Shown here one piece after another: positions 1 to 64,000 of a stretch of 64,000 bases of DNA (positions are counted from its first letter, which is position 1; each line of letters starts with the position of its first letter). A program made the position numbers and the translations under genes. A model generated the notes under the pieces. It saw only the letters and a list, made by a program, of their open reading frames with translations, was not told where the DNA came from and searched no databases. The DNA is taken from positions 5,364,365 to 5,428,364 of the forward strand of contig NZ_LR732544.1 of assembly GCF_902506575.1 (NCBI RefSeq), written 5' to 3'. Origin of the DNA: Streptomyces mexicanus (GTDB taxonomy: Bacteria > Actinomycetota > Actinomycetes > Streptomycetales > Streptomycetaceae).

Positions 1-90
1 TACTGGTGCTCGACGTGCCAGCGCGGCCCGCCCCCGCCGCCGGGCGCCCCGCGGATGTGGCGGGAGCGCCACCGCCGTACGCAGAAGTGA
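1..90 (+). CDS. Endonuclease VIII-like DNA glycosylase, C-terminal 29 codons (cut by window edge)
   Basis: Frame 1 from base 1 reads YWCSTCQRG…MWRERHRRTQK and then TGA at 88–90. This is the second half of the C-terminal zinc finger (CxxC) and the tail of an Fpg/Nei-family glycosylase. It is nearly identical to the end of the complete minus-strand glycosylase that stops at 230: I count 6 differences in the 90 aligned bases, and similarity carries on for about a dozen bases past the stop. The two genes are therefore convergent, with about 139 bp between their stops. The rest of this copy lies outside the window, so I cannot tell whether it is intact. A recent inverted duplication, gene conversion of 3' ends and a misassembly are all possible. 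Confidence 0.75.
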   Translation, partial: YWCSTCQRGPPPPPGAPRMWRERHRRTQK

Positions 91-229
91 CGCCTCGCGA
101 GGACCGCAGTCTCAGCTGCGTACTAGCGTCGTCCAATGAGCGGGCCGGTCCATCCTGCGCGGACTCGAACACCGCCCCGCCCTGCGGACGACGACAGTGG
201 GCCGGTGTGACCCGGATCCTGGCGAGGTG

Positions 230-1075
230 TCACTTCTGTGTACGGCGGTAGCGTTCCCGCCACATCTGCGGGGCGCCCGGCGGCGGGGCCGGGCCGCGCT
301 GGCACGTCGGGCACCAGTACGTGGGGCGCTCCTGGGTGCCGTCGCCCTGGTCGGCCACGCGGACGGAGGTGCCGCAGCGCAGACAAGGCCGGGGCGCGCG
401 GCCGTAGACGAACAGGTCCTGGTTGCGCAGGCCCGTGGTCCGGCGGACCATCCGGTCGCGGTTGGCCTCCAGGAGCCTCTTGGCGAGCGCGGGCAGCTGG
501 GCCGCCCGGTCGGCGGGCAGCGAGCCGACGGGGAGCCACGGGGTCACGCCGAGCAGGAAGCACAGCTCGCTCTTGTACACGTTGCCGATGCCGGCCAGGT
601 TGCGCTGGTCGAGCAGGGCCTCGCCGAGGGGGCGGGCGGGGTCGGCGAGCAGGTTGGCCAGCGCCCGGTCGGGGTCCCAGTCCGGGCCGAGCAGGTCCGG
701 GCCGAGGTGGCCGACGGTGCGGTCCTCCTGCGCGGTGCGCAGCAGGTCGAGCACCGGGAGGCGGTAGCCGACGGCGGCGCGGTCGGCGGTGGTGAGGACG
801 GCGCGGATCTGGTGGGCGGGGCCGCCCTTCCAGCGCTCACCGCTGCCGTACACCTTCCAGGCGCCCTCCATCCGCAGGTGGGAGTGCAGGGTCACACCGC
901 CCTCGATCCGCGTGAGCAGGTGTTTGCCGCGTGCGACGGTGTTCAGCACTCTCCGGCCGGCCAGGTCGACCGTGGCGTACTTCGGTACCCGGAAGTCGCT
1001 GCGGGTCAGCACCTTGCCCGCGAGGGCGTCGTGCAACCGCCTCGCGGTCTGCCAGACCGTGTCACCTTCGGGCAT
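230..1075 (-). CDS. nei: Fpg/Nei-family DNA glycosylase (endonuclease VIII, Nei2 type)
   Basis: A bifunctional base-excision repair enzyme of 281 aa, expected to remove oxidised pyrimidines and nick the abasic site. The protein begins MPEGDT. The Pro2 that becomes N-terminal after Met removal, and the Glu3 after it, are the family catalytic residues. The middle contains the H2TH region, and the C-terminus has a zinc finger with CLRC near 231–234 and CPTC near 255–258. The gene lies just downstream of the Lhr helicase gene on the same strand, with about 125 bp between them. The same lhr–nei neighbourhood is known in mycobacteria (Rv3296–Rv3297), which supports the Nei2 assignment and a shared repair role. 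A near-identical 3' end of a second copy faces it at bases 1–90. Confidence 0.93.
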   Translation of the reverse strand: MPEGDTVWQTARRLHDALAGKVLTRSDFRVPKYATVDLAGRRVLNTVARGKHLLTRIEGGVTLHSHLRMEGAWKVYGSGERWKGGPAHQIRAVLTTADRAAVGYRLPVLDLLRTAQEDRTVGHLGPDLLGPDWDPDRALANLLADPARPLGEALLDQRNLAGIGNVYKSELCFLLGVTPWLPVGSLPADRAAQLPALAKRLLEANRDRMVRRTTGLRNQDLFVYGRAPRPCLRCGTSVRVADQGDGTQERPTYWCPTCQRGPAPPPGAPQMWRERYRRTQK

Positions 1076-1199
1076 GCGTCAAGGGTGACACGCGGGCGAG
1101 CGGGCCCGCTTCCGGCATGCGTTCCGTCCTGTGTCTTGGCGGGTGCCGCCGTTCGTCCTGTGCGCCGTTCGTCTCGTCGTGTGCCGCCGTGCGTTGGTG

Positions 1200-4100
1200 T
1201 CAGGCGCGCAGGCGCAGGCCGCGCGGGGTGGCGATGAAGCCGGCTTCTTCCAGGAGCGTGCCGAGAGGGGACGTCAGCGCCGAGGCGCCGTTGATCTTCT
1301 CCACCGTGACCGTGCCGAGGGAGCCGGCGCGGGCGGCGGCCGCCAGTGCCTCGGCGGCGGCACGCAGGCGGGCGTCGTCACCGGCCGCGGTGTCCGCATC
1401 CGTGGGCCAGGCCAGCAGGGTCTTGCCGCCGCGTTCCATGTACAGGGTCAGCTCACCGGCCACGAGCACCACCAGGGAGCCCGCCTTGCGGCCCGGCTTG
1501 TGCCCGGCGCCGGTCGGCGGATCGGGCCAGGGCAGGGCGGCGCCGTAGGCGTTCGCGGGGTCGGCGGCGGCCAGGACGACCGCCCGGGAGTCCGCGGAGC
1601 CGGTACGGCCGCGGCGGTCGGCGGTGCCCGGGCCGGTGGGGTACGGGAAGGCCGCCGCACCGCCTCTGGGGCCGCCGTAGCCCGGGGAGGCGAAGTCCTG
1701 GGGGGAGACGTAGTCGCCCGGCGAGGGGCGGTCCGGGGCCGGCCAGTCCTGCTCGCCGCCGTGCCCGGGCGCGCCGGTGATGTCGAACGCGTCGGCCGGG
1801 CCGTAAGGCGCGGGCCCGGCGGAGGCGTGCGGTGGGCCGAAGCCGTCCGGGCCGGTGCCGGAACCCGGGCCGAGCCCCGCGCCGGGCAGGCCTTCGCCGC
1901 GTTCCCGGGCATTCGCCACGGCGCGCAGCCGGTCGACCGCGCCGTCCATCGCGAACTGGGCGGCGCCCAGCCCCTCCACCACGTATCCCCGGCGGGCCTG
2001 GCCGCTCTCCTCGAAGGCGGACAGCACCCGGTACACGGCCGAGAAGCCGCCCTCGACGCCCTCCGCGGACACCGCGCCGCGGGTGACCACGCCGTGCCGG
2101 TCGAGGAGGGTGCGGGCCAGGGCGTGCGCGCGCACGGTGGTGTCGGTCTCCCGGGCGGGCAGCAGGGACCAGCGGCCGGCGACGGTCGGCGGGCCGCTGC
2201 GGGAGGCGGGGCGGGCGGCCGCCGTCAACGAGCCGTAACGTCCGCGCGGGGCGGCGCGTTTGGCCCGGTGCGCCGTGGAACCGGCGGGGCGGCCCGAGCC
2301 CAGCAGGGCGCGCATCGGGGCGAGCGTGTCGTTGGTGAGCCGCCCGGACCAGGCCAGGTCCCACAGGGCGTCGGCGAGTTGCGGGTCGGTGGCCTCGGGG
2401 TGGGTGCTCGCCCGGACCTGGTCGGCGATCTGACGGAAGAACAGGCCGTAGCCGCCGGAGAGGGTGTCCAGCACCGACTGGTGCAGCGCGGTCAGCTCCA
2501 GCGGCAGCGGCGGGGGCAGCAGCAGCGGGGGGGCATCCGCGCGGGACAGCGGGATCCAGCCGTCCCTGCCGGGCAGTGCGCCCGCGCCCGCCCACACCAC
2601 CGCGCCGGCCGCGGTGAGTTCGTCGAGCATCGCGGGGGTGTAGTCGGACACCCGGGAGGGCAGGACCAGCTTCTCCAGGGCGGAGGCGGGCACGGACGCG
2701 CCCTGCAACTGCTCCACGGCGCGCACCAGTCCGTCCACGCCCCGCAGGCCGTGCCCCTTGCCGAGGTGCTGCCACTGGGGCAGGAACTGGGCGAGCGCGG
2801 GCGGCGGCACCGGCTCCATCTCGTGCCGCAGCGCGGCCAGCGACCGCCGCCGCAGCCGGCGCAGCACCGCCGCGTCGCACCACTCCTGGCCGCTGCCCGC
2901 CGGATGGAACTCGCCCTGGACGAGACGGCCGCCGGCCGCGAGGCGGTGCAGCGCGCCCTCGGTGACCGCCACGCCCAGCCCGAACCGGGCCGCCGCCATG
3001 GCCGAGGTGAACGGGCCGTGGGTGCGGGCGTACCGGGCCAGAAGGTCGCCCAGGGGGTCCTTGACCGGTTCGGTGAAGGCCTCCGGGACGCCGACCGGCA
3101 GGGCCGTGCCGAGCGCGTCGCGCAGGCGGCCGGCGTCCTCGATCGCGGCCCAGTGGTCGGCGCCGGCGATCCGCACCCGGATGGCCCGGCGGGCACCGGC
3201 CAGCTCCTGCGCCCAGCCGGCCTCAGCGCCCCGCTCGGCCAGTTCGGCGTCGGTGAGCGGGCCCAGCACCCGCAGGACGTCCGCGACGCCCTCGACGTCC
3301 TTGACGCGGCGGTCCTCGGTCAGCCACTGCAGCTCCCGCTCCAGCTCGACCAGCACCTCCGCGTCCAGCAGTTCGCGCAGCTCCGCCTGGCCCAGCAGCT
3401 CGGCCAGCAGCCGCGAGTCCAGGGACAGGGCGGCCGCGCGGCGCTCGGCGAGCGGGGAGTCCCCCTCGTACAGGAACTGGGCGACGTACCCGAAGAGCAG
3501 CGACCGCGCGAAGGGGGACGGCTCCGGGGTGGTGACCTCCACCAGGCGGACCTTGCGGGACTCGATGTCCCCCATCAGCTCCACCAGGCCGGGGACGTCG
3601 AAGACGTCCTGCAGGCACTCGCGGACCGCCTCCAGGACGATCGGGAAGGAACCGAACTCGCTCGCCACCTGCAGCAGTTGCGCGGCGCGCTGGCGCTGCT
3701 GCCACAGCGGGGTGCGCTTGCCCGGGTTGCGGCGCGGCAGCAGCAGCGCCCGGGCCGCGCACTCGCGGAAGCGGGCGGCGAACAGGGCCGAGCCGCCGAC
3801 CTGGTCGGTGACGATCTGGTCGATCTCCCCCTTGTCGAAGGCGACGTCCGCCGCGCCGATCGGTGCCTGCTCCGCGTCGTACTCCAGGCCGCCCTTCACG
3901 GGGTCCTCACCGAGCAGGTCCAGGCCCATCAGGTCGGCGTCGGGCAGACGCAGCACGATGCCGTCGTCGGCGTGCATGACCTGGGCGTCCATGCCGTACC
4001 GCTCCGAGAGGCGGGCGCCGAGCGCCAGCGCCCAGGGGGCGTGCACCTGTGCGCCGAAGGGGGAGTGCACCACGACCCGCCAGTCGCCCAGCTCGTCGCG

Positions 4101-6140
4101 GAAGCGCTCCACCAGGATCGTCCGGTCGTCGGGGCCGTGACCGCAGGCCTCGCGCTGCTCCTTCAGATACGACAGGACGTTGTCCGCCGCCCACGCGTCC
4201 AGGCCGGCCGCGAGCAGCCTGAGCCGGGCGTCCTCCTCGGGCAGGGAGCCGACCTCGCGCAGGAACGCGCCCACCGCCCGGCCCAGCTCCAGCGGGCGGC
4301 CCAGCTGGTCGCCCTTCCAGAACGGCAGCCGGCCCGGCACGCCCGGCGCGGGGGAGACCAGGACCCGGTCGCGGGTGATGTCCTCGATCCGCCAGGAGGT
4401 GGTGCCGAGCGTGAACACGTCACCGACCCGGGACTCGTACACCATCTCCTCGTCCAGCTCGCCGACCCGGCCGCCGCCCTTCTTCGGGTCGGCGCCGGCG
4501 CGGAACACGCCGAACAGGCCGCGGTCGGGGATCGTGCCCCCGGACGTGACGGCCAGGCGCTGCGCGCCGGGGCGGCCGGTGACCGTGCCGGCGATCCGGT
4601 CCCACACCACGCGCGGGCGCAGCTCCGCGAACGCGTCGGACGGGTAGCGGCCGGCGAGCATGTCGAGCACGGCTGTGAACGCCGACTCCGGCAGTGACGC
4701 GAACGGCGCCGCCCGGCGCACCACGGCTAGCAGGTCGTCCACCTGCCAGGTGTCCATCGCGGTCATCGCCACGAGCTGCTGGGCGAGGACGTCCAGCGGG
4801 TTGGCGGGCACCCGCAGGGACTCGATGGCGCCCGTGCGCATCCGCTCGGTGACCACCGCCGCCTGCACCAGGTCGCCCCGGTACTTGGGGAAGACCACCC
4901 CGGTGGACACCGCACCCACCTGGTGGCCCGCGCGGCCCACGCGCTGCAGGCCGGAGGCCACCGAGGGCGGGGACTCGACCTGGACCACCAGGTCCACGGC
5001 ACCCATGTCGATGCCCAGCTCCAGGCTGGAGGTGGCCACCACCGCCGGCAGGCGCCCGGCCTTCAGGTCCTCCTCCACCAGGGCGCGCTGCTCCTTGGAG
5101 ACCGAGCCGTGGTGGGCGCGGGCGATGACCGCGGGCGCGCCGTGCGCCGCGCCCGAGCCGCCCATCAGCTGGGCCGGGGAGTGGTGCTCGTCCAGGGATT
5201 CGCCGGTCGCCCGCTCGTAGGCGATCTCGTTGAGCCGGTTGCACAGGCGCTCGGCGAGCCGGCGCGAGTTGGCGAACACGATCGTGGAGCGGTGGGCCTG
5301 CACCAGGTCGGTGATGCGCTCCTCCACGTGCGGCCAGATCGAGGGCCGCTCGGCGCCCTCGCCGCCGTCGGTGGCCGGGGAGCCGCCGAGTTCCCCCAGG
5401 TCCTCGACCGGGACGACGACCGACAGGTCGAACTCCTTGCCGGAGGCCGGCTGCACGATCTCCACCTTGCGACGCGGCGAGAGATAGCGGGCGATCTCGT
5501 CGACCGGGCGGACGGTGGCGGACAGCCCGATGCGGCGGGCCGGCTTCGGCAGCAGCTCGTCCAGCCGCTCCAGGGACAGCGCGAGATGGGCGCCGCGCTT
5601 GGTGCCCGCCACCGCGTGCACCTCGTCCAGGATCACCGTCTCGATCCCGGTCAGCGCATCGCGCGTGGACGACGTCAGCATCAGGAACAGCGACTCGGGC
5701 GTGGTGATCAGGATGTCCGGCGGGCGGGTGGCCAGGGCGCGCCGCTCGGCGGCCGGAGTGTCGCCGGAGCGGATGCCGACCTTCACCTCCGGCTCGGGCA
5801 GGCCGAGGCGGACGGCTTCCTGGCGGATGCCGGTCAGGGGGCTGCGCAGGTTGCGCTCCACGTCGACGGCCAGGGCCTTGAGCGGGGAGACGTACAGCAC
5901 CCGGCAGCGCTTCTTCGGGTCGGCCGGGGGCGGGGTGGAGGCCAGCTGGTCCAGGGCGGCGAGGAAGGCGGCCAGGGTCTTGCCGGAGCCGGTCGGCGCG
6001 ACCACGAGCACGTCCGAGCCCTCGGCGATCGCCTGCCACGCCCCCGCCTGGGCCGCGGTGGGCGCGGAGAAGGCCCCCGTGAACCAGCCGCGGGTCGCGG
6101 GGGAGAAGCCGTCGAGGGCCCGATGTGCATCGCTGACCAT
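1200..6140 (-). CDS. lhr: Lhr-type large ATP-dependent DNA helicase
   Basis: A superfamily-2 3'→5' helicase linked to DNA repair in actinobacteria, about 1,646 aa. Visible motifs are Walker A APTGSGKT (near 48–55), the DEVH box (near 172–175), SAT in motif III and QRVGRAGH in motif VI (near 399–406). A long C-terminal Lhr core with a winged-helix/beta region follows. I chose the ATG at 6138–6140 (MVSDAHRALDGF) because homology to the helicase N-terminus starts there; the frame stays open to an ATG at 6251, which would run into the divergent AraC start. Near the C-terminus (about 1,590–1,920) is a Gly/Pro/Ala-rich low-complexity stretch of roughly 100 residues that looks lineage-specific. The Nei glycosylase gene is immediately downstream. 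Confidence 0.94.
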   Translation of the reverse strand: MVSDAHRALDGFSPATRGWFTGAFSAPTAAQAGAWQAIAEGSDVLVVAPTGSGKTLAAFLAALDQLASTPPPADPKKRCRVLYVSPLKALAVDVERNLRSPLTGIRQEAVRLGLPEPEVKVGIRSGDTPAAERRALATRPPDILITTPESLFLMLTSSTRDALTGIETVILDEVHAVAGTKRGAHLALSLERLDELLPKPARRIGLSATVRPVDEIARYLSPRRKVEIVQPASGKEFDLSVVVPVEDLGELGGSPATDGGEGAERPSIWPHVEERITDLVQAHRSTIVFANSRRLAERLCNRLNEIAYERATGESLDEHHSPAQLMGGSGAAHGAPAVIARAHHGSVSKEQRALVEEDLKAGRLPAVVATSSLELGIDMGAVDLVVQVESPPSVASGLQRVGRAGHQVGAVSTGVVFPKYRGDLVQAAVVTERMRTGAIESLRVPANPLDVLAQQLVAMTAMDTWQVDDLLAVVRRAAPFASLPESAFTAVLDMLAGRYPSDAFAELRPRVVWDRIAGTVTGRPGAQRLAVTSGGTIPDRGLFGVFRAGADPKKGGGRVGELDEEMVYESRVGDVFTLGTTSWRIEDITRDRVLVSPAPGVPGRLPFWKGDQLGRPLELGRAVGAFLREVGSLPEEDARLRLLAAGLDAWAADNVLSYLKEQREACGHGPDDRTILVERFRDELGDWRVVVHSPFGAQVHAPWALALGARLSERYGMDAQVMHADDGIVLRLPDADLMGLDLLGEDPVKGGLEYDAEQAPIGAADVAFDKGEIDQIVTDQVGGSALFAARFRECAARALLLPRRNPGKRTPLWQQRQRAAQLLQVASEFGSFPIVLEAVRECLQDVFDVPGLVELMGDIESRKVRLVEVTTPEPSPFARSLLFGYVAQFLYEGDSPLAERRAAALSLDSRLLAELLGQAELRELLDAEVLVELERELQWLTEDRRVKDVEGVADVLRVLGPLTDAELAERGAEAGWAQELAGARRAIRVRIAGADHWAAIEDAGRLRDALGTALPVGVPEAFTEPVKDPLGDLLARYARTHGPFTSAMAAARFGLGVAVTEGALHRLAAGGRLVQGEFHPAGSGQEWCDAAVLRRLRRRSLAALRHEMEPVPPPALAQFLPQWQHLGKGHGLRGVDGLVRAVEQLQGASVPASALEKLVLPSRVSDYTPAMLDELTAAGAVVWAGAGALPGRDGWIPLSRADAPPLLLPPPLPLELTALHQSVLDTLSGGYGLFFRQIADQVRASTHPEATDPQLADALWDLAWSGRLTNDTLAPMRALLGSGRPAGSTAHRAKRAAPRGRYGSLTAAARPASRSGPPTVAGRWSLLPARETDTTVRAHALARTLLDRHGVVTRGAVSAEGVEGGFSAVYRVLSAFEESGQARRGYVVEGLGAAQFAMDGAVDRLRAVANARERGEGLPGAGLGPGSGTGPDGFGPPHASAGPAPYGPADAFDITGAPGHGGEQDWPAPDRPSPGDYVSPQDFASPGYGGPRGGAAAFPYPTGPGTADRRGRTGSADSRAVVLAAADPANAYGAALPWPDPPTGAGHKPGRKAGSLVVLVAGELTLYMERGGKTLLAWPTDADTAAGDDARLRAAAEALAAAARAGSLGTVTVEKINGASALTSPLGTLLEEAGFIATPRGLRLRA

Positions 6141-6249
6141 GCGTCCATCGTGCACCCGGCCACTGACAATCCGGTCCACATCACCTCTCGCACCCACGCT
6201 GACCTGGTCTTCTTCCAGGACCGGCGCGGTTGTGCCGGAGAATGGGCCC

Positions 6250-7254
6250 ATGGCGGGATCAGGTCAGGAGCGCGCACGGCACTGGCAGTACGAGGAACTT
6301 CCCGGGGTCGACCTGCTGCGGGCCCGATATGTCCGCAAGGCGTTCACGCGCCACACCCACGAGCACTTCGTGATCGCCGCCATCGCCGAGGGCGTGGAGG
6401 TGTTCGACCACCGCGGAGGCGACCAGTACGCCGGCCCGGGGACCCTGGCGCTGATCAATCCCGACACGCCGCACACGGGCCGGGCGGGAGTGCCCGAGGG
6501 ATGGCGCTACGGGGCCGTCTACCCGGCGCCGGACCTGGTCGCGGAGATCGCCGCCGAGACCACCGGCATCCGCGGGACGCCGGGGTTCGTCAGCCCGGTC
6601 CTCGACGATCCCTACGCCGCGGCGCTCGTGCACCAGGTGTTGCGGGCCGCCGACGAGGGCAACGCACTGGCCGCCGACACGCTGCTGCGGGTCGCCGTGA
6701 CCCGGCTGCTGCGGTTGAACGGCGGGCCGCTGCCACGGCGCGAGGTGCGCACGGCCGGCGCGCGGATCGCGGCACGCGCCCGTGCCGTCCTCGAGGAGCG
6801 CATGACCGAGCCGCCGACCCTGGAGCGGCTGGCCGCCGATCTCGGGACGAGCCCCTTCGCGCTGCTGCGGGCCTTCCGCGGTGTCTACGGGATGCCGCCG
6901 CACACCTGGCTCACCGACGCCCGGGTGCGCCGGGCCCGGCAGCTGCTGGACGAGGGCACCACCCCGGCTCAGGCCGCCGCGGCCGTCGGGTTCACCGATC
7001 AGTCGCACCTGAGCCGGCACTTCTCCCGGATCGTGGGCGTCCCGCCCGGCGCCTACCGGCGCGAGCGCAAGAACGTACAAGACGCGAGGTCGCGACTGCT
7101 CCTACCGTCCGGGGCGTGGCAGAAGAAACAGCTCTCGCAGACATACGCGCCGGCGCCGGGCAGGCCGGTGCCGACAAGCCCGACGCCGCCGTCGTCCGGG
7201 ACGCCCTCGGGGTCGGCGTCGCGGTGGGACTGTCCGGGTTCGCCTTCGGGGTGA
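6250..7254 (+). CDS. AraC-family transcriptional regulator with cupin sensor
   Basis: A 334-aa DNA-binding regulator. The N-terminus has an AraC-type cupin (HTHEHFVIAAI and NPDTPHTG are visible) and the C-terminal third has the double helix-turn-helix with GFTDQSHLSRHFSR and GVPPGAYRRER. The start is the ATG at 6250; an ATG in another frame lies 8 bases upstream. The gene is divergent from lhr and directly upstream of azlC on the same strand, so it probably controls the exporter pair. The HTH ends near residue 275, but the frame runs on as a Pro/Ser-rich tail that overlaps the first ~139 bp of azlC in another frame. Such an overlap is unusual. The tail may be a true extension or the result of a small indel that removed the normal stop. 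Confidence 0.88.
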   Translation: MAGSGQERARHWQYEELPGVDLLRARYVRKAFTRHTHEHFVIAAIAEGVEVFDHRGGDQYAGPGTLALINPDTPHTGRAGVPEGWRYGAVYPAPDLVAEIAAETTGIRGTPGFVSPVLDDPYAAALVHQVLRAADEGNALAADTLLRVAVTRLLRLNGGPLPRREVRTAGARIAARARAVLEERMTEPPTLERLAADLGTSPFALLRAFRGVYGMPPHTWLTDARVRRARQLLDEGTTPAQAAAAVGFTDQSHLSRHFSRIVGVPPGAYRRERKNVQDARSRLLLPSGAWQKKQLSQTYAPAPGRPVPTSPTPPSSGTPSGSASRWDCPGSPSG

Positions 7255-7946
7255 CCTCGGCCGGCAGCGGACTGACGCTGTTGCAGACCTGTGCGCTCAG
7301 CCTGCTGGTGTTCACCGGGGCGTCCCAGTTCGCGCTCGTGGGGGCGCTGGCGGCCGGGGGCAACCCGTTCACGGCGGCCGCGGGCGCGTTCTTCCTGGGC
7401 GTGCGCAACGCCTTCTACGGGCTGCGCCTGTCGCAGCTGCTGGCCCTGCCGCGCGGACTGCGGCCGATGGCCGCCCAGTGGGTCATCGACGAGACCACCG
7501 CGGTGACCCTCGCGCAGCCCACCCGGCGCAGCGCGCGGATCGGCTTCACCGTCACCGGGGCCACCCTCTACGGGCTGTGGAACCTCACCACGCTGCTGGG
7601 CGCACTGGGCGCCAGGGCCCTCGGGGACACCGACACCTGGGGACTGGACGCGGCCGGACCCGCCGTGTTCCTCGCCCTGCTCGCGCCCATGCTCACGACC
7701 TCCACCGAGCGCGTCGTCGCCGCGCTCGCCGTGCTCCTCGGGCTCGGGCTGCTGCCCGTGCTGCCGGCCGGCGTGCCGGTCCTCGCGGCGGCGCTCGCCG
7801 CGCCGGCCGTGCTGTACCTGGCGGGCCGCCGCACGCGAGGCGCCCGCGGCAGCGATGAAAGCCCGGGTGAACGAGTGGACGACACAGCGACGGCCCACGA
7901 CGTACGGGGACGCGTCCGGGGCGGCGCAGGGGAGGAAGACCGTTGA
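7116..7946 (+). CDS. azlC: AzlC-family branched-chain amino acid exporter, large subunit
   Basis: An inner-membrane protein of 276 aa in the AzlC/BrnF family, which with the small AzlD/BrnE subunit exports branched-chain amino acids. Several hydrophobic helices are visible, along with family signatures such as VFTGASQFALVG near the N-terminus, FFLGVRNAFYGL and AAQWVIDETTAVT. The start is a GTG at 7116 (protein begins VAEETALADIR). It lies inside the 3' end of the araC-type gene in another frame, so the two are probably co-transcribed. The stop TGA overlaps the TTG start of azlD by three bases, indicating translational coupling of the subunits. The final ~30 residues are polar and poorly conserved-looking. 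Confidence 0.9.
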   Translation: MAEETALADIRAGAGQAGADKPDAAVVRDALGVGVAVGLSGFAFGVTSAGSGLTLLQTCALSLLVFTGASQFALVGALAAGGNPFTAAAGAFFLGVRNAFYGLRLSQLLALPRGLRPMAAQWVIDETTAVTLAQPTRRSARIGFTVTGATLYGLWNLTTLLGALGARALGDTDTWGLDAAGPAVFLALLAPMLTTSTERVVAALAVLLGLGLLPVLPAGVPVLAAALAAPAVLYLAGRRTRGARGSDESPGERVDDTATAHDVRGRVRGGAGEEDR

Positions 7947-8251
7947 ACGTCTGGATCGCGATCGGCGTGACCGCCGTCGGCTGCTACGCCGTCAAGCTCG
8001 CCGGGCTGCTCGTGCCGGCCGGCGTCCTGGAGAAGCCCCTGGTCAAGCGGCTCGCCGCGCTGCTCCCGGTGGCCCTGCTCGCCGCCCTGACCGCCCAGCA
8101 GACCTTCGCCGACGGGCAGGATCTCGTCCTGGACGCGCGGGCGGCCGGGCTCGCGGCCGCCGCCGTGGCGCTGGTGCTGCGGGCGCCGTTCCTGCTGGTC
8201 GTGGCCGCGGCCGTGGTGGTCACGGCGGGGGGGCGTGCGCTGGGCGGGTGA
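7943..8251 (+). CDS. azlD: AzlD-family branched-chain amino acid exporter, small subunit
   Basis: A small membrane protein of 102 aa with about four hydrophobic helices, the AzlD/BrnE partner of AzlC. It begins at TTG 7943 (NVWIAIGVTAVGCYAVKL). The start overlaps the azlC stop and is preceded by a strong GGGGAGGA ribosome-binding site at about 7930–7936, which decides the TTG start. Conserved features are LLPVALLAALTAQQTF and the C-terminal hydrophobic helices. The azlC–azlD pairing makes the assignment secure. Confidence 0.9.
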   Translation: MNVWIAIGVTAVGCYAVKLAGLLVPAGVLEKPLVKRLAALLPVALLAALTAQQTFADGQDLVLDARAAGLAAAAVALVLRAPFLLVVAAAVVVTAGGRALGG

Positions 8252-8337
8252 GCGCGCGACGGGTCGGTGAGCGTACGCCCCGGTGCGCTGTGGTGCTCCG
8301 CGCGCCCGCGCGTGGGAGCGTGGTCCCGCTGGCCTCC

Positions 8338-9282
8338 TCAGGCGATGGCGCGGCCGTACGCCCGCAGGGTGCGCAGGGCCTCGATCGTCACCATGGGGCG
8401 TGCCTCCAGCGCCGTGCCGGGGGCCCACTGGCGCCAGGCGACCGGCCAGCCGCCGTCCTCCTGCTGCCGGCTCGCCAGGAAGTCCAGGGAACGGCCGATC
8501 TCCTCGTCCGTGAACCACGCGCGCGCGAGGGAGTGCGGCGTGGCGGCGAAGTCGTGCGGGAAATGGTGCTCGCCGGGGGCGTAACCGGGCGCGACCGGCC
8601 AGGACTCCCGGAGGTCGGGGTCCAGCACCGCGAGGCGCTGCTCGCGGACCAGACGGCCGAGCCGCTCGGCGGCCGCCTGCGCGCGCGAGCGGTCGGGCGC
8701 GGCGTCCAGGAAGGCGACGGCGGCCTCCACCTCGTAGGGGTGGGTCGCCTCCAGCGCCTCGATGCGCTGCCAGCAGAAGTCGGTCGCCCGGAAGAGCCAC
8801 GCGTGCCACACCTGGTTGCGGTGCAGCAGACCCACCACCGGGCCGGTGGCCAGGAGCGAGCCCGGCGGATCGTCCACGACGGGCACGAAGGGCGCCGCCG
8901 GATAGCCGCGCTGAGCGGGGTGGACCGCGGGCAGGGCGCCGTCCGCGGTGGTGACCGAGGTCAGGTAGCGGCACACCCGCTCCGCCCGCTGCCCGCCGCA
9001 CCGGCCGATGGCGTCCAGCACCCGCAGCGCGCGGGCCGTGTGCAACGGCTGGCTGACGGGGCCGCGCAGGTCCGGCTCGAGGGCGTGGCCGTACCCGAAG
9101 TCGTCGTTGCGGTAGGCGTCCAGCGCGGTTTCCACCGGGTCGGCGGCGCCGTCCAGGAAGTGGTACGCGAACAGCCGCTGCTCCAGCACACGCGCGGTCA
9201 GCCACACGAAGTGCTCGGCCCGCTGCAGCGGGGAGGGCGCCGCGGACGGCGGGGAAGAGGGGCAAGCTCCTGTCTCGGCCAT
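8338..9282 (-). CDS. Prenyltransferase/terpene-cyclase-fold repeat protein, function unknown
   Basis: About 314 aa, beginning MAETGACPSSPP at 9282; an in-frame start ten codons upstream (9312) is possible. The sequence contains repeated helical motifs with QxDGGW-like units (RQQEDGGWPVAW near the C-terminus) and a Trp/His-rich centre, which resembles the alpha/alpha-barrel fold of prenyltransferase and squalene-cyclase repeat proteins. I see no DDxD-type cyclase motif, so catalysis is not shown. It is convergent with azlD and divergent from the DUF3046 gene. It belongs to a widespread Streptomyces hypothetical family; no role can be assigned from context. Confidence 0.78.
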   Translation of the reverse strand: MAETGACPSSPPSAAPSPLQRAEHFVWLTARVLEQRLFAYHFLDGAADPVETALDAYRNDDFGYGHALEPDLRGPVSQPLHTARALRVLDAIGRCGGQRAERVCRYLTSVTTADGALPAVHPAQRGYPAAPFVPVVDDPPGSLLATGPVVGLLHRNQVWHAWLFRATDFCWQRIEALEATHPYEVEAAVAFLDAAPDRSRAQAAAERLGRLVREQRLAVLDPDLRESWPVAPGYAPGEHHFPHDFAATPHSLARAWFTDEEIGRSLDFLASRQQEDGGWPVAWRQWAPGTALEARPMVTIEALRTLRAYGRAIA

Positions 9283-9362
9283 GCGACCGACCGTAAGGCG
9301 GAAAGCGGTCACCGCAGGCGCACCCCGCTCCCGGTCACTCCCAGGGGCGGGATACTGGCATC

Positions 9363-9557
9363 ATGCGGTTGACGGTCTTCTGGGAGCGGATGGCGGAGCA
9401 CTTCGGTGCGGGATACGCCGACACCTTCGCACGCGACCACGTGATGTCGGAGCTGGGCGGGCGCACGGTGCACGAGGCGCTGGCGGCCGGCTGGGAGGCC
9501 AAGGACGTCTGGCGCGTGGTCTGCCACGTCATGAACATTCCCCAGGAGAAGCGCTGA
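9363..9557 (+). CDS. DUF3046 family protein
   Basis: A 64-aa protein (MRLTVFWERMAEHFGAGYA…) that matches the actinobacterial DUF3046 family, small soluble proteins typically encoded just upstream of recA. It contains the family's WERM and DVW segments. The ATG at 9363 follows a GGGGCGGGA-like ribosome-binding site. It is transcribed towards the AI-2E-type gene and recA, a conserved order in Streptomyces. The function is unknown. Confidence 0.88.
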   Translation: MRLTVFWERMAEHFGAGYADTFARDHVMSELGGRTVHEALAAGWEAKDVWRVVCHVMNIPQEKR

Positions 9558-9599
9558 CCGGGCAGGGAGATCACAGGGCCGTGCGGGATTGTCGGTGGC

Positions 9600-10943
9600 G
9601 TGGGCGAGACTTGCACCGTGGCACCCACTGACGAGTCCGGGCAGACGGCCCGGCAGGCATCCGCGACCGGTACGACGCCGCTCGGCCGGCCCTCGGCCGA
9701 CGGGCCCACCGGATCGGACGCGCGCCCGCGCATGCCGCGCTGGCTGCCGCGCGCCATGGTGCTCGCGCTCGCGCTGATCGCGGCCTTCCAGCTCGGCAGC
9801 TGGGCCTTCCATCAGGTGACCGGGCTGCTGATCAACATCCTGATCGCGTTCTTCCTGGCGTTGGCCATCGAGCCCGCGGTCAGCCGCATGGCCGCCCGCG
9901 GCATGCGCCGCGGGCTCGCCACCTTCCTGGTCTTCCTGGGCCTGGCGGTGGTGACGGCCGGTTTCGTCACCCTGCTCGGCTCGATGCTGGCCGGGCAGAT
10001 CGTCAAGATGATCGAGGGCTTCCCCGAGTACCTCGACTCCCTCATCAACTGGGCCAACGCCAAGTTCCACACCAACCTCAGACGCGTGGACATCCAGGAG
10101 GGGCTGCTCCACTCCGACTGGCTGCGCAAGTACGCGCAGAACAGCGCGGCGGGCGTGCTCGACGTGTCCACGCAGGTGCTCGGCGGCCTGTTCCGGCTGC
10201 TGACGATCACGCTGTTCTCGTTCTACTTCGCCGCCGACGGGCCGCGGCTGCGCCGGGCGCTGTGCTCCGTGCTGCCGCCCGCCCGCCAGGCGGAGGTACT
10301 GCGCGCCTGGGAGATCGCCGTCGACAAGACCGGCGGCTACCTGTACTCGCGCGGCCTGATGGCGCTCGCCTCCGGCATCGCCCACTACATCCTGCTGCAG
10401 GCCCTCGACGTGCCCTACGCGCCCGTGCTCGGTGTCTGGGTGGGGCTGGTCTCGCAGTTCATCCCCACCATCGGCACCTATCTCGCGGGTGCCCTGCCGA
10501 TGCTGATCGCCTTCACGGTCAATCCCTGGTACGCGCTGTGGGTGCTGGTGTTCGTGGTGATCTACCAGCAGTTCGAGAACTACATGCTGCAGCCCAAGCT
10601 CACCTCGAAGACCGTCGACATCCACCCCGCGGTGGCCTTCGGATCGGTCATCGCGGGCACCGCGCTGCTCGGCGCCGTCGGCGCGCTGATCGCCATCCCC
10701 GCGGTCGCCACGCTCCAGGCGTTCCTGGGCGCCTACGTGAAGCGGTACGCCGTCATGGACGACCCCCGGGTCCAGGGCCACCGCAGGAGACAGGGCACCG
10801 CACCGGGCCTGCTCACCCGCGCGCGGCAGCTGTGGGAGCGGCGTCCGGCGGCCGGTACCGGGACAGCGGCGGGACGCGGAACGACGGCGGACACCCCCAC
10901 GCGAGAGCCCGCGGCGGCCGAGGAGGGCTCCGCCGGAGACTGA
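9600..10943 (+). CDS. AI-2E family (UPF0118/PerM) membrane transporter
   Basis: A polytopic membrane protein of up to 447 aa. After a polar ~45-residue N-terminus it shows paired hydrophobic helices at the start ([14 protein letters not shown]…[17 protein letters not shown]). A soluble middle region follows, and then five or so C-terminal helices including [16 protein letters not shown], a strong family signature. The C-terminal ~70 residues are polar and disordered-looking. The family includes TqsA-like exporters and Na+/H+ antiporter-type members; the substrate cannot be inferred. The start is uncertain: GTG at 9600, or GTG at 9618 (VAPTDESGQ), which I find slightly more natural. It is upstream of recA but separated from it by recA's own promoters. 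Confidence 0.88.
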
Positions 10944-11032
10944 GCACCCGCCCTGGGCAGCGAGGGGACGCCCGCCTTGGGCGCGAGGGCTCAGGACGTC
11001 TTGGCACAGCCGCTCGGCGGGGCGTGGCGCGC

Positions 11033-11062
11033 TTGACACAAAAATCGAACATCCATTCTTAT
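11033..11062 (+). promoter_or_regulatory. recA: recA promoter with LexA-type SOS box
   Basis: TTGACA at 11033–11038 is a consensus –35. GAACATCCATTC at 11047–11058 fits the actinobacterial LexA half-site pattern GAAC-N4-(G)TTC with one changed base, and overlaps the likely –10 region (around 11057–11062). A repressor bound here would block RNA polymerase. The placement about 165 bp before the recA start agrees with SOS control of recA. The motif match is direct; binding is inferred. Confidence 0.65.
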
Positions 11063-11157
11063 GGGGGCTCCGGCATGGCTCAACGAAGGGGATTTCGTCC
11101 GCTTTTGGGATAGTGTGGCCCCTGGTTATCCACAGGCCGGATGTGCGTCGGGGCGCG

Positions 11158-11180
11158 TTGTCAGTGGCAGGCGTTAGCGT
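11158..11180 (+). promoter_or_regulatory. recA: Second recA promoter, PafBC/RecA-NDp type
   Basis: TTGTCAGTGGC at 11158–11168, six bases, then TAGCGT at 11175–11180. This matches the LexA-independent DNA-damage promoter pattern TTGTCAGTGGC-N6-TAGggT described for actinobacterial recA genes and since tied to the PafBC activator. It lies about 45 bp upstream of the recA ATG and downstream of the LexA-type promoter, so recA has two differently controlled start points. Confidence 0.75.
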
Positions 11181-11223
11181 CTTTGACGTGAAGCGATCGA
11201 CTCAAGCAAACCGGGTGGAACCC

Positions 11224-12351
<1,128 letters not shown>

Positions 12352-12354
12352 CCC

Positions 12355-13191
12355 GTGACACGGCGAACCGACTGGGCCGAGTACGGGTACGAGCACCTCG
12401 CTTCCGGCGCCCCACGGGGGACGGGCACCGGGAACCGCCCCGGCGCGGACGGCGCCGGCGCGTACAGGGACGAGCACCCGTACCGGCCGGACGGTGACGG
12501 CACGTACGGCGGCGGTCCCGGACCGGACGGCGGTGACGGTGCCGGAGTGCCGGTGGCCGGCTCGCGCCGGGGCGGCCCGCGTGACGGCGGGGCGCGCGGC
12601 GGGCGCGGACGGCGCCGACGAGACGTCGGCGAGGCGTCCGCGGCGGGTGGGGGCACCTCTTCCTCGCCGAGGGCCGAGCAGGGGGAGCCTCCGGGGGACC
12701 CGGTGGAGCGGGCGCGCGCGATCTGCCTGCGCCTGCTCACCGGGACTCCGCGCACGCGCAAGCAGCTCGCGGACGCCCTGCGCAAGCGGGAGATCCCGGA
12801 CGACGTCGCCGAGCAGGTGCTGTCCCGCTTCGAGGAGTTCGGGCTCATCGACGACGGCGCGTTCGCGGACGCCTGGGTGGAGTCCCGGCACCACGGACGC
12901 GGACTGGCGCGGCGCGCGCTCGCCCAGGAACTGCGGACCAAGGGCGTCGACACCACGCTGATCGACGAGGCCGTCGGCCGACTCGACGCCGAGCAGGAGG
13001 AGGCCACCGCCCGCGAACTGGTCGCCCGCAAGCTGCGCGCCACCCGGGGCCTGGACCGCGACAAACGGCTGCGCCGCCTCGCCGGCATGCTCGCCCGCAA
13101 GGGCTACTCCCAGGGCCTGGCCCTGCGGGTGGTCCGACAGGCGCTGGAGGAGGAGGGCGAGGACACGGAGTTCCTCGACGACAGCTGCTGA
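12355..13191 (+). CDS. recX: RecX, modulator of RecA
   Basis: A 278-aa regulatory protein that binds RecA filaments and limits recombinase activity. The C-terminal ~170 residues carry the RecX three-helix repeats (ICLRLLTGTPRTRKQLADAL, DDVAEQVLSRFEEFGLIDD, GYSQGLALRVVRQAL). The N-terminal ~100 residues are Gly/Arg/Pro-rich and probably disordered; they include an in-frame copy of a small palindromic element (12,647–12,689). It starts at GTG 12355, 3 bp after the recA stop, so it is co-transcribed. The extended N-terminus is longer than in E. coli but usual for Streptomyces. Confidence 0.95.
   Translation: MTRRTDWAEYGYEHLASGAPRGTGTGNRPGADGAGAYRDEHPYRPDGDGTYGGGPGPDGGDGAGVPVAGSRRGGPRDGGARGGRGRRRRDVGEASAAGGGTSSSPRAEQGEPPGDPVERARAICLRLLTGTPRTRKQLADALRKREIPDDVAEQVLSRFEEFGLIDDGAFADAWVESRHHGRGLARRALAQELRTKGVDTTLIDEAVGRLDAEQEEATARELVARKLRATRGLDRDKRLRRLAGMLARKGYSQGLALRVVRQALEEEGEDTEFLDDSC
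12647..12689. repeat. Small palindromic element inside recX coding sequence
   Basis: The segment runs from GTGGGGGCACCTC to GGGGGAGCC with complementary ends around a GCCGAGGGCCGAG core. A similar segment occurs inside hemA (45,750–45,796). In both genes it is in frame and falls in a poorly conserved, linker-like stretch, as expected for a small dispersed element tolerated within proteins. Confidence 0.5.
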
Positions 13192-13531
13192 GACGAGAGC
13201 CGCCGAGGAACACCGTCCAGCCACGCGCCGCGGCCGGGTGGACGGCCGCCCGAGCAAGGCAGCACCGCCCGACTGCGCAGCGTCGCTCGAGCGCAACGCG
13301 CCGGGCAGGCACGACGCGCCTCCTGGCCACGACGCGCCTCCTGGCCACGACGCGCCGGCCGGCCACGACGCGCCGGCCGGGCGCGGCGCGCCGCCCGGGC
13401 AGACGCGCCCCGTCGGCTCGGTCCGCGCCCCTGCCTCACCGCCTCCGTGAACTTCCGGCCTCCGCGGCTTCCGGCCTCCGCGGCTTTCGGCCCCACGGTT
13501 TTCGCCGCGGGGTTCTTCGGTCCCCGGGCGG
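13192..13531. repeat. Intergenic region with an 18-bp tandem repeat
   Basis: The gap between recX and the convergent rhodanese gene. At 13,307–13,396 are about five adjacent copies of an 18-bp unit related to GGCCACGACGCGCCTCCT; exact 18-bp steps start at 13,325, 13,343 and 13,361. A repeat that is a multiple of 3 keeps a frame open (HDAPPG repeats), but there is no convincing start or homology, so I read it as non-coding. No factor-independent terminator stands out. Confidence 0.7.
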
Positions 13532-13948
13532 CTACGGTGCCTGCGGCGCGTACGGCCGCACCGGGAGCCCGGCCGCCCGCCACGCCTGGAAACCGCCGAT
13601 CAGGTCGGTCGCCCGGTGCAGACCGAGCTGGTGCAGGGAGGCGGCCGCCAGGCTGGAGGCGTATCCCTCGTCGCACAGCACGACCACGCGCAGGTCGTGG
13701 CCGGTGGCTTCGGGGAGGCGGTGGCTGCCCTGCGGGTCCAGTCGCCACTCCAGTTCGTTGCGCTCGACCACCAGGGCACCGGGGACCAGCCCGTCCCGTT
13801 CGCGCAGGGCCGCGTACCGGATGTCCACGAGCAGGGCATCGCCGTCCCGGGCGGCGGTGTACGCCTCCCAGGGTCCGATGCGTCGGTAGCCCCGGCGTAC
13901 CCGCTCCAGCAGGTCGTCGATCCCGACCGGCCGCCGGTCCCCGCTCAC
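13532..13948 (-). CDS. Rhodanese-like sulfurtransferase domain protein
   Basis: A 138-aa single rhodanese domain. The active-site loop Cys is in VVVLCDEGYASS (near residue 92), and the family end GGFQAWRAAGLPV is present. Such proteins move sulfane sulfur or detoxify sulfide and cyanide. The ATG at 13948 overlaps the stop of the upstream cysteine dioxygenase gene by 4 bp (ATGA), so the two are coupled in a sulfur-catabolic operon. Its likely job is handling sulfur released in cysteine breakdown. The operon is preceded by a Cys-rich leader peptide at 14,592–14,678. Confidence 0.9.
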   Translation of the reverse strand: MSGDRRPVGIDDLLERVRRGYRRIGPWEAYTAARDGDALLVDIRYAALRERDGLVPGALVVERNELEWRLDPQGSHRLPEATGHDLRVVVLCDEGYASSLAAASLHQLGLHRATDLIGGFQAWRAAGLPVRPYAPQAP

Positions 13949-14514
13949 TGCCAGTCCTCCGGGCGCTCGACGTGCTCCAGGCGCAGCGTCTGCCCGGTGC
14001 GGCTGTAGCGGCGGATACGGGGCAGCGGCGGGTAGTAGGCGTGCACGGAGATCGCGTGCCGCTCGGTGGACTCGTTGAGCACCTCGTGGACGTGGTGCCG
14101 GCCGAAGGCGCGGCCCTGCCCGGCCGGCAGCCGCCGGGAGCGGTCCACGCCGTCGGTGAGTTCGAGGGTCTTCCAGCCGTCCGTGGGCAGGCGGGCGGCG
14201 CGCGCGTGCTCGGTCAGCTCACCGGCCGCGGGGACGAAGGCACCCCCCGAGTCGGGGGGGTCGTGCCAGCCGGTGCCGGTGCCGGGCGGCCAGCCGATCA
14301 GCCACGCCTCGCTGCCCGCGGGCCCGTCCAGGCGCACCCACGTGCGGCCCTGCGGGTCGAGCGGAAGCGAGGCGATCAGATCGGTGTCGGCGGCGGCGCG
14401 GCGGGCGAAGTCGAGGAGTTCGGCCTGCGTGGGCGGCGCGGCAGGTGCAGCGGCAGCAGGGGCGGAGGCGGAGAGGGGCGTGGGGGAGGACGCGGAGGAA
14501 GACAGGGCAGACAC
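13945..14514 (-). CDS. Cysteine dioxygenase family protein (cupin)
   Basis: About 189 aa from GTG 14514 (VSALSSSASS). It is expected to oxidise cysteine to cysteine sulfinate with a cupin-bound iron. The cupin is visible with GTGTGWHDPPDSGGAF for the first metal motif, HHVHEVLN for the later His motif and HAISVHAYYPPL at the end, typical of actinobacterial family members. Oddly, the first motif, usually HDH in cysteine dioxygenases, reads HDP here, so one expected His ligand is absent. The ~35-residue N-terminus is low complexity. It overlaps the downstream rhodanese gene. The Cys-containing leader upstream suggests cysteine-responsive control. Start choice: an ATG 47 codons upstream would overlap the leader peptide region, so the GTG is preferred. 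Confidence 0.85.
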   Translation of the reverse strand: MSALSSSASSPTPLSASAPAAAAPAAPPTQAELLDFARRAAADTDLIASLPLDPQGRTWVRLDGPAGSEAWLIGWPPGTGTGWHDPPDSGGAFVPAAGELTEHARAARLPTDGWKTLELTDGVDRSRRLPAGQGRAFGRHHVHEVLNESTERHAISVHAYYPPLPRIRRYSRTGQTLRLEHVERPEDWQ

Positions 14515-14591
14515 GTACACCGTCCTGGAGAACGTTCGCGGAAGGCGCGCGGCAGCGCAGAAGCGGCGCGCGGGATAAAAGGGATGCGGGT

Positions 14592-14678
14592 TCAGCAGGA
14601 CGGGCGACACACGCAGCCCGCGTAGCGGACGAGGTCCATATGGACCCTCCGCCACAGGCGCACGTAGGTGTCGGTCAT
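14592..14678 (-). CDS. Cysteine-rich leader peptide upstream of cysteine dioxygenase
   Basis: A 28-codon ORF from ATG 14678 ending in AGCVCRPSC just before its stop: three Cys codons among the last seven. It matches the short 'putative leader peptide' type seen before sulfur-metabolism genes in Streptomyces (LWRRVHMDLVRYAGCVCRP form). It lies 78 bp upstream of the cysteine dioxygenase GTG on the same strand. The position and the clustered Cys codons suggest attenuation: ribosome progress through the Cys codons would report cysteine supply to the downstream operon. Family resemblance is from memory; attenuation is inferred. Confidence 0.75.
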   Translation of the reverse strand: MTDTYVRLWRRVHMDLVRYAGCVCRPSC

Positions 14679-15224
14679 GGTCCGGAGTACACCATGGCCG
14701 TCCGGACCGGTCAACCGGCGGTCACCCCGCGGACGACGGGCGACGGCGCACTCCCGCCGGCCCGTGCGCGCTGCGCACCCCCGCTTCCGCATCCGCAGGC
14801 GTGTGCGCCGGGCGCGCCCGGCCCGGCCCGGGTCGGTGTCGGAGCCAGAGCGCCCGGCGCACAGATCACAGGCCCGGCGCGCTGGTCACGGCCGGTGCAC
14901 GGCCCGGCGTACGGCGCGATCGGGGAGCACCCCACCGCCCGCCCAAGCGCCCCTCCGCGGCCTTGTGCCCCGTGGGCTTGTCCGTGCACCCCCCGTCCGT
15001 GCCCATGCCCTCGTCCGCGAGCCGCGCCGCTGCCGGGCACGGTCACACCAAGCCCCTGCCGGGCACGGCCACCAAGCCCCTGTCCGGGCAAGGCCCCCCG
15101 CGCCCCTGCCTGCGCACGACTCATTGAGCCGGTGTCCGGGCAAGGCTCACCGCGCCCTGGCCTGGGCACGACTCACCGAGCCGGTGTCCGGGCACGACTC
15201 ACCACGCCCCTGCCCGGGCACGAC
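14679..15224. repeat. Gene-poor gap with ≥8 copies of a 26-bp tandem repeat
   Basis: From about 15,017 to 15,224 the sequence is built of adjacent 26-bp units. Unit starts are at 15,199, 15,173, 15,147, 15,121, 15,095, 15,069, 15,043 and 15,017, becoming more degenerate leftwards. Read on the minus strand, each near unit ends GGTGA. The array joins directly onto the 3' end of the FAD monooxygenase gene, whose own last bases (GGGGCGCGGTGA) resemble the unit. The array thus looks like tandem copies of that gene's end plus its stop. From 14,679 to about 15,010 I see no credible gene. Confidence 0.85.
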
Positions 15225-16994
15225 TCACCGCGCCCCAGCCTCCGCGTGTGTCGTGGTGTGCGCCGGGCCGCCCAGTGTCGCCTCGGCCGCCGTGTACAGG
15301 TCGGCGGGGCGCACCCCGTTCAGCGCGGTGACCAGGTGCCCGTCCGGTCGCACCAGGAGCACGGTGTGCGGGGCCGCGCCCGGATAGCGCTCGGCGACCA
15401 GCAGTTCGGCGGGGTGCGGCAGCGCGGTCACCGCGGCGGCCAGCCGGGGCATGATCCCGGCGCCCACCCAGTGGCGCCGCTCCCACACCTGCGACCCGGG
15501 GGCCACCAGCACCACCAGCAGCGCCCCGCGGCCCAGCCGTTCCCGCAGCGGCACGATCGCACCGTCCTCCGCGGTCACCGGCACGTCGGTGACCTGCCCG
15601 CCGACCGGGGTGTCCACCGGTACCTCGGCATCGCAGTGCGGCGCGGCGAGCGGCGACGCGGTGTACGCCCCCGGCGCGCCCAGGGCCCCGCGCCCCAGAT
15701 GGCCGTCCCGCAGCAGCGCGTCCTGCCCGCGCGCGGCCCCGGGGAGGTACGCGCGCAGCCCGCCACCGCCGCGCAGCACGGGCAGGGCCTGGTCCGCGGC
15801 GCGCAGCCGGGCGGAGACGCTCGCGCGCCGCTCCGTCTGGTAGCTGTCCAGCAGCGTCTCGTGCGGGCCGTGGTGCCAGACCGTCGCGAGCTTCCAGGCG
15901 AGGTTGTCGGCGTCGCGCAGGCCCTCGTCCAGGCCGTGCGTGCCGCAGGAGCCCAGCAGGTGCGCCGCGTCCCCGGCGAGGAAGACCCGTCCGGCGCGCC
16001 AGCGGCGGGCCAGCCGGGGATGGACGGTGTGCACTCCGGTGTCCAGGAGTTCGTACGCCGGGGTCGCCTCGCCGGTCCAGCCGGTCAGGGTCTCCCTGAT
16101 CCGGGCGAGCAGCAGCTCGGGCGTGACCAGGTCCTTGCCGGGCGGCAGCAGCCAGTCCAGCCGCCACACGCCGTCCGGGAGCGGGCGGGCGGTGATCTCC
16201 CCGGCGAAGGGGCCCGTCGTCCGCCACGGCGGCATCCGGTGCAGGAACGCTTCCGCGGGGCGGGGGAGGTCCGTGCGCAGCGCGGCCACCGCGTACCGCT
16301 CGACGGCCGTGCGGCCGGGGAAGCGGATGTCCTGCAGCTTGCGCACGGTCGAGCGCGGCCCGTCGCAGCCCACGAGGTAACTCCCGCGCCACCAGGTGCC
16401 CTGGGGCCCGCGGGTGTGTGCGGTGACGCCGGTCGCCTCCTGCTCCACGGCGTCCAGCCGGCTGTCCACGGCGAGTTCGATCAGCGGCTCGCGGGCGGCG
16501 GCGGCACGCAGAGCACCGGTGAGCAGGTGCTGGGCGATGTGCAGCGGCGCCGGCCCGGCCGCAGCGGCGCTGTCGAGGACGGCCCCGGGATCACCGGACC
16601 CGGTCCCGGAGCCGCCGGAGGCCGCCACCTCCGGATCTCGGGAACCGCCCCCGGCCCCACGGACGCCGGCCCCGGCGCCCTTGGCGCCCCGCGCGGCGGC
16701 CCAGGTGTCCCCGGAGGCCACCGCGGGGTCGCTGAAGACGACCTCGTTCGTCACCTGCTTGCGCCGCAGCGACCGCCATCCCGTCCAGCGCAGCCCGGCC
16801 CGGTCGAGCGGTACCCCGGCCAGCCGCTCCACCAGCGCGGCGGTGTCCTCGCGCAGCACGACGGTGCGCGCGGCCCGCGGGGGGTCCCCGCCCGGTGTCT
16901 CGTCCAGGACGACGGACGGCACGCCCTGGCGCGCCAGGGCCAGCGCGAGCGTGAGCCCGACGGGCCCCGCGCCGACGACGATCACCGGGTCCAC
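15225..16994 (-). CDS. FAD-dependent monooxygenase (PheA/TfdB type)
   Basis: A flavoprotein aromatic hydroxylase-like enzyme of about 589 aa. The N-terminal FAD/Rossmann motif VIVVGAGPVGLTLALALA follows the start, YLVGCDGPRSTVRK is the DG-type motif, and GRVFLAGDAAHLLGS is the GD motif that binds FAD ribityl. The C-terminal ~150 residues resemble the thioredoxin-like domain of this family. I chose GTG 16994 (VDPVIVVGAG) because homology begins there. The frame is open to an ATG at 17114, but a promoter-like pair (TTGACG at 17,107–17,102 and an AT-richer block near 17,084–17,075 on the minus strand) lies inside that stretch. A Gly/Ala/Ser-rich insert (about 16,570–16,720) is unusual. The substrate is unknown; the gene stands alone. 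Confidence 0.88.
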   Translation of the reverse strand: MDPVIVVGAGPVGLTLALALARQGVPSVVLDETPGGDPPRAARTVVLREDTAALVERLAGVPLDRAGLRWTGWRSLRRKQVTNEVVFSDPAVASGDTWAAARGAKGAGAGVRGAGGGSRDPEVAASGGSGTGSGDPGAVLDSAAAAGPAPLHIAQHLLTGALRAAAAREPLIELAVDSRLDAVEQEATGVTAHTRGPQGTWWRGSYLVGCDGPRSTVRKLQDIRFPGRTAVERYAVAALRTDLPRPAEAFLHRMPPWRTTGPFAGEITARPLPDGVWRLDWLLPPGKDLVTPELLLARIRETLTGWTGEATPAYELLDTGVHTVHPRLARRWRAGRVFLAGDAAHLLGSCGTHGLDEGLRDADNLAWKLATVWHHGPHETLLDSYQTERRASVSARLRAADQALPVLRGGGGLRAYLPGAARGQDALLRDGHLGRGALGAPGAYTASPLAAPHCDAEVPVDTPVGGQVTDVPVTAEDGAIVPLRERLGRGALLVVLVAPGSQVWERRHWVGAGIMPRLAAAVTALPHPAELLVAERYPGAAPHTVLLVRPDGHLVTALNGVRPADLYTAAEATLGGPAHTTTHAEAGAR

Positions 16995-17192
16995 GGCGCG
17001 GCGCCCCCTGCCCGCAGTGGTGTCCTGACGGACGGATGTGAACAGACAGTCGGAGCAGGGTGCACGATCACAGAACGTATGCAACCCATTGCCGCTGCTT
17101 GCGTCAAGTGACATCGGCGGTGGCGATCACTCCACCGCCTCCGGTGTCACACCGCGTCACACCAGGGGGGACGCACCGCAGATGACCGCCCG

Positions 17193-18080
17193 TCAGGCGG
17201 CGGGCCCCGCCGACCCGGGGCCGCCCACCGCCGCCGGGGCGAGGACCGCGCCCGTGGACTTCTTGCCGCGCCGCAGCCGCCGCTCCAGCCAGCTCGCGAA
17301 ACTGGTGAGGCTGAAGTTGAGCACCACGAAGATCAGCGCGACGATCGTGAAGCTGGCGATGGTGTTCGCGCCGTAGTACGAACTCATCGGGGAGACCGCG
17401 GCCAGCAGCTCGGGGAAGGTGAGGATCGCGCCGCCGAGCGCGGTGTCCTTCACGATGACCACCAGCTGGCTGACGATCGCCGGCAGCATCGCGGTGACCG
17501 CCTGCGGCAGCAGGATCGACGTCATGGTCTGGGTCTTGCGCAGGCCGATGGCCTGGGCGGCCTCCGTCTGGCCCTTAGGCAGGGCCAGGATGCCCGCGCG
17601 GACGATCTCGGCGAGGACGGATGCGTTGTAGAGGACCAGGCCGGTGACGACGGCGTACAGCGGGCGGTCGTCGGAGCTGACGGAGGTGTACTGGGAGAAC
17701 AGCGCGTTCCCGAAGATCATCAGGATCAGCACGGGGATGGCGCGGAAGAACTCCACGACCACCGCCGCCGGCACCCGCACCCACACGTGGTCGGACAGGC
17801 GCGCGATGCCGAAGACCGCGCCGAGGGGCAGTGCGATCAACATCGACACGGCCGCCGCGATCAGCGTGTTCTTCAGGCCGGGCAGGATGTACGTGGTCCA
17901 CGCCTCGGAACCGGAGAAGAACGGCTTCCACTTCTCCCAGTCCAGCTGCCCCTTGTCGCTCAGGCTCCGGTAGACCCACCACAGCAGGGCGGCCAGGGCG
18001 AGCACGAACACGACCGTGTAGACGACGTTGCGCCGCTTGGCCCTGGGCCCCTGCGCGTCGTAGAGCACCGAGCTGCTCAT
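17193..18080 (-). CDS. gluD: Glutamate ABC transporter permease GluD
   Basis: A 295-aa inner-membrane permease of the amino-acid (HisMQ-type) ABC family. Hydrophobic helices start at VVYTVVFVLALAALLWWVY. The EAA-type cytoplasmic loop AAQAIGLRKTQTMTSILLPQA, which docks the ATPase, is near the C-terminal third. The ATG at 18080 overlaps the gluC stop by 4 bp, so the two permeases are coupled. It is the last gene of gluABCD (minus strand). The C-terminal tail is polar. Confidence 0.95.
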   Translation of the reverse strand: MSSSVLYDAQGPRAKRRNVVYTVVFVLALAALLWWVYRSLSDKGQLDWEKWKPFFSGSEAWTTYILPGLKNTLIAAAVSMLIALPLGAVFGIARLSDHVWVRVPAAVVVEFFRAIPVLILMIFGNALFSQYTSVSSDDRPLYAVVTGLVLYNASVLAEIVRAGILALPKGQTEAAQAIGLRKTQTMTSILLPQAVTAMLPAIVSQLVVIVKDTALGGAILTFPELLAAVSPMSSYYGANTIASFTIVALIFVVLNFSLTSFASWLERRLRRGKKSTGAVLAPAAVGGPGSAGPAA

Positions 18081-18742
18081 CGCTTCACCGCCACCTTCTT
18101 GCCCACCCAGCCGAGGATCAGGCCGGTCGGCAGCGTCAGGACCACGAAGCCGAACGCGAAGACCGCCGAGATCAGCAGCAGTTCCGCCTCGTTCTCGATC
18201 ATCTTCTTCATCAGCAGGGCCGCCTCCGCCACACCGATCGCGGCGGCCACCGTGGTGTTCTTGGTGAGCGCGATCAGGACGTTGGTCAGCGGGCCGACCA
18301 CCGAGCGGAACGCCTGCGGCAGCACCACCAGGGTCAGCACCTGCGTGAAGCTCAGCCCGAGCGCGCGGGCCGCCTCCGCCTGCCCGACCGGCACCGTGTT
18401 GATGCCGGAGCGGATCGCCTCGCAGACGAACGCCGAGGTGTAGGCGATCAGACCGAGCACGGCGAGCCGGAAGTTGATGGTGTCGAAGTTCTCCGCGCCG
18501 AGTTTGATGTTGAGCGTCTGGTTCAGGCCCAGCGAGGTGAACAGGATGATCACCGTCAGCGGGACGTTGCGCACGATGTTGACGTAGGCGGTACCGAAGC
18601 CGCGCATGAGGGGGACCGGGCCGACCCGCATGGCGGCCAGCAGGGTGCCCCATACCAGGGAGCCGACGGCGGCGAGCAGCGTGAGCTGCACGGTCACCCA
18701 GAAGGCTCCCAGCAGGTCATAGCCTGAAAGAAAGTCGAACAC
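18077..18742 (-). CDS. gluC: Glutamate ABC transporter permease GluC
   Basis: A 221-aa permease of the same HisMQ-type family: an N-terminal membrane segment (FWVTVQLTLLAAVGSLVWG), IVRNVPLTVIILF, and the ATPase-docking loop EAARALGLSFTQVLTLVVLPQA. It forms a heterodimer with GluD. The gene follows gluB with an 82-bp gap and overlaps gluD by 4 bp. The ATG at 18742 gives MFDFLSGYDLLGA, a normal family start. Confidence 0.95.
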   Translation of the reverse strand: MFDFLSGYDLLGAFWVTVQLTLLAAVGSLVWGTLLAAMRVGPVPLMRGFGTAYVNIVRNVPLTVIILFTSLGLNQTLNIKLGAENFDTINFRLAVLGLIAYTSAFVCEAIRSGINTVPVGQAEAARALGLSFTQVLTLVVLPQAFRSVVGPLTNVLIALTKNTTVAAAIGVAEAALLMKKMIENEAELLLISAVFAFGFVVLTLPTGLILGWVGKKVAVKR

Positions 18743-18824
18743 GATCTCCCGCGCTTCCGCGTGTGAAGGGGCCGGACTCCCGGTGCGCCGCTCCCCCGTG
18801 GGCGGCGCACCCGGGAACGCTGAC

Positions 18825-19658
18825 TCAGCTCTTGATGTCGCCGATCTTCGGCGCGGGCTCGTTCTGGTAGTTCGCCGGGCCGAAGTTGGCCTTCACGGCC
18901 TTGTCCCAGGAACCGTCCGCGACCATGTCCTCCAGGGCCTTGTTGATCTTGGCCTTGAGGTCGCTGCCCTTCTTGACGCCGATGCCGTAGTTCTCGTTGG
19001 TCATCTTGAAGCCGCCCAGCTTGAACTTGCCCTTGAACTGGGCCTGGGAGGCGTACCCGGCCAGGATCGAGTCGTCCGTGGTCAGGGCGTCGATGGCCTT
19101 GTTCTGCAGACCGGTCAGACAGGCCGAGTACGTCGGGTACTGCTGAAGGTTCGCCTTGGGCGCCAGCTTGTCCTTGACGTTCTGCGCCGAGGTCGAGCCG
19201 GTCACCGAGCAGAGCTTCTTGTTGTTCAGGTCGGCCGGCGACTTGATCGAGTCGTCGTCGGCGCGCAGCAGCACGTCCTGGTGGGCCAGCAGGTAGGGGC
19301 CGGCGAAGTCGACCTTCTTCTCCCGCTCGGGCGTGATCGAGTAGGTGGCGGCGATGAACTGCACGTCACCGCGCTGCAGCATGGTCTCGCGGTCGGCGCT
19401 CTTGGACTCCTTCCACTCGATCTGGTCCTCGTTGTAGCCGAGTTTCTTGGCGACGTACTTCGCCACGTCCACGTCGAAGCCGGAGTAGCCCTGCGGGGTC
19501 TTCTGGCCGAGGCCCGGCTGGTCGAACTTGATGCCGATGGCGATCTTCTTGCCGCCGCCGGACGAGCCGGGGTCCTTGTCGTTCGAGCCGCACGCCGTGG
19601 CGGAGACGGCGAGGGCGAGCACGACGGCCGAGGCGGCGGTGACCTTGCGGAGCTTCAT
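18825..19658 (-). CDS. gluB: Glutamate-binding lipoprotein GluB
   Basis: A 277-aa extracellular solute-binding protein of the amino-acid type-3 family. The signal peptide MKLRKVTAASAVVLALAVSA leads into lipobox SATAC with lipidated Cys near 23. Family segments include GYSGFDVDVAKYVAKKLGY near the N-terminus, FIAATYSITPEREKKVDFAGPYLLAHQD and a final SWDKAVKANFG. It captures glutamate for GluCD. The gap to gluA upstream (about 200 bp) holds a short repeat; gluC follows. Confidence 0.95.
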   Translation of the reverse strand: MKLRKVTAASAVVLALAVSATACGSNDKDPGSSGGGKKIAIGIKFDQPGLGQKTPQGYSGFDVDVAKYVAKKLGYNEDQIEWKESKSADRETMLQRGDVQFIAATYSITPEREKKVDFAGPYLLAHQDVLLRADDDSIKSPADLNNKKLCSVTGSTSAQNVKDKLAPKANLQQYPTYSACLTGLQNKAIDALTTDDSILAGYASQAQFKGKFKLGGFKMTNENYGIGVKKGSDLKAKINKALEDMVADGSWDKAVKANFGPANYQNEPAPKIGDIKS

Positions 19659-19773
19659 GCTGTGTGTCCTTTGCTGAGGTGAGGAGTCGGGGCCCGCGCG
19701 GGGCGGGGACGGCGTCGCCGCGGCGGGGACGGGCCGGCGGGCACTGCTCCCGGGCCGTCGGTGGAGCGGGAGC

Positions 19774-19845
19774 GCGGTCAGTGGGTGCGGACCACGGTCG
19801 GCGGTCAGTGGGTGCGCATCACGGTCGGTGGGTGCCGCGCACGGT
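19774..19845. repeat. 27-bp direct repeat between gluA and gluB
   Basis: Two adjacent 27-bp units (19,774–19,800 and 19,801–19,827) beginning GCGGTCAGTGGGTGCG, followed by a partial third. On the minus strand each full unit carries CACCCACTGACCG, similar to the gluA end (CACCACTGACGG at 19,868–19,857). This may be tandem copying of the gluA 3' end. Its position between the ATPase and the binding-protein gene could affect mRNA stability. Confidence 0.7.
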
Positions 19846-19862
19846 CCGGGGCGCGGACGCCG

Positions 19863-20639
19863 TCAGTGGTGCAGGATCTTCGACAGGAAGTCCTTGGCCC
19901 GGTCGCTGCGCGGGTTGCTGAAGAACTGGTCCGGCGTCGCCTGCTCGACGATCCGGCCGTCGGCCATGAAGACCACCCGGTTGGCGGCGGACCGGGCGAA
20001 CCCCATCTCGTGGGTGACGACGATCATCGTCATGCCGTCCCGGGCGAGCTGCTGCATGACCTCCAGCACCTCGTTGATCATCTCCGGGTCCAGCGCGGAG
20101 GTCGGCTCGTCGAAGAGCATGACCTTCGGGTCCATGGCCAGTGCCCGGGCGATCGCCACGCGCTGCTGCTGGCCGCCGGAGAGCTGCGCGGGGTACTTGT
20201 CGGCCTGTGCGCCCACGCCCACCCGGTCCAGCAGCGCCCGGGCCCGCTCCTCGGCCTTCCTCTTGTCCGTGCGGCGGACCTTGATCTGCCCCAGGGTCAC
20301 GTTCTCCAGCACGGTCTTGTGCGCGAAGAGATTGAAGGACTGGAAGACCATGCCGACGTCGGCGCGCAGCCGGGCCAGCTCCTTGCCCTCCTGGGGCAGC
20401 GGCTTGCCGTCTATGGTGATCGAGCCGGAGTCGATGGTCTCCAGCCGGTTGATGGTGCGGCACAGGGTGGACTTCCCGGACCCGGAGGGCCCGATGACCA
20501 CGACCACCTCGCCGCGGGAGATCGTCAGCTCGATGTCCTGGAGCACGTGCAACGCGCCGAAGTGCTTGTTGACGCTCTTCAGGACGACCAGATCGTTGCT
20601 CGCGGCCACGTCTTCCTTGGCCACCGACACTGCGGTCAT
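19863..20639 (-). CDS. gluA: Glutamate ABC transporter ATP-binding protein GluA
   Basis: A 258-aa ABC ATPase of the polar amino-acid importer family. Walker A is GPSGSGKS (50–57), the signature LSGGQ is at 153–157, Walker B is MLFDEPT with ALDPE following, and the H-loop is VVTHEM. The ATG at 20639 is the family start; the frame is open upstream but lacks homology. It is the first gene of gluABCD on the minus strand and is divergent from gluR–gluK, which in S. coelicolor senses glutamate and controls this operon. A candidate promoter and direct repeats lie at 20,673–20,722. Confidence 0.96.
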
Positions 20640-20672
20640 CGCTACAGGCTCCGTCCTCCTCGGTTTCGCAGG

Positions 20673-20722
20673 ACAGTAGCCACCTGCGCGACCAGCGTCA
20701 TTACATCTGAGGGAGATCTGAG
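20673..20722 (-). promoter_or_regulatory. gluA: Candidate gluA promoter with upstream direct repeats (GluR site?)
   Basis: On the minus strand, TGACGC (20,700–20,695) and TACTGT (20,678–20,673) are spaced 16 bp as a –35/–10 pair. Directly upstream are two ATCTGAG repeats (20,705–20,711 and 20,716–20,722 on the plus strand), 11 bp apart, one helical turn. Such repeats beside the –35 are typical of OmpR-family activator sites, and GluR is that type. The remaining gap to 20,955 contains nothing else I recognise. Confidence 0.45.
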
Positions 20723-20955
20723 CATCACGATCCGGTAGCGGCCGGACACGCGCCGTCATGCGCGCGGGTGGGGCGCGTACCGGCTGGATAACGACAGGGA
20801 GTGCGCCCCCGGAAGCCTCTTGACGAGGCACTCGTCGATCGGCGTGACTGCCATGGTGCACGCGCGCGTGCCGGAGATCGGCACCATGCGCACACGCTGC
20901 GCATCCGCATCCTGCACATCGTGGCGATACGACGGATGAACCGGAGGGGGCCGGG

Positions 20956-21642
20956 ATGAGACTGCTGCTCGTCGAGGACGACAACCACGTCGCGGCCGCC
21001 CTGTCCGCGGTCCTGGCCCGGCACGGCTTCGACGTCACGCACGCCCGCAGCGGGGAGGAGGCCCTGCAGGCGCTCGTCCCGCAGAGCACCGCCTTCGGGG
21101 TGGTCCTGCTCGACCTCGGCCTGCCCGACCAGGACGGATACGAGGTCTGCGGCAAGATCCGCAAGCGCACCAGCACCCCGGTGATCATGGTCACCGCCCG
21201 CTCCGACGTGCGCTCGCGCATCCACGGCCTCAACCTCGGCGCCGACGACTACGTCGTCAAGCCCTACGACACCGGGGAACTGCTCGCCCGCATCCACGCC
21301 GTCAGCCGCCGCACCGCCCACGAGGACGCGAGCGGCGGCGGCGACGGCACGCTGCACCTGGGCCCCGTGCTCATCGAACTGCCCACCCGCCGCGTCAGCG
21401 TCGACGGCGCGGTCGTCCAGCTCACCCGCAAGGAGTTCGACCTGCTGGCCCTGCTCGCCCAGCGTCCCGGAGTGGTCTTCCGCCGGGAGCAGATCATCAG
21501 CGAGGTCTGGCGCACCAGCTGGGAGGGCACCGGCCGCACCCTGGAGGTGCACGTCGCCTCCCTGCGTTCCAAACTCCGCATGCCGGCCCTGATCGAGACC
21601 GTCCGCGGCGTCGGCTACCGCCTCGTCGCGCCGGCCGCCTAG
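20956..21642 (+). CDS. gluR: OmpR-family response regulator GluR
   Basis: A 228-aa response regulator. The N-terminal receiver has the acidic pair VEDD, the phospho-acceptor Asp in [10 protein letters not shown] (near 54) and Lys in YVVKPYD. The C-terminal winged helix ends with TVRGVGYRL. In S. coelicolor the orthologous pair GluR–GluK responds to glutamate and regulates gluABCD, which sits divergently here in the same arrangement. The sensor kinase follows after 9 bp. Confidence 0.94.
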
Positions 21643-21651
21643 CGGGCCGGG

Positions 21652-23079
21652 GTGCGCGCACGTCTGCTGCCGCTGCTCATCGTCCTGATGGCGGCGGTGC
21701 TGCTCGCCCTCGGCGTCCCGCTGGCCGTCAGCCTGGCCGCCGCCCAGCAGCAGAAGGTGGTCGTCGACCGGATCGACGACACGGCGCGGTTCGCCGCGCT
21801 CGCCCAGTTCGTCACCGACCGTCCCACCGGCTCCCGCCAGACGGTCCCCGACGAACGCCTGGAGACCCTCCGGCGCGAACTCGCCAGCTACCACGACGTC
21901 TACGGCATCCACGCCGGCGTGTTCTACCGCTCCGGCATTCCCATGGCGAACGCACCGGAGGACTGGTCGCTGCCGGCCGCGGGCGAGGTGCGCGCCGCCT
22001 TCGACGAGGCCCTGCTGAGCCGGCGCAGCCACGACCCCCGGCAGGTGTGGCCCTGGCAGCGGGGGCGGCTCGTCGTCGCCTCGCCCGTCATCCGTGACGG
22101 CGACGTGGTCGCGGTCGTCGTCACCGACTCGCCCACCGGGCAGATGCGCGCCCGGACCCTGCACGGCTGGCTGATCCTGGGCCTGGGCGAGACGGCCGCG
22201 ATGCTGGTCGCCGTCGGCGCCGCCCTGCGGCTCACCGGCTGGGTGCTGCGTCCCGTACGAGTGCTCGACGCCACCACCCACGACATCGCCACCGGCCGGC
22301 TGAAGTCCCGGGTGGCCGCGGCCGGCGGGCCCCCGGAACTCAGACGGCTGGCCCGCTCGTTCAACGAGATGGCGGACCACGTCGAGGACGTGCTGGAGCA
22401 GCAGCGCGCCTTCGTCGCCGACGCCTCGCACCAGCTGCGCAACCCGCTCGCCGCACTGCTGCTGCGCATCGAGCTGCTCGCGCTCGAACTGCCCGAGGGC
22501 AACGAGGAGATCGCCTCGGTGCGCGCCGAGGGCAAGCGGCTGGCGCAGGTCCTGGACGACCTGCTGGACCTGGCGCTCGCCGAGCACGCGGAGGCCGACC
22601 TGCAGCTCATCGACATCGGCGAGCTGACCGCGGAGCGGGTGGCGGCCTGGACACCGGCCGCCGAGGCCAAGGGGGTGCGGCTGGTGGGCACCTGCCCGGC
22701 CACCACGGCCTGGGCCGATCCGGTGGCGCTGTCCTCCGCGCTCGACGCGGTGATCGACAACGCGGTGAAGTTCACCCCGCGCGGCGAGCGCGTGGAGGTG
22801 ACGGTCCACGGCGGCGGCGACACCTCCACGGTCGTCGTCGCCGACCACGGCCCCGGCCTCACCGATGAGGAACTGGCCCGCATCGGCGACCGCTTCTGGC
22901 GCAGCGGCCGCCACCAGAACATCAAGGGCTCCGGCCTCGGCCTGTCCATCTCCCGGGCGCTGCTGGCCGCGGGCGGCGGCGGCATCTCCTACGCCCACCA
23001 CCGCGCCGAGGAACCGCACGGGCTGAAGGTCACGGTCACCGTGCCGCGCACGGAGCCGGACCGGGGCGTCGGGGTTTGA
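21652..23079 (+). CDS. gluK: Sensor histidine kinase GluK
   Basis: A 475-aa membrane kinase. TM1 is close to the N-terminus (LLPLLIVLMAAVLLALGVPL), then an extracellular sensor of ~130 residues, TM2 (LILGLGETAAMLVAVGAALR), HAMP and the phospho-acceptor His in FVADASHQLRNPL. The ATPase has N-box DNAVKFT, G1 DHGPGLT and G2 GSGLGLSI. It starts at GTG 21652, 9 bp after gluR. It is the partner of GluR for glutamate sensing. Its stop codon opens a 27-bp tandem-repeat array. Confidence 0.94.
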   Translation: MRARLLPLLIVLMAAVLLALGVPLAVSLAAAQQQKVVVDRIDDTARFAALAQFVTDRPTGSRQTVPDERLETLRRELASYHDVYGIHAGVFYRSGIPMANAPEDWSLPAAGEVRAAFDEALLSRRSHDPRQVWPWQRGRLVVASPVIRDGDVVAVVVTDSPTGQMRARTLHGWLILGLGETAAMLVAVGAALRLTGWVLRPVRVLDATTHDIATGRLKSRVAAAGGPPELRRLARSFNEMADHVEDVLEQQRAFVADASHQLRNPLAALLLRIELLALELPEGNEEIASVRAEGKRLAQVLDDLLDLALAEHAEADLQLIDIGELTAERVAAWTPAAEAKGVRLVGTCPATTAWADPVALSSALDAVIDNAVKFTPRGERVEVTVHGGGDTSTVVVADHGPGLTDEELARIGDRFWRSGRHQNIKGSGLGLSISRALLAAGGGGISYAHHRAEEPHGLKVTVTVPRTEPDRGVGV

Positions 23080-23212
23080 CGGGCCGGCAGTGCCGTCATG
23101 GTCCGACGGGCCGGTTGTGCCGTCATGGTCCGACGGGAGGGCAGTGCCGTCATGGCCTGACGACCCGGCGGTGTCGTCCGGGTTCGAGGGACCGGCGGTG
23201 TGGTCAGCGGAT
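23078..23212. repeat. Five copies of a 27-bp tandem repeat starting at the gluK stop
   Basis: Units begin at 23,078, 23,105, 23,132, 23,159 and 23,186. The first is the gluK stop itself (TGACGGGCCGGCAGTGCC…). The first three units are close copies sharing GTGCCGTCATGG; the last two have drifted. The gene on the other side ends just beyond the array at 23,230, so the array fills nearly the whole convergent gap. Confidence 0.85.
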
Positions 23213-23229
23213 GACCGGCCGTGGCGCCA

Positions 23230-24228
23230 TCAGGGTTTGACCGACCGGTAGTAGCGGCGCGCGCCCTCGTGCAGCGCCAGCGGGTCGGTGTAGATCGCGG
23301 TGCGCAGATCGACCAGCTGCGCGGAGTGCACATGGGCGCCGATGCCGTCCCGGCTCTTGATGACGGTCCGGGTCACCCACTCGGTGAGCCGCTCGCCCAC
23401 GTCCGCCCGGGTGATCAGGACGTTGGAGACGGCGATGGTCGGCACCGTCGAGCCCTGCTGGACCTTCGGGTACGCCGACTCCGGCATGTTGGTGGCGCGG
23501 TAGTAGCGCGTCGCGCCGCCCTCCGCGTGCAGCCGGGCCACCAGATCGCCCTCGATCGGCACGAACCGGAACGGGAACGTATCGGCGAGCCGTGTCAACC
23601 CGTCCGTCGGCAGCCCGCCCGACCAGAAGAAGGCGTCGGCCGCGCCCTGCCGCAGCCGGCCCGGTCCGGTGTCTATGCCGTCGGCCAGCGGCCGGATGTC
23701 CCGGTGCGGATCGATCCCGGCGGCCCGCAGCAGCCGCTCCGCGATCAGCCGGACCCCCGACTGCGGCGGTCCGACCACCACCCGCTTGCCCCGCAGGTCG
23801 GCGACGGAGCGGATCGAGGAGCCGCGCGGGACGACGAGCTGGATGTAGTCGTCGTACAGGCGGGCGACCCCGCGCAGCCGGTCCGCGCCCGGACCGTGCT
23901 CCAGCTCGTAGGTCTCGACCGCGTCGGCCGCGGCGATGGTGAAGTCGGCCTTGCCGGTCGCCACGCGCGTGACGTTCTCCTGCGAGCCGTCGCTGGTCAG
24001 CAGCCGCACCCGCAGCCGCGGCATGTCCTTGGCGAACGCGGTGCGCAGCCGCACGCCGTACTCCTGGTAGACGCCGCGCAGGGTTCCGGTGCTGAAGGTG
24101 ATCGTCCCGCCGGGCGGCGTCTCACGCAGCGGCAGCAGCCACCACAGCAGCAGCCCGAGGACCACGGCACCGGCGGCCGCGCCCTGCAGGCCGCGACGCC
24201 TGCCGATCGTACGGAACACCGTGGACAT
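23230..24228 (-). CDS. TAXI-family TRAP-type solute-binding protein
   Basis: A 332-aa protein with one N-terminal membrane anchor/signal (LQGAAAGAVVLGLLLWWLLP). TAXI-family features follow: TFSTGTLRGVYQEYGVRL, DFTIAAADAVETYE, LRGKRVVVGPPQSGVRLIAERLL and a C-terminal helical region. TAXI proteins bind substrates such as glutamate for TRAP transporters. No TRAP permease gene is in the window, so it may act as a sensor or accessory protein. It is convergent with gluK, and the same order occurs in other streptomycetes, which hints at a link to GluRK. Confidence 0.9.
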   Translation of the reverse strand: MSTVFRTIGRRRGLQGAAAGAVVLGLLLWWLLPLRETPPGGTITFSTGTLRGVYQEYGVRLRTAFAKDMPRLRVRLLTSDGSQENVTRVATGKADFTIAAADAVETYELEHGPGADRLRGVARLYDDYIQLVVPRGSSIRSVADLRGKRVVVGPPQSGVRLIAERLLRAAGIDPHRDIRPLADGIDTGPGRLRQGAADAFFWSGGLPTDGLTRLADTFPFRFVPIEGDLVARLHAEGGATRYYRATNMPESAYPKVQQGSTVPTIAVSNVLITRADVGERLTEWVTRTVIKSRDGIGAHVHSAQLVDLRTAIYTDPLALHEGARRYYRSVKP

Positions 24229-24392
24229 GCGCGCGATCCTGCCAGCCGGGGGCGCCCTCTGACCAGGCCTGCACCGGCCGGGAGCCGGCTTCGGGCGGCT
24301 CCGCGTGGGCGCCCGGGTCCATCGCTCGGGGCGTCCGGGCCGGCGGTAGCCGGGCGGCCGGGGCTGTCGGTGGCCGCGGTTACAGTCGCCCT

Positions 24393-24824
24393 ATGACGTC
24401 CTCGCCCGCCGGCAGTCGCCGTACGACCTCCTCGCCCGCCGACCTCGTCCGTGAGTTCCACCACGCCTTCGGGCTCGACGTGCGCACCACACCGCAGCAG
24501 GTGTCGCCGCGGCTCGCCGCGCACCGGGGCGAGCTGCTCGCCGAGGAGGCGGCCGAGGTCGCCGAGGTCGCCACCGGCCCGCTGGACCGGCTGGCGCACG
24601 AACTGGCCGACGTGGTCTACGTGGCGTACGGCACCGCCCTGGTGCACGGCATCGACCTGGACGAGGTGATCGCCGAGATCCACCGCGCCAACATGAGCAA
24701 GCTCGGCCCGGACGGCCAGGTCGCGCGCCGCGCCGACGGCAAGGTGCTCAAGGGCGAGCACTACCGGGCGCCGGACGTCGCCGCCGTGCTGCGCCGGCAG
24801 GGCTGGGCGCCGGAGAGCGCCTGA
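24393..24824 (+). CDS. MazG-like nucleotide pyrophosphohydrolase family protein
   Basis: A 143-aa protein of the all-alpha NTP-pyrophosphohydrolase (MazG/HisE-like) superfamily. The metal-binding helix EELLxEExxE is seen as GELLAEEAAEVAEV, followed by ELADVVYVAYGTA (the ExxD element). The tail with ANMSKLGPDG…KVLKGEHYR is characteristic of the family. Members hydrolyse (d)NTPs to monophosphates. It is divergent from the TAXI gene and convergent with the GT87-like gene; no operon. Confidence 0.88.
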   Translation: MTSSPAGSRRTTSSPADLVREFHHAFGLDVRTTPQQVSPRLAAHRGELLAEEAAEVAEVATGPLDRLAHELADVVYVAYGTALVHGIDLDEVIAEIHRANMSKLGPDGQVARRADGKVLKGEHYRAPDVAAVLRRQGWAPESA

Positions 24825-24842
24825 CCGGGGGCGGGCGCCCGC

Positions 24843-26075
24843 TCAGCGCACCGGGGCCCGCGGCAGGTCCGGGGCCGGTCCGGCAGACCGCCGGGGCGAC
24901 GGCGACGACGTCCGGGCGCACCGCAGGGCGAGCACCAACGCCAGGCCGCACAGCGTGACCGCGTCCTTGAACGCCCGGCGCGTCGAGGCGTCCAGACGCG
25001 GAAAGGAAAAGCCCGGCGCCTGCGGGACGAGCGCGGCCCAGAACCAGGGCGAGCGCGCCGCCGCCCCCGCGCGCAGCGCCCCGGCGGCCAGCAGCGGCAC
25101 GACGACGACCAAGTAGTGCTCGTAGGCGGGCCGGGACACCAGGTACGAGGCCAGCATGAGCATCGACGCGGTCTCCGCGAGCCGCGCGGGACCCGGGTCG
25201 CCGCGCCGCCAGCGCCGCCCCGCGCACACCACGCCCGCCGCCGCCGCGGCCAGTGCCACGCCCTCGGCCAGGACCGGGGGCACCCCCAGCCGGGGCAGCA
25301 CCGCCGGCAGCGAGCAGTCGAAGGGGCGCATCAGCGCGTCCCCGCCCCGCAGGAGGAAGGGGAGGGTGCGGGTGACGAACCCGCCGGGGTCCGGCATGAT
25401 CAGCGCCGTGCCCGCGGACAACGCCAGGGGCAGCGCCACCATCCAGGCCGCCGCCCGCCACTGCCGGGCCAGCAGCAGCAGGACGAGGACCGGCGCCAGC
25501 AGCGGCTTCACCGCGACCGACACCCCGAGCACCGCCCCGGCCGCGCTCCACCGCCCGCGGTCCGCCAGCAGCAGCGCACCGGGCAGCGCGAGGACGCCGA
25601 CCGCGGTCCAGTTGCCCAGCTCCATCAGGTGGCCGACCGGCGCCCAGCACAGCACCAGGCCGAGCAGCCCGAGCACCGCGAACCGGCTGCGCGCCGGCAC
25701 CCGGAACAGCCGCAGCGCGCACCACCAGCCGCCCGTGACCAGCCCCACGCACAGCACGGGCGCGGCCAGGCGCAGCACCGGCGCGGGCAGCACCGCCTGC
25801 CCGGCGGCGAAGAGCACGGCGCTCGGCAGATAGAGGAAGCGCCGGTCGGCGTACGGGGGTCCGCCGTCGAGCCAGACCTGCCCGGCGTGCACGACGAAGG
25901 CGTTGTCCATGCCTCCCTGCGCGGAGACGGCCGCCACATGCGCGGCGCGGGCCAGCAGGACGACGGCGAGGACGGCGACCGGCACCGCACCGGCCGGCCG
26001 CAGCAGCCATGCCCGCAGGGCGGAACTCGGGGGCGTTTCCCGCGCGGACGTTCCGAGGGCTTCGCGAAGCTGCAT
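24843..26075 (-). CDS. Polytopic membrane protein, GT87-type glycosyltransferase family
   Basis: About 410 aa from ATG 26075 ([13 protein letters not shown]). Roughly ten hydrophobic helices span most of the length. An early [21 protein letters not shown] stretch resembles the acceptor/donor loop of GT87 polyprenol-phosphate-mannose-dependent mannosyltransferases, followed by the typical [16 protein letters not shown]. Such enzymes add mannose on the outer membrane face. The family call rests on pattern and topology, so the substrate is uncertain. It is divergent from miaB. Confidence 0.75.
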
Positions 26076-26335
26076 CACACGTACCTGTCCGGGAGGTGCT
26101 GCGGTGGCGGGAGGCGAGCGGGCGGTTCGTACCTTCCGCCCCATTCTGGTGCCATGGGGCCCGAGCCGGAGTCAGCGGCCGACCGTGTCGCCCGCCCGGG
26201 TCGTGCGGCGTTCCCCTGCCCATCGGCGGCGCCTTCCCTGCCGGTCGCGAAACCGCCCCCACCGGTCGGCGCCGGTCCTGCTTGCCGTCCGCCACCGCGT
26301 CCGGAGGCACTTCCGCGAGCGCCTACCCTTGTGGC

Positions 26336-27856
26336 ATGAGCAGCATCGACCGGAGCCAAGAAGTGGGCGTCACTCGCAGCTATGAGATCCGCACCTACGG
26401 GTGCCAGATGAACGTCCACGACTCCGAGCGGCTGGCCGGGCTGCTCGAGGACGCCGGGTACGTCCGGGCACCGGAGGGGTCGGACGGCGACGCGGACGTC
26501 GTCGTCTTCAACACCTGCGCCGTGCGCGAGAACGCCGACAACCGCCTCTACGGCAACCTCGGCCACCTCGCGCCGAAGAAGGCCAAGCGCCCCGGCATGC
26601 AGATCGCGGTCGGCGGCTGCCTGGCGCAGAAGGACCGGGACACCATCGTGAAGAAGGCGCCCTGGGTGGACGTCGTCTTCGGCACGCACAACATCGGCAA
26701 GCTGCCCGTCCTGCTGGAGCGCGCCCGTGTCCAGCAGGAGGCGCAGGTCGAGATCGCCGAGTCGCTGGAGGCGTTCCCCTCGACGCTGCCCACCCGCCGC
26801 GAGAGCGCGTACGCGGCCTGGGTGTCCATCTCCGTGGGCTGCAACAACACCTGCACCTTCTGCATCGTCCCGGCGCTGCGCGGCAAGGAGAAGGACCGCC
26901 GCCCCGGCGACATCCTCGCCGAGGTCGAGGCCCTGGTCGCCGAGGGCGTCTCCGAGATCACCCTGCTCGGGCAGAACGTCAACGCCTACGGCTCCGACAT
27001 CGGTGACCGCGAGGCGTTCAGCAAGCTGCTGCGGGCCTGCGGGAAGATCGACGGCCTGGAGCGGGTCCGCTTCACCTCGCCGCACCCGCGCGACTTCACC
27101 GACGACGTGATCGCCGCGATGGCCGAGACCCCGAACGTCATGCCGCAGCTGCACATGCCGCTGCAGTCCGGCTCGGACGCGGTCCTGAAGGCGATGCGCC
27201 GCTCCTACCGCCAGGAGCGCTACCTCGGGATCATCGAGAAGGTCCGGGCCGCGATCCCGGACGCGGCGATCACCACCGACATCATCGTGGGCTTCCCCGG
27301 CGAGACCGAGGAGGACTTCGAGCAGACGCTGCACGTGGTGCGCGAGGCCCGGTTCGCGCAGGCGTTCACCTTCCAGTACTCCAAGCGCCCGGGGACCCCG
27401 GCCGCCGAGATGGACGGCCAGGTGCCCAAGGAGGTCGTCCAGGCGCGCTACGAGCGGCTGGTCGCCCTCCAGGAGGAGATCTCCTGGGCGGAGAACAAGA
27501 AGCAGGTCGGCCGCACGCTGGAGCTGATGGTCGCCGAGGGCGAGGGCCGCAAGGACGACGCCACCCACCGCCTGTCCGGCCGCGCCCCCGACAACCGCCT
27601 GGTCCACTTCACCAAGCCGGACCAGGAGGTGCGCCCCGGCGACGTGGTCACCGTCGAGGTCACCTACGCCGCCCCGCACCACCTGCTCGCCGAGGGGCCG
27701 GTGCTGGACGTGCGCCGCACCCGCGCGGGAGACGCCTGGGAGAAGCGCAACGCCGAGCGGGCGGCCAAGCCCGCCGGTGTCATGCTGGGCCTGCCCAGGA
27801 TCGGTGTCCCGGAGCCGCTGCCGGCCGCCGCGAACAGCGGCTGCGGCTGCGACTGA
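26336..27856 (+). CDS. miaB: tRNA-2-methylthio-N6-dimethylallyladenosine synthase MiaB
   Basis: A 506-aa radical-SAM methylthiotransferase that converts i6A37 to ms2i6A37 in tRNA. The N-terminal UPF0004 domain has Cys residues in [15 protein letters not shown] and VGGCLAQ for the auxiliary cluster. The radical-SAM motif is CNNTCTFC (CxxxCxxC), and a TRAM domain closes the core. The C-terminus ends in a Cys-rich GCGCD typical of actinobacterial members. The chosen ATG at 26336 gives [11 protein letters not shown]; the open frame upstream lacks homology. Its substrate precursor is made by MiaA, encoded 2 kb downstream. The gene's 3' end is tandemly repeated beyond the stop. Confidence 0.96.
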
Positions 27857-27981
27857 TCCGCGACAGCGGCGGCGTCACCGGTTGAGGCTGCGGCTGATCC
27901 GTGACGGCGGCGAGAGCGGCTGCGTCACCGGTTGAGGCTGCGGCTGATCCGTGACGGCGGCGACAGCCGCTGCGTTACCCT
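27839..27981. repeat. ~50-bp tandem repeat copying the miaB 3' end
   Basis: Three adjacent units. The first covers the last miaB codons and the stop (GCTGCGGCTGCGACTGATCC). The second (27,887–27,936) and third (from 27,937) repeat GCTGCGGCTGATCCGTGACG and CTGCGTCACCGGTTGAG. The next gene's ATG follows the third unit directly. The array therefore spans the whole intergenic gap. Confidence 0.85.
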
Positions 27982-27988
27982 GCCGATC

Positions 27989-28711
27989 ATGCTTGTCGCC
28001 GCCGCAGTCTGTCCCTGCCCGCCCCTGCTCGTGCCCGCGGTCGCCGCGGGTGCCGCGCCCGAACTGGACGCCGCGCGGACCGCGTGCACGGACGCGCTGG
28101 GGGTGCTCGCCGCCGCCCGCCCGGACCGGCTCGGGGTCGGGGGACCCGCCGAGGAGTCCGGGCGCGGGCCCTGGCCCGAAGGCAGCCGTGGATCCTTCCG
28201 CGGTTTCGGCGTGGACCTCCAGGTGCGGCTCGGCCGGGGCGCCGACGGCGGCCCGGAGGCCTCCGAGCGCATGCTGCCGCCCTCCCTCGCGGTCGCGGCC
28301 TGGCTGCTGGAGCGGACCGGCTGGTCCGACGCCCCGATCGAGGCACTGGGCGTGGACGAGGCACAGGAACCCGCGCGGTGCCTGGCGGCCGGGCGGGATC
28401 TCGCCGGGGGCTCCGGTCGGGTGGCGCTGCTGGTCATGGGCGATGCCAGCGCCTGCCGGTCGGTCAAGGCGCCCGGATACCTGGACGAACGGGCCGAACC
28501 CTTCGACGCGCAGGTCGCGCGGGCGCTCGGCGCGGCGGACACCGCGGCTCTCGCCGCTGTGGACCCCGGCCTGGCCCGCGAGCTGAAGGTCTCCGGCCGG
28601 GCCCCCTGGCAGCTCCTCGCGGGCGCCGCCGAGCACGCCGGCCTGTCGGGCGCCCTGCTCTACGACGAGGCCCCGTACGGCGTCGGCTACCTGGTCGCCA
28701 CCTGGTCCTGA
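27989..28711 (+). CDS. Class III extradiol dioxygenase-like (subunit B domain) protein
   Basis: About 240 aa from ATG 27989 (MLVAAAVCPCPPLLVP). The start VCPCPPLLVP, the central LLVMGDASACRS, and APYGVGYLVA at the end resemble actinobacterial proteins annotated with a class III extradiol dioxygenase subunit-B fold. I do not see a complete iron-binding His set, so catalysis is doubtful. It sits between miaB and miaA on the same strand in the usual streptomycete order, but the function is unknown. Confidence 0.75.
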   Translation: MLVAAAVCPCPPLLVPAVAAGAAPELDAARTACTDALGVLAAARPDRLGVGGPAEESGRGPWPEGSRGSFRGFGVDLQVRLGRGADGGPEASERMLPPSLAVAAWLLERTGWSDAPIEALGVDEAQEPARCLAAGRDLAGGSGRVALLVMGDASACRSVKAPGYLDERAEPFDAQVARALGAADTAALAAVDPGLARELKVSGRAPWQLLAGAAEHAGLSGALLYDEAPYGVGYLVATWS

Positions 28712-28810
28712 GACGCCCGCCCGGGCACCGCTCGGAAGGTGGCCCAGCGGCCGGCGCTCGGAAGGCAGCCCAGCAGGCGGCGCCGGCCCCCGCCGGAGGC
28801 CGCGCGAACA

Positions 28811-28846
28811 GGCGGACGGCCGGAAGGTTGCTTCCGGCCGTCCGCC
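28811..28846. terminator. Strong bidirectional hairpin terminator
   Basis: A perfect 16-bp stem (GGCGGACGGCCGGAAG / CTTCCGGCCGTCCGCC) with loop GTTG. It lies between the convergent genes ending at 28,711 (+) and 28,876 (–), so it can terminate both. Just before it (about 28,729–28,780) two ~26-bp repeats of the CGCTCGGAAGG..GCCCAG type are visible. Confidence 0.88.
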
Positions 28847-28875
28847 GTCGTGCCGTCTCGCGGCCGTGTCGTCGC

Positions 28876-29232
28876 TCACGACACGGGCGGGGGCCCCTGC
28901 GGCGGCTCCGGCGGCGTCTGGGCCCGGGTGCCGCCCGGCGCCGTGCCCGTCGTACCCGTGCCGGGAGCCGTACCCGTGCCGGGAGCCGTGCCCGTGCCCG
29001 TGTCCGGCGCCGTGCCCGTCTCGCCCCGGTGGGCCAGCCGCTCGACGGCCTCCTTCGCCTTGCCCGTGCCCGCGTGGATCTTGTCGCTGTACTTGCCCTT
29101 GGTCCTCTCGTCGACCATCCTCGCGGCCTTGTCGAGGCCCTGCTCGATCGAGCCCCCGTGCCGCTGCGCGAGGTCCGACACCTTGTCCTTGGCCGGGCCG
29201 AGCTTGGCCTTCATGTTGTCCAGCAGACCCAT
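28876..29232 (-). CDS. MT0933-like antitoxin family protein
   Basis: 118 aa, MGLLDNMKAKLGPAKDKVSD… The N-terminal ~65 residues match the Rv0909/MT0933 antitoxin family (PF14013): helical and Lys/Asp-rich, with DKAARMVDERTKGKYSDKI. The C-terminal half is a Gly/Thr/Pro tail containing an internal TAPGTG repeat, reflecting a DNA repeat. No adjacent toxin gene is obvious; in Streptomyces these genes are often solitary, so a toxin–antitoxin role is not established. Confidence 0.8.
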   Translation of the reverse strand: MGLLDNMKAKLGPAKDKVSDLAQRHGGSIEQGLDKAARMVDERTKGKYSDKIHAGTGKAKEAVERLAHRGETGTAPDTGTGTAPGTGTAPGTGTTGTAPGGTRAQTPPEPPQGPPPVS

Positions 29233-29256
29233 GGTTCACCTTCCCTGGCGGGACAG

Positions 29257-29580
29257 TTACGTGCGGGCGCCCTCGCCGGCCGCGTGCTCGGCGACCGCGT
29301 CGGCGGACTGCTGCTGGGGGATGTCGAGGCCGTCGGCAGCGGCGTTCTCGGCGCCGCCCTCGCCGCCCTGCTTCGACGCCTCCCTCACCGTCGCCGTCTC
29401 CGGCGTGTCGTCCTCCGCGGTGCCGTCCGTCTCGGCGGTACCGTCCGTCTCGACGGATGCCTCGGCCGCAGCCGGCTCCGTGCCCCCGGAGCCTGCTGTC
29501 GCCGCAGCGGCCGACTCTTCGGCGGCCGTGGCCTCCTCCGTAGCCTTCGACCTCCGAAAAAGTCGCGCAAAAACGCCCAT
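29257..29580 (-). CDS. Small acidic Ala/Glu-rich protein of unknown function
   Basis: 107 aa from ATG 29580, beginning MGVFARLFRRSKATEEA: a basic amphipathic start, then a long Ala/Glu/Thr-rich, probably disordered body. This form recurs upstream of miaA in streptomycetes. It lies 24 bp from the antitoxin-like gene on the same strand, so the two are probably co-transcribed. No enzymatic motif is visible. Confidence 0.68.
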   Translation of the reverse strand: MGVFARLFRRSKATEEATAAEESAAAATAGSGGTEPAAAEASVETDGTAETDGTAEDDTPETATVREASKQGGEGGAENAAADGLDIPQQQSADAVAEHAAGEGART

Positions 29581-29776
29581 ATCAACTCCATACGTTACTC
29601 GTGCGGGCGACATCCCGCGTGACCCGGTGTGTCCGCTCCGTGGTCGCGCTCGCGGCGCCCGGACCCCCACCCGCCGGAATCCGGTCACGGGAACCTCGCA
29701 ACGGGAAACGACCCCGCGCACGTGCCGTCACGTCACTCGTTCGAGGGGGCCGTGGGAGGTTTGCGAAACTGGTGCG

Positions 29777-30715
29777 GTGAGCAGCGCACCCCCCGCCCCC
29801 CGCGTCATCGCCGTCGTCGGCCCCACCGCGGCCGGAAAGTCCGATCTGGGCGTCTTCCTGGCCCAACGGCTCGGCGGCGAGGGCGTCAACGCCGACTCCA
29901 TGCAGCTCTACCGCGGGATGGACATCGGCACCGCGAAGCTGACGCCCGAGGAGCGCGGCGGCGTACCGCACCACCTGCTGGACATCTGGGACGTGACCGA
30001 GACGGCGTCCGTCGCCGAGTACCAGCGGCTCGCCCGGGAGCGGATCGACGCCCTGCTCGCCGAGGGGCGCTGGCCGATCCTGGTCGGCGGCTCCGGCCTC
30101 TACGTCCGCGGCGCCGTGGACAACCTGGAGTTCCCCGGCACCGACCCCGAGGTGCGGGCCCGGCTGGAGGAGGAGCTGGCGCTGCGCGGCTCCGGCGCGC
30201 TGCACGCCCGCCTGGCCGCCGCCGATCCGGAAGCGGCGCGGGCGATCCTGCCCAGCAACGGACGCCGCATCGTCCGGGCCCTGGAAGTGATCGAGATCAC
30301 CGGCCGCCCCTTCACGGCCAACCTCCCCGGGCACGACTCGGTCTACGACACCGTGCAGATCGGCGTCGACGTGGCACGCCCCGAACTGGACGAGCGCATC
30401 GCGCGCCGGGTGGACCGCATGTGGGAGGCCGGGCTGGTCGACGAAGTGCGCACCCTGGAGGCGCAGGGCCTGCGCGAGGGGCGCACGGCCTCGCGTGCGC
30501 TCGGGTATCAGCAGGTGCTCGCGGCGCTGGCGGGGGAGTGCACGATGGAGGAGGCGCGCGCCGAGACCGTACGAGCCACCAAGCGCTTCGCGCGCCGCCA
30601 GGACTCCTGGTTCCGGCGCGACCCGCGCGTGCACTGGCTGAGCGGCGCCGCCGCGGACCTCTCGGAACTTCCGCACCTCGCTCTGGCGTTGGTGGAACGA
30701 CCGGTTACAGCCTGA
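29777..30715 (+). CDS. miaA: tRNA dimethylallyltransferase MiaA
   Basis: A 312-aa enzyme that transfers the dimethylallyl group to A37 of tRNAs reading UNN codons, the first step before MiaB. The P-loop GPTAAGKS is at 15–22, with NADSMQLYRGMDIGTAK and VPHHLLDI, then GGSGLYVRG and the late ALGYQQVL…FARRQDSWF motif. GTG 29777 (VSSAPPAPRV) is chosen because homology starts right after it; the open frame extends far upstream without homology. It is convergent with nothing and followed by a membrane protein and dapF. Confidence 0.96.
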   Translation: MSSAPPAPRVIAVVGPTAAGKSDLGVFLAQRLGGEGVNADSMQLYRGMDIGTAKLTPEERGGVPHHLLDIWDVTETASVAEYQRLARERIDALLAEGRWPILVGGSGLYVRGAVDNLEFPGTDPEVRARLEEELALRGSGALHARLAAADPEAARAILPSNGRRIVRALEVIEITGRPFTANLPGHDSVYDTVQIGVDVARPELDERIARRVDRMWEAGLVDEVRTLEAQGLREGRTASRALGYQQVLAALAGECTMEEARAETVRATKRFARRQDSWFRRDPRVHWLSGAAADLSELPHLALALVERPVTA

Positions 30716-30817
30716 TCACGTGATGGCATCGGGACGTCCAGGCCGTCATCGGCGCCTGTGACGCCGTGCCATCATCAAGCTTCGATCGACCAAGTGGAGT
30801 CCTAGTTGGGAGGGCGC

Positions 30818-31366
30818 GTGGCGATGGAGGCCGGCCCTCGCGACACGGCACACGACACACACGACACGCACGGCACCGAGCGCATCACCGTGCGGCAGGC
30901 CGGCAGGGAGCCGGACGAGCCCCCGCTCGGAGCCGGTGACGAACTCGTCCCCGAGGACTCGCTGAGCCCCGACGGCCCCCAGGACGGGGTGACCGCCGAC
31001 GGCCCGGACCCGGACACCTTTGCCGAGCCCGAGGTGGAGGTCGAGCTGCGCCCGCAGCGCAAGCTGCGCATCTGGCAGCTCGCCCCCATCGTGGGCCTGG
31101 CCGCCGCCGGCTCGCTGATGTTCGCCTTCCCGCTGGCCTTCGACGGCGACAGCGGCGCGGTGATCGCCATGCTGGGGCTGCTGATCTGCTCCTGCGCGGC
31201 CGGCTGGGGCATGACGGCCGCCCGCCGCGTGGGGTACACCTGGCCGGGCCTCGCACCGCGGGGGGCCGGGCGGCGCCCCGACTGGCGGATGATCTGCGGG
31301 TACGTCCTGCTCGCCGCCGTGGTGGTGGCCCTCGCGGTATGGCGGGTCGCCCGCCTGCGGGCCTGA
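30818..31366 (+). CDS. Small membrane protein of unknown function
   Basis: About 182 aa. The N-terminal ~90 residues are hydrophilic and acidic. Three hydrophobic segments follow: LAPIVGLAAAGSLMFAFPLA, VIAMLGLLICSCAAGWGMT and YVLLAAVVVALAVW. The start is either GTG 30818 or ATG 30824, both behind GGGAGG at 30,808–30,813; a TTG at 30806 is less likely. The protein is conserved between miaA and dapF in streptomycetes. The gene's last codons (CTGCGGGCCTGA) recur downstream in a tandem repeat. Confidence 0.8.
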   Translation: MAMEAGPRDTAHDTHDTHGTERITVRQAGREPDEPPLGAGDELVPEDSLSPDGPQDGVTADGPDPDTFAEPEVEVELRPQRKLRIWQLAPIVGLAAAGSLMFAFPLAFDGDSGAVIAMLGLLICSCAAGWGMTAARRVGYTWPGLAPRGAGRRPDWRMICGYVLLAAVVVALAVWRVARLRA

Positions 31367-31416
31367 CCCGTCCCCTGCGGGCGCTGACCTGTCCGCTGCG
31401 GGCCTGACTCCTGCCG
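31355..31416. repeat. ~20-bp tandem repeat copying the 3' end of the membrane-protein gene
   Basis: CTGCGGGCCTGAC at 31,355 (last codons and stop) recurs at 31,375 with one inserted base and at 31,396. Further degenerate CTGCGGGCCTG copies appear to about 31,480. This fills much of the gap before dapF. Confidence 0.75.
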
Positions 31417-31562
31417 GCCTGGTCCCGCCGCGCCGCCCTGTGGGCCCGTTCCGTCTCCTGTACGCGCGCTGCGGGCCTGTTCCGCATCCCGTGCGCGCGC
31501 TGCCCGCTCGGGGCGCCGGTCGGCGTCCGCGCCGTGTCGTACCCACCCCGTACGATCGAGGC

Positions 31563-32432
31563 ATGAGCACCCGTATCGCCTTCCTCAAGGGTCACGGCAC
31601 GGAGAACGACTTCGTGATCGTGCCCGACCCGGACAACGCCGTCGAGCTGACCCCGGCCGCCGTCGCCGCCCTGTGCGACCGACGCGCGGGCCTCGGCGGC
31701 GACGGCGTGCTGCACGTGGTGCGGTCCGCCGCGCACCCGGAGGCGCGCGCGATGGCGGCCGAGGCGGAGTGGTTCATGGACTACCGCAACGGCGACGGCT
31801 CGGTCGCGGAGATGTGCGGCAACGGCGTGCGGGTGTTCGCGCGCTACCTCCAGCACGCCGGACACGTGAGCGAGGGCGATCTGGCCATCGCCACGCGCGG
31901 GGGCGTGAAGACCGTCCACATCGCCAAGGACGGCGACATCACCGTCGGCATGGGCAAGGCCCGGCTGCCCGAGGGGGACGTGACCGTGAGCGTGGGCGAG
32001 CGCAGCTGGCCGGCGCGCAACGTGAACATGGGCAACCCGCACGCGGTCGCCTTCGTCGACGACCTCGCGGATGCCGGCGACCTGTTCTCCCCGCCCCCGT
32101 TCGGTCCGGCCTCCGCCTACCCGGAGGGGGTGAACGTCGAGTTCGTGGTCGACCGCGGCCCCCGCCACGTCGCGATGCGCGTCCACGAGCGCGGCTCCGG
32201 CGAGACCCGCTCGTGCGGCACGGGCGCGTGCGCCGTGGCCGTGGCCGCCGCCCGGCGCGACGGCATCGACCCGGCCGTCACCGGCACCCCGGCGACCTAC
32301 ACGGTGGACGTGCCCGGCGGGCGGCTGGTCATCACCGAGCGCCCGGACGGCGAGATCGAGATGACCGGCCCCGCGGTCATCGTCGCCGAGGGCGAGTTCG
32401 ATCCGGCATGGCTGGAAAGCGTGGTCGGCTGA
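31563..32432 (+). CDS. dapF: Diaminopimelate epimerase DapF
   Basis: 289 aa; converts LL- to meso-diaminopimelate for peptidoglycan and lysine. The two catalytic Cys are visible: C85 in EMCGNGVR and C218 in SCGTGAC. Other family motifs are KGHGTENDFVI at the N-terminus, GGDGV, and NMGNPHAV. ATG 31563 gives MSTRIAFLKGHGTENDF. It is monocistronic, with a hairpin terminator directly after the stop. Confidence 0.96.
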   Translation: MSTRIAFLKGHGTENDFVIVPDPDNAVELTPAAVAALCDRRAGLGGDGVLHVVRSAAHPEARAMAAEAEWFMDYRNGDGSVAEMCGNGVRVFARYLQHAGHVSEGDLAIATRGGVKTVHIAKDGDITVGMGKARLPEGDVTVSVGERSWPARNVNMGNPHAVAFVDDLADAGDLFSPPPFGPASAYPEGVNVEFVVDRGPRHVAMRVHERGSGETRSCGTGACAVAVAAARRDGIDPAVTGTPATYTVDVPGGRLVITERPDGEIEMTGPAVIVAEGEFDPAWLESVVG

Positions 32433-32439
32433 GCTCCCG

Positions 32440-32466
32440 CCGCCCCGGAAACCCTGGTCCGGGCGG
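32440..32466 (+). terminator. Hairpin terminator after dapF
   Basis: The stem CCGCCCCGGA / TCCGGGCGG, with one bulged C and loop AACCCTGG, starts 8 bp after the dapF stop. The rest of the gap to 32,730 holds a plausible rshA promoter (TAGCAT near 32,629) but no gene. Confidence 0.65.
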
Positions 32467-32730
32467 CCGCGGCCGGACACGATCGATGACCGGGGTCGGG
32501 ATGTGCGCCGGAATCGACGGATGACCGCTCCTCAGGTGGCCGGAAAACGTAAACCTCCCGGCCATCGCTCGAATGGGTGATCCGTTTCACGCTCTCCGAG
32601 AGGCGGTCGGCCGACCGCGCCCGGCTCGGTAGCATCAAGCACCGGCCCGGACGGGGGATCCGCCGCCCACTCCTGTGCCCCGTAGCTCTCCGGGGTGCCC
32701 GTCCGCCGGTCCACGCAGCCGGAGGTGCCC

Positions 32731-34998
32731 ATGAGTGCGGATGCCACGAACCCCGCGACCCCGGGTCCGGTGGCGCCGGCGGCGCCCCGCAGGAGGACCC
32801 GTCCACGGCTCGACCTGCGCCGCCTCGGCCGGGCCGCACTGCTCGGCCCCACTGCCCGCGACCGGCTGCCCGACGCCATCGGGCACGTCGTCGAGGCCCA
32901 CCGCGCCCACTTCCCCGACGCCGACCTCGAACCGCTGCGCCGCGCCTATGTCCTGGCCGAGTCCTCGCACCGCGGCCAGATGCGCAAGAGCGGCGAGCCC
33001 TACATCACCCACCCCCTCGCCGTGACCCTGATCCTGGCCGAACTCGGCGCGGAGACCACGACGTTGACGGCGTCTTTGCTGCACGACACCGTCGAGGACA
33101 CCGAGGTGACGCTCGACCAGGTCGGCGAGCAGTTCGGTGCGGAGGTCCGCTACCTCGTCGACGGCGTCACCAAGCTGGAGAAGGTCGACTACGGCGCCGC
33201 CGCCGAACCCGAGACCTTCCGCAAGATGCTCGTCGCCACCGGCAACGACGTGCGGGTGATGTCGATCAAGCTCGCCGACCGGCTGCACAACATGCGCACC
33301 CTCGGCGTGATGCGCCCCGAGAAACAGGCCCGGATCGCCAAGGTGACCCGGGACGTGCTCATCCCGCTCGCCGAACGGCTCGGCGTGCAGGCGCTCAAGA
33401 CGGAGCTGGAGGACCTGGTCTTCGCGGTCCTGCACCCCGAGGACTACGCCCGCACACGCGAGTTGATCGCGGACAACGCCGGCCGCCCGGACGACCCGCT
33501 CGCCGAGGTCGCCGAACAGGTCCGCGAGGTGCTGCGCGAGGCGGACATCCCCGCGGAGGTGCTCGTGCGGCCGCGCCACGTCGTCTCCGTGCACCGCGTC
33601 GCCCGCAAACGCGGCCGGCTGCGCGGCTGCGACTTCGGCCGGCTGCTGGTGCTGGTGAACGAGGACGCCGACTGCTACGGGGTGCTCGGGGAGCTCCACA
33701 CCTGCATGACGCCCGTCGTCTCCGAGTTCAAGGACTTCATCGCCGTCCCGAAGTTCAACCTCTACCAGTCGCTGCACACCGCCGTCGCCCTGCCCCGCGG
33801 GGGCACGGACGCGCCCGGGGAAAACCCCACGGACGTCCAGGTCGTCGAAGTCCTCATCCGCACCCACCAGATGCACAAGGTCGCCGAGGCCGGCGTCGTC
33901 GCACTCGGCAATCCCTACGCGGTCCCACCGGAGGAGCAGTCCGGGAGCGACGGCGAACGCGCCGACCCCACCCGCCCGGGCTGGCTCTCCCGCCTCCTCG
34001 ACTGGCAGCGGGAGGCGCCCGACCCCGACACCTTCTGGTCCACCCTGCGCGAGGACCTCGCCCAGGACCGCGAGATCACCGTCTTCCGGCCCGACGGCGG
34101 CACCCTGGGGCTGCCCGAGGGCGCCAGCTGCGTCGACGCCGCCTACGCGCAGTACGGCGAGGACGCGCACGCGGCCATCGGCGCCCGCGTCAACGGCCGC
34201 CTGGCGACACTGAGCACCGTGCTGAAGGACGGCGACACCGTCGAGCTGCTCATGGGGCAGGACCCCGCCTCCGCACCCTCCCGGACGTGGCTGGACCACG
34301 CCCGCACACCCACCGCCCGCATCGCCATCCAGCGGTGGCTGGCGACCCATCCGGCGGCGGTCGGCGACACCTCCGGGAGCGGGAGCGACCCGGACACACA
34401 GGCGCAGGAGGCGGCCGGAAACGTCCCGCGGGTCCCTGCCGGCACCGGAGCCGACGAGCCCGACGCACGGCACGGACAGGACGGACCCGGCGGGCCCCCG
34501 GCCCGTGCCCGGGAGCGGGACGGCGGCCGGACGCAAGCGCCGAGCGCGGTCATCGTCGACCGGCCGCACGCCACCGTCCGGCTCGCCGGCTGCTGCACCC
34601 CCGTGCCGCCCGACGGGATCACCGCGTTCGCGGTCCGCGGGGGCGCGGTGACCGTGCATCGCGCCGAGTGCGCCACCGTCGCCCGGATGCGGGGCGCGGG
34701 CCGCACCGAGGTCGGTGTGCGCTGGGGCGACACCGCCGAGTTCCGGGTCACCCTGCTCGCCGAATCGTTCGGCCGCCCGCGCCTGCTCGCCGACCTCACC
34801 GAGGCGATCGCCCGGGAGGGCGTCGAGATCGTCTCCGCCACGGTGGCTCCGCCGGCCCAGCAGCGCGTCCACCACACCTACACGCTGCAACTGCCCGACG
34901 CCGCCCGGCTGCCCGCCCTCATGCGGGCGATGCGCGGCGTCCCCGGCGTGTACGACGTACGCCGCGCCCAGCCGCAGTCACCGCATGCGGGAACCTGA
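32731..34998 (+). CDS. rshA: RelA/SpoT-type (p)ppGpp enzyme RshA
   Basis: 755 aa from ATG 32731; in S. coelicolor the gene at this place is rshA, the second long RSH. An HD hydrolase domain is intact (ITHPLAV, LLHDTVEDT, KLADRLHNMRTL). The synthetase region is recognisable (DFIAVPKFNLYQSLHT and EVLIRTHQMHKVAEAGV), but several usual signature residues are changed: no EDxxGxR-like triad, and AAHWxYK is replaced by VALGNPY. This suggests the protein is mainly a ppGpp hydrolase, which is inference. A TGS domain (EITVFRPDGG…) and a C-terminal ACT domain follow, with a low-complexity linker (about 34,370–34,540) between them. Confidence 0.92.
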   Translation: MSADATNPATPGPVAPAAPRRRTRPRLDLRRLGRAALLGPTARDRLPDAIGHVVEAHRAHFPDADLEPLRRAYVLAESSHRGQMRKSGEPYITHPLAVTLILAELGAETTTLTASLLHDTVEDTEVTLDQVGEQFGAEVRYLVDGVTKLEKVDYGAAAEPETFRKMLVATGNDVRVMSIKLADRLHNMRTLGVMRPEKQARIAKVTRDVLIPLAERLGVQALKTELEDLVFAVLHPEDYARTRELIADNAGRPDDPLAEVAEQVREVLREADIPAEVLVRPRHVVSVHRVARKRGRLRGCDFGRLLVLVNEDADCYGVLGELHTCMTPVVSEFKDFIAVPKFNLYQSLHTAVALPRGGTDAPGENPTDVQVVEVLIRTHQMHKVAEAGVVALGNPYAVPPEEQSGSDGERADPTRPGWLSRLLDWQREAPDPDTFWSTLREDLAQDREITVFRPDGGTLGLPEGASCVDAAYAQYGEDAHAAIGARVNGRLATLSTVLKDGDTVELLMGQDPASAPSRTWLDHARTPTARIAIQRWLATHPAAVGDTSGSGSDPDTQAQEAAGNVPRVPAGTGADEPDARHGQDGPGGPPARARERDGGRTQAPSAVIVDRPHATVRLAGCCTPVPPDGITAFAVRGGAVTVHRAECATVARMRGAGRTEVGVRWGDTAEFRVTLLAESFGRPRLLADLTEAIAREGVEIVSATVAPPAQQRVHHTYTLQLPDAARLPALMRAMRGVPGVYDVRRAQPQSPHAGT

Positions 34999-35112
34999 CC
35001 GCCCGTCTGCCGCCGCCCGGACGCCCCGCGCGCCGGGGTCCACGGACCCGTTCGGGTGGGACGGACGCGCGTCGTCGTCGTCACGCCGCCGCGCGCTGAT
35101 AGCCGTGGGGGC

Positions 35113-36735
35113 ATGCCGCGTACCCTCAGGAAAGCCAGGTCCGACCGCTCCTCCCACAGGTCTGCCGCTCCGCGCCGGGCGCAGCCTCCGGCCTCCAGGT
35201 CCTCGGTCCCGCGTCGCCTGCGGGCGGGCCTGCTCGCGTCCGCCGTCTCCGTCTGTCTGCTCGGGGCGAGCGCCGCGCCCGCGCCGCTCGGCCTCGGCGA
35301 CCGCCTCTACCCGTACCTGGGCAACCCCGGATACGACGTGATGGCGTACGACCTCTCCCTCACCTACTCCGGGGACAACACCAAGCCGCTGCGGGCCGTG
35401 ACCACGATCAGCGCCCGGGTGACCAGAACGCTCGAACGGGTGAACCTCGACTTCGCCCACGGCACGGTCGACGCCGTCGTGGTCGACGGCAGCCCGGCCG
35501 CGTTCACCATGGCCGGCGAGGACCTGGTGATCACTCCGCGGACCCCGGTGCCCGCCCACCACTGGATGCGCGTCACCGTGCGTCACACCAGCGACCCGCG
35601 GGCCGCCAAGGGCCGGGACGGCGGCTGGGTGCGCACCGCGGACGGCCTCGCAATGGCCAACCAGGCCGACGCCGCCCACCTGGTCTTCCCGTGCAACGAC
35701 CACCCCTCGGACAAGGCGCTGTTCACCTTCCGGATCACGGCCCCCGAGGGCTACACGGCCGTGGCCAACGGCCTCCCGGCCGGCGTCGCCCGGGCCGGCA
35801 CGTCGACCACCTGGACGTACCGCACCCGCCACCCCATGGCCACCGAACTGGCGCAGGTCTCTCTCGGCCGTTCCGCCGTGCTGCACCGCCCGGGCCCGCA
35901 CGGACTGCCCGTGCGCGACGTCGTCCCCGCCGGGGACCGCAAGGCCCTCGAACCCTGGCTTGCCAAGACGCCGGACCAGATCGCCTGGATGGAGCGCAAG
36001 GTCGGGCGCTACCCCTTCGAGACCTACGGCCTCCTCATGGCCGGCGCGGACACCGGCTTCGAACTGGAGACGCAGACGCTCTCCCTCTTCGAGAAGGACC
36101 TGTTCACCGACTCCGCCTACCCGAAGTGGTACGTGGAGTCGGTCATGGTGCACGAGCTGGCCCACCAGTGGTTCGGCGACAGCGTCAGCCCGCGCACCTG
36201 GTCCGACGTCTGGCTCAACGAGGGACACGCCACCTGGTACGAGGCCCTGTACGCCGACGAGACGGCGCACAAGTCCATGGAGACCCGGATGAAGGCGGCC
36301 TACGGCGCCTCCGACCGCTGGCGCGAGGCCGGCGGACCGCCCGCGCGGCCCAAGCCGCCCAAGCCCGGGCAGAAGGTCGGGATCTTCCGCTCGAACGTCT
36401 ACGACGGCGCCGCGCTCGTGCTCTACGCCCTGCGCCAGGAGATCGGCCGGCCGGCCTTCGAACGCCTGGAGCGCGCCTGGGTGCGCCGTCACCGGGACGC
36501 CACGGCCACCACGGCGGACTTCGTGCGCCTGGCCTCGGACATCGCCGGACGCGACCTGACCGGCTTCTTCCAGGGCTGGCTGTACGGCCAGAAGACCCCG
36601 CCGATGCCCGGCCACCCCGACTGGAAGCAGGCACCCCCGCCGAAGACGCCGCAGAAGACGCAGAAGGCGGGGCAGACGGGGAAGGCCGCGCAGCCGGCCG
36701 CGCCGCGGTCGGTGATGAAGTGGGCCGTGCGGTGA
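35113..36735 (+). CDS. Secreted M1-family zinc metallopeptidase
   Basis: About 540 aa from ATG 35113 (MPRTLRKARSDRSS); an upstream GTG at 35056 would add 19 residues. A basic N-terminus precedes a hydrophobic signal-type stretch (LLASAVSVCLLGASAAPAP), so it is exported. The zinc site HELAHQWFGD followed by LNEGHATW (HExxH-x18-E) is intact. The usual GxMEN exopeptidase motif is replaced by ELETQT, as in many actinobacterial M1 relatives. The C-terminus ends in a Pro/Lys tail. It probably trims extracellular peptides. Confidence 0.92.
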   Translation: MPRTLRKARSDRSSHRSAAPRRAQPPASRSSVPRRLRAGLLASAVSVCLLGASAAPAPLGLGDRLYPYLGNPGYDVMAYDLSLTYSGDNTKPLRAVTTISARVTRTLERVNLDFAHGTVDAVVVDGSPAAFTMAGEDLVITPRTPVPAHHWMRVTVRHTSDPRAAKGRDGGWVRTADGLAMANQADAAHLVFPCNDHPSDKALFTFRITAPEGYTAVANGLPAGVARAGTSTTWTYRTRHPMATELAQVSLGRSAVLHRPGPHGLPVRDVVPAGDRKALEPWLAKTPDQIAWMERKVGRYPFETYGLLMAGADTGFELETQTLSLFEKDLFTDSAYPKWYVESVMVHELAHQWFGDSVSPRTWSDVWLNEGHATWYEALYADETAHKSMETRMKAAYGASDRWREAGGPPARPKPPKPGQKVGIFRSNVYDGAALVLYALRQEIGRPAFERLERAWVRRHRDATATTADFVRLASDIAGRDLTGFFQGWLYGQKTPPMPGHPDWKQAPPPKTPQKTQKAGQTGKAAQPAAPRSVMKWAVR

Positions 36736-36934
36736 GACGGCCGGGGAACGGGGAATAAGACGGTGACGAGACGGGCCGTGCCGTGCGACCATCATCAGGT
36801 CGGCGCGGCACGGCGCCCGGGGAATCTCCCAGAGCGCTCGTGCGTTGTCACCGGTGACGGGAAGTTCGCCGAGACCGGCGCGCCCCGCCGCGGCTCGTCG
36901 CCGCACCACGGATTCCCAACGACGTAAGGACCCA

Positions 36935-38425
36935 ATGACCTCCTCTTCTTCCTCTTCCCAGGCAACCAAGCGCCTCGCGCACAGCTATCCCGAGGGTCTT
37001 CGGGCCGATGCCCTGATGGAAGAGGACGTCGCCTGGAGCCACGAGATCGACACGGAGCGGGACGGCGACCAGTTCGACCGCTCCGAGCGCGCGGCTCTGC
37101 GTCGTGTCGCGGGCCTGTCCACCGAACTCGAGGACGTCACCGAGGTCGAGTACCGCCAGCTCCGGCTGGAGCGGGTCGTGCTCGTCGGCGTCTGGACCTC
37201 GGGAACCGTGCAGGACGCCGAGAACTCCCTGGCGGAGCTGGCCGCGCTGGCCGAGACGGCGGGCGCCATGGTGCTCGACGGCGTCATCCAGCGCCGGGAC
37301 AAGCCCGACGCGGCCACCTACATCGGCTCCGGCAAGGCCGACGAGCTGCGCGACATCGTCCTGGAGACCGGCGCGGACACCGTGATCTGCGACGGTGAGC
37401 TGAGCCCCGGCCAGCTGATCCACCTCGAGGACGTCGTCAAGGTCAAGGTCATCGACCGTACGGCCCTGATCCTGGACATCTTCGCCCAGCACGCCAAGTC
37501 CCGCGAGGGCAAGGCGCAGGTGGCGCTCGCGCAGATGCAGTACATGCTGCCCAGGCTCCGCGGCTGGGGTCAGTCGCTGTCCCGGCAGATGGGCGGCGGC
37601 AGCGGCGGCCTCGCCACGCGTGGCCCCGGTGAGACCAAGATCGAGACGGACCGGCGGCGGATCCGCGAGAAGATGGCGAAGATGCGCCGGGAGATCGCGG
37701 AGATGAAGACCGGCCGCGAGATCAAGCGCCAGGAGCGGCGCCGCCACAAGGTGCCCTCCGTCGCCATCGCCGGCTACACCAACGCCGGGAAGTCCTCCCT
37801 GCTCAACCGCCTCACCGGCGCGGGCGTCCTGGTCGAGAACGCGCTGTTCGCGACCCTGGACCCCACCGTGCGCCGGGCCGAGACCCCGAGCGGACGGCTG
37901 TACACACTGGCGGACACCGTCGGATTCGTCCGGCACCTGCCGCACCACCTGGTCGAGGCGTTCCGCTCCACCATGGAGGAGGTCGGTGACTCCGACCTGA
38001 TCCTGCACGTGGTGGACGGCTCGCACCCGAACCCGGAGGAGCAGCTGGCCGCCGTGCGCGAGGTGATCAGGGACGTCGGCGCCACCGACGTACCCGAGAT
38101 CGTCGTGATCAACAAGGCCGACGCGGCGGACCCGCTGACGCTGCAGCGGCTGCTGCGGGTGGAGAAGCACGCGATCGCCGTCTCGGCCCGCACCGGCAAG
38201 GGCATCGCCGAGCTGCTCGCCCTGATCGACGACGAGCTGCCCCGCCCGGCCGTCGAGATCGAGGCGCTCGTGCCGTACACCCAGGGCAAGCTCGTCGCCC
38301 GCGCCCACACCGAGGGCGAGGTGATCTCCGAGGAGCACACCGCGGAGGGCACCCTGCTCAAGGCCCGGGTGCACGAGGAGCTGGCGGCCGATCTGGCGCC
38401 CTACGTGCCGACCCCGGCGCTCTGA
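36935..38425 (+). CDS. hflX: Ribosome-associated GTPase HflX
   Basis: A 496-aa GTPase that splits and rescues stalled ribosomes. The N-terminal HflX domain includes YIGSGKADELRD and DRTALILDIFAQHAKSREG, then the Gly-rich GGGSGGLATRGPGETKIE. The G domain has GYTNAGKS (G1, near 279–286), TLDPT (G2), DTVGF (G3) and NKAD (G4). ATG 36935 is behind TAAGGA at 36,925. The frame is open upstream without homology. It is followed by one of the strongest terminators in the window. Confidence 0.97.
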   Translation: MTSSSSSSQATKRLAHSYPEGLRADALMEEDVAWSHEIDTERDGDQFDRSERAALRRVAGLSTELEDVTEVEYRQLRLERVVLVGVWTSGTVQDAENSLAELAALAETAGAMVLDGVIQRRDKPDAATYIGSGKADELRDIVLETGADTVICDGELSPGQLIHLEDVVKVKVIDRTALILDIFAQHAKSREGKAQVALAQMQYMLPRLRGWGQSLSRQMGGGSGGLATRGPGETKIETDRRRIREKMAKMRREIAEMKTGREIKRQERRRHKVPSVAIAGYTNAGKSSLLNRLTGAGVLVENALFATLDPTVRRAETPSGRLYTLADTVGFVRHLPHHLVEAFRSTMEEVGDSDLILHVVDGSHPNPEEQLAAVREVIRDVGATDVPEIVVINKADAADPLTLQRLLRVEKHAIAVSARTGKGIAELLALIDDELPRPAVEIEALVPYTQGKLVARAHTEGEVISEEHTAEGTLLKARVHEELAADLAPYVPTPAL

Positions 38426-38503
38426 CCGCGTCCGCGTCCGGGCGTGCGGAGTCGTCCGTAGTCCCGTAAGGGCCACCGGCAGGAACACACGGGTACACAC
38501 GGG

Positions 38504-38543
38504 CGAGGGCCCGCTCCCTGGTTGTCCAGGGGGCGGGCCCTCG
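38504..38543. terminator. Strong hairpin terminator after hflX
   Basis: The 11-bp perfect arms CGAGGGCCCGC (38,504–38,514) and GCGGGCCCTCG (38,533–38,543) enclose a further 6-bp stem CCCTGG/CCAGGG with loop TTGT. It lies in the convergent gap between hflX and the protease gene and can serve both. The remainder, to 38,726, holds nothing recognisable. Confidence 0.9.
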
Positions 38544-38726
38544 GCGTGCGCGCCCGCGGGCGTCCCTCGCCGCCGTAGGTCCGGCACCGACACCCCACTG
38601 CGCACCGGCAGTTGAGCACGAACCGCGGTGGGACGGTGAACGTTTCCGTCGGACCCCACCGCCGCCAGCCGGCCCGCCGCCGCTCCCGTGCCCCGCCGGG
38701 TCACCAGGTCACAGCCCGGTGACGTC

Positions 38727-38834
38727 GTGCCGTCCGGCCGGAGTCACCGCCCGGCGAACACGGTGCCGCCCGGCCGGAGTCACTGCCCGGCGAACCTGGT
38801 GCCGTCCGGCCGGAGTCACTGCCCGGCGAACTTC
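38727..38834. repeat. 36-bp tandem repeat copying the protease gene's 3' end
   Basis: Three units at 38,727, 38,763 and 38,799, beginning GTGCCGTCCGGCCGGAGTCA. The unit nearest the gene contains its last codons (…KFAGQ) and stop (38,816–38,818). The other two repeat the same sequence downstream, each again with the stop. Since 36 is a multiple of 3, a read-through would add further TPAGRHxVRRAV-type repeats. Confidence 0.9.
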
Positions 38835-40057
38835 CTGCTGACCGCCTGGTACACGCCCTTGGCCACCGTGCCCAGACGCGGCCCGGCCAGCCAGCCCGAC
38901 GTCACCGGGCCGATCGAGGTGTTGGACACCAGCGCGGGCCTGCCGTCCGCGCCCGTCTCGACCCAGCCGCCGCCGGACGAACCGCCGGTCATGGTGCAGC
39001 CGATGCGGTACATCGTCGGGTCGGAGGCGGTGACCGACAGCCGTCCCGGCTTGTCCTGGCACCGGTACAGCAGCTGACCGTCGTACGGCGGCGCCGCCGG
39101 GTAGCCGGTCGCGGTGACGCTCTCCACCTTCGGCACGGCCGGCGCGTCGAAGTCCACCGGAAGCGCCGTACCCACGGTCTCCTCCAGCGACTTGCCGTCG
39201 CCGCCCTTCTCCGGCGTGACATGGATGACGGCGAAGTCGTACGGCGCGCCCCGCCCGCCCGTGGCACCGCCCTGCTCGATCCACTGCTCGGAGGTCTGCG
39301 CCCAGTCGCCCCACCACACACCGTAGGGAGCGACCTGGTCCCTGGAGGCGCCCTGCAGCTGCCGCGTGCTCATCCCGGCGTCGTTGTACGACGGCACGAA
39401 CGCGATGTTGCGGTACCAGCCGCCCTTCTTGCCGGCGTGCACGCAGTGCCCGGCCGTCCACACCAGGTTCGACTTGCCCGGGTGGGCCGGATCCTTCACC
39501 ACCGTCGCCGAGCACACCATCGTGCCCTCGGGGGAGTCGAAGAACACCTTGCCCGCCGTCACCGCGTTGGCGTGGTACCTCGGCGGCACCGCCTGCGCCT
39601 TCACCGGCGCGGGCGTGGGATCCGTGATGCCCTGGTCCCCGGAGATGTCGTCGGCGTCGACGCCCTTGTCGGGGTCCTTGGCCCGGCGCATGCGGTCCGG
39701 GTTCCACAGGCCCTTGATGATCGGGTTGATGAACTCGTCGGCCTCGCGCAGCCAGTCGTCCTTGTCCCAGTTCTTCCAGGCGCCGTTCTTCCACTTGTCC
39801 AGGTCGATCCCGTGCTCCTTGAGCTTCTGGCGGATGTGGTCCGGGATCTTGACCGTGCCGTCGCCCGTCCCGCCCGTGTCCGCCGCCGCGGAGGCGGACG
39901 CCTTGGCGTCCGCGCCGGTGTCGTCCGAGTTGCAGGCCGTGGCGGTCAGCGCCAGCGCCGAGACGAGGGCGACGGCGGCCGGCACGCGGGAGACGGCGCG
40001 CCTGCGCCGGGCGCCTCCTCCCCGGCGAGCGGTGACGGACGGGCGTATGGGTCGCAT
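38816..40057 (-). CDS. Trypsin-like serine protease lipoprotein
   Basis: A 413-aa secreted protease. The signal peptide runs to lipobox ALTATACN, so it is likely anchored to the membrane. The S1 triad is visible: His in VWTAGHCVH, Asp in PYDFAVIHV and Ser in TGGSSGGGW. A helical, Lys/Asp-rich region of ~110 residues between the lipobox and the protease domain (KIPDHIRQKLKEHGIDLDKW) may be a propeptide or spacer. ATG 40057 is preceded by GGGGGAGT. The 3' end is tandemly repeated. Its target is unknown. Confidence 0.92.
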   Translation of the reverse strand: MRPIRPSVTARRGGGARRRRAVSRVPAAVALVSALALTATACNSDDTGADAKASASAAADTGGTGDGTVKIPDHIRQKLKEHGIDLDKWKNGAWKNWDKDDWLREADEFINPIIKGLWNPDRMRRAKDPDKGVDADDISGDQGITDPTPAPVKAQAVPPRYHANAVTAGKVFFDSPEGTMVCSATVVKDPAHPGKSNLVWTAGHCVHAGKKGGWYRNIAFVPSYNDAGMSTRQLQGASRDQVAPYGVWWGDWAQTSEQWIEQGGATGGRGAPYDFAVIHVTPEKGGDGKSLEETVGTALPVDFDAPAVPKVESVTATGYPAAPPYDGQLLYRCQDKPGRLSVTASDPTMYRIGCTMTGGSSGGGWVETGADGRPALVSNTSIGPVTSGWLAGPRLGTVAKGVYQAVSRKFAGQ

Positions 40058-40427
40058 GCGCTGACTCCCCCTGGGGTGAACGGACTTGCCGGTGCCGCCG
40101 AGCATCCGCGCTGATCCCGGGGCGAGTTCGAGCGCGGTGACGGCGTGCGGAACGGCACCACACACTATGCGTTCGCTGTGGGGGACCGCCCACGGAACGG
40201 CAACGGTTCCGTCACGGCAAGGATCTTGAAGCAACCCCGGACGGATCTCGGAGCGACCCGTAACCCGGCGGGCGGTTCGCGGTTGTAGCGGTGGGGAGCC
40301 TGCTGTCCGCATCCGGGCCCCCGCGCCGAGGCGCGCGCCGCGCCGCCGGTGACCTGCGGCAGTGGGAGGCCGGACCCACGGGACAGGTGGACGCCGACGC
40401 CTCGCGACAGCGGGAGGACAGGAAGCC

Positions 40428-41901
40428 GTGACCGTGACGGAGTCTGTGCCCGAGGAGTGGGCGTCCGCGCAGCCGCCCGCCCTGCACGAGGGGATCCTGC
40501 GCCGCCAGTCGGCGCGCGAGTCCGCGGCGCGCACCTATGCGCGGGCCCTGCCCATCGTGCCGGTACGCGCCCGCGGGCTCACCGTCGAAGGCGCGGACGG
40601 CCGCCGCTACCTGGACTGCCTCTCCGGCGCCGGCACCCTCGCCCTCGGCCACAACCACCCCGTCGTCCTGGAGGCCATCCGCAAGGTCCTCGACTCGGGC
40701 GCGCCCCTGCACGCCCTGGACCTGGCCACGCCCGTCAAGGACGCCTTCGTCACCGAGCTGTTCCGCACCCTGCCGCCCGGACTCGCCGAGCGCGCCCGCG
40801 TGCAGTTCTGCGGCCCGGCCGGGACGGACGCGGTGGAGGCCGCGTTCACCCTCGTCCGGGCCGCCACCGGGCGCACCGGCATCGCGGCCTTCACCGGCGC
40901 CTACCACGGCATGACCGCCGGAGCGGCCGCCGCGTCCGGGCACGCCGTGGACGTAAGGGTCGCCCGGCTGCCCTATCCGCAGGACTACCGCTGCCCCTTC
41001 GGGGTCGGCGGCCCGCGCGGCGCCGCACTCGCCGCTCGCTGGACCGAGTCGGTCCTGGACGACCCCAAGTCGGGCGTGCCCCTGCCCGCCGGGATGATCC
41101 TCGAACCGGTGCAGGGCGAGGGCGGGGTGCTGCCCGCGCCGGACGACTGGCTGCGGCGCATGCGGCAGATCACCGCCGAGCGGTCCGTGCCGCTGATCGC
41201 CGACGAGATCCAGACCGGGGTGGGACGCACCGGCGCCTTCTGGGCGGTGCAGCACAGCGGCGTGGTCCCCGACGTGATGGTGCTGTCCAAGGCGATCGGG
41301 GGCAGCCTGCCGCTGGCCGTCGTCGTCTACCGCGACGACCTGGACGTCTGGGAACCGGGCGCCCACGCGGGGACCTTCCGCGGCAACCAGCTCGCCATGG
41401 CCGCCGGCACCGCCACGCTGGCCCACGTCCGGGAGAACCGGCTGGCCGAACGCGCCGCGCACCTGCTCCCGCATGCTCGCCCGGCTCCGCGCGCTGGCCG
41501 GGGAACAGCCCTGCATCGGCGAGGTGCGCGGCCGCGGTCTGATGATCGGCCTGGAACTGGTGGACCCGGAGGGCGACCCGGTCGCCACCGACGACCCGTG
41601 GGCGGGGGAGCATCCCGCGCCGCGCGGCGGCCCGCTGCCCGCCGCGCCCGCCCTTGCCGCCGCCGTGCAGCGGGAATGCCTGCGGCGGGGACTGATCGTC
41701 GAACTCGGCGGCCGCCACGCCTGCGTGGTACGGCTCCTGCCGCCGCTGACGATCAGCGACGAGCAGGCGGAGGCGGTGCTCGACCGGCTGGCCGACGCGA
41801 TCGACGCGGCGGCCCGCGGCCACACCGCGCCCGGCGGCAGCCGGCCCCGGCCGGGCGGAGGACACCGCCGTTCCCCGGCACACGGGCGGACGGCCGGGTA
41901 A
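40428..41901 (+). pseudogene. Diaminobutyrate–2-oxoglutarate-type aminotransferase, frameshifted
   Basis: Begins at GTG 40428 behind GGGAGGA (40,412–40,418). It encodes a class III PLP aminotransferase like those making 2,4-diaminobutyrate for siderophore or ectoine-type pathways: CLSGAGTLALGHNHP, CGPAGTDAVEAA, AYHGMTAGA, EPVQGEGG, DEIQTGVGRTG and the PLP Lys in VLSKAIGGS. The first frame fits to about 41,465 (ERAAHL). The family sequence then continues in another frame from RMLARLRALAGEQPCIGEVRGRGLMIGLEL to the stop at 41,901. One small indel (net –2 or +1) at about 41,465 explains this. It is a disrupted gene or a sequencing error. Downstream siderophore partners common in relatives are absent. 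Confidence 0.85.
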
Positions 41902-42193
41902 CCGCGCACGGCGGCGGCCGGCCGGTCCGACGCCCGTTGCGGACATCGCCCGGTGCGCCGGCCGCCGGGACTCCTCGCAGGCGTCTCGCCGCGCCGTCCG
42001 GGTCGGCCGTGCCGCCATGCCGGCCCCTCGGCGGTCACGAACGCACAGCCCCGCCCCCCGGAGGCCGCACAGCACCAGCGCATCGAGACCACCCAGCACC
42101 ACGACGAAGTGCCCCCGACCCCCACAGAGGTTTTTTTTGAGAGAGGTAAATCGATATTAATTTTTTTAACCTGTCCTGGGGTCAGGGTAATGT
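41902..42193. other. Gap with an AT-rich, foreign-looking scar
   Basis: From 41,902 to about 42,120 the sequence is normal high-GC and without a recognisable gene. From about 42,125 to 42,205 it is strikingly AT-rich, with T8 and T7 runs and a G run of about 10 at 42,207–42,218. Base use is unlike anything else in the window. On the minus strand one frame across it reads [20 protein letters not shown], protein-like but of low-GC type. It may be a small insertion, a deletion junction or assembly filler. Confidence 0.8.
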
Positions 42194-43108
42194 TTATGAG
42201 AGAAGCGGGGGGGGGGGCCGGGCGCCGCCGGCCACCGCGCCCACGCCGGCCGCCGCCGGGATGCCGACCTTGGCCGCCTTGCGGCCGGTGCGGTAGTCCC
42301 GCAGCCGCCAGTCCATCTCCCGGGCGTGGCGGCGGAGTTTGGCGTCGGGGTTGATGGCGTAGGGGTGGCCGACCAGCGACAGCATGGGGATGTCGTTGGC
42401 GGAGTCGCTGTAGGCGGCGCAGCGGGACAGGTCCAGGCCCTCGGCCGCCGCCAGCGCGCGCACCGCCTCCGCCTTGGCCGGGCCGTGCAGCGGTTCGCCG
42501 ACCAGGCGGCCGGTGTAGACGCCGTCGACCGACTCGGCCACCGTGCCCAGCGCGCCGGTCAGGCCGAGGCGGCGGGCGATGACCTGCGCGATCTCCACCG
42601 GCGCCGCGGTCACCAGCCACACCTTCTGGCCGGCGTCCAGGTGTGCCTGGGCCAGCGCGCGCGTGCCCGGCCAGATCCGCTCGGCCATGTACTCGTCGTA
42701 GATCTCCTCGCCGATCGACTTCAGCTCGGCGACCCGGTGGCCCTTGACGATCGACAGCGCGGAGTCGCGCGCGTCCTGCATGTGCTCGGGGTCCTCGACG
42801 CCGGCCAGCCGGAACCACGCCTGCTGCCAGGCGAAGCGGGCCAGGTCCCGGGTGTCGAAGAACTTCCGCTTGTACAGTCCGCGGCCGAAGTGGAACAGCG
42901 CGGCGCCCTGCATGACGGTGTTGTCCAGGTCGAAGAAGGCGGCGGCGCGGTCGTCGCCGCGCACCGGGAACTCCGCCTCCTCCTCGGGCGGGGCGGCCTG
43001 AGCCTCCTGCGAGGACTTGCGCGCGGCCTCCGCCGCGGCCTCGCCTGCCAACACGCTCCGCGCCGTGGCGGAGCGCCTACGGTGGGTGAGCCATCCGAGA
43101 GCGGCCAT
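42194..43108 (-). CDS. HAD-superfamily (PSPase-like, IB) hydrolase, abnormal 3' end
   Basis: About 304 aa from ATG 43108 ([12 protein letters not shown]). HAD motif I is [11 protein letters not shown] (Asp 60, 62), motif II LVTAAP, and the motif III/IV region [10 protein letters not shown]; the family resembles SerB-like HAD-IB phosphatases. After [16 protein letters not shown], where relatives usually end in a short hydrophobic/basic tail, the frame enters the poly-G/AT-rich scar and stops at TAA 42,194. The catalytic core is complete; the tail is probably replaced. It is divergent from the glutaredoxin gene. The substrate is unknown. Confidence 0.85.
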
Positions 43109-43255
43109 GGCGTGAGCATAGCCAGTCTGTTCGGGAGTTCCGTCCGTCGCACGGTTCGGACGCCGTGAACTCTGCGCAACCGTGTCGTTAAGTCGTTGAG
43201 CGGCGCCGGGCGAGGCCGTGGCCGCGGGTGCGCGCGCGGGGCGAGAATGGCCGGT

Positions 43256-43531
43256 ATGAGTCCCCTCTTCCGTCGCAGGCCGGCCGCGTCGCGGGACCGG
43301 CTCGTCACCCTTGTCCGCAAGCCCGGCTGCCATCTGTGCGACGACGCACAGGCGGTCGTGGAGAAGGTCTGCGCCGATCTCGGCGTGGCCTGGGAGCAGA
43401 AGGACATCACCGAGGACGCGCAGTTGCACGACCGGTACTGGGAGCAGATCCCGGTGGTGCTGATCGACGGCGAGCAGCACACGTTCTGGCGGGTCGACGA
43501 GGAGCGGCTGCGCAAGGCGCTGCGCGACTGA
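43256..43531 (+). CDS. Glutaredoxin-family protein
   Basis: 91 aa from ATG 43256 ([13 protein letters not shown]). Thioredoxin fold with the redox pair CHLC in [11 protein letters not shown], and the cis-Pro segment [11 protein letters not shown]. Actinobacterial members of this type may be mycoredoxin- or NrdH-like; the exact partner is unknown. It lies upstream of rex on the same strand, matching the theme of redox control, and is divergent from the HAD gene. In-frame ATGs a little upstream are possible. Confidence 0.88.
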
Positions 43532-43900
43532 CGCCGGGCGGCGCGCGGCCCGCCCGGGGGGGGGGGTCCGCGCACCGGCCGCGAGCCCCGACCGGGGCCC
43601 GGAGAGAACTGACCGACGGGTACAAACTGGCCGAAAGTGGCTTAGGATCGACGGTGGTCTGGTCTCGGGGGTGGGGATCGTAGAGGAGCGTGTGCGGTTT
43701 TGCCCCCAACAAGTAAGGAACGACGGTGCGGACGCGCCGGTTCCACGGGAACGCGTCAAAGATGCGTGAGCCCGGTCACGTTGGCCGGGCAAATCGGACA
43801 CCATCTTTGTGCACGCGTTCACAAAGACATAGCCTGCTGTCGACGGGGCGGTCTGGGGACGTACGACCGCCCGCAGCCCCGCTCTACCCGCAGGAGCACC
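43532..43900 (+). promoter_or_regulatory. rex: rex–hem leader and promoter region
   Basis: A 369-bp gap before rex. It holds a G-run at about 43,556–43,566, a TAGGAT-type –10 near 43,644, and the Rex operator at 43,807–43,824. A GTG ORF at 43,726 has a good Shine–Dalgarno sequence but crosses the operator and has no family I recognise, so I do not call it. Confidence 0.6.
43807..43824. promoter_or_regulatory. Rex operator (ROP) upstream of rex
   Basis: TTGTGCACGCGTTCACAA is an 18-bp near-perfect inverted repeat, one base off the known consensus TTGTGAACGCGTTCACAA. It lies 77 bp before the rex start, showing autoregulation of rex–hemACD by the NADH/NAD+ ratio. Confidence 0.93.
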
Positions 43901-44671
43901 GTGGCAACTGGCCGAACTCACCGACCGGCGACCCGTAGCCGAGGGATTCCCGAGGCCACCGTCGCCAGGCTTCCGCTGTACCTCCGGGCGCTGACCGCAC
44001 TGTCGGAGCGCTCGGTCCCCACGGTCTCCTCCGAGGAGCTGGCAGCCGCCGCTGGGGTCAACTCCGCGAAGCTGCGCAAGGACTTCTCCTACCTCGGCTC
44101 CTACGGGACCCGCGGGGTGGGCTACGACGTCGAGTATCTCGTGTACCAGATCTCCCGCGAACTGGGGCTCACCCAGGACTGGCCGGTTGTGATCGTCGGT
44201 ATCGGCAACCTCGGCGCCGCCCTCGCCAACTACGGCGGGTTCGCCTCCCGCGGCTTCCGGGTCGCCGCGCTCATCGACGCCGACCCCGCGCTCACCGGCA
44301 AGGCCGTCGCCGGGATCCCGGTGCAGCACACCGACGACCTGGAGAAGATCATCCAGGACAACGGCGTCTCGATCGGCGTGATCGCGACCCCCGCGGGCGC
44401 CGCCCAGCAGGTCTGCGACCGGCTCGTCGCCGCCGGCGTCACCTCGATCCTGAACTTCGCGCCGACCGTGCTGAACGTCCCGGACGGCGTGGACGTGCGC
44501 AAGGTCGACCTCTCCATCGAGCTGCAGATCCTCGCCTTCCACGAGCAGCGCAAGGCCGGCGAGGAGGCCGCCGCCGCCGCGGGGCGGCCCGCCGCCGCGG
44601 CCGCCGCCGTGCGCAAGCAGTCCGCCGACCAGGGGCCCGACGGGGACGTTCCCGCCGTGATGCCGGCATGA
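43901..44671 (+). CDS. rex: Redox-sensing transcriptional repressor Rex
   Basis: A 256-aa NADH-sensing repressor. The N-terminal winged helix has [18 protein letters not shown] and [20 protein letters not shown]. The C-terminal Rossmann domain has [15 protein letters not shown], and the swapped C-terminal helix follows. It starts at GTG 43901 ([13 protein letters not shown]). Rex binds the ROP upstream and releases DNA when NADH is high. The stop overlaps the hemA ATG (ATGA), so rex and hemACD form one operon, as described in S. coelicolor. Confidence 0.97.
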
Positions 44672-46455
44672 GTCTCCTCGTCGTCGGACTGAGCCACCGC
44701 AGCGCCCCGGTCAGCGTCCTGGAGCGCGCCTCGCTGAGCGTGGACGCCCAGGTCAAGCTGGTCCAGGACACCGTCGCCGCCGAGCCGGCCGCCGAGGCCG
44801 CGGTGCTGGCCACCTGCAACCGCATCGAGCTGTACGCCGACGTGGACAAGTTCCACGCCGGTGTCTCCGAGTTGTCCACGCTGCTCGCCCAGCACAGCGG
44901 GGTCGGCCTGGAGGAACTCACCCCCTACCTCTACGTGCACTACGAGGACCGGGCCGTCCACCACCTGTTCTCGGTGGCCTGCGGCCTGGACTCGATGGTC
45001 GTCGGCGAGGGCCAGATCCTCGGCCAGATCAAGGACTCCCTGGCCCGCGCCCAGGAGCTGCACACCGCCGGACGCCTGCTCAACGACCTGTTCCAGCAGG
45101 CCCTGCGGGTGGGCAAGCGCGCCCACTCCGAGACCGGCATCGACCGCGCCGGGCAGTCCCTCGTCACCTTCGGCCTGGAGCAGCTGGCCGCGGGCGGCGC
45201 CGTCACCGACTGGGCGCGCGGCAAGAAGGCCCTGGTCATCGGCGCCGGTTCGATGTCGTCGCTGGCCGCGGCCACGCTCGCGCGGGCCGGGGTCGCCGAG
45301 ATCGTGATCGCCAACCGCACCCAGGAGCGGGCCGAGCGCCTCGCGCAGATCCTCACCGAGGGCGACGACACGGCCGTACGCGCCCGCGCCGTGGCGATGA
45401 GTGCCGTGCCGGACGAACTGACACGTGCCGACATCGCCGTCTCCTGCACCGGAGCGACCGGACTGGTGCTGACCGCCGAGACGATCGCCGCCGCCGTCGA
45501 GGGCCGCACCGGCGCGCCCGCCGCGGAGGTCGCCGACGACCGCACCGGCGCGGAAGCGCGCCGTACGGCGGCGAAGCCGGCCGGGAAGGCGGAGGCCCGC
45601 GAGACGCCGCTGCCGCCCACCACCGTGGGCGCCGAGGACGGCTGCCCGCTCGACCTGGCCGCCGTGGAGCCCGGCTTCTCCCTGCTGGGCGAGTCCGCGG
45701 TCGCCGGCATCGACGCGGCCACCCTGGAGCAGCACGGCACCTGGGTCGATGGGGGCACCTCCCTGCTGGAGCGACGGCGGAAGCCCGGGGGAGGGACGGT
45801 GGACCGCCGCGAGCACGCCGAGCGGGCCGTGGAGGCCGACGCCGAGCTGATCGGCGCGCTGGCCGCGACCGTCGCCACCGCCGGCCGCATCCCCGAGCTG
45901 CGCAAGCCCGAGCCGGTCGCCGTGGCCCCGCGCCCCGAGCCGGTGCTGTTCGTGCTGGACCTGGCCATGCCGCGGGACGTCGACGCGGCCGTGCACCGGC
46001 TGGCCGGGGCGCGCCTGGTGGACATCGAGTCCCTCGCGGAGGCCTCCGCGGACGCGCCGATGGCCGCCGACGTCGACCAGGTCCGCCGTATCGTGGCCGA
46101 CGAGGTCGCGGACTTCGCGGCGGCCCAGCGGGCGGCGCACATCACGCCGACCGTGGTCGCCCTGCGCACCATGGCCGCCGACGTCGTGGCCGGCGAGATC
46201 GCCCGGCTGGAGGGACGGTTGCCCGGCCTGGACGACAAGCACCGGGCGGAGATCACCCAGACCGTGCGACGCGTCGTGGACAAGCTGCTGCACGCGCCGA
46301 CCGTCCGGGTCAAGCAGCTCGCGGCCGAGCCCGGCGGCGCCGGGTACGCGGACGCGCTGCGCACCCTGTTCGACCTCGACCCGGAGACGGTGGCCTCCGT
46401 CTCGCAGGCCGACGACGACTCCCAGAAGAACGGCAGGAACCGAGGGCCGGCATGA
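44668..46455 (+). CDS. hemA: Glutamyl-tRNA reductase HemA
   Basis: A 595-aa enzyme for the first committed step of tetrapyrrole synthesis by the C5 pathway. The catalytic Cys50 is in LATCNRIE, the NADPH fold is at [13 protein letters not shown], and dimer helices are at the C-terminus. Like other streptomycete HemA it has a long extra segment (about 45,490–45,860) between the NADPH domain and the last helices. Part of that insert (45,750–45,796) is a small palindromic element in frame. ATG 44668 overlaps the rex stop; hemC overlaps the hemA stop. Confidence 0.97.
45750..45796. repeat. Small palindromic element inside hemA coding sequence
   Basis: TGGGGGCACCTCCCTGC…CCCGGGGGAGGGA, with CACCTCCC and GGGGGAGG as complementary ends. 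It is translated as [15 protein letters not shown], inside the poorly conserved insert of HemA. It resembles the segment in recX at 12,647–12,689. Confidence 0.55.
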
Positions 46456-47426
46456 GTGAGAACCCACTGAAGCTGGGGACCAGGCGCAGCAAGCTCGCCA
46501 TGGCCCAGTCCGGGCAGGTCGCGGACGCTGTGAGCCGGGTGACCGGACGGCCCGTCGAACTCGTCGAGATCACCACCTACGGCGACACCTCCCGCGAGCA
46601 CCTGGCGCAGATCGGCGGCACCGGCGTGTTCGTCGCGGCGCTGCGGGAGGCGTTGCTGCGGGGCGAGGTGGACTTCGCGGTTCATTCGCTCAAGGACCTG
46701 CCCACCACGCAGCCCGACGAGCTGGTCCTGGCCGCGATACCCCGCCGCGAGGACCCGCGGGACGTGCTGGTCGCGCGGGACGGGCTGAAGATCACCGACC
46801 TGGCCGCGTCCTCCCCGACGGGCGTCGCGCGCATAGGCACCGGCGCGCCGCGGCGGATGGCCCAGCTGAACGCGTACGCGCGCGCCCACGGCCTGGAGAT
46901 CGAGACGGTCCCGATCCGGGGCAACGTCGACACCCGCATCGGATACGTCCGCAGCGGGGAGCTGGACGCGGTCGTGCTGGCCGCGGCCGGACTGAACCGG
47001 ATCGGCCGCAGCGACGAGGTGACCGACGTCCTGTCGGTCGACACGGTTTTGCCCGCCCCCGGCCAGGGGGCCCTGGCGATCGAGTGTGCCGCGGGGAACG
47101 CGGAGCTGATCGCAGCGCTCGCCGAGCTCGACGACCCGTTCACGCGGGCCGCCGTGACCGCCGAGCGGTCACTGCTCGCCGCCCTGGAGGCCGGTTGCAG
47201 CGCCCCTGTGGGCGCGTTGGCCGACCTGCTGGCCGACGGGCAGATTGTCAAGGAAATGCGCCTGCGCGGCGTCGTCGGCACCCCCGACGGCACCACGCTG
47301 GTGCAGCTGTCCACCACCGGTCCCGTGCCCCAGACGCACGATGCGGCGATGGCGTTCGGTCGCGAACTCGCCACCGAGATGCTCGCCCAGGGCGCGGCCG
47401 GTCTGATGGGGGAGCGAGCACATTGA
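46452..47426 (+). CDS. hemC: Hydroxymethylbilane synthase (porphobilinogen deaminase) HemC
   Basis: 324 aa; polymerises four porphobilinogens. The cofactor-binding Cys is residue 249 in LEAGCSAPVGAL. Other motifs are LGTRRSKLAMAQSG at the start, HSLKDLPT, RGNVDTRI and PAPGQGALAIE. It overlaps hemA (ATGA at 46,452–46,455) and the next gene's TTG start. Confidence 0.97.
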   Translation: MSENPLKLGTRRSKLAMAQSGQVADAVSRVTGRPVELVEITTYGDTSREHLAQIGGTGVFVAALREALLRGEVDFAVHSLKDLPTTQPDELVLAAIPRREDPRDVLVARDGLKITDLAASSPTGVARIGTGAPRRMAQLNAYARAHGLEIETVPIRGNVDTRIGYVRSGELDAVVLAAAGLNRIGRSDEVTDVLSVDTVLPAPGQGALAIECAAGNAELIAALAELDDPFTRAAVTAERSLLAALEAGCSAPVGALADLLADGQIVKEMRLRGVVGTPDGTTLVQLSTTGPVPQTHDAAMAFGRELATEMLAQGAAGLMGERAH

Positions 47427-49132
47427 GCCCCACCACCCTTTCCGCCGGCCTGGAACACGGGCACGTCACCTTCCTCGGTGCCGGACCCGGAGATCCGGGA
47501 CTGCTGACACTGCGCGCCGTGGAGGCGCTGGCGAACGCCGACGTCCTGGTCGCCGAGCACGAGGTGCTCGACGTCGTCCGCACGCACGCCCGGGAGGGCG
47601 TCGCCGTCGTGCACACGGATCCGGATCCCTCGTCGGATCCCGTTCCGGGCACGGGCACGCCTCAGCTGACGGTCGTTGACGGCACGTCAGCAACCGTTGC
47701 CGCTCCCGCTGTGCGGGATGCCGCACATCTTGTCATGGAGGCCGCGCGCGGCGGCAGGCGGGTCGTGCGTGCGGTGTCCGGGGACCCCGGGCTGGACACG
47801 GACGCCGCCGCGGAGATGCTCGCCTGCGCCGCCGCGGGCGTGCCCTTCGAGGTCGTCCCGGGCGTCGCGACCGCCGTCGGCGTGCCCGCGTACGCCGGTG
47901 TGCCGCTGCGGGACGCCGAGGGCGCCGACGTCCGGTTCGTCGACGCCCGGACGGCCTCGGACCGCTGCTGGACGGAGGTCGGCGCCTCGGACGGCACGGT
48001 CGTCGTGTCGACGACGCTCGACTCGGTGGCCGCGGCGGCCGGCGAGCTGGTCTCCGCGGGCCGCAAGCCGGACACCCCGATGACGGTCACGATCGCCGGT
48101 ACGACCACCCGCCAGCGCACCTGGACCGCCACGCTCGGCACGGTCGCGCAGACCCTGAAGCAGGCCAAGGTCCTGCCGTCCCCGGACGGCCACCGCCCGG
48201 TGATAGCCGTGGTCGGCGAGCGCAGCGCCGCGGCGCGGCGCGAGCAGCTGTCGTGGTTCGAGTCCAAGCCGCTGTTCGGCTGGAAGGTCCTCGTGCCGCG
48301 CACCAAGGAGCAGGCCGCGTCGCTCTCCGACCAGCTGCGCTCCTACGGTGCCGTGCCGCACGAGGTGCCCACGATCGCCGTGGAGCCGCCGCGCACTCCG
48401 CAGCAGATGGAGCGCGCGGTCAAGGGCCTGGTGACGGGCCGCTACGAGTGGATCGCGTTCACGTCGGTCAACGCGGTCAAGGCCGTCCGCGAGAAGTTCG
48501 AGGAGTACGGCCTGGACGCCCGCGCGTTCGCGGGCATCAAGGTCGCCGCGGTCGGCGAGCAGACCGCCAAGGCCCTGATCGCCTTCGGCGTGAAGCCGGA
48601 CCTGGTTCCGAGCGGCGAGCAGTCGGCCGCGGGCCTGCTGGAGGACTGGCCGCCCTACGACCCGGTCTTCGACCCGATCGACCGCGTGTTCCTGCCGCGC
48701 GCCGACATCGCCACCGAGACCCTGGTGGCGGGCCTGATCGAGCTCGGCTGGGAGGTCGACGACGTCACGGCCTACCGCACGGTCCGTGCCTCGCCGCCCC
48801 CGGCGGAGACCCGCGAGGCGATCAAGGGCGGCGGCTTCGACGCGGTCCTGTTCACCTCCTCCTCCACGGTGCGCAACCTGGTGGGCATCGCGGGCAAGCC
48901 GCACAACGTCACGGTGATCGCCTGCATCGGCCCGGCGACGGCGAAGACGGCCGAGGAGCACGGCCTGCGGGTGGACGTGATGTCCCCCGAGCCGTCGGTC
49001 CACAAGCTGGCCGAGGCCCTCGCCGACTTCGGCGCCCGCCGCCGCGCGGCGGCCCTGGAGGCCGGCGAGCCGGTGACCCGCCCGAGCGAACGACGGGCGG
49101 GGGCGCGGAGGCGGCGGTCTACGTCGACCTGA
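47423..49132 (+). CDS. hemD: Fused uroporphyrinogen-III C-methyltransferase / uroporphyrinogen-III synthase
   Basis: 569 aa from TTG 47423, which overlaps the hemC stop. The N-terminal half is a SUMT-type methyltransferase (VTFLGAGPGDPGLLTLRAVEAL near the start, SGDPGL, VPGVATAVGVPAYAGVPL). The C-terminal half is the HemD synthase (LVPRTKEQAASLSDQL, FTSVNAVKAVREKF, LFTSSSTVRNLVG). This combines uro'gen-III formation with the first step to sirohaem/B12 in one protein, a normal actinobacterial fusion. The terminator at 49,154–49,185 closes the operon. Confidence 0.95.
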   Translation: MSPTTLSAGLEHGHVTFLGAGPGDPGLLTLRAVEALANADVLVAEHEVLDVVRTHAREGVAVVHTDPDPSSDPVPGTGTPQLTVVDGTSATVAAPAVRDAAHLVMEAARGGRRVVRAVSGDPGLDTDAAAEMLACAAAGVPFEVVPGVATAVGVPAYAGVPLRDAEGADVRFVDARTASDRCWTEVGASDGTVVVSTTLDSVAAAAGELVSAGRKPDTPMTVTIAGTTTRQRTWTATLGTVAQTLKQAKVLPSPDGHRPVIAVVGERSAAARREQLSWFESKPLFGWKVLVPRTKEQAASLSDQLRSYGAVPHEVPTIAVEPPRTPQQMERAVKGLVTGRYEWIAFTSVNAVKAVREKFEEYGLDARAFAGIKVAAVGEQTAKALIAFGVKPDLVPSGEQSAAGLLEDWPPYDPVFDPIDRVFLPRADIATETLVAGLIELGWEVDDVTAYRTVRASPPPAETREAIKGGGFDAVLFTSSSTVRNLVGIAGKPHNVTVIACIGPATAKTAEEHGLRVDVMSPEPSVHKLAEALADFGARRRAAALEAGEPVTRPSERRAGARRRRSTST

Positions 49133-49153
49133 GGCCGGTGAGGCCGAACGGGA

Positions 49154-49185
49154 AGGCGGGGCGTGCTCCACAGCACGCCCCGCCT
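49154..49185 (+). terminator. Strong hairpin terminator closing rex–hemACD
   Basis: A perfect 14-bp stem AGGCGGGGCGTGCT / AGCACGCCCCGCCT with loop CCAC, 22 bp after the hemD stop. Confidence 0.9.
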
Positions 49186-49242
49186 GCGCGCGTCTCCGGG
49201 ACACCGCGGACGCAGCCCCATGGGTGGCGTTGGTTCCGGCTC

Positions 49243-49569
49243 CTATGCAGCCGACGAACGGGGATGTGAGGCAGGCGAGGATGCCGAGAGTGGAGCCGCG
49301 TCGAGGCCGCCTTCCCCGGCTTCGATCCACTCACGTAGGCGCTCCATTGCAGCTGCAGGAGCAGGGAACCTCGTCGGCGCCCATCCCTTACGGGTACCAG
49401 ATGACATTGTCTTCCGAGCCGTTCTTTTCGGCGGTTGGCCCTGGAACCTGTTATGGACGTCCCGGCCCGCATCACGGACGTGGCCCGCGTCGGCCTTCAG
49501 ATCCGCACAGTCGTTCTCCAGTTGCTCCAGATTCCCCGTGTGCTGGGGTATTGCCTCCGGATCCAGCAC
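49243..49569 (-). pseudogene. Remnant of a WXG-like/polymorphic-toxin N-terminal protein
   Basis: 108 codons from ATG 49569. The first ~44 residues (MLDPEAIPQHTGNLEQLENDCADLKADAGHVRDAG…) resemble the N-terminal helical domain of large Streptomyces WXG/ESX-like secreted toxin-type proteins. After HNRFQGQ (about 49,438) the expected helical continuation is lost and the frame runs through unrelated sequence. I read it as a degraded gene start. No further toxin or immunity gene is visible in the 49,133–49,715 gap. Confidence 0.5.
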
Positions 49570-49715
49570 GCGTCTCTGCCCCCTGCCCCGTTACCTCGGC
49601 AGACGTCGTTGATTCGATCACCTGTACACGAGGGCTGCGGACGCCATCTGCTTCCGGCCAAAGACGGCACGGGCAGAGACGGTGGCAGCTTGGGTGGCGT
49701 TCTGGGGCTGACCGG

Positions 49716-49910
49716 TCAGTGGCCGGCTGCGTACGGCAGGAAGGCCGACCAGGTGGTGGGCGTCAGGGTGAGGCGGGGGCCGGTGGGGTTCTTGGAGTCG
49801 CGGACGAGGATGTGGTCCGGGATCGTGGCGACTTCCACGCAGGACGGGCCGTCGTCTGTGCTGTAGCTGCTCTTTATCCACTCCAGCTCGGAGCTGCGCT
49901 TGAGGCTCAT
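49716..49910 (-). CDS. DUF397 domain protein
   Basis: A 64-aa DUF397 protein: WIKSSYSTDDGPSCVEVA near the start and VRDSKNPTGPRLTLTPTTWSAFL at the end. Such proteins are encoded next to Scr1/WhiJ-like XRE regulators throughout Streptomyces and are proposed to act with them. The ATG at 49910 overlaps the XRE gene's stop by 4 bp. Confidence 0.93.
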   Translation of the reverse strand: MSLKRSSELEWIKSSYSTDDGPSCVEVATIPDHILVRDSKNPTGPRLTLTPTTWSAFLPYAAGH

Positions 49911-50740
49911 GTTTCTCCCCGCAGTTGCTCGATGAAGGTCAAGGACTCCCGTGGCGTGAGAGCCTGCGCCCGGATGATTCCATAGCGCATGTCGAGGACG
50001 GTCGTCTCCTTCGGGTCGCAGAAGACACGGCTGATGAGCGGTGCTTCGCTGAGCCCCACTGTCGTCCCATCCTTGAGCTTGAGCAATCGGAAAAGGCCGC
50101 TGAGCCCCGAGTTCTCCTCGCTGCTGAGGGGAAGCACCTGCAAGTCGATGTTGGGTAACTGGGCTACCTCCAAGAGCCGTTCGAGCTGCGCCCGCATCAC
50201 CATCCTGCCTCCGATGGCCCGCCGCAGCGTCGCCTCGCACAGTACAAAGCTGAACAGAGGTCCGGCTGTCGCGCTCTTGATGATCTCCTGGCGGGCCAGC
50301 CTCGCAGCAAGCTGACGCTCCAACTCCTCCTCCGTGAACGGAGGTCGACGCGAACTGAACACCGCCCGCGCGTAATCCTCGGTCTGGAGCAGGCCGTCAA
50401 CAACCGAGTTGTTGTACGAGCAGATCTGTACGGCCTCGACCTCCAGGCGGCGCACGTCCCGCACCTTCTTCGGATACCGAGCCTCGGCCAGGTCCTTCTT
50501 CATCGCGGCGATCTTCCCGCCCGCCCCCAGCACCTCGTCCGCCGCGTCCAGATACTCCGGCCGGGGAATCCGCCGCCCACGTTCCACCGAGGAGACCAGC
50601 TCCTCCCCGTACCCGATGGCCGCCCCGAACTCCGCCTGGGTGAGGCCGGCCGCCTCCCGCCACAGCTTCAGCTGGCGGGCGACCGCTCGCACCACTGCCC
50701 GGGCTTCCTCGTCCTCCGCGTTCACGTCGTCGTCGCTCAT
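49907..50740 (-). CDS. XRE-family regulator (Scr1/WhiJ-like, DUF5753)
   Basis: 277 aa. The N-terminal helix-turn-helix (LKLWREAAGLTQAEFGAAIGYGEELVSSVERGRRIP) is followed by a DUF5753-type ligand-like domain (QICSYNNSVVDGLLQTEDYARAVF, LLEVAQLPNIDLQVLPL). This pairs with the DUF397 gene, to which it is coupled, and is divergent from an anti-sigma-like ATPase gene at 50,900. Such triads are linked to development and antibiotic control in Streptomyces. ATG 50740 gives MSDDDVNAEDEEAR. Confidence 0.93.
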   Translation of the reverse strand: MSDDDVNAEDEEARAVVRAVARQLKLWREAAGLTQAEFGAAIGYGEELVSSVERGRRIPRPEYLDAADEVLGAGGKIAAMKKDLAEARYPKKVRDVRRLEVEAVQICSYNNSVVDGLLQTEDYARAVFSSRRPPFTEEELERQLAARLARQEIIKSATAGPLFSFVLCEATLRRAIGGRMVMRAQLERLLEVAQLPNIDLQVLPLSSEENSGLSGLFRLLKLKDGTTVGLSEAPLISRVFCDPKETTVLDMRYGIIRAQALTPRESLTFIEQLRGET

Positions 50741-50899
50741 GTCCGCGCCCTCCCGCCGCGCCCTTTTCTGTCCAACCCCCGCGGCCTGTAACCGGTCACC
50801 CCGTACAGCCCGGACGTATCCGGACGCCTCGCGGACATCCACCGACCGCACGGGGCACCGCCCTTCACAGCGTAGACACACCCGGACACGCTGAGTGAC

Positions 50900-51367
50900 G
50901 TGAATCAGCAAAGTCAGCAACCAGTCGCAGAGCAGCCCCGGCTGCACCAGTTCGCCGTGCCCCTGTCCGCCACCCGCCGTGGCGCCCGGCTCGCCCGGCT
51001 GCTCGCGGTCGAGCAACTGCACGCGTGGGGGCTGCCGTTGGACCCCGCCCGGCTGATCGTCGCCGAGCTGGCCTCGAACGCCGTTCTCCATGGCCGGGTT
51101 CCCGGGCGGAGTTTCCGGCTCGCTCTCGCCGTGACCGTCCACGGCGTCCTCCGGATCGAGGTGACGGACACGCGCGGTGACGTACTTCCGAGTCGGGAGG
51201 GCGGTGGTGCCGGACCCGCGGAATCGGGATACGGGCTGTTGCTGGTTGACGAGTTGGCCGATCGGTGGGGCGTGCGCACCGGCCCGGTTCCCTGCAAGAC
51301 GGTGTGGGCAGAGCTCGACCCGGTCTGCCCATCAGCGCACGTCACACCGGAGCCGGGCTGTGTGTGA
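50900..51367 (+). CDS. ATP-binding (RsbW/SpoIIAB-like HATPase_c_2) regulatory protein
   Basis: 155 aa with a GHKL ATPase fold: ARLIVAELASNAVLHG (N-box) and ESGYGLLLVDELADRWG (G2-type). This is the short anti-sigma-factor kinase-like protein usually encoded beside DUF397/XRE pairs. It starts at GTG 50900 and is divergent from the XRE gene with ~160 bp between. Confidence 0.9.
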   Translation: MNQQSQQPVAEQPRLHQFAVPLSATRRGARLARLLAVEQLHAWGLPLDPARLIVAELASNAVLHGRVPGRSFRLALAVTVHGVLRIEVTDTRGDVLPSREGGGAGPAESGYGLLLVDELADRWGVRTGPVPCKTVWAELDPVCPSAHVTPEPGCV

Positions 51368-51649
51368 GGCGGCGTTCCGGCCGCCGGGGGTGCGGGCGGT
51401 AAAAAGACCAAAGAACCCGGGGAAATAACCAACCAACCACACGAAACCCGGCATCCGTCACTCGGGCGGGTGAATGTGGCCGGTCTGGCTGGCGTGGCGG
51501 CGGTTCGGGCGTGCAGGCTCGCCCCGAGGCGGTCGAGGCATATGCACCCGCCCCAGCGCATTCACCACCCCACACATGCATCGGCCCCCGCCGGGACGGC
51601 AATCCCAGTGCGAGGGCCTGACCATCGAGGAAGAGAAGAGGTCTTCCCC

Positions 51650-52666
51650 ATGGCTGAGAAGAAGCCTAACGCTGCCCTGCGCTCGATTCAGGGTGTTCCG
51701 CGATCCACCACCCCCTCCGGTGTCATCCACGTACGCACGTACCAGTCCGGTCAGTACGTCGTCGTCGGCAATCACCTCGCCCAGCACCGCGAGCTGTCCC
51801 TGACCGCGATCGGGCTGGCCACCCACATTCTGTCGGTGCCCGAGGGAACCCCGGTCGACATCCGCAGCCTCGCCGAGCGCTTCCCCGAGGGGCGGGAGCG
51901 CATCGCGTCCGCGCTGCGCGAGCTGGAGGCGCACGGCTACCTGCGGCGGGTCCGGGAGCACACGGACTCCGGCCGCCTGGTCACCCGTACGTACGCCCAC
52001 CACGCCCCGGACGCAGCAGCCCCGGCAGTCGCGCCTCTTCGTGTGGCGGGGCGGCCCGCGGCCGGTCGCCGTACCGTCGAGCGTCAGCCCGCAGTACGCG
52101 CGGACGTACCGGCCGCCCCTGAGGAGGACGATCAAGCCCCTCCCCGGCAGGCACCCGAGCCGGAACCGTCCGCGCCTGCGGTGAGCGGAGCCCCGGATCC
52201 CCGGCAAGCGCTCGCGCCCGAACCGGCCGTGCCCGAGGTGCGCGCCACCCCGCATCCCCGGCACGACCGGGCCGCCGCCCTCCTCGCCGGTCTGCGCCGC
52301 ACGGACGACCGCCTCATCCTCTCCCGCCGAGACGTGGACCGGCTCGCGCCGGCCGTCACCGCGTGGCTCGACATCGGGGTCTCGGCCGCCGTCGTCCACC
52401 ACGCCCTGACCGACGGCCTTCCCGCTGACCTGAGGAACCCGGCGAAGCTGATCGCCTACCGGCTCGATGCACTGCTGCCGGTGCCCCTGCCCGCTCGCGC
52501 CGCGCCGGCACCGATGACCACAGGGGGTCCGCGAGCGGTTCGCCGTCCCGATCCCTTCCAGACCTGCGACGGCTGCGAGCGCGCCTTCCGCGCCCCGCAG
52601 CCCGGGCGCTGCCGTGAGTGCCGCGGGAACAGGGCGGTGCCGGGCGGGAGCGTGTGTGCGGCGTGA
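51650..52666 (+). CDS. Winged helix-turn-helix domain protein (replication-initiator-like)
   Basis: 338 aa from ATG 51650, behind GAAGAGG at 51,635–51,641. The N-terminal ~110 residues form a winged helix (LAQHRELSLTAIGLATHILSVP … ELEAHGYLRRV) typical of streptomycete DNA-binding proteins often found on plasmids and integrative elements. A Pro/Ala-rich linker, a helical segment, and a C-terminal CDGCERAF…CREC zinc-ribbon-like pair follow. The 282-bp leader from 51,368 has no gene that I can support. Function unknown. Confidence 0.82.
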   Translation: MAEKKPNAALRSIQGVPRSTTPSGVIHVRTYQSGQYVVVGNHLAQHRELSLTAIGLATHILSVPEGTPVDIRSLAERFPEGRERIASALRELEAHGYLRRVREHTDSGRLVTRTYAHHAPDAAAPAVAPLRVAGRPAAGRRTVERQPAVRADVPAAPEEDDQAPPRQAPEPEPSAPAVSGAPDPRQALAPEPAVPEVRATPHPRHDRAAALLAGLRRTDDRLILSRRDVDRLAPAVTAWLDIGVSAAVVHHALTDGLPADLRNPAKLIAYRLDALLPVPLPARAAPAPMTTGGPRAVRRPDPFQTCDGCERAFRAPQPGRCRECRGNRAVPGGSVCAA

Positions 52667-52725
52667 GGCGGTGTTCGTGGGGCGTCGGGCAACCGACTGT
52701 CAGACCCTGCGCCTACCGTGGCGGT

Positions 52726-52926
52726 ATGGACATGGATGATCCGCAGGACGTAGGGGCGGCGTTCTGGGCGCAGGTGCTCGGGGTCACGATCCGCGAGGAG
52801 CCGCCCCCGCCGGACTCGCCGCTCGGCCGGGTGCAGGCGTTCACCGCGCGGTACGGGCAGGACGCGCTGCGGCCCGAGCACATACGGGCGGCCATCGAGG
52901 GGCGGCCGCTCCTGCCGTCCGAGTGA
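52726..52926 (+). CDS. Small hypothetical protein
   Basis: 66 aa from ATG 52726 (MDMDDPQDVGAAFW). Acidic and helical, with no recognised family. It lies downstream of the winged-helix gene on the same strand with a 59-bp gap, so it may be co-transcribed. The composition fits real coding sequence, but the call is modest. Confidence 0.6.
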   Translation: MDMDDPQDVGAAFWAQVLGVTIREEPPPPDSPLGRVQAFTARYGQDALRPEHIRAAIEGRPLLPSE

Positions 52927-52983
52927 GCCCGGGACGCGACGGACCCCCGGGCCTCCTCACCCCTGGGACATGCCAGACAGTCC

Positions 52984-53442
52984 CTAGTGGTGCCAGGCGT
53001 GGCCGCCCGTGTTGTGGATGACGCGCTGGAGCACCTTGAGGGTGGTCAGGTACTCCTCGTCGGAGATGCCGGCGTGGCGCTGCGCCCACAGCTCGTCCTG
53101 GAGGGCGGCCGCCTTGTCGAAGAAGGCCCTGCCCTCAGGGGTCAGGTTCAGACGGCCCGAGGGGTCCTCGGTGATCCAGCCCCGGTCGATCGTCCGGTCG
53201 ATCTCCGACTCCATCGCGTCGTGGCCGGTGTCGAGGTAGTTCTCCAGCAGGCCGCTGACCTCGGCGCGGGTCCTGGGGGAGTCCGCGCGGGCGACCTGGG
53301 CGAGCACCCACCACTGGGGCTGGGTGGTGCCGAGGTCCGCGAGGGCGGCGCGGGTGCGGGTGACGACGGCCTTGTAGGCCGCCCAGCTCCAGTAGCCGAT
53401 GGGCTGCCGGAGGAGTTCGTCGTCGCTGTGCGAGTACTCCAT
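52984..53442 (-). CDS. MarR-family transcriptional regulator
   Basis: 152 aa. Winged helix visible in [26 protein letters not shown] and [29 protein letters not shown] 53442 gives [13 protein letters not shown]. It is divergent from hemB with 150 bp between. A 20-bp imperfect palindrome overlapping its own promoter (53,479–53,507) suggests autoregulation. The ligand is unknown. Confidence 0.88.
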
Positions 53443-53478
53443 GGCCTTGCCTTCCGTCTCCGGGTTCGTGATGTCGAC

Positions 53479-53507
53479 CGTAGAACCTCGACCAAGCTTG
53501 AGGTCAA
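53479..53507 (-). promoter_or_regulatory. marR-type gene promoter with overlapping palindrome
   Basis: On the minus strand TTGACC (53,507–53,502) and TCTACG (53,484–53,479) are 17 bp apart. Between and over them lies ACCTCAAGCTTGGTCGAGGT (53,485–53,504), an imperfect inverted repeat with GACCTC/GAGGT ends. The placement suits an autorepressor site. Confidence 0.6.
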
Positions 53508-53592
53508 CCGCCTTGGGCGTCGACTCGGTGCCGTCTCCGCGCCGACTCCGCGTCGGCAAAGGCACCGGGTGGGCGGGCGTAGCGTAGAGAGC

Positions 53593-54585
53593 ATGACGAA
53601 GTACGGATCCTTCCCCGGTACGCGTCCTCGCCGGCTGCGCACCACCCCCGTCATGCGCCGCATGGTCGCCGAGACCCGGCTGCACCCGGCGGACCTGATC
53701 CTGCCCGCGTTCGTACGGGAGGGCGTCAGCGAGCCCGTGCCGATCGAGGCGATGCCCGGGGTCGTGCAGCACACGCGCGACAGCCTGAAGAAGGCCGCCG
53801 CCGAGGCGGTGGAGGCCGGGATCTCCGGGATCATGCTCTTCGGCGTGCCGGAGGAGTCCAAGAAGGACGCCCTCGGGACGGCAGGCACCGACCCGGAGGG
53901 GATCCTGCAGGTCGCGCTGCGCGACGTGCGTGCCGAGGTCGGCGACGACCTGCTCGTCATGTCCGACCTGTGCCTGGACGAGTTCACCGACCACGGGCAC
54001 TGCGGCGTGCTGGACGCCGAAGGGCGCGTCGACAACGACGCCACCTTGGAGCGTTACGCCGAGATGGCCCAGGTCCAGGCCGACGCCGGGGCGCACATCG
54101 TGGGCCCCAGCGGCATGATGGACGGGCAGATCGGCGTGATCCGCGACGCCCTGGACCAGATCGGGCGGGAGGACGTCGCCATCCTCGCCTACACCGCCAA
54201 GTACTCGTCCGCCTTCTACGGCCCGTTCCGCGAGGCCGTCGGCTCCTCGCTGAAGGGCGACCGCAAGACCTACCAGCAGGATCCCGCCAATCTGCGCGAG
54301 TCGCTGCGCGAACTGGCCCTCGACCTCGAAGAGGGCGCCGACATGGTGATGGTCAAGCCGGCCGGCCCCTACCTCGACATCCTCGCCCGGGTCGCCGACG
54401 CCGTGGACGTGCCCGTCGCCGCGTACCAGATCTCCGGCGAGTACTCCATGATCGAGGCCGCCGCCGAGAAGGGCTGGGTCGACCGCGACCGGGCGATCCT
54501 GGAGACCCTGACCGGCATCAAGCGGGCCGGGGCGCGCAACATCCTCACCTACTGGGCCGTCGAGGTGGCGCAGAAGCTGCGCTGA
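53593..54585 (+). CDS. hemB: Delta-aminolevulinic acid dehydratase (porphobilinogen synthase) HemB
   Basis: 330 aa; condenses two 5-aminolevulinate to porphobilinogen between HemA/HemL and HemC. Active-site motifs are [30 protein letters not shown], and VKPAGPYLD with the Schiff-base Lys. ATG 53593 gives [16 protein letters not shown]. It is separated from hemACD by ~4.5 kb of regulator genes, an arrangement to compare with relatives. Its 3' end overlaps a small convergent lipoprotein gene by 37 bp. Confidence 0.97.
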
Positions 54586-54839
54586 ACACGCCGGACGGTG
54601 TCCGGCTCCGCGCCCCGCACCGTGTCCGTGCGGGCGGGGCAGGGGTGCCCCGCGGACCGCGACACCGAGGACGGGCCCTCGTCCCGCAGGCCCTGGCCGT
54701 CGTAGCAGCCGGTCAGGGCCGTGCACGCGGTGAGCAGGAACGCCGTCGCCGCCAGCAGTCGGGTGCGGGCGCGGGGACGGCCCTGGGCCCGGGCGCGGGT
54801 GCGCGCGCGGGCACGGGCGTCGGCGGAGTGCGCGGGCAT
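54549..54839 (-). CDS. Small putative lipoprotein
   Basis: 96 aa from ATG 54839. A very Arg-rich N-terminus, then [18 protein letters not shown], where ALTGC is a lipobox. The short remainder is Ser/Arg-rich and looks non-conserved, especially where it overlaps the end of hemB. It follows the DUF4232 lipoprotein on the same strand with a 29-bp gap, which favours a real gene, but the coding end is uncertain. Confidence 0.55.
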
Positions 54840-54868
54840 GACGTTCCCCTCCGATCCGGGCGGCGGGC

Positions 54869-55702
54869 TCAGTGTTCGAGGGCCTGGCCCATCTCCGGCA
54901 GCCAGTACGTCACCGTCAGGCTGTCGTCGACGTAGACGCCCTGCGCGGGCAGCGCCACCGTGGCGATCGAGCCGTCCGTGAAGGGCACCGTCAAGGAGTG
55001 CACCGTGTGGCCGTGTTCGGCGCTGCCGTCGCCGGCCGACAGCAGGACACCCGCGTACGCCGACTGGCCCGGCTCCATCCCGGTCAGCGCCTGCGGCTTG
55101 GTGTCCTCGGCCACCGGCGGCACCGACTGCGCCTCCCCGAAGCGCGCCGCCGGGTACGGGGGCAGCATGCACGTCTTCGACCCGGTGTTGGTCGCGGTCA
55201 GCAGCAGGTGGTTGATCGGGCGGGACACCAGCGTGGCCTTGATCCGCGTGGTGCGCGCGCTGCACGTGCCCGGCATCGAGGAATCCCCGGCGCCGGCCCG
55301 GGAGCCGGTGCTGCCGCCCGTGGTCTTGGTGCCGCCGGTGCGGGCGGAGCCGGCGGTGCCGACGGTGCCGGCGGTTCCGCTGCCCGTGCTGCTCTTTCCG
55401 TTGCCGCTCGTGCCTTCGGCGGCGCCGGTGCCGCCGCTCCCGCCGGTCCCGTCCGTTCCGCTCGAAGCGTTCTTCCCGCCCTCGTTCCCGGTGCCCGCCG
55501 AGCCCTGCCCGGACGAAGCCGAGCCCTGCCCGGACGAAGCGGTGGACGGGTGGTCGCCCTGCGCGGTGGCCGTCGTGGCGGAGCCGGCGCTCGCGCTGTC
55601 GGTTCCGTTCTCGCAGGCCGTCAGGGACAGGGCCGCGAGGGAGAGCGCGGTGGCGGCGAAGAGGCGGGTGCGGGTGAGACGTCGTGCGGTGCGTACGGAC
55701 AT
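54869..55702 (-). CDS. DUF4232 lipoprotein
   Basis: 277 aa. A twin-Arg/basic start (MSVRTARRLTRTRL), then SLAALSLTACENG with a lipobox Cys. A ~110-residue Ser/Gly/Thr-rich linker contains an SSGQGSA repeat (55,490–55,540). The C-terminal domain (ATNTGSKTCMLPPYPAARF and VTYWLPEMGQAL) is DUF4232, a beta-rich extracellular domain of Streptomyces lipoproteins. It is divergent from the HTH membrane protein at 55,933. Function unknown. Confidence 0.88.
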   Translation of the reverse strand: MSVRTARRLTRTRLFAATALSLAALSLTACENGTDSASAGSATTATAQGDHPSTASSGQGSASSGQGSAGTGNEGGKNASSGTDGTGGSGGTGAAEGTSGNGKSSTGSGTAGTVGTAGSARTGGTKTTGGSTGSRAGAGDSSMPGTCSARTTRIKATLVSRPINHLLLTATNTGSKTCMLPPYPAARFGEAQSVPPVAEDTKPQALTGMEPGQSAYAGVLLSAGDGSAEHGHTVHSLTVPFTDGSIATVALPAQGVYVDDSLTVTYWLPEMGQALEH

Positions 55703-55932
55703 GGGAATTCCCCCGGTCGTGTGAATGAGTGTGTGCGGCGAGGTGCCGGCAGGTGCCGTTCGGCTGGTTGCCCTCGGTGGCGTCCTCGCTGATCCACAGC
55801 TTGTGGGAGGATCCGTCCCAGCGGCCAGTAGCGCCGGGACATGCGGGACGCTGGAACGCTGGAACGGGCTCCGACCTGGGGAAACCATGTCCGCCTGGAA
55901 CGCGGGTGTGAGATGGGAGAGAGGGAGAAACG

Positions 55933-57630
55933 GTGGCGGGGGAGGACTTCGCGGAGCTGCTGCGGGAGCTGAAGGAGCGCTCCGGCCTCAGTTACGGAGC
56001 GCTCGGCAAGCGACTGCACATGAGCGCGTCCACGGTGCACCGGTACGTCAGCGGGGACGTCGTACCGACGGACTACGCCCCGGTCGAGCGGCTGGCCCGC
56101 ATCTGCCGGGCCACGCCGGAGGAACTGCTGGAGCTGCATCGCCGCTGGGTCCGCGCCGACGCGCTGCGAGGGGTCAAGGCGCAGGCGGCCGGGGAGGCAC
56201 CCGCCCGGGCGGAGGCCACCGAGGCGGCCTGCGGGGCCGTCGACGAGGCCCGTACCGAGGCGGGCGACGGGGCCCGTACCGAGGCCCCTGCCGAGGCGGG
56301 CGGCGCGGCCGGTGCCGAGGCCGGCACCGAGGGGGCCGGTCGGGCGGCCACCGGGTCGCGCGAGGGGTCGGTCCCCGAGTCGTCGGCCGGACCACAGGCC
56401 GGACCGTCGGTCGGATCCCCGGCTGTACCACCTGTCGAACCGTCGGCCGTACCACCGGCTGTACCCCTGGTAGAGCCGTCGACTGTGCCACGGGTCGAGC
56501 CGTCACCGGTCGAGCCGTCGTCTGTCAGCTCGTCATCTGCCGGACCGTCAGGTGCCGGTTCGTCACCTGCCGAACCGTCACCGGTGGGGCGTTCGGCCGG
56601 ATCCCCCGCCCACCCGGCCGCCCCGCACAGCCCGCAACCCGAGGCCGTACCCGCCGTCGGACCGCGCCTCGCGCCGCGGGACCGGAAGAAGCGGCCCGCC
56701 GCGCTGCTCGTCAGCGCCGGGATCGTGGCCGTGGCCGCGGCGACGGCGCTCGTGGTGAATCTGGTGCCGGGCGGTTCCGGCGGGGCGGACCGGGTCCGCG
56801 GTGTCGGTGAGGCCGTGTCCGCCCCCGCGTCCACCGCGCACACGGGCGGGACGGCCGGTGCGTCGGGGAGCGCGTCGCCGTCGCCCTCGGCGTCCCGGTC
56901 GGTGCAGGGCAGCGCCACGCCGAGCGCCACCGCGTCCGGCGGCAAGAGCCGGGCGGGGACGGGCGCGCGGGGGGCGGACAGGGCCTCCGGCGGTACGGGA
57001 ACGGGCGACGCCGGTGGCGCGGACGCGGCCGGGCCGGTGCCGGTCACGGTCGCCACCACGCCGTACTACTGGCACCTGCCGTGCGAGCAGAGCTTCCTGG
57101 TCGACCGCAGTCCGCAGAACGTTCCGCCGCCGCCCCCGCAGCAGGACGCGGTGGGCTGGGCCACCCCGCTGGGCGCGGTCGCCGCCGACCACCAGACGGT
57201 GGTGTTGACCGTGCAGGGGACCGGTGCCCGGACGGTCGTGCTGCAGGCGCTGCACGTGCGCGTGGTGAGCAGCGGCGCACCGCTGACCTGGAACAAGTAC
57301 GCGATGGGCGACGGCTGCGGCGGCGGCGTGGACACCAAGTCCTTCGACGTCTCGCTCGACCTCGGCAACCCTCTGGCCCAGCCGATCGCCGGGCAACGTC
57401 CCTTCCCGTACAAGGTCAGCGAGTCCGACCCCGAGGTCTTCTACGTCAACGCCCACACCAGTGGGCACGACGTCCGCTGGTACCTGGAGCTGGACTGGTC
57501 CAGCGGCGAGCGGCACGGCACCGTGCGCGTCGACGACCACGGCAGGCCCTTCCGCACCAGCGGTTCCGGGAAGCCGTACTACGTCCAGCCGCTGGGCCGC
57601 CACGAGTGGCAGCGGGTGGACGACTACTGA
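55933..57630 (+). CDS. Membrane-anchored helix-turn-helix protein with extracellular domain
   Basis: 565 aa from GTG 55933, behind GGGAG at about 55,923. N-terminal XRE-type HTH (KERSGLSYGALGKRLHMSASTVHRYV), a ~170-residue Ala/Glu/Pro/Ser linker, one membrane helix (AALLVSAGIVAVAAATALVV, about residues 256–275), a second disordered linker, then a ~180-residue extracellular beta-type domain with two Cys. This is a one-component design that could carry a cell-surface signal to DNA. The two linkers vary in composition. A similar layout is widespread in Streptomyces; the ligand is unknown. Confidence 0.86.
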   Translation: MAGEDFAELLRELKERSGLSYGALGKRLHMSASTVHRYVSGDVVPTDYAPVERLARICRATPEELLELHRRWVRADALRGVKAQAAGEAPARAEATEAACGAVDEARTEAGDGARTEAPAEAGGAAGAEAGTEGAGRAATGSREGSVPESSAGPQAGPSVGSPAVPPVEPSAVPPAVPLVEPSTVPRVEPSPVEPSSVSSSSAGPSGAGSSPAEPSPVGRSAGSPAHPAAPHSPQPEAVPAVGPRLAPRDRKKRPAALLVSAGIVAVAAATALVVNLVPGGSGGADRVRGVGEAVSAPASTAHTGGTAGASGSASPSPSASRSVQGSATPSATASGGKSRAGTGARGADRASGGTGTGDAGGADAAGPVPVTVATTPYYWHLPCEQSFLVDRSPQNVPPPPPQQDAVGWATPLGAVAADHQTVVLTVQGTGARTVVLQALHVRVVSSGAPLTWNKYAMGDGCGGGVDTKSFDVSLDLGNPLAQPIAGQRPFPYKVSESDPEVFYVNAHTSGHDVRWYLELDWSSGERHGTVRVDDHGRPFRTSGSGKPYYVQPLGRHEWQRVDDY

Positions 57631-57683
57631 CATCGAAAGGCCGAGGGGGCCGCCGCACGGTTCGCCCGCCTCGCCCGGTCGGC

Positions 57684-58703
57684 TCAGCGTGAGCGTTCCG
57701 CCAGCGTCAGCAGAAGGTGGGAGGACTCCGGGCGCAGGAAGTCGGAGTGGGCGCCGGCGGGGGACAGGCGGCTGCGGCGGCCGCCGCGGTAGAGCCAGTC
57801 GGCTTCCATGTTGACCAGGCGGTGGTCCAGGGCGTGCTGCGGATAGACCGCGTCGGTGGGCAGCAGGCGGGTGGGGAACGGGCGTACCGGGGCGGCCCCC
57901 GCGCCGGAGTGGCCGATGCCGGTCGACTTCTCGGCGCGCAGGTGCCAGAAGCCCGTCGCCCGGTCCCAGCGGGAATGGGTCAGGACGACCGGGCCGCGCA
58001 GCGGGGCGCCCGGGTGTGCGTCCGTGGGGAACAGCGTGTCGAACAGGTGGGCGAAGGCGTCCCGGGGCGCGGCCATCTGGAAGATCAGGGCGCTGTCGAC
58101 GGTGAACGGCCGCCGCGGGTCGTACGGTGTGCTCCAGCCGAGCACGGGCGGGGGCTCGGCAGCCCGTTGCACCGCCTCGCACAGGAAACGACCGCCGAAG
58201 GAGTGCCCCATCAGGTGCAGGTACTGGCCGCTCCGGCCGGCGAGGACCGCGGGCCCGTTCGGGTCGGTGCGCTCGGTGTCCAGGTAGCCCAGCAGGTGCC
58301 CGATGACGTATGGGGCATGGCCGTCCCCCTCCGCGCTCATCGCGTGGGCGCGGTCACGGATCCTGCGGTAGCCCCGCAGGGTGGGCAGGCTGGAGGACGG
58401 CCAGCGGACCACGACGCACCACGGCCGGTACCCGGCCCGCAGGCCCGGATAGCGGTCCGGCGCGGCCGATCTCAGCTCCAGCGCCTTCGTCAGGAGCCGG
58501 GTGGCGGTTTTCGTCGCCACCGCCGGAGGGGTCTGCCAGCCGTGCACGTACACGTGGATGTCGGTCGCCCACTCCGGAATGCGCAGGCGGTCGGCCAAGT
58601 GTTCGGCCACGCGGTGCACGGGGACGGCCGTGCCACTGCCCGGCACGGTCAGGCGGCCCTGTGCGTCGAGGTCCACCTCGGCCGGGGACACGGGCGCGCT
58701 CAT
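57684..58703 (-). CDS. Alpha/beta-hydrolase-fold protein of the CHAT operon
   Basis: 339 aa from ATG 58703 (MSAPVSPAEVDLD). VYVHGWQTP is an oxyanion-loop-type HG motif. HLMGHSFGG is the nucleophile elbow with Ser 168. HSRWDRATGFWH and AGAHSDFLRPESSH are plausible Asp/His regions. This is a lipase/esterase-like fold with no signal peptide, so cytosolic. Its ATG overlaps the CHAT gene's stop by 4 bp, so it is the last gene of a translationally coupled TPR–CHAT–hydrolase operon. It could be the substrate or effector that the CHAT protease activates; this is inference. Confidence 0.82.
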   Translation of the reverse strand: MSAPVSPAEVDLDAQGRLTVPGSGTAVPVHRVAEHLADRLRIPEWATDIHVYVHGWQTPPAVATKTATRLLTKALELRSAAPDRYPGLRAGYRPWCVVVRWPSSSLPTLRGYRRIRDRAHAMSAEGDGHAPYVIGHLLGYLDTERTDPNGPAVLAGRSGQYLHLMGHSFGGRFLCEAVQRAAEPPPVLGWSTPYDPRRPFTVDSALIFQMAAPRDAFAHLFDTLFPTDAHPGAPLRGPVVLTHSRWDRATGFWHLRAEKSTGIGHSGAGAAPVRPFPTRLLPTDAVYPQHALDHRLVNMEADWLYRGGRRSRLSPAGAHSDFLRPESSHLLLTLAERSR

Positions 58704-59980
58704 GACGCCAGGTCCAGGCGGCTGTTCATGCCCGCGTGCAGCGAATAGGTCAGGGCGAGCGGATTGTGGAAGTCCTGCGCGAACTGCCGGACCAGCAACT
58801 GGCTGACCTCCCCGGCGGTGTACTTGCCGGTCAGATAGTGGTCGAGGAAGGCGTAGGCGTACTCGGTGGCGAAGACCTGGGGTATCTCGATCTGCGGCGC
58901 GAGGACTCCGGCCGCGCCGAGCGCGATCAGTTCCTGCCCGAGGTGCTTGAGCCTGCCGGGGGGTGCCGCCTGCGCGGTGTGGCAGGCGTTCAACAGGACG
59001 AAGGGCTTGAAGCGGGCCTGGGGCGTGCGGTGGTCGTAGCGCCGGCGGGTGCGGCGCACGACGGGGCCGTCGATGTTCTCGCTGTCGGACAGCCGGATGG
59101 CCAGGCACTGGTTCGACGGGCCGCTGTGCACGTAGTGGCCGTGGCACCAGAAGTACATGACGTCCTCGTGCAGCACGGAACAGGACAGGGCGTCCAGCAG
59201 GTCCTCGCTGTGGGTGCGCACGATCAGCCGCGAACGCTGATCGAGGAGTTCGTGCACGTCCTGGGCCCGCCCCACGTGGTCCAGGGCCGTGTCCTTGTTC
59301 AGGCTCGTGGTGGCCAGTTCCCGGTGGCCCAGGGGAGCCTGGTCCCAGGGGTAGTCGGGGGAGGCCTGTTCGACCTGGTGACGGTAGCCCCAGAACGCCT
59401 CCCAGGGGTCGGCGCAGTCGGCGGGATCCACGGCGAGCATGGGCCACGGCAGGTGCCATGGAGAGTCGATGCTGATCCGCAGCGGCCGGTCAGAGCTGAG
59501 GGCGTCCAGCAGGACCTCGCGGAACCGGCCCAGGTTGTAGCCCGTGCCGTCGAGCAGCACGTAGAGCAGGTCGTGTCCCTCGGCGGCGAGTTTCGCCACC
59601 AGCGGTTCGGTCACGGCGCGCAGTTCGCTCAGGTCGGCGGTCTCCGCCAGTGGGTAGCCGCCGACCCGCCGGCCGGGCCCCAGGGCGGTGCTCTGGTGGT
59701 GGACGATCTGGTCGCGCCACAGCGCGCGCAGGCGGGCCGCCCGGTCCAGCAGCTCCTCGGGCGACACCTCCAGGGGGGCTTGGTGCCATGACCCGGTCTC
59801 CGAGGCCTGGTCCGGCACGATGGCGTGGATCCACAGCTCGTTGTCGGACGAGTACAGCTTCAGCTTCAGGTCCCGAGGCTCGTCCTGAGCGGGGGTGCGG
59901 GGGGCCTGCCGCTGGGGCGGGATCCCCGTGAAGCCCTGGGAAGGGTCCTTCAGCACCTCCACGGCCAGTTCCTGCGTCAT
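58700..59980 (-). CDS. CHAT-domain (caspase-like) protease
   Basis: 426 aa from ATG 59980 (MTQELAVEVLKDP). The C-terminal half is a CHAT domain: the catalytic His is in YFWCHGHYV (His 280) and the catalytic Cys in VLLNACHTA (Cys 333), followed by LGAAGVLAPQIEIP and a C-terminal helical end. The N-terminal ~200 residues are of the CHAT-associated type with IDSPWHLPWPML and PWEAFWGYR. CHAT proteases act in bacterial conflict and cell-death systems, usually paired with TPR proteins or nucleic-acid sensors. Both neighbours overlap it by 4 bp (ATGA). An active protease is expected because both residues are present. Confidence 0.93.
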   Translation of the reverse strand: MTQELAVEVLKDPSQGFTGIPPQRQAPRTPAQDEPRDLKLKLYSSDNELWIHAIVPDQASETGSWHQAPLEVSPEELLDRAARLRALWRDQIVHHQSTALGPGRRVGGYPLAETADLSELRAVTEPLVAKLAAEGHDLLYVLLDGTGYNLGRFREVLLDALSSDRPLRISIDSPWHLPWPMLAVDPADCADPWEAFWGYRHQVEQASPDYPWDQAPLGHRELATTSLNKDTALDHVGRAQDVHELLDQRSRLIVRTHSEDLLDALSCSVLHEDVMYFWCHGHYVHSGPSNQCLAIRLSDSENIDGPVVRRTRRRYDHRTPQARFKPFVLLNACHTAQAAPPGRLKHLGQELIALGAAGVLAPQIEIPQVFATEYAYAFLDHYLTGKYTAGEVSQLLVRQFAQDFHNPLALTYSLHAGMNSRLDLAS

Positions 59981-62900
59981 GCGGGTCCGTCCTCCGTCGA
60001 GCCCTCGGCGGCGCCCCCGCCCGGGGAGGACGGTCCCGCGACGCCGATGACCGTGCCCAGCTCCTGCAGCAGCACACCGGAGGCGTGGTCGTACAACGTG
60101 AAGCGCACGGCGTGCTCTCCCGGGGTCCGCGCGGTCAGGGCGAAGCGCGCGGGAGTGCCACCGGGGTCGTACGGCGCCATGGCCGGCCTGAGCGAGGCGC
60201 CCGGGCCGCAGGCGGGGACCACCATCAGCCGGGGCAGGGAGACGGACTCCGTCTTCTCCTCCCGCTCCAGGCGGACGTCGATGAGCGTGGGCCGGCCGAC
60301 GGCCGGGGGCTCGTCCGTGGGGAGGGTCAGCCGCGCCGACCAGGACGGGCGGGCGGTGCGCAGCCGCCGGCGCAGTTCCTCGGTGTCGGGATGGTCCGGC
60401 CCGAAGACCCGTTCCCAGCGCCGGAGCAGCTCCCGCGGTGAGGGCGTGCCGTCCTGGCCGGCTTCCAGACGGGCGAAGACCAGCGCGGCGAGGGCCTCCA
60501 GGGTCTGCGGGTGGTCGTCGCCGAACATCCGGGCCCGCCCGGCGTGCACGGCCGCCAGGAGCGCGACGGCCGCGGCGGTGTCGCCGGTGTCGGCCAGGAC
60601 GTCGGCGAGCTGGACGGCGAGTGTGGGCAGGAAGGGGGTGTACTCCCTGGCGAACAGTTCGACGATCACGGCCAGGCGGAGCGCTTCGTCCGCGTCCGGC
60701 CCGCGACGTCCGCCCGCTCCGGGTCCGGTCTGCGGGGTGCCCGCCGTTCGCGGTCCTGCCTGCGGCGCGTCCGCCTCCGGTCCGGTCTGCGGGGTGCCCT
60801 CCGCTCCCGGTCCGGTCTGCGGTGCGTCGGCCGCCGCCGGTCCTGCCTGCGGCGCGAGCGCGGCGGCGCGCAGATGGAGCCGGGTGACCTCGTCGGCCGT
60901 CGTCGGCAGACCCGCGGGCCCCGCCGACAGCCGGGCCCAGCCCCGCAGCAGCCCTTCGAGCACGTCCCGTGCCTCCTCGGGGCGTCCCGCCTGGGACAGG
61001 GCGTGCGCCAGCACGCGCAGGTGGTCCAGTGTCCGCCGGTGGCCCGCTCCGTAGCGGGCGCTGCACTCGGCGATCAGGTCCTGCGCCATGCGCACCGCCC
61101 GGTCGGCGGCGCCCGTGTCGGCGGCGAGCCACGCCAGGTCGCCGAGGACCCACAGGATCTCCGGGTGTTCTTCGGGGAGGGACGCCTCGCAGCGCCGGAG
61201 GACATCTTCCAGGATCACGGACGCGTGCCGGGGGTCACCGGCTTCCCGGCACGCGTACGCCAGCGAGGTGCGGCACCTGAGCGAATCCAGGTGGTCCGGG
61301 CCCAGCTCGCGGTCGTATTCGTCGACGAGCGCCGTGAGGTCGCGCACGCTCGGGACGCGCTCGCCGCGCTGGCGCCGAGACCAGATCAGGTTCTTCCGCG
61401 CGGCCAGTACGGCCGCGTGACCGTGGCCCTGTGCCCGGGTCCGCTTCTCCACGATCGAGGACCTGAGCGCGTACGCGCAGGCGAGGTGACCTGCCATGTC
61501 GTGTGCTTCGGCGAGCTGCGTGAGCGCGTCGAGGGTGTCCGGGTGGTGCGGTCCCGACGTCCGGGTGAGGTCGTCCACCAGGCTATGGGCGGCCTCGATC
61601 GACCGCGCGGCCGTGGACTCGCCCAGCAGGACCCAGGCGAGGGCCTGACGGGCCTCGAGGGTGTCGGGGTGACAGGCGCCCTTGACCTGTACGAGGTCGC
61701 GCAGCACCTCCTGAAGATCGCGCAGCGCTCCCGCCCGGTCGCCCGCCCGCTCCCGCCACCGGGCCAGGACCACTCGGTCCGCCGACACCTGGGGGTGGTC
61801 GGGGCCCTGGATGCGTCTGCGGTCCTCCAGCAACCTCAGGCCCAGCTCGATGGCCTGCTCGTAGTCCTGCTGCAGGGCGAAGGCCAGGGCGAGCAGTGCC
61901 CTGGCCTCCAGGGTCTGCCCGTGCTCCGGTCCCTGCACCCGCGTGCGGTCCTTCACCAGCGCCTCGCACCCGAGGATCGCCTGCCGGTGCCGGCCCGCCA
62001 TCAGTCGTGCGTACGTGGCCCACCAGCGTGCGTTCAGCGTGGCGACGTGGTCCTTGCCGCGCAGCCGGGCCCAGTCGCCGACCAACCGATCGGCGAGATC
62101 CACGGCGCGCGGAGGGGAGCCCGCCGCCAGGTGGCCCCGGACCAGGTCCAGCCTCAGGTCGAGCACGGCCGGCTGGTCGGGGCCGTCGCGGCGCAGACGC
62201 TGTTCGAGGACGTGCGCCAGCAGCTGAAGGGACTGCTCGTGCCGGCCGGCGGTCCTCAGCACCAGCGCCAGGTCCCGCCGGGCGCGCAAGGTGCGCGGAT
62301 GCTCGGCCCCCCAGGTCCGGGTCCAGGCCGCGACGGCTTCCTCGTACAGGGCGATCGCGCGGTCGGGTTCTCCGGCCCGCGAACAGGCGTCGGCCAGGTT
62401 CTCCCGGACGAGCAGGGTGTCCGGGGCGTCGTCCCCGAGGACGCGGCGGTGGTCGTCGAGGAGCGTGGTGAACTCCTCGATCGCCCCCCGGTGGTCGTCG
62501 GCGTCCAGTCGGGTGACGGCCAGGCTGTTGCGGACGTGCAACGTGTCGGGGGCGTCCGCGCCGAACAGCCGGGTGTGGACCTCGACCAGTTCCTCGTACG
62601 CGGCGATCGCCTGCTCGTGCTGCTGCGCCGACCGGAACACCCAGGCACGCCAGCTCCGGGCGTTGAGCGTGTCCCGGTGCTCCGGCCCCTGGACCCGCTC
62701 GTGGTCGGCGATGAGCGCGTCGAACACCTCGCCGGCGCGGTCGTGGTTCCCGGCCGAGCGGTGAGCGGCACCCAGCCACAGGCGCACGGTCAGGGTCGTG
62801 GGGTGGACGTCCCCCAGGACGCGTTCGCAGTCCTCGAGAAGGGGCGTGAACTCGGCGAGGGCCTGCGGGAACCGCTCCTCCTCCGTGAACACACGGGCCA

Positions 62901-64000
62901 GGGCGAGCCGGACGTCGAGGACACGGGGGTGGTCGGCGTCCACGCACCGTTCCATGTCGGCGCGCAGCGACCGCAGTTCCTCGACCGCCTGCGCGTGGCG
63001 GCCTGCCCCCTGCAGGGCGCGGGCCAGCGACTCACGGGTGTGGAAGACATGAGGGTGGTCGGGGCCCAGGACCGCGCTGCGGTCCTCCACCAGCTGCCGC
63101 AGGAGCCGGACGGCGGTGGTGAAGTCGGACGCCGCCTGATGGGCGTAGGCCAGGTTCGCCCGGGCGATGAGCGTCTCAGGGTGCTGAGGGCCCTGGGCCC
63201 GCTCTCGGTCGGCGACCAGCAACTCGCGTGCGCGGATCGAACGCCTGTGGTCCCCCGCCAGTTGCCAGGTGTACGCCAGTGCTTCCCTGGCCCACAGCGT
63301 GTCGGGATGGTGCTCGTGCCTCACGCGCGTGTAGTCGCTGATCACGGCCTCGTACAGCGCGGCCGCCGTCACGTGGTCGCCTCTGTCGCGGTGGGCCTCC
63401 GCGATGTCGTCGCGGTAGTCGATGGTGGACGGATGGTCCGGTCCCTGCACACGGGCGCTGTCCGCCGCCAGCGCCTCGAACTCGGGCAGCGCCGCCTCCG
63501 GGCCGTGGACGTCCGACAACGCCCACGCGAGGTCGTGCCGGCTGCGCAGGGTGTCCGGATGGTCCTCGCCCTGCACCCGGCGGCGGTCGGCGACCACCTG
63601 CCGGTACAGGGCCAGGGCCGCGCGCGGGTCGCCCGCCGCCCGGTGAGCGGCGGCCAGCCAGCCGAGGCTGGTCAGTGTGTCCGGGTGGTCGGGTCCGTGG
63701 ACCCGGCGCCGGTCCGCCACCGCCCGTTCGTACAGGCGCAGCGCCGTGCGGTGGTCGCCGGCCTCGAGGTGGGCGTAGGCGAGATTGGTGCGGCTGACCA
63801 GGGTGTCCTTGTCCTGGGGTCCCAGCTCGCGTTCGCGGTCGGCGACGACGGCCCGGAACTCCTCGATGGCGGCTTGGTACCGCCCCGCGGACTGCAGGGC
63901 GTACGCCAGGTCGTTGCGGCTCGTGAGGGTGGCGGGGTCCTTGTCCCCCTTCAGGCGGCGGCGGGCCTCGACCACGGCGGTCAGCTCGCGCACGGCCTGC
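59977..64000 (-). CDS. Giant tetratricopeptide-repeat protein of the CHAT operon (5' end outside window)
   Basis: At least 1,338 codons, open at the window's right edge, so the true start and N-terminal domain are not visible. It is built of about 25 TPR units of the 42-residue (kinesin-light-chain/NPHP3) kind, each marked by a GPDHPDTL-like motif. A Pro/Gly-rich insert with PQTGP/PQAGP hexapeptides (60,705–60,860) breaks the array before the last units. The ~110-residue end (about 59,980–60,330) lacks TPRs and looks like a beta-rich domain. It is the first visible gene of the operon and overlaps the CHAT gene by 4 bp. It may act as sensor or scaffold for the protease. Confidence 0.93.
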   Translation of the reverse strand, partial: QAVRELTAVVEARRRLKGDKDPATLTSRNDLAYALQSAGRYQAAIEEFRAVVADRERELGPQDKDTLVSRTNLAYAHLEAGDHRTALRLYERAVADRRRVHGPDHPDTLTSLGWLAAAHRAAGDPRAALALYRQVVADRRRVQGEDHPDTLRSRHDLAWALSDVHGPEAALPEFEALAADSARVQGPDHPSTIDYRDDIAEAHRDRGDHVTAAALYEAVISDYTRVRHEHHPDTLWAREALAYTWQLAGDHRRSIRARELLVADRERAQGPQHPETLIARANLAYAHQAASDFTTAVRLLRQLVEDRSAVLGPDHPHVFHTRESLARALQGAGRHAQAVEELRSLRADMERCVDADHPRVLDVRLALARVFTEEERFPQALAEFTPLLEDCERVLGDVHPTTLTVRLWLGAAHRSAGNHDRAGEVFDALIADHERVQGPEHRDTLNARSWRAWVFRSAQQHEQAIAAYEELVEVHTRLFGADAPDTLHVRNSLAVTRLDADDHRGAIEEFTTLLDDHRRVLGDDAPDTLLVRENLADACSRAGEPDRAIALYEEAVAAWTRTWGAEHPRTLRARRDLALVLRTAGRHEQSLQLLAHVLEQRLRRDGPDQPAVLDLRLDLVRGHLAAGSPPRAVDLADRLVGDWARLRGKDHVATLNARWWATYARLMAGRHRQAILGCEALVKDRTRVQGPEHGQTLEARALLALAFALQQDYEQAIELGLRLLEDRRRIQGPDHPQVSADRVVLARWRERAGDRAGALRDLQEVLRDLVQVKGACHPDTLEARQALAWVLLGESTAARSIEAAHSLVDDLTRTSGPHHPDTLDALTQLAEAHDMAGHLACAYALRSSIVEKRTRAQGHGHAAVLAARKNLIWSRRQRGERVPSVRDLTALVDEYDRELGPDHLDSLRCRTSLAYACREAGDPRHASVILEDVLRRCEASLPEEHPEILWVLGDLAWLAADTGAADRAVRMAQDLIAECSARYGAGHRRTLDHLRVLAHALSQAGRPEEARDVLEGLLRGWARLSAGPAGLPTTADEVTRLHLRAAALAPQAGPAAADAPQTGPGAEGTPQTGPEADAPQAGPRTAGTPQTGPGAGGRRGPDADEALRLAVIVELFAREYTPFLPTLAVQLADVLADTGDTAAAVALLAAVHAGRARMFGDDHPQTLEALAALVFARLEAGQDGTPSPRELLRRWERVFGPDHPDTEELRRRLRTARPSWSARLTLPTDEPPAVGRPTLIDVRLEREEKTESVSLPRLMVVPACGPGASLRPAMAPYDPGGTPARFALTARTPGEHAVRFTLYDHASGVLLQELGTVIGVAGPSSPGGGAAEGSTEDGPA
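60705..60860. repeat. Internal coding repeat, PQTGP/PQAGP units
   Basis: The stretch contains repeated TCCGGTCTGCGG/TCCTGCCTGCGG blocks in which about five PQ(T/A)GP peptides are encoded within the TPR gene. It forms a flexible Pro/Gly linker and is a likely length-variable spot. Confidence 0.75.

Follow-up and report, generated by a model that had tools for sequence, protein, structure and literature searches.

A degraded Nextera adapter very probably marks a false junction of two chromosome parts in a draft Streptomyces mexicanus genome

The window analyzed here is a stretch of 64,000 nucleotides of Streptomyces mexicanus (NZ_LR732544.1, positions 5,364,365 to 5,428,364 of the forward strand) and belongs to a 7.16-Mb scaffold (C17) of a draft genome that totals 7.93 Mb in 159 contigs. 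Between a diaminobutyrate aminotransferase gene and a HAD-IB hydrolase gene, a short AT-rich segment was found, which is termed the scar (Table 1). The GC content was 32% over positions 42131 to 42204 and 37.6% in the 85 bases from 42120, compared with 49.4% for the next-lowest separate 85-base stretch and 73.4% for the window as a whole; the scar was the sole location in the window with 85 bases below 49% GC. No N gap was present at the scar itself. The AT-rich segment described by the first-pass annotation, including its runs of eight and seven T residues, is real and was correctly placed (T7 at 42161 to 42167); the accompanying run of about ten G residues was also present but proved to be eleven residues long. 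A second G11 run was observed at 43556 to 43566, between two genes of the displaced block described below, where the intergenic sequence of relatives differs.

The aminotransferase had been described as broken and was indeed read in two frames, the products of which matched positions 18 to 361 and 367 to 467 of a single 469-position diaminobutyrate transaminase model. The frame change was located at 41465 to 41475 (about 41.47 kb), with DNA likeness to the relative G009 spanning it, and may be either a base error or a real mutation. Further 3′, the likeness to G009, G049, G067, and G077 ended at 41815 to 41842. On the other side of the scar, the likeness of the HAD gene to the loci of 19 relatives ended beside the G run; therefore, its normal tail is replaced, as had been suggested from the sequence. 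The best 80 named relatives of this HAD gene were all from Streptomyces.

Table 1. Features at and around the scar, in window coordinates. Assignments from 42131 to 42205 follow the adapter reading favored in the text.
Feature	Position	Strand	Remarks
Diaminobutyrate aminotransferase gene, two frames	40362..41901	+	Contig ends at scar
Stretch 3′ of aminotransferase, without match in four relatives compared	41843..42130	.	Contig end, quality uncertain
T8, poly-A tail after P7 of the read-through, reverse-complemented	42131..42138	-	Poly-T-then-P7 order also in L155, L141 (reverse strand), L184, and L139
P7 flow-cell sequence, degraded; weakest-matching part	42139..42161	-	Global alignment to the exact L155 adapter copy; limits approximate
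i7 index, degraded (AGGCAGAA in read direction), T7 included	42162..42172	-	Global alignment; index intact in L155 and L129
Nextera arm, degraded (read-through CCGAGCCCACGAGAC)	42173..42187	-	Alignment; arm printed in PMC3906532 (excerpt)
Tn5/Nextera mosaic end, degraded	42188..42205	-	Alignment; genome holds 58 more copies (at most 3 mismatches)
G11, edge of HAD-side contig	42207..42217	.	G/C runs adjoin N gaps elsewhere in the scaffold
HAD-IB hydrolase gene, tail absent in assembly	42218..43108	-	TIGR01490; likeness to relatives ends 42210-42225
In-window portion of misplaced 51.6-kb block	42218..64000	.	Found between bldN and hemL in relatives G009 and G049; full extent reaches window-coordinate 93.83 kb (C17 about 5458196)

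Gene order was compared with that of relatives. The bldN region and the HAD gene were found within 834 bases of each other in all 91 genus genomes that had both among the matches listed (left out of this count were seven genomes without a listed bldN row, as well as G001 and G050, which had no HAD row among the matches listed). Similarly, the bldN region lay beside the HAD gene in 76 of 80 named loci, the four exceptions being two short loci (L206 and L232), one with 941 N (L201), and one with no clear assignment (L226). Here, the bldN gene (TIGR02952; C17:4239683-4240948) was found 1.17 Mb from the HAD gene and adjoining hemL (TIGR00713). Two complete relatives, G009 and G049, carry bldN, HAD, and, after further genes, hemL in this order, with 42.9 and 61.6 kb, respectively, from the HAD tail to hemL; the matching block here is 51.6 kb long (42.22 kb to window-coordinate 93.83 kb). 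Relative to both genomes, its orientation is retained and its content otherwise collinear. The aminotransferase region of G009 and G049 is followed by the segment that here begins only at about 94.05 kb, beyond the window, and that encodes IucA/IucC, FhuF, and GNAT domains, in agreement with the initial remark that relatives carry siderophore genes at this site. Thus placed, the block separates the diaminobutyrate aminotransferase from its IucA/IucC siderophore gene. The IucA/IucC match starts at profile position 94 of 239, and this gene therefore appears to lack its start, at the far end of the block. The scar junction thus breaks a gene order that is conserved in the relatives by all three comparisons (91 of 91 genomes, 76 of 80 loci, and the block order of the two complete relatives), and the separation of bldN from HAD together with the block order in G009 and G049 indicates that one block stands in the wrong place in the scaffold.

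The scar was found to have the makeup of a sequencing adapter. Read 5′ to 3′, it presents poly-T, P7, an i7 index, the Nextera arm, and the Tn5 mosaic end, all degraded, so that its reverse complement follows the order of a Nextera read-through (mosaic end, arm, i7 index, P7, and poly-A). The index is one we take to be N703, and the read-through tail beyond the index is present in exact form at L155. The read-through sequences as far as the index are printed in the excerpted text of PMC3906532. In reverse complement, the adapter scored 48.5 against the scar, whereas the highest-scoring of 2000 dinucleotide shuffles gave 39.0. With the poly-A left out and the exact adapter copy of the same genome (L155) as the reference, the global score was 29.5, a value that 0 of 50,000 dinucleotide shuffles reached (highest, 24.0); the local score without poly-A was reached by 8 of 50,000. 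A P7-side scan of about 148 kb of the scaffold (11,770 comparisons per adapter) returned the scar as the top site at 48.5, followed by 40.5, and the best score of the reversed-adapter control was 36.0. Four next-best P7-side places (36 to 40.5, one of them at 17.6 kb of the window) were taken as chance because the poly-A tail was missing from the match. The scar alignment holds 47 identities in 75 columns, 16 of which are gap columns, and is thus strongly degraded; its ungapped identity (34 of 66) does not decide the matter alone, as another place in the window reached 33 and the best of 5000 shuffles 36.

Six other adapters were compared with the scar in either direction and scored at most 26.5, against 48.5 for the P7 side of Nextera; some were weakly raised and none came near the latter value. 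The P5 side of Nextera, which has the mosaic end in common with the P7 side, was rejected as the source at 26.5 (reached by 13 of 2000 shuffles), and in the comparison that gave 29.5 for the P7 side it scored 17.5, which also exceeded its own 3000 shuffles. The PacBio (25.0; 11 of 2000), ONT (24.5; 10 of 2000), TruSeq (at most 23.5; 60 of 2000), and Ion Torrent (20.5; 297 of 2000) adapters were far below 48.5. The possibility that the scar consists of random low-quality base calls of no adapter origin draws on the many errors in the adapter match and on the noise that follows poly-T/poly-A tails at other scaffold sites such as L146 and L124. However, it is made highly improbable by the global alignment, which beats 50,000 of 50,000 shuffles with its parts correctly ordered and oriented, and by the demonstrable presence of the same adapter in this assembly.

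The first-pass annotation had also offered foreign DNA captured at a deletion junction, and had read one minus-strand frame as resembling the protein of a low-GC organism. The low GC and the short open frame are in keeping with such an origin. The peptide was recovered, within a mechanical minus-strand ORF of 868 aa, but it represents translated adapter and poly-T, and its reading as a protein of that kind is not supported. At the sensitivities used, blastn of the scar segment detected no match among plasmids, phages, or E. coli genomes, and an exact 22-mer taken from it was absent from genome contigs (genome_contigs) and viral contigs (viral_contigs). A repeat of the genome itself was likewise rejected, with only two 17-base matches (E-value 4.97). 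As the parts of the scar stand in adapter order and orientation, a foreign capture has hardly any likelihood; the event is mainly a misplaced block of 51.6 kb, though the start of IucA/IucC also seems to be missing.

Adapter sequence was found at many other places in the assembly. L155, on the same scaffold, is an exact copy from P7 to the mosaic end with poly-T before it, and 13 other hand-picked places gave scores between 132 and 32 when compared with the adapter in the same way, against 36 for the scar, so that the degraded copies form a graded series. The 58 mosaic ends detected at up to three mismatches (reversed control, 0) included one exact copy, none with one mismatch, 41 with two, and 16 with three; this spread looks like what may have been left over after near-exact copies were trimmed. 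When 30 of the 58 were examined, the P5-side arm accompanied 22 and the P7-side arm 5 (at most four mismatches), and 14 lay within 300 bases of an N gap. P7 occurred seven times in the genome, three of them exact. The N runs observed in the scaffold were 101 long, and some were edged by degenerate G/C runs. A phiX174 piece of 399 bases at 97.7% identity was also detected in the main scaffold (L136:303-701, C17:1217302-1217700); it adjoins a poly-A run and adapter-like sequence. Separately, L095 (C17 near 547277-547420) displays long alternating C/G runs with no nearby N gap and is probably collapsed low-quality sequence.

The displacement has two further junctions on the scaffold. At the vacated site between bldN and hemL, a G10 run is followed by a P5-side adapter-like remnant (L029:13092-13135, C17:4241091-4241134), which scored 29.0 against the P5-side read-through (reached by 27 of 20,000 shuffles) and 41.0 against a degraded copy at C17:4232352 (reached by 0 of 20,000). 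The value of 29.0 was not outstanding in the 148-kb scan, where scores of up to 32.0 occurred elsewhere outside a copy scoring 65.0 and the reversed control gave 31.0; the case for this remnant is therefore made by where it lies and by its resemblance to the C17:4232352 copy, and as a putative adapter remnant it is weaker than the scar. At the third junction (window-coordinates 93.83 to 94.06 kb, C17 about 5458196-5458420), the adapter scan detected no adapter above chance. The C17:4232352 copy itself (to 4232447; L029:4353-4448) is a degraded P5-side adapter with A15, scoring 65.0, in a region where gene order agrees with G009; thus, adapter sequence occurs also where order is intact.

This last observation is of use to a biological account of the order break, in which the 51.6-kb rex/hemA-side block was truly transposed from beside bldN into the siderophore cluster with its orientation kept, and the adapter only marks breakpoints that were hard to sequence. 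The retained orientation and otherwise collinear content of the block relative to G009 and G049, as well as the lack of a declared N gap at the scar, also suit this account. It is opposed by the finding that bldN and HAD were apart in none of the 91 genus genomes in which both were listed, by the need for three breaks, with adapter-like sequence at two of them, and by the apparent absence of the IucA/IucC start from the far end, as would be seen at a gap. A transposition is thus doubtful in the extreme, if a little less so than random base calls or foreign DNA.

We consider it very probable (about 0.95) that the scar is an error-ridden, untrimmed Illumina Nextera read-through adapter at a false junction of two Streptomyces chromosome parts, and hence an artefact rather than bacterial DNA. 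The other option of the first-pass annotation, an assembly junction made up of low-quality or contaminant reads, agrees with this outcome. The adapter match, the exact and degraded copies in the scaffold, the break in gene order, and the second adapter-like remnant directly support it. As to how it arose, coverage may have failed between bldN and HAD, and the contig ends would have run into adapter-bearing reads too error-rich for trimming, with the degraded copies being what the trimmer left behind. The contig that starts with HAD would have kept the adapter, in reverse complement, at its low-quality end. We infer that a later joining step used such ends and placed the HAD contig after the diaminobutyrate aminotransferase, which would have left the 51.6-kb block 1.17 Mb from bldN and inside the siderophore cluster.

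Parts of this picture have known parallels. The mosaic end and arm of the Illumina NexteraXT read-through adapters, as given in the excerpted text of PMC3906532, have the same sequence and order as in the scar; in contrast, the copy here is degraded and lies inside a finished scaffold, where it joins distant segments. Sequencing reagents in deposited genomes are described for PhiX in microbial isolate genomes (PMC4511556), similar to the phiX174 piece noted above, although the survey, in its excerpted text, flagged mostly-phiX scaffolds, whereas phiX and adapter are here embedded in a scaffold of 7.16 Mb. Large-scale order errors in draft assemblies are the subject of NxRepair (PMC4458127, excerpt); what sets the present junction apart is its adapter sequence. 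In the literature searched, no paper dealing with degraded adapters at misjoins was recognised, which is no proof of absence.

Other genomes of the genus were scanned for the same sequences. At least one mosaic end (at most three mismatches) was found in 19 of 100 other genomes, but single matches mean little because the reversed control also matched in 24 of 101 genomes, with one or two matches each. Four or more mosaic ends were found in 11 of the 100 (G012, G099, G077, G017, G032, G073, G076, G081, G056, G008, and G043), with 4 to 162 in each, and the reversed control never exceeded two per genome. P7 was detected in 4 of the 100, the control in none. The single contig of G012 displayed 162 mosaic-end-like sequences, and among 12 that were examined, two touch N runs and four have an arm (at most four mismatches), so that an adapter origin in G012 is likely, though not proven. 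Degraded adapters that escape near-exact screens thus seem to persist in deposited genomes, where they can give rise to spurious genes and spurious disruptions of gene order, and it is adapter remnants in public genomes that are the practical lesson. For S. mexicanus, the tailless HAD gene, the separation of the siderophore cluster from its aminotransferase, and the placement of bldN beside hemL are suspect in this assembly, and no interpretation should be built on the HAD tail, on the "low-GC" peptide, or on the neighborhood of aminotransferase and HAD.
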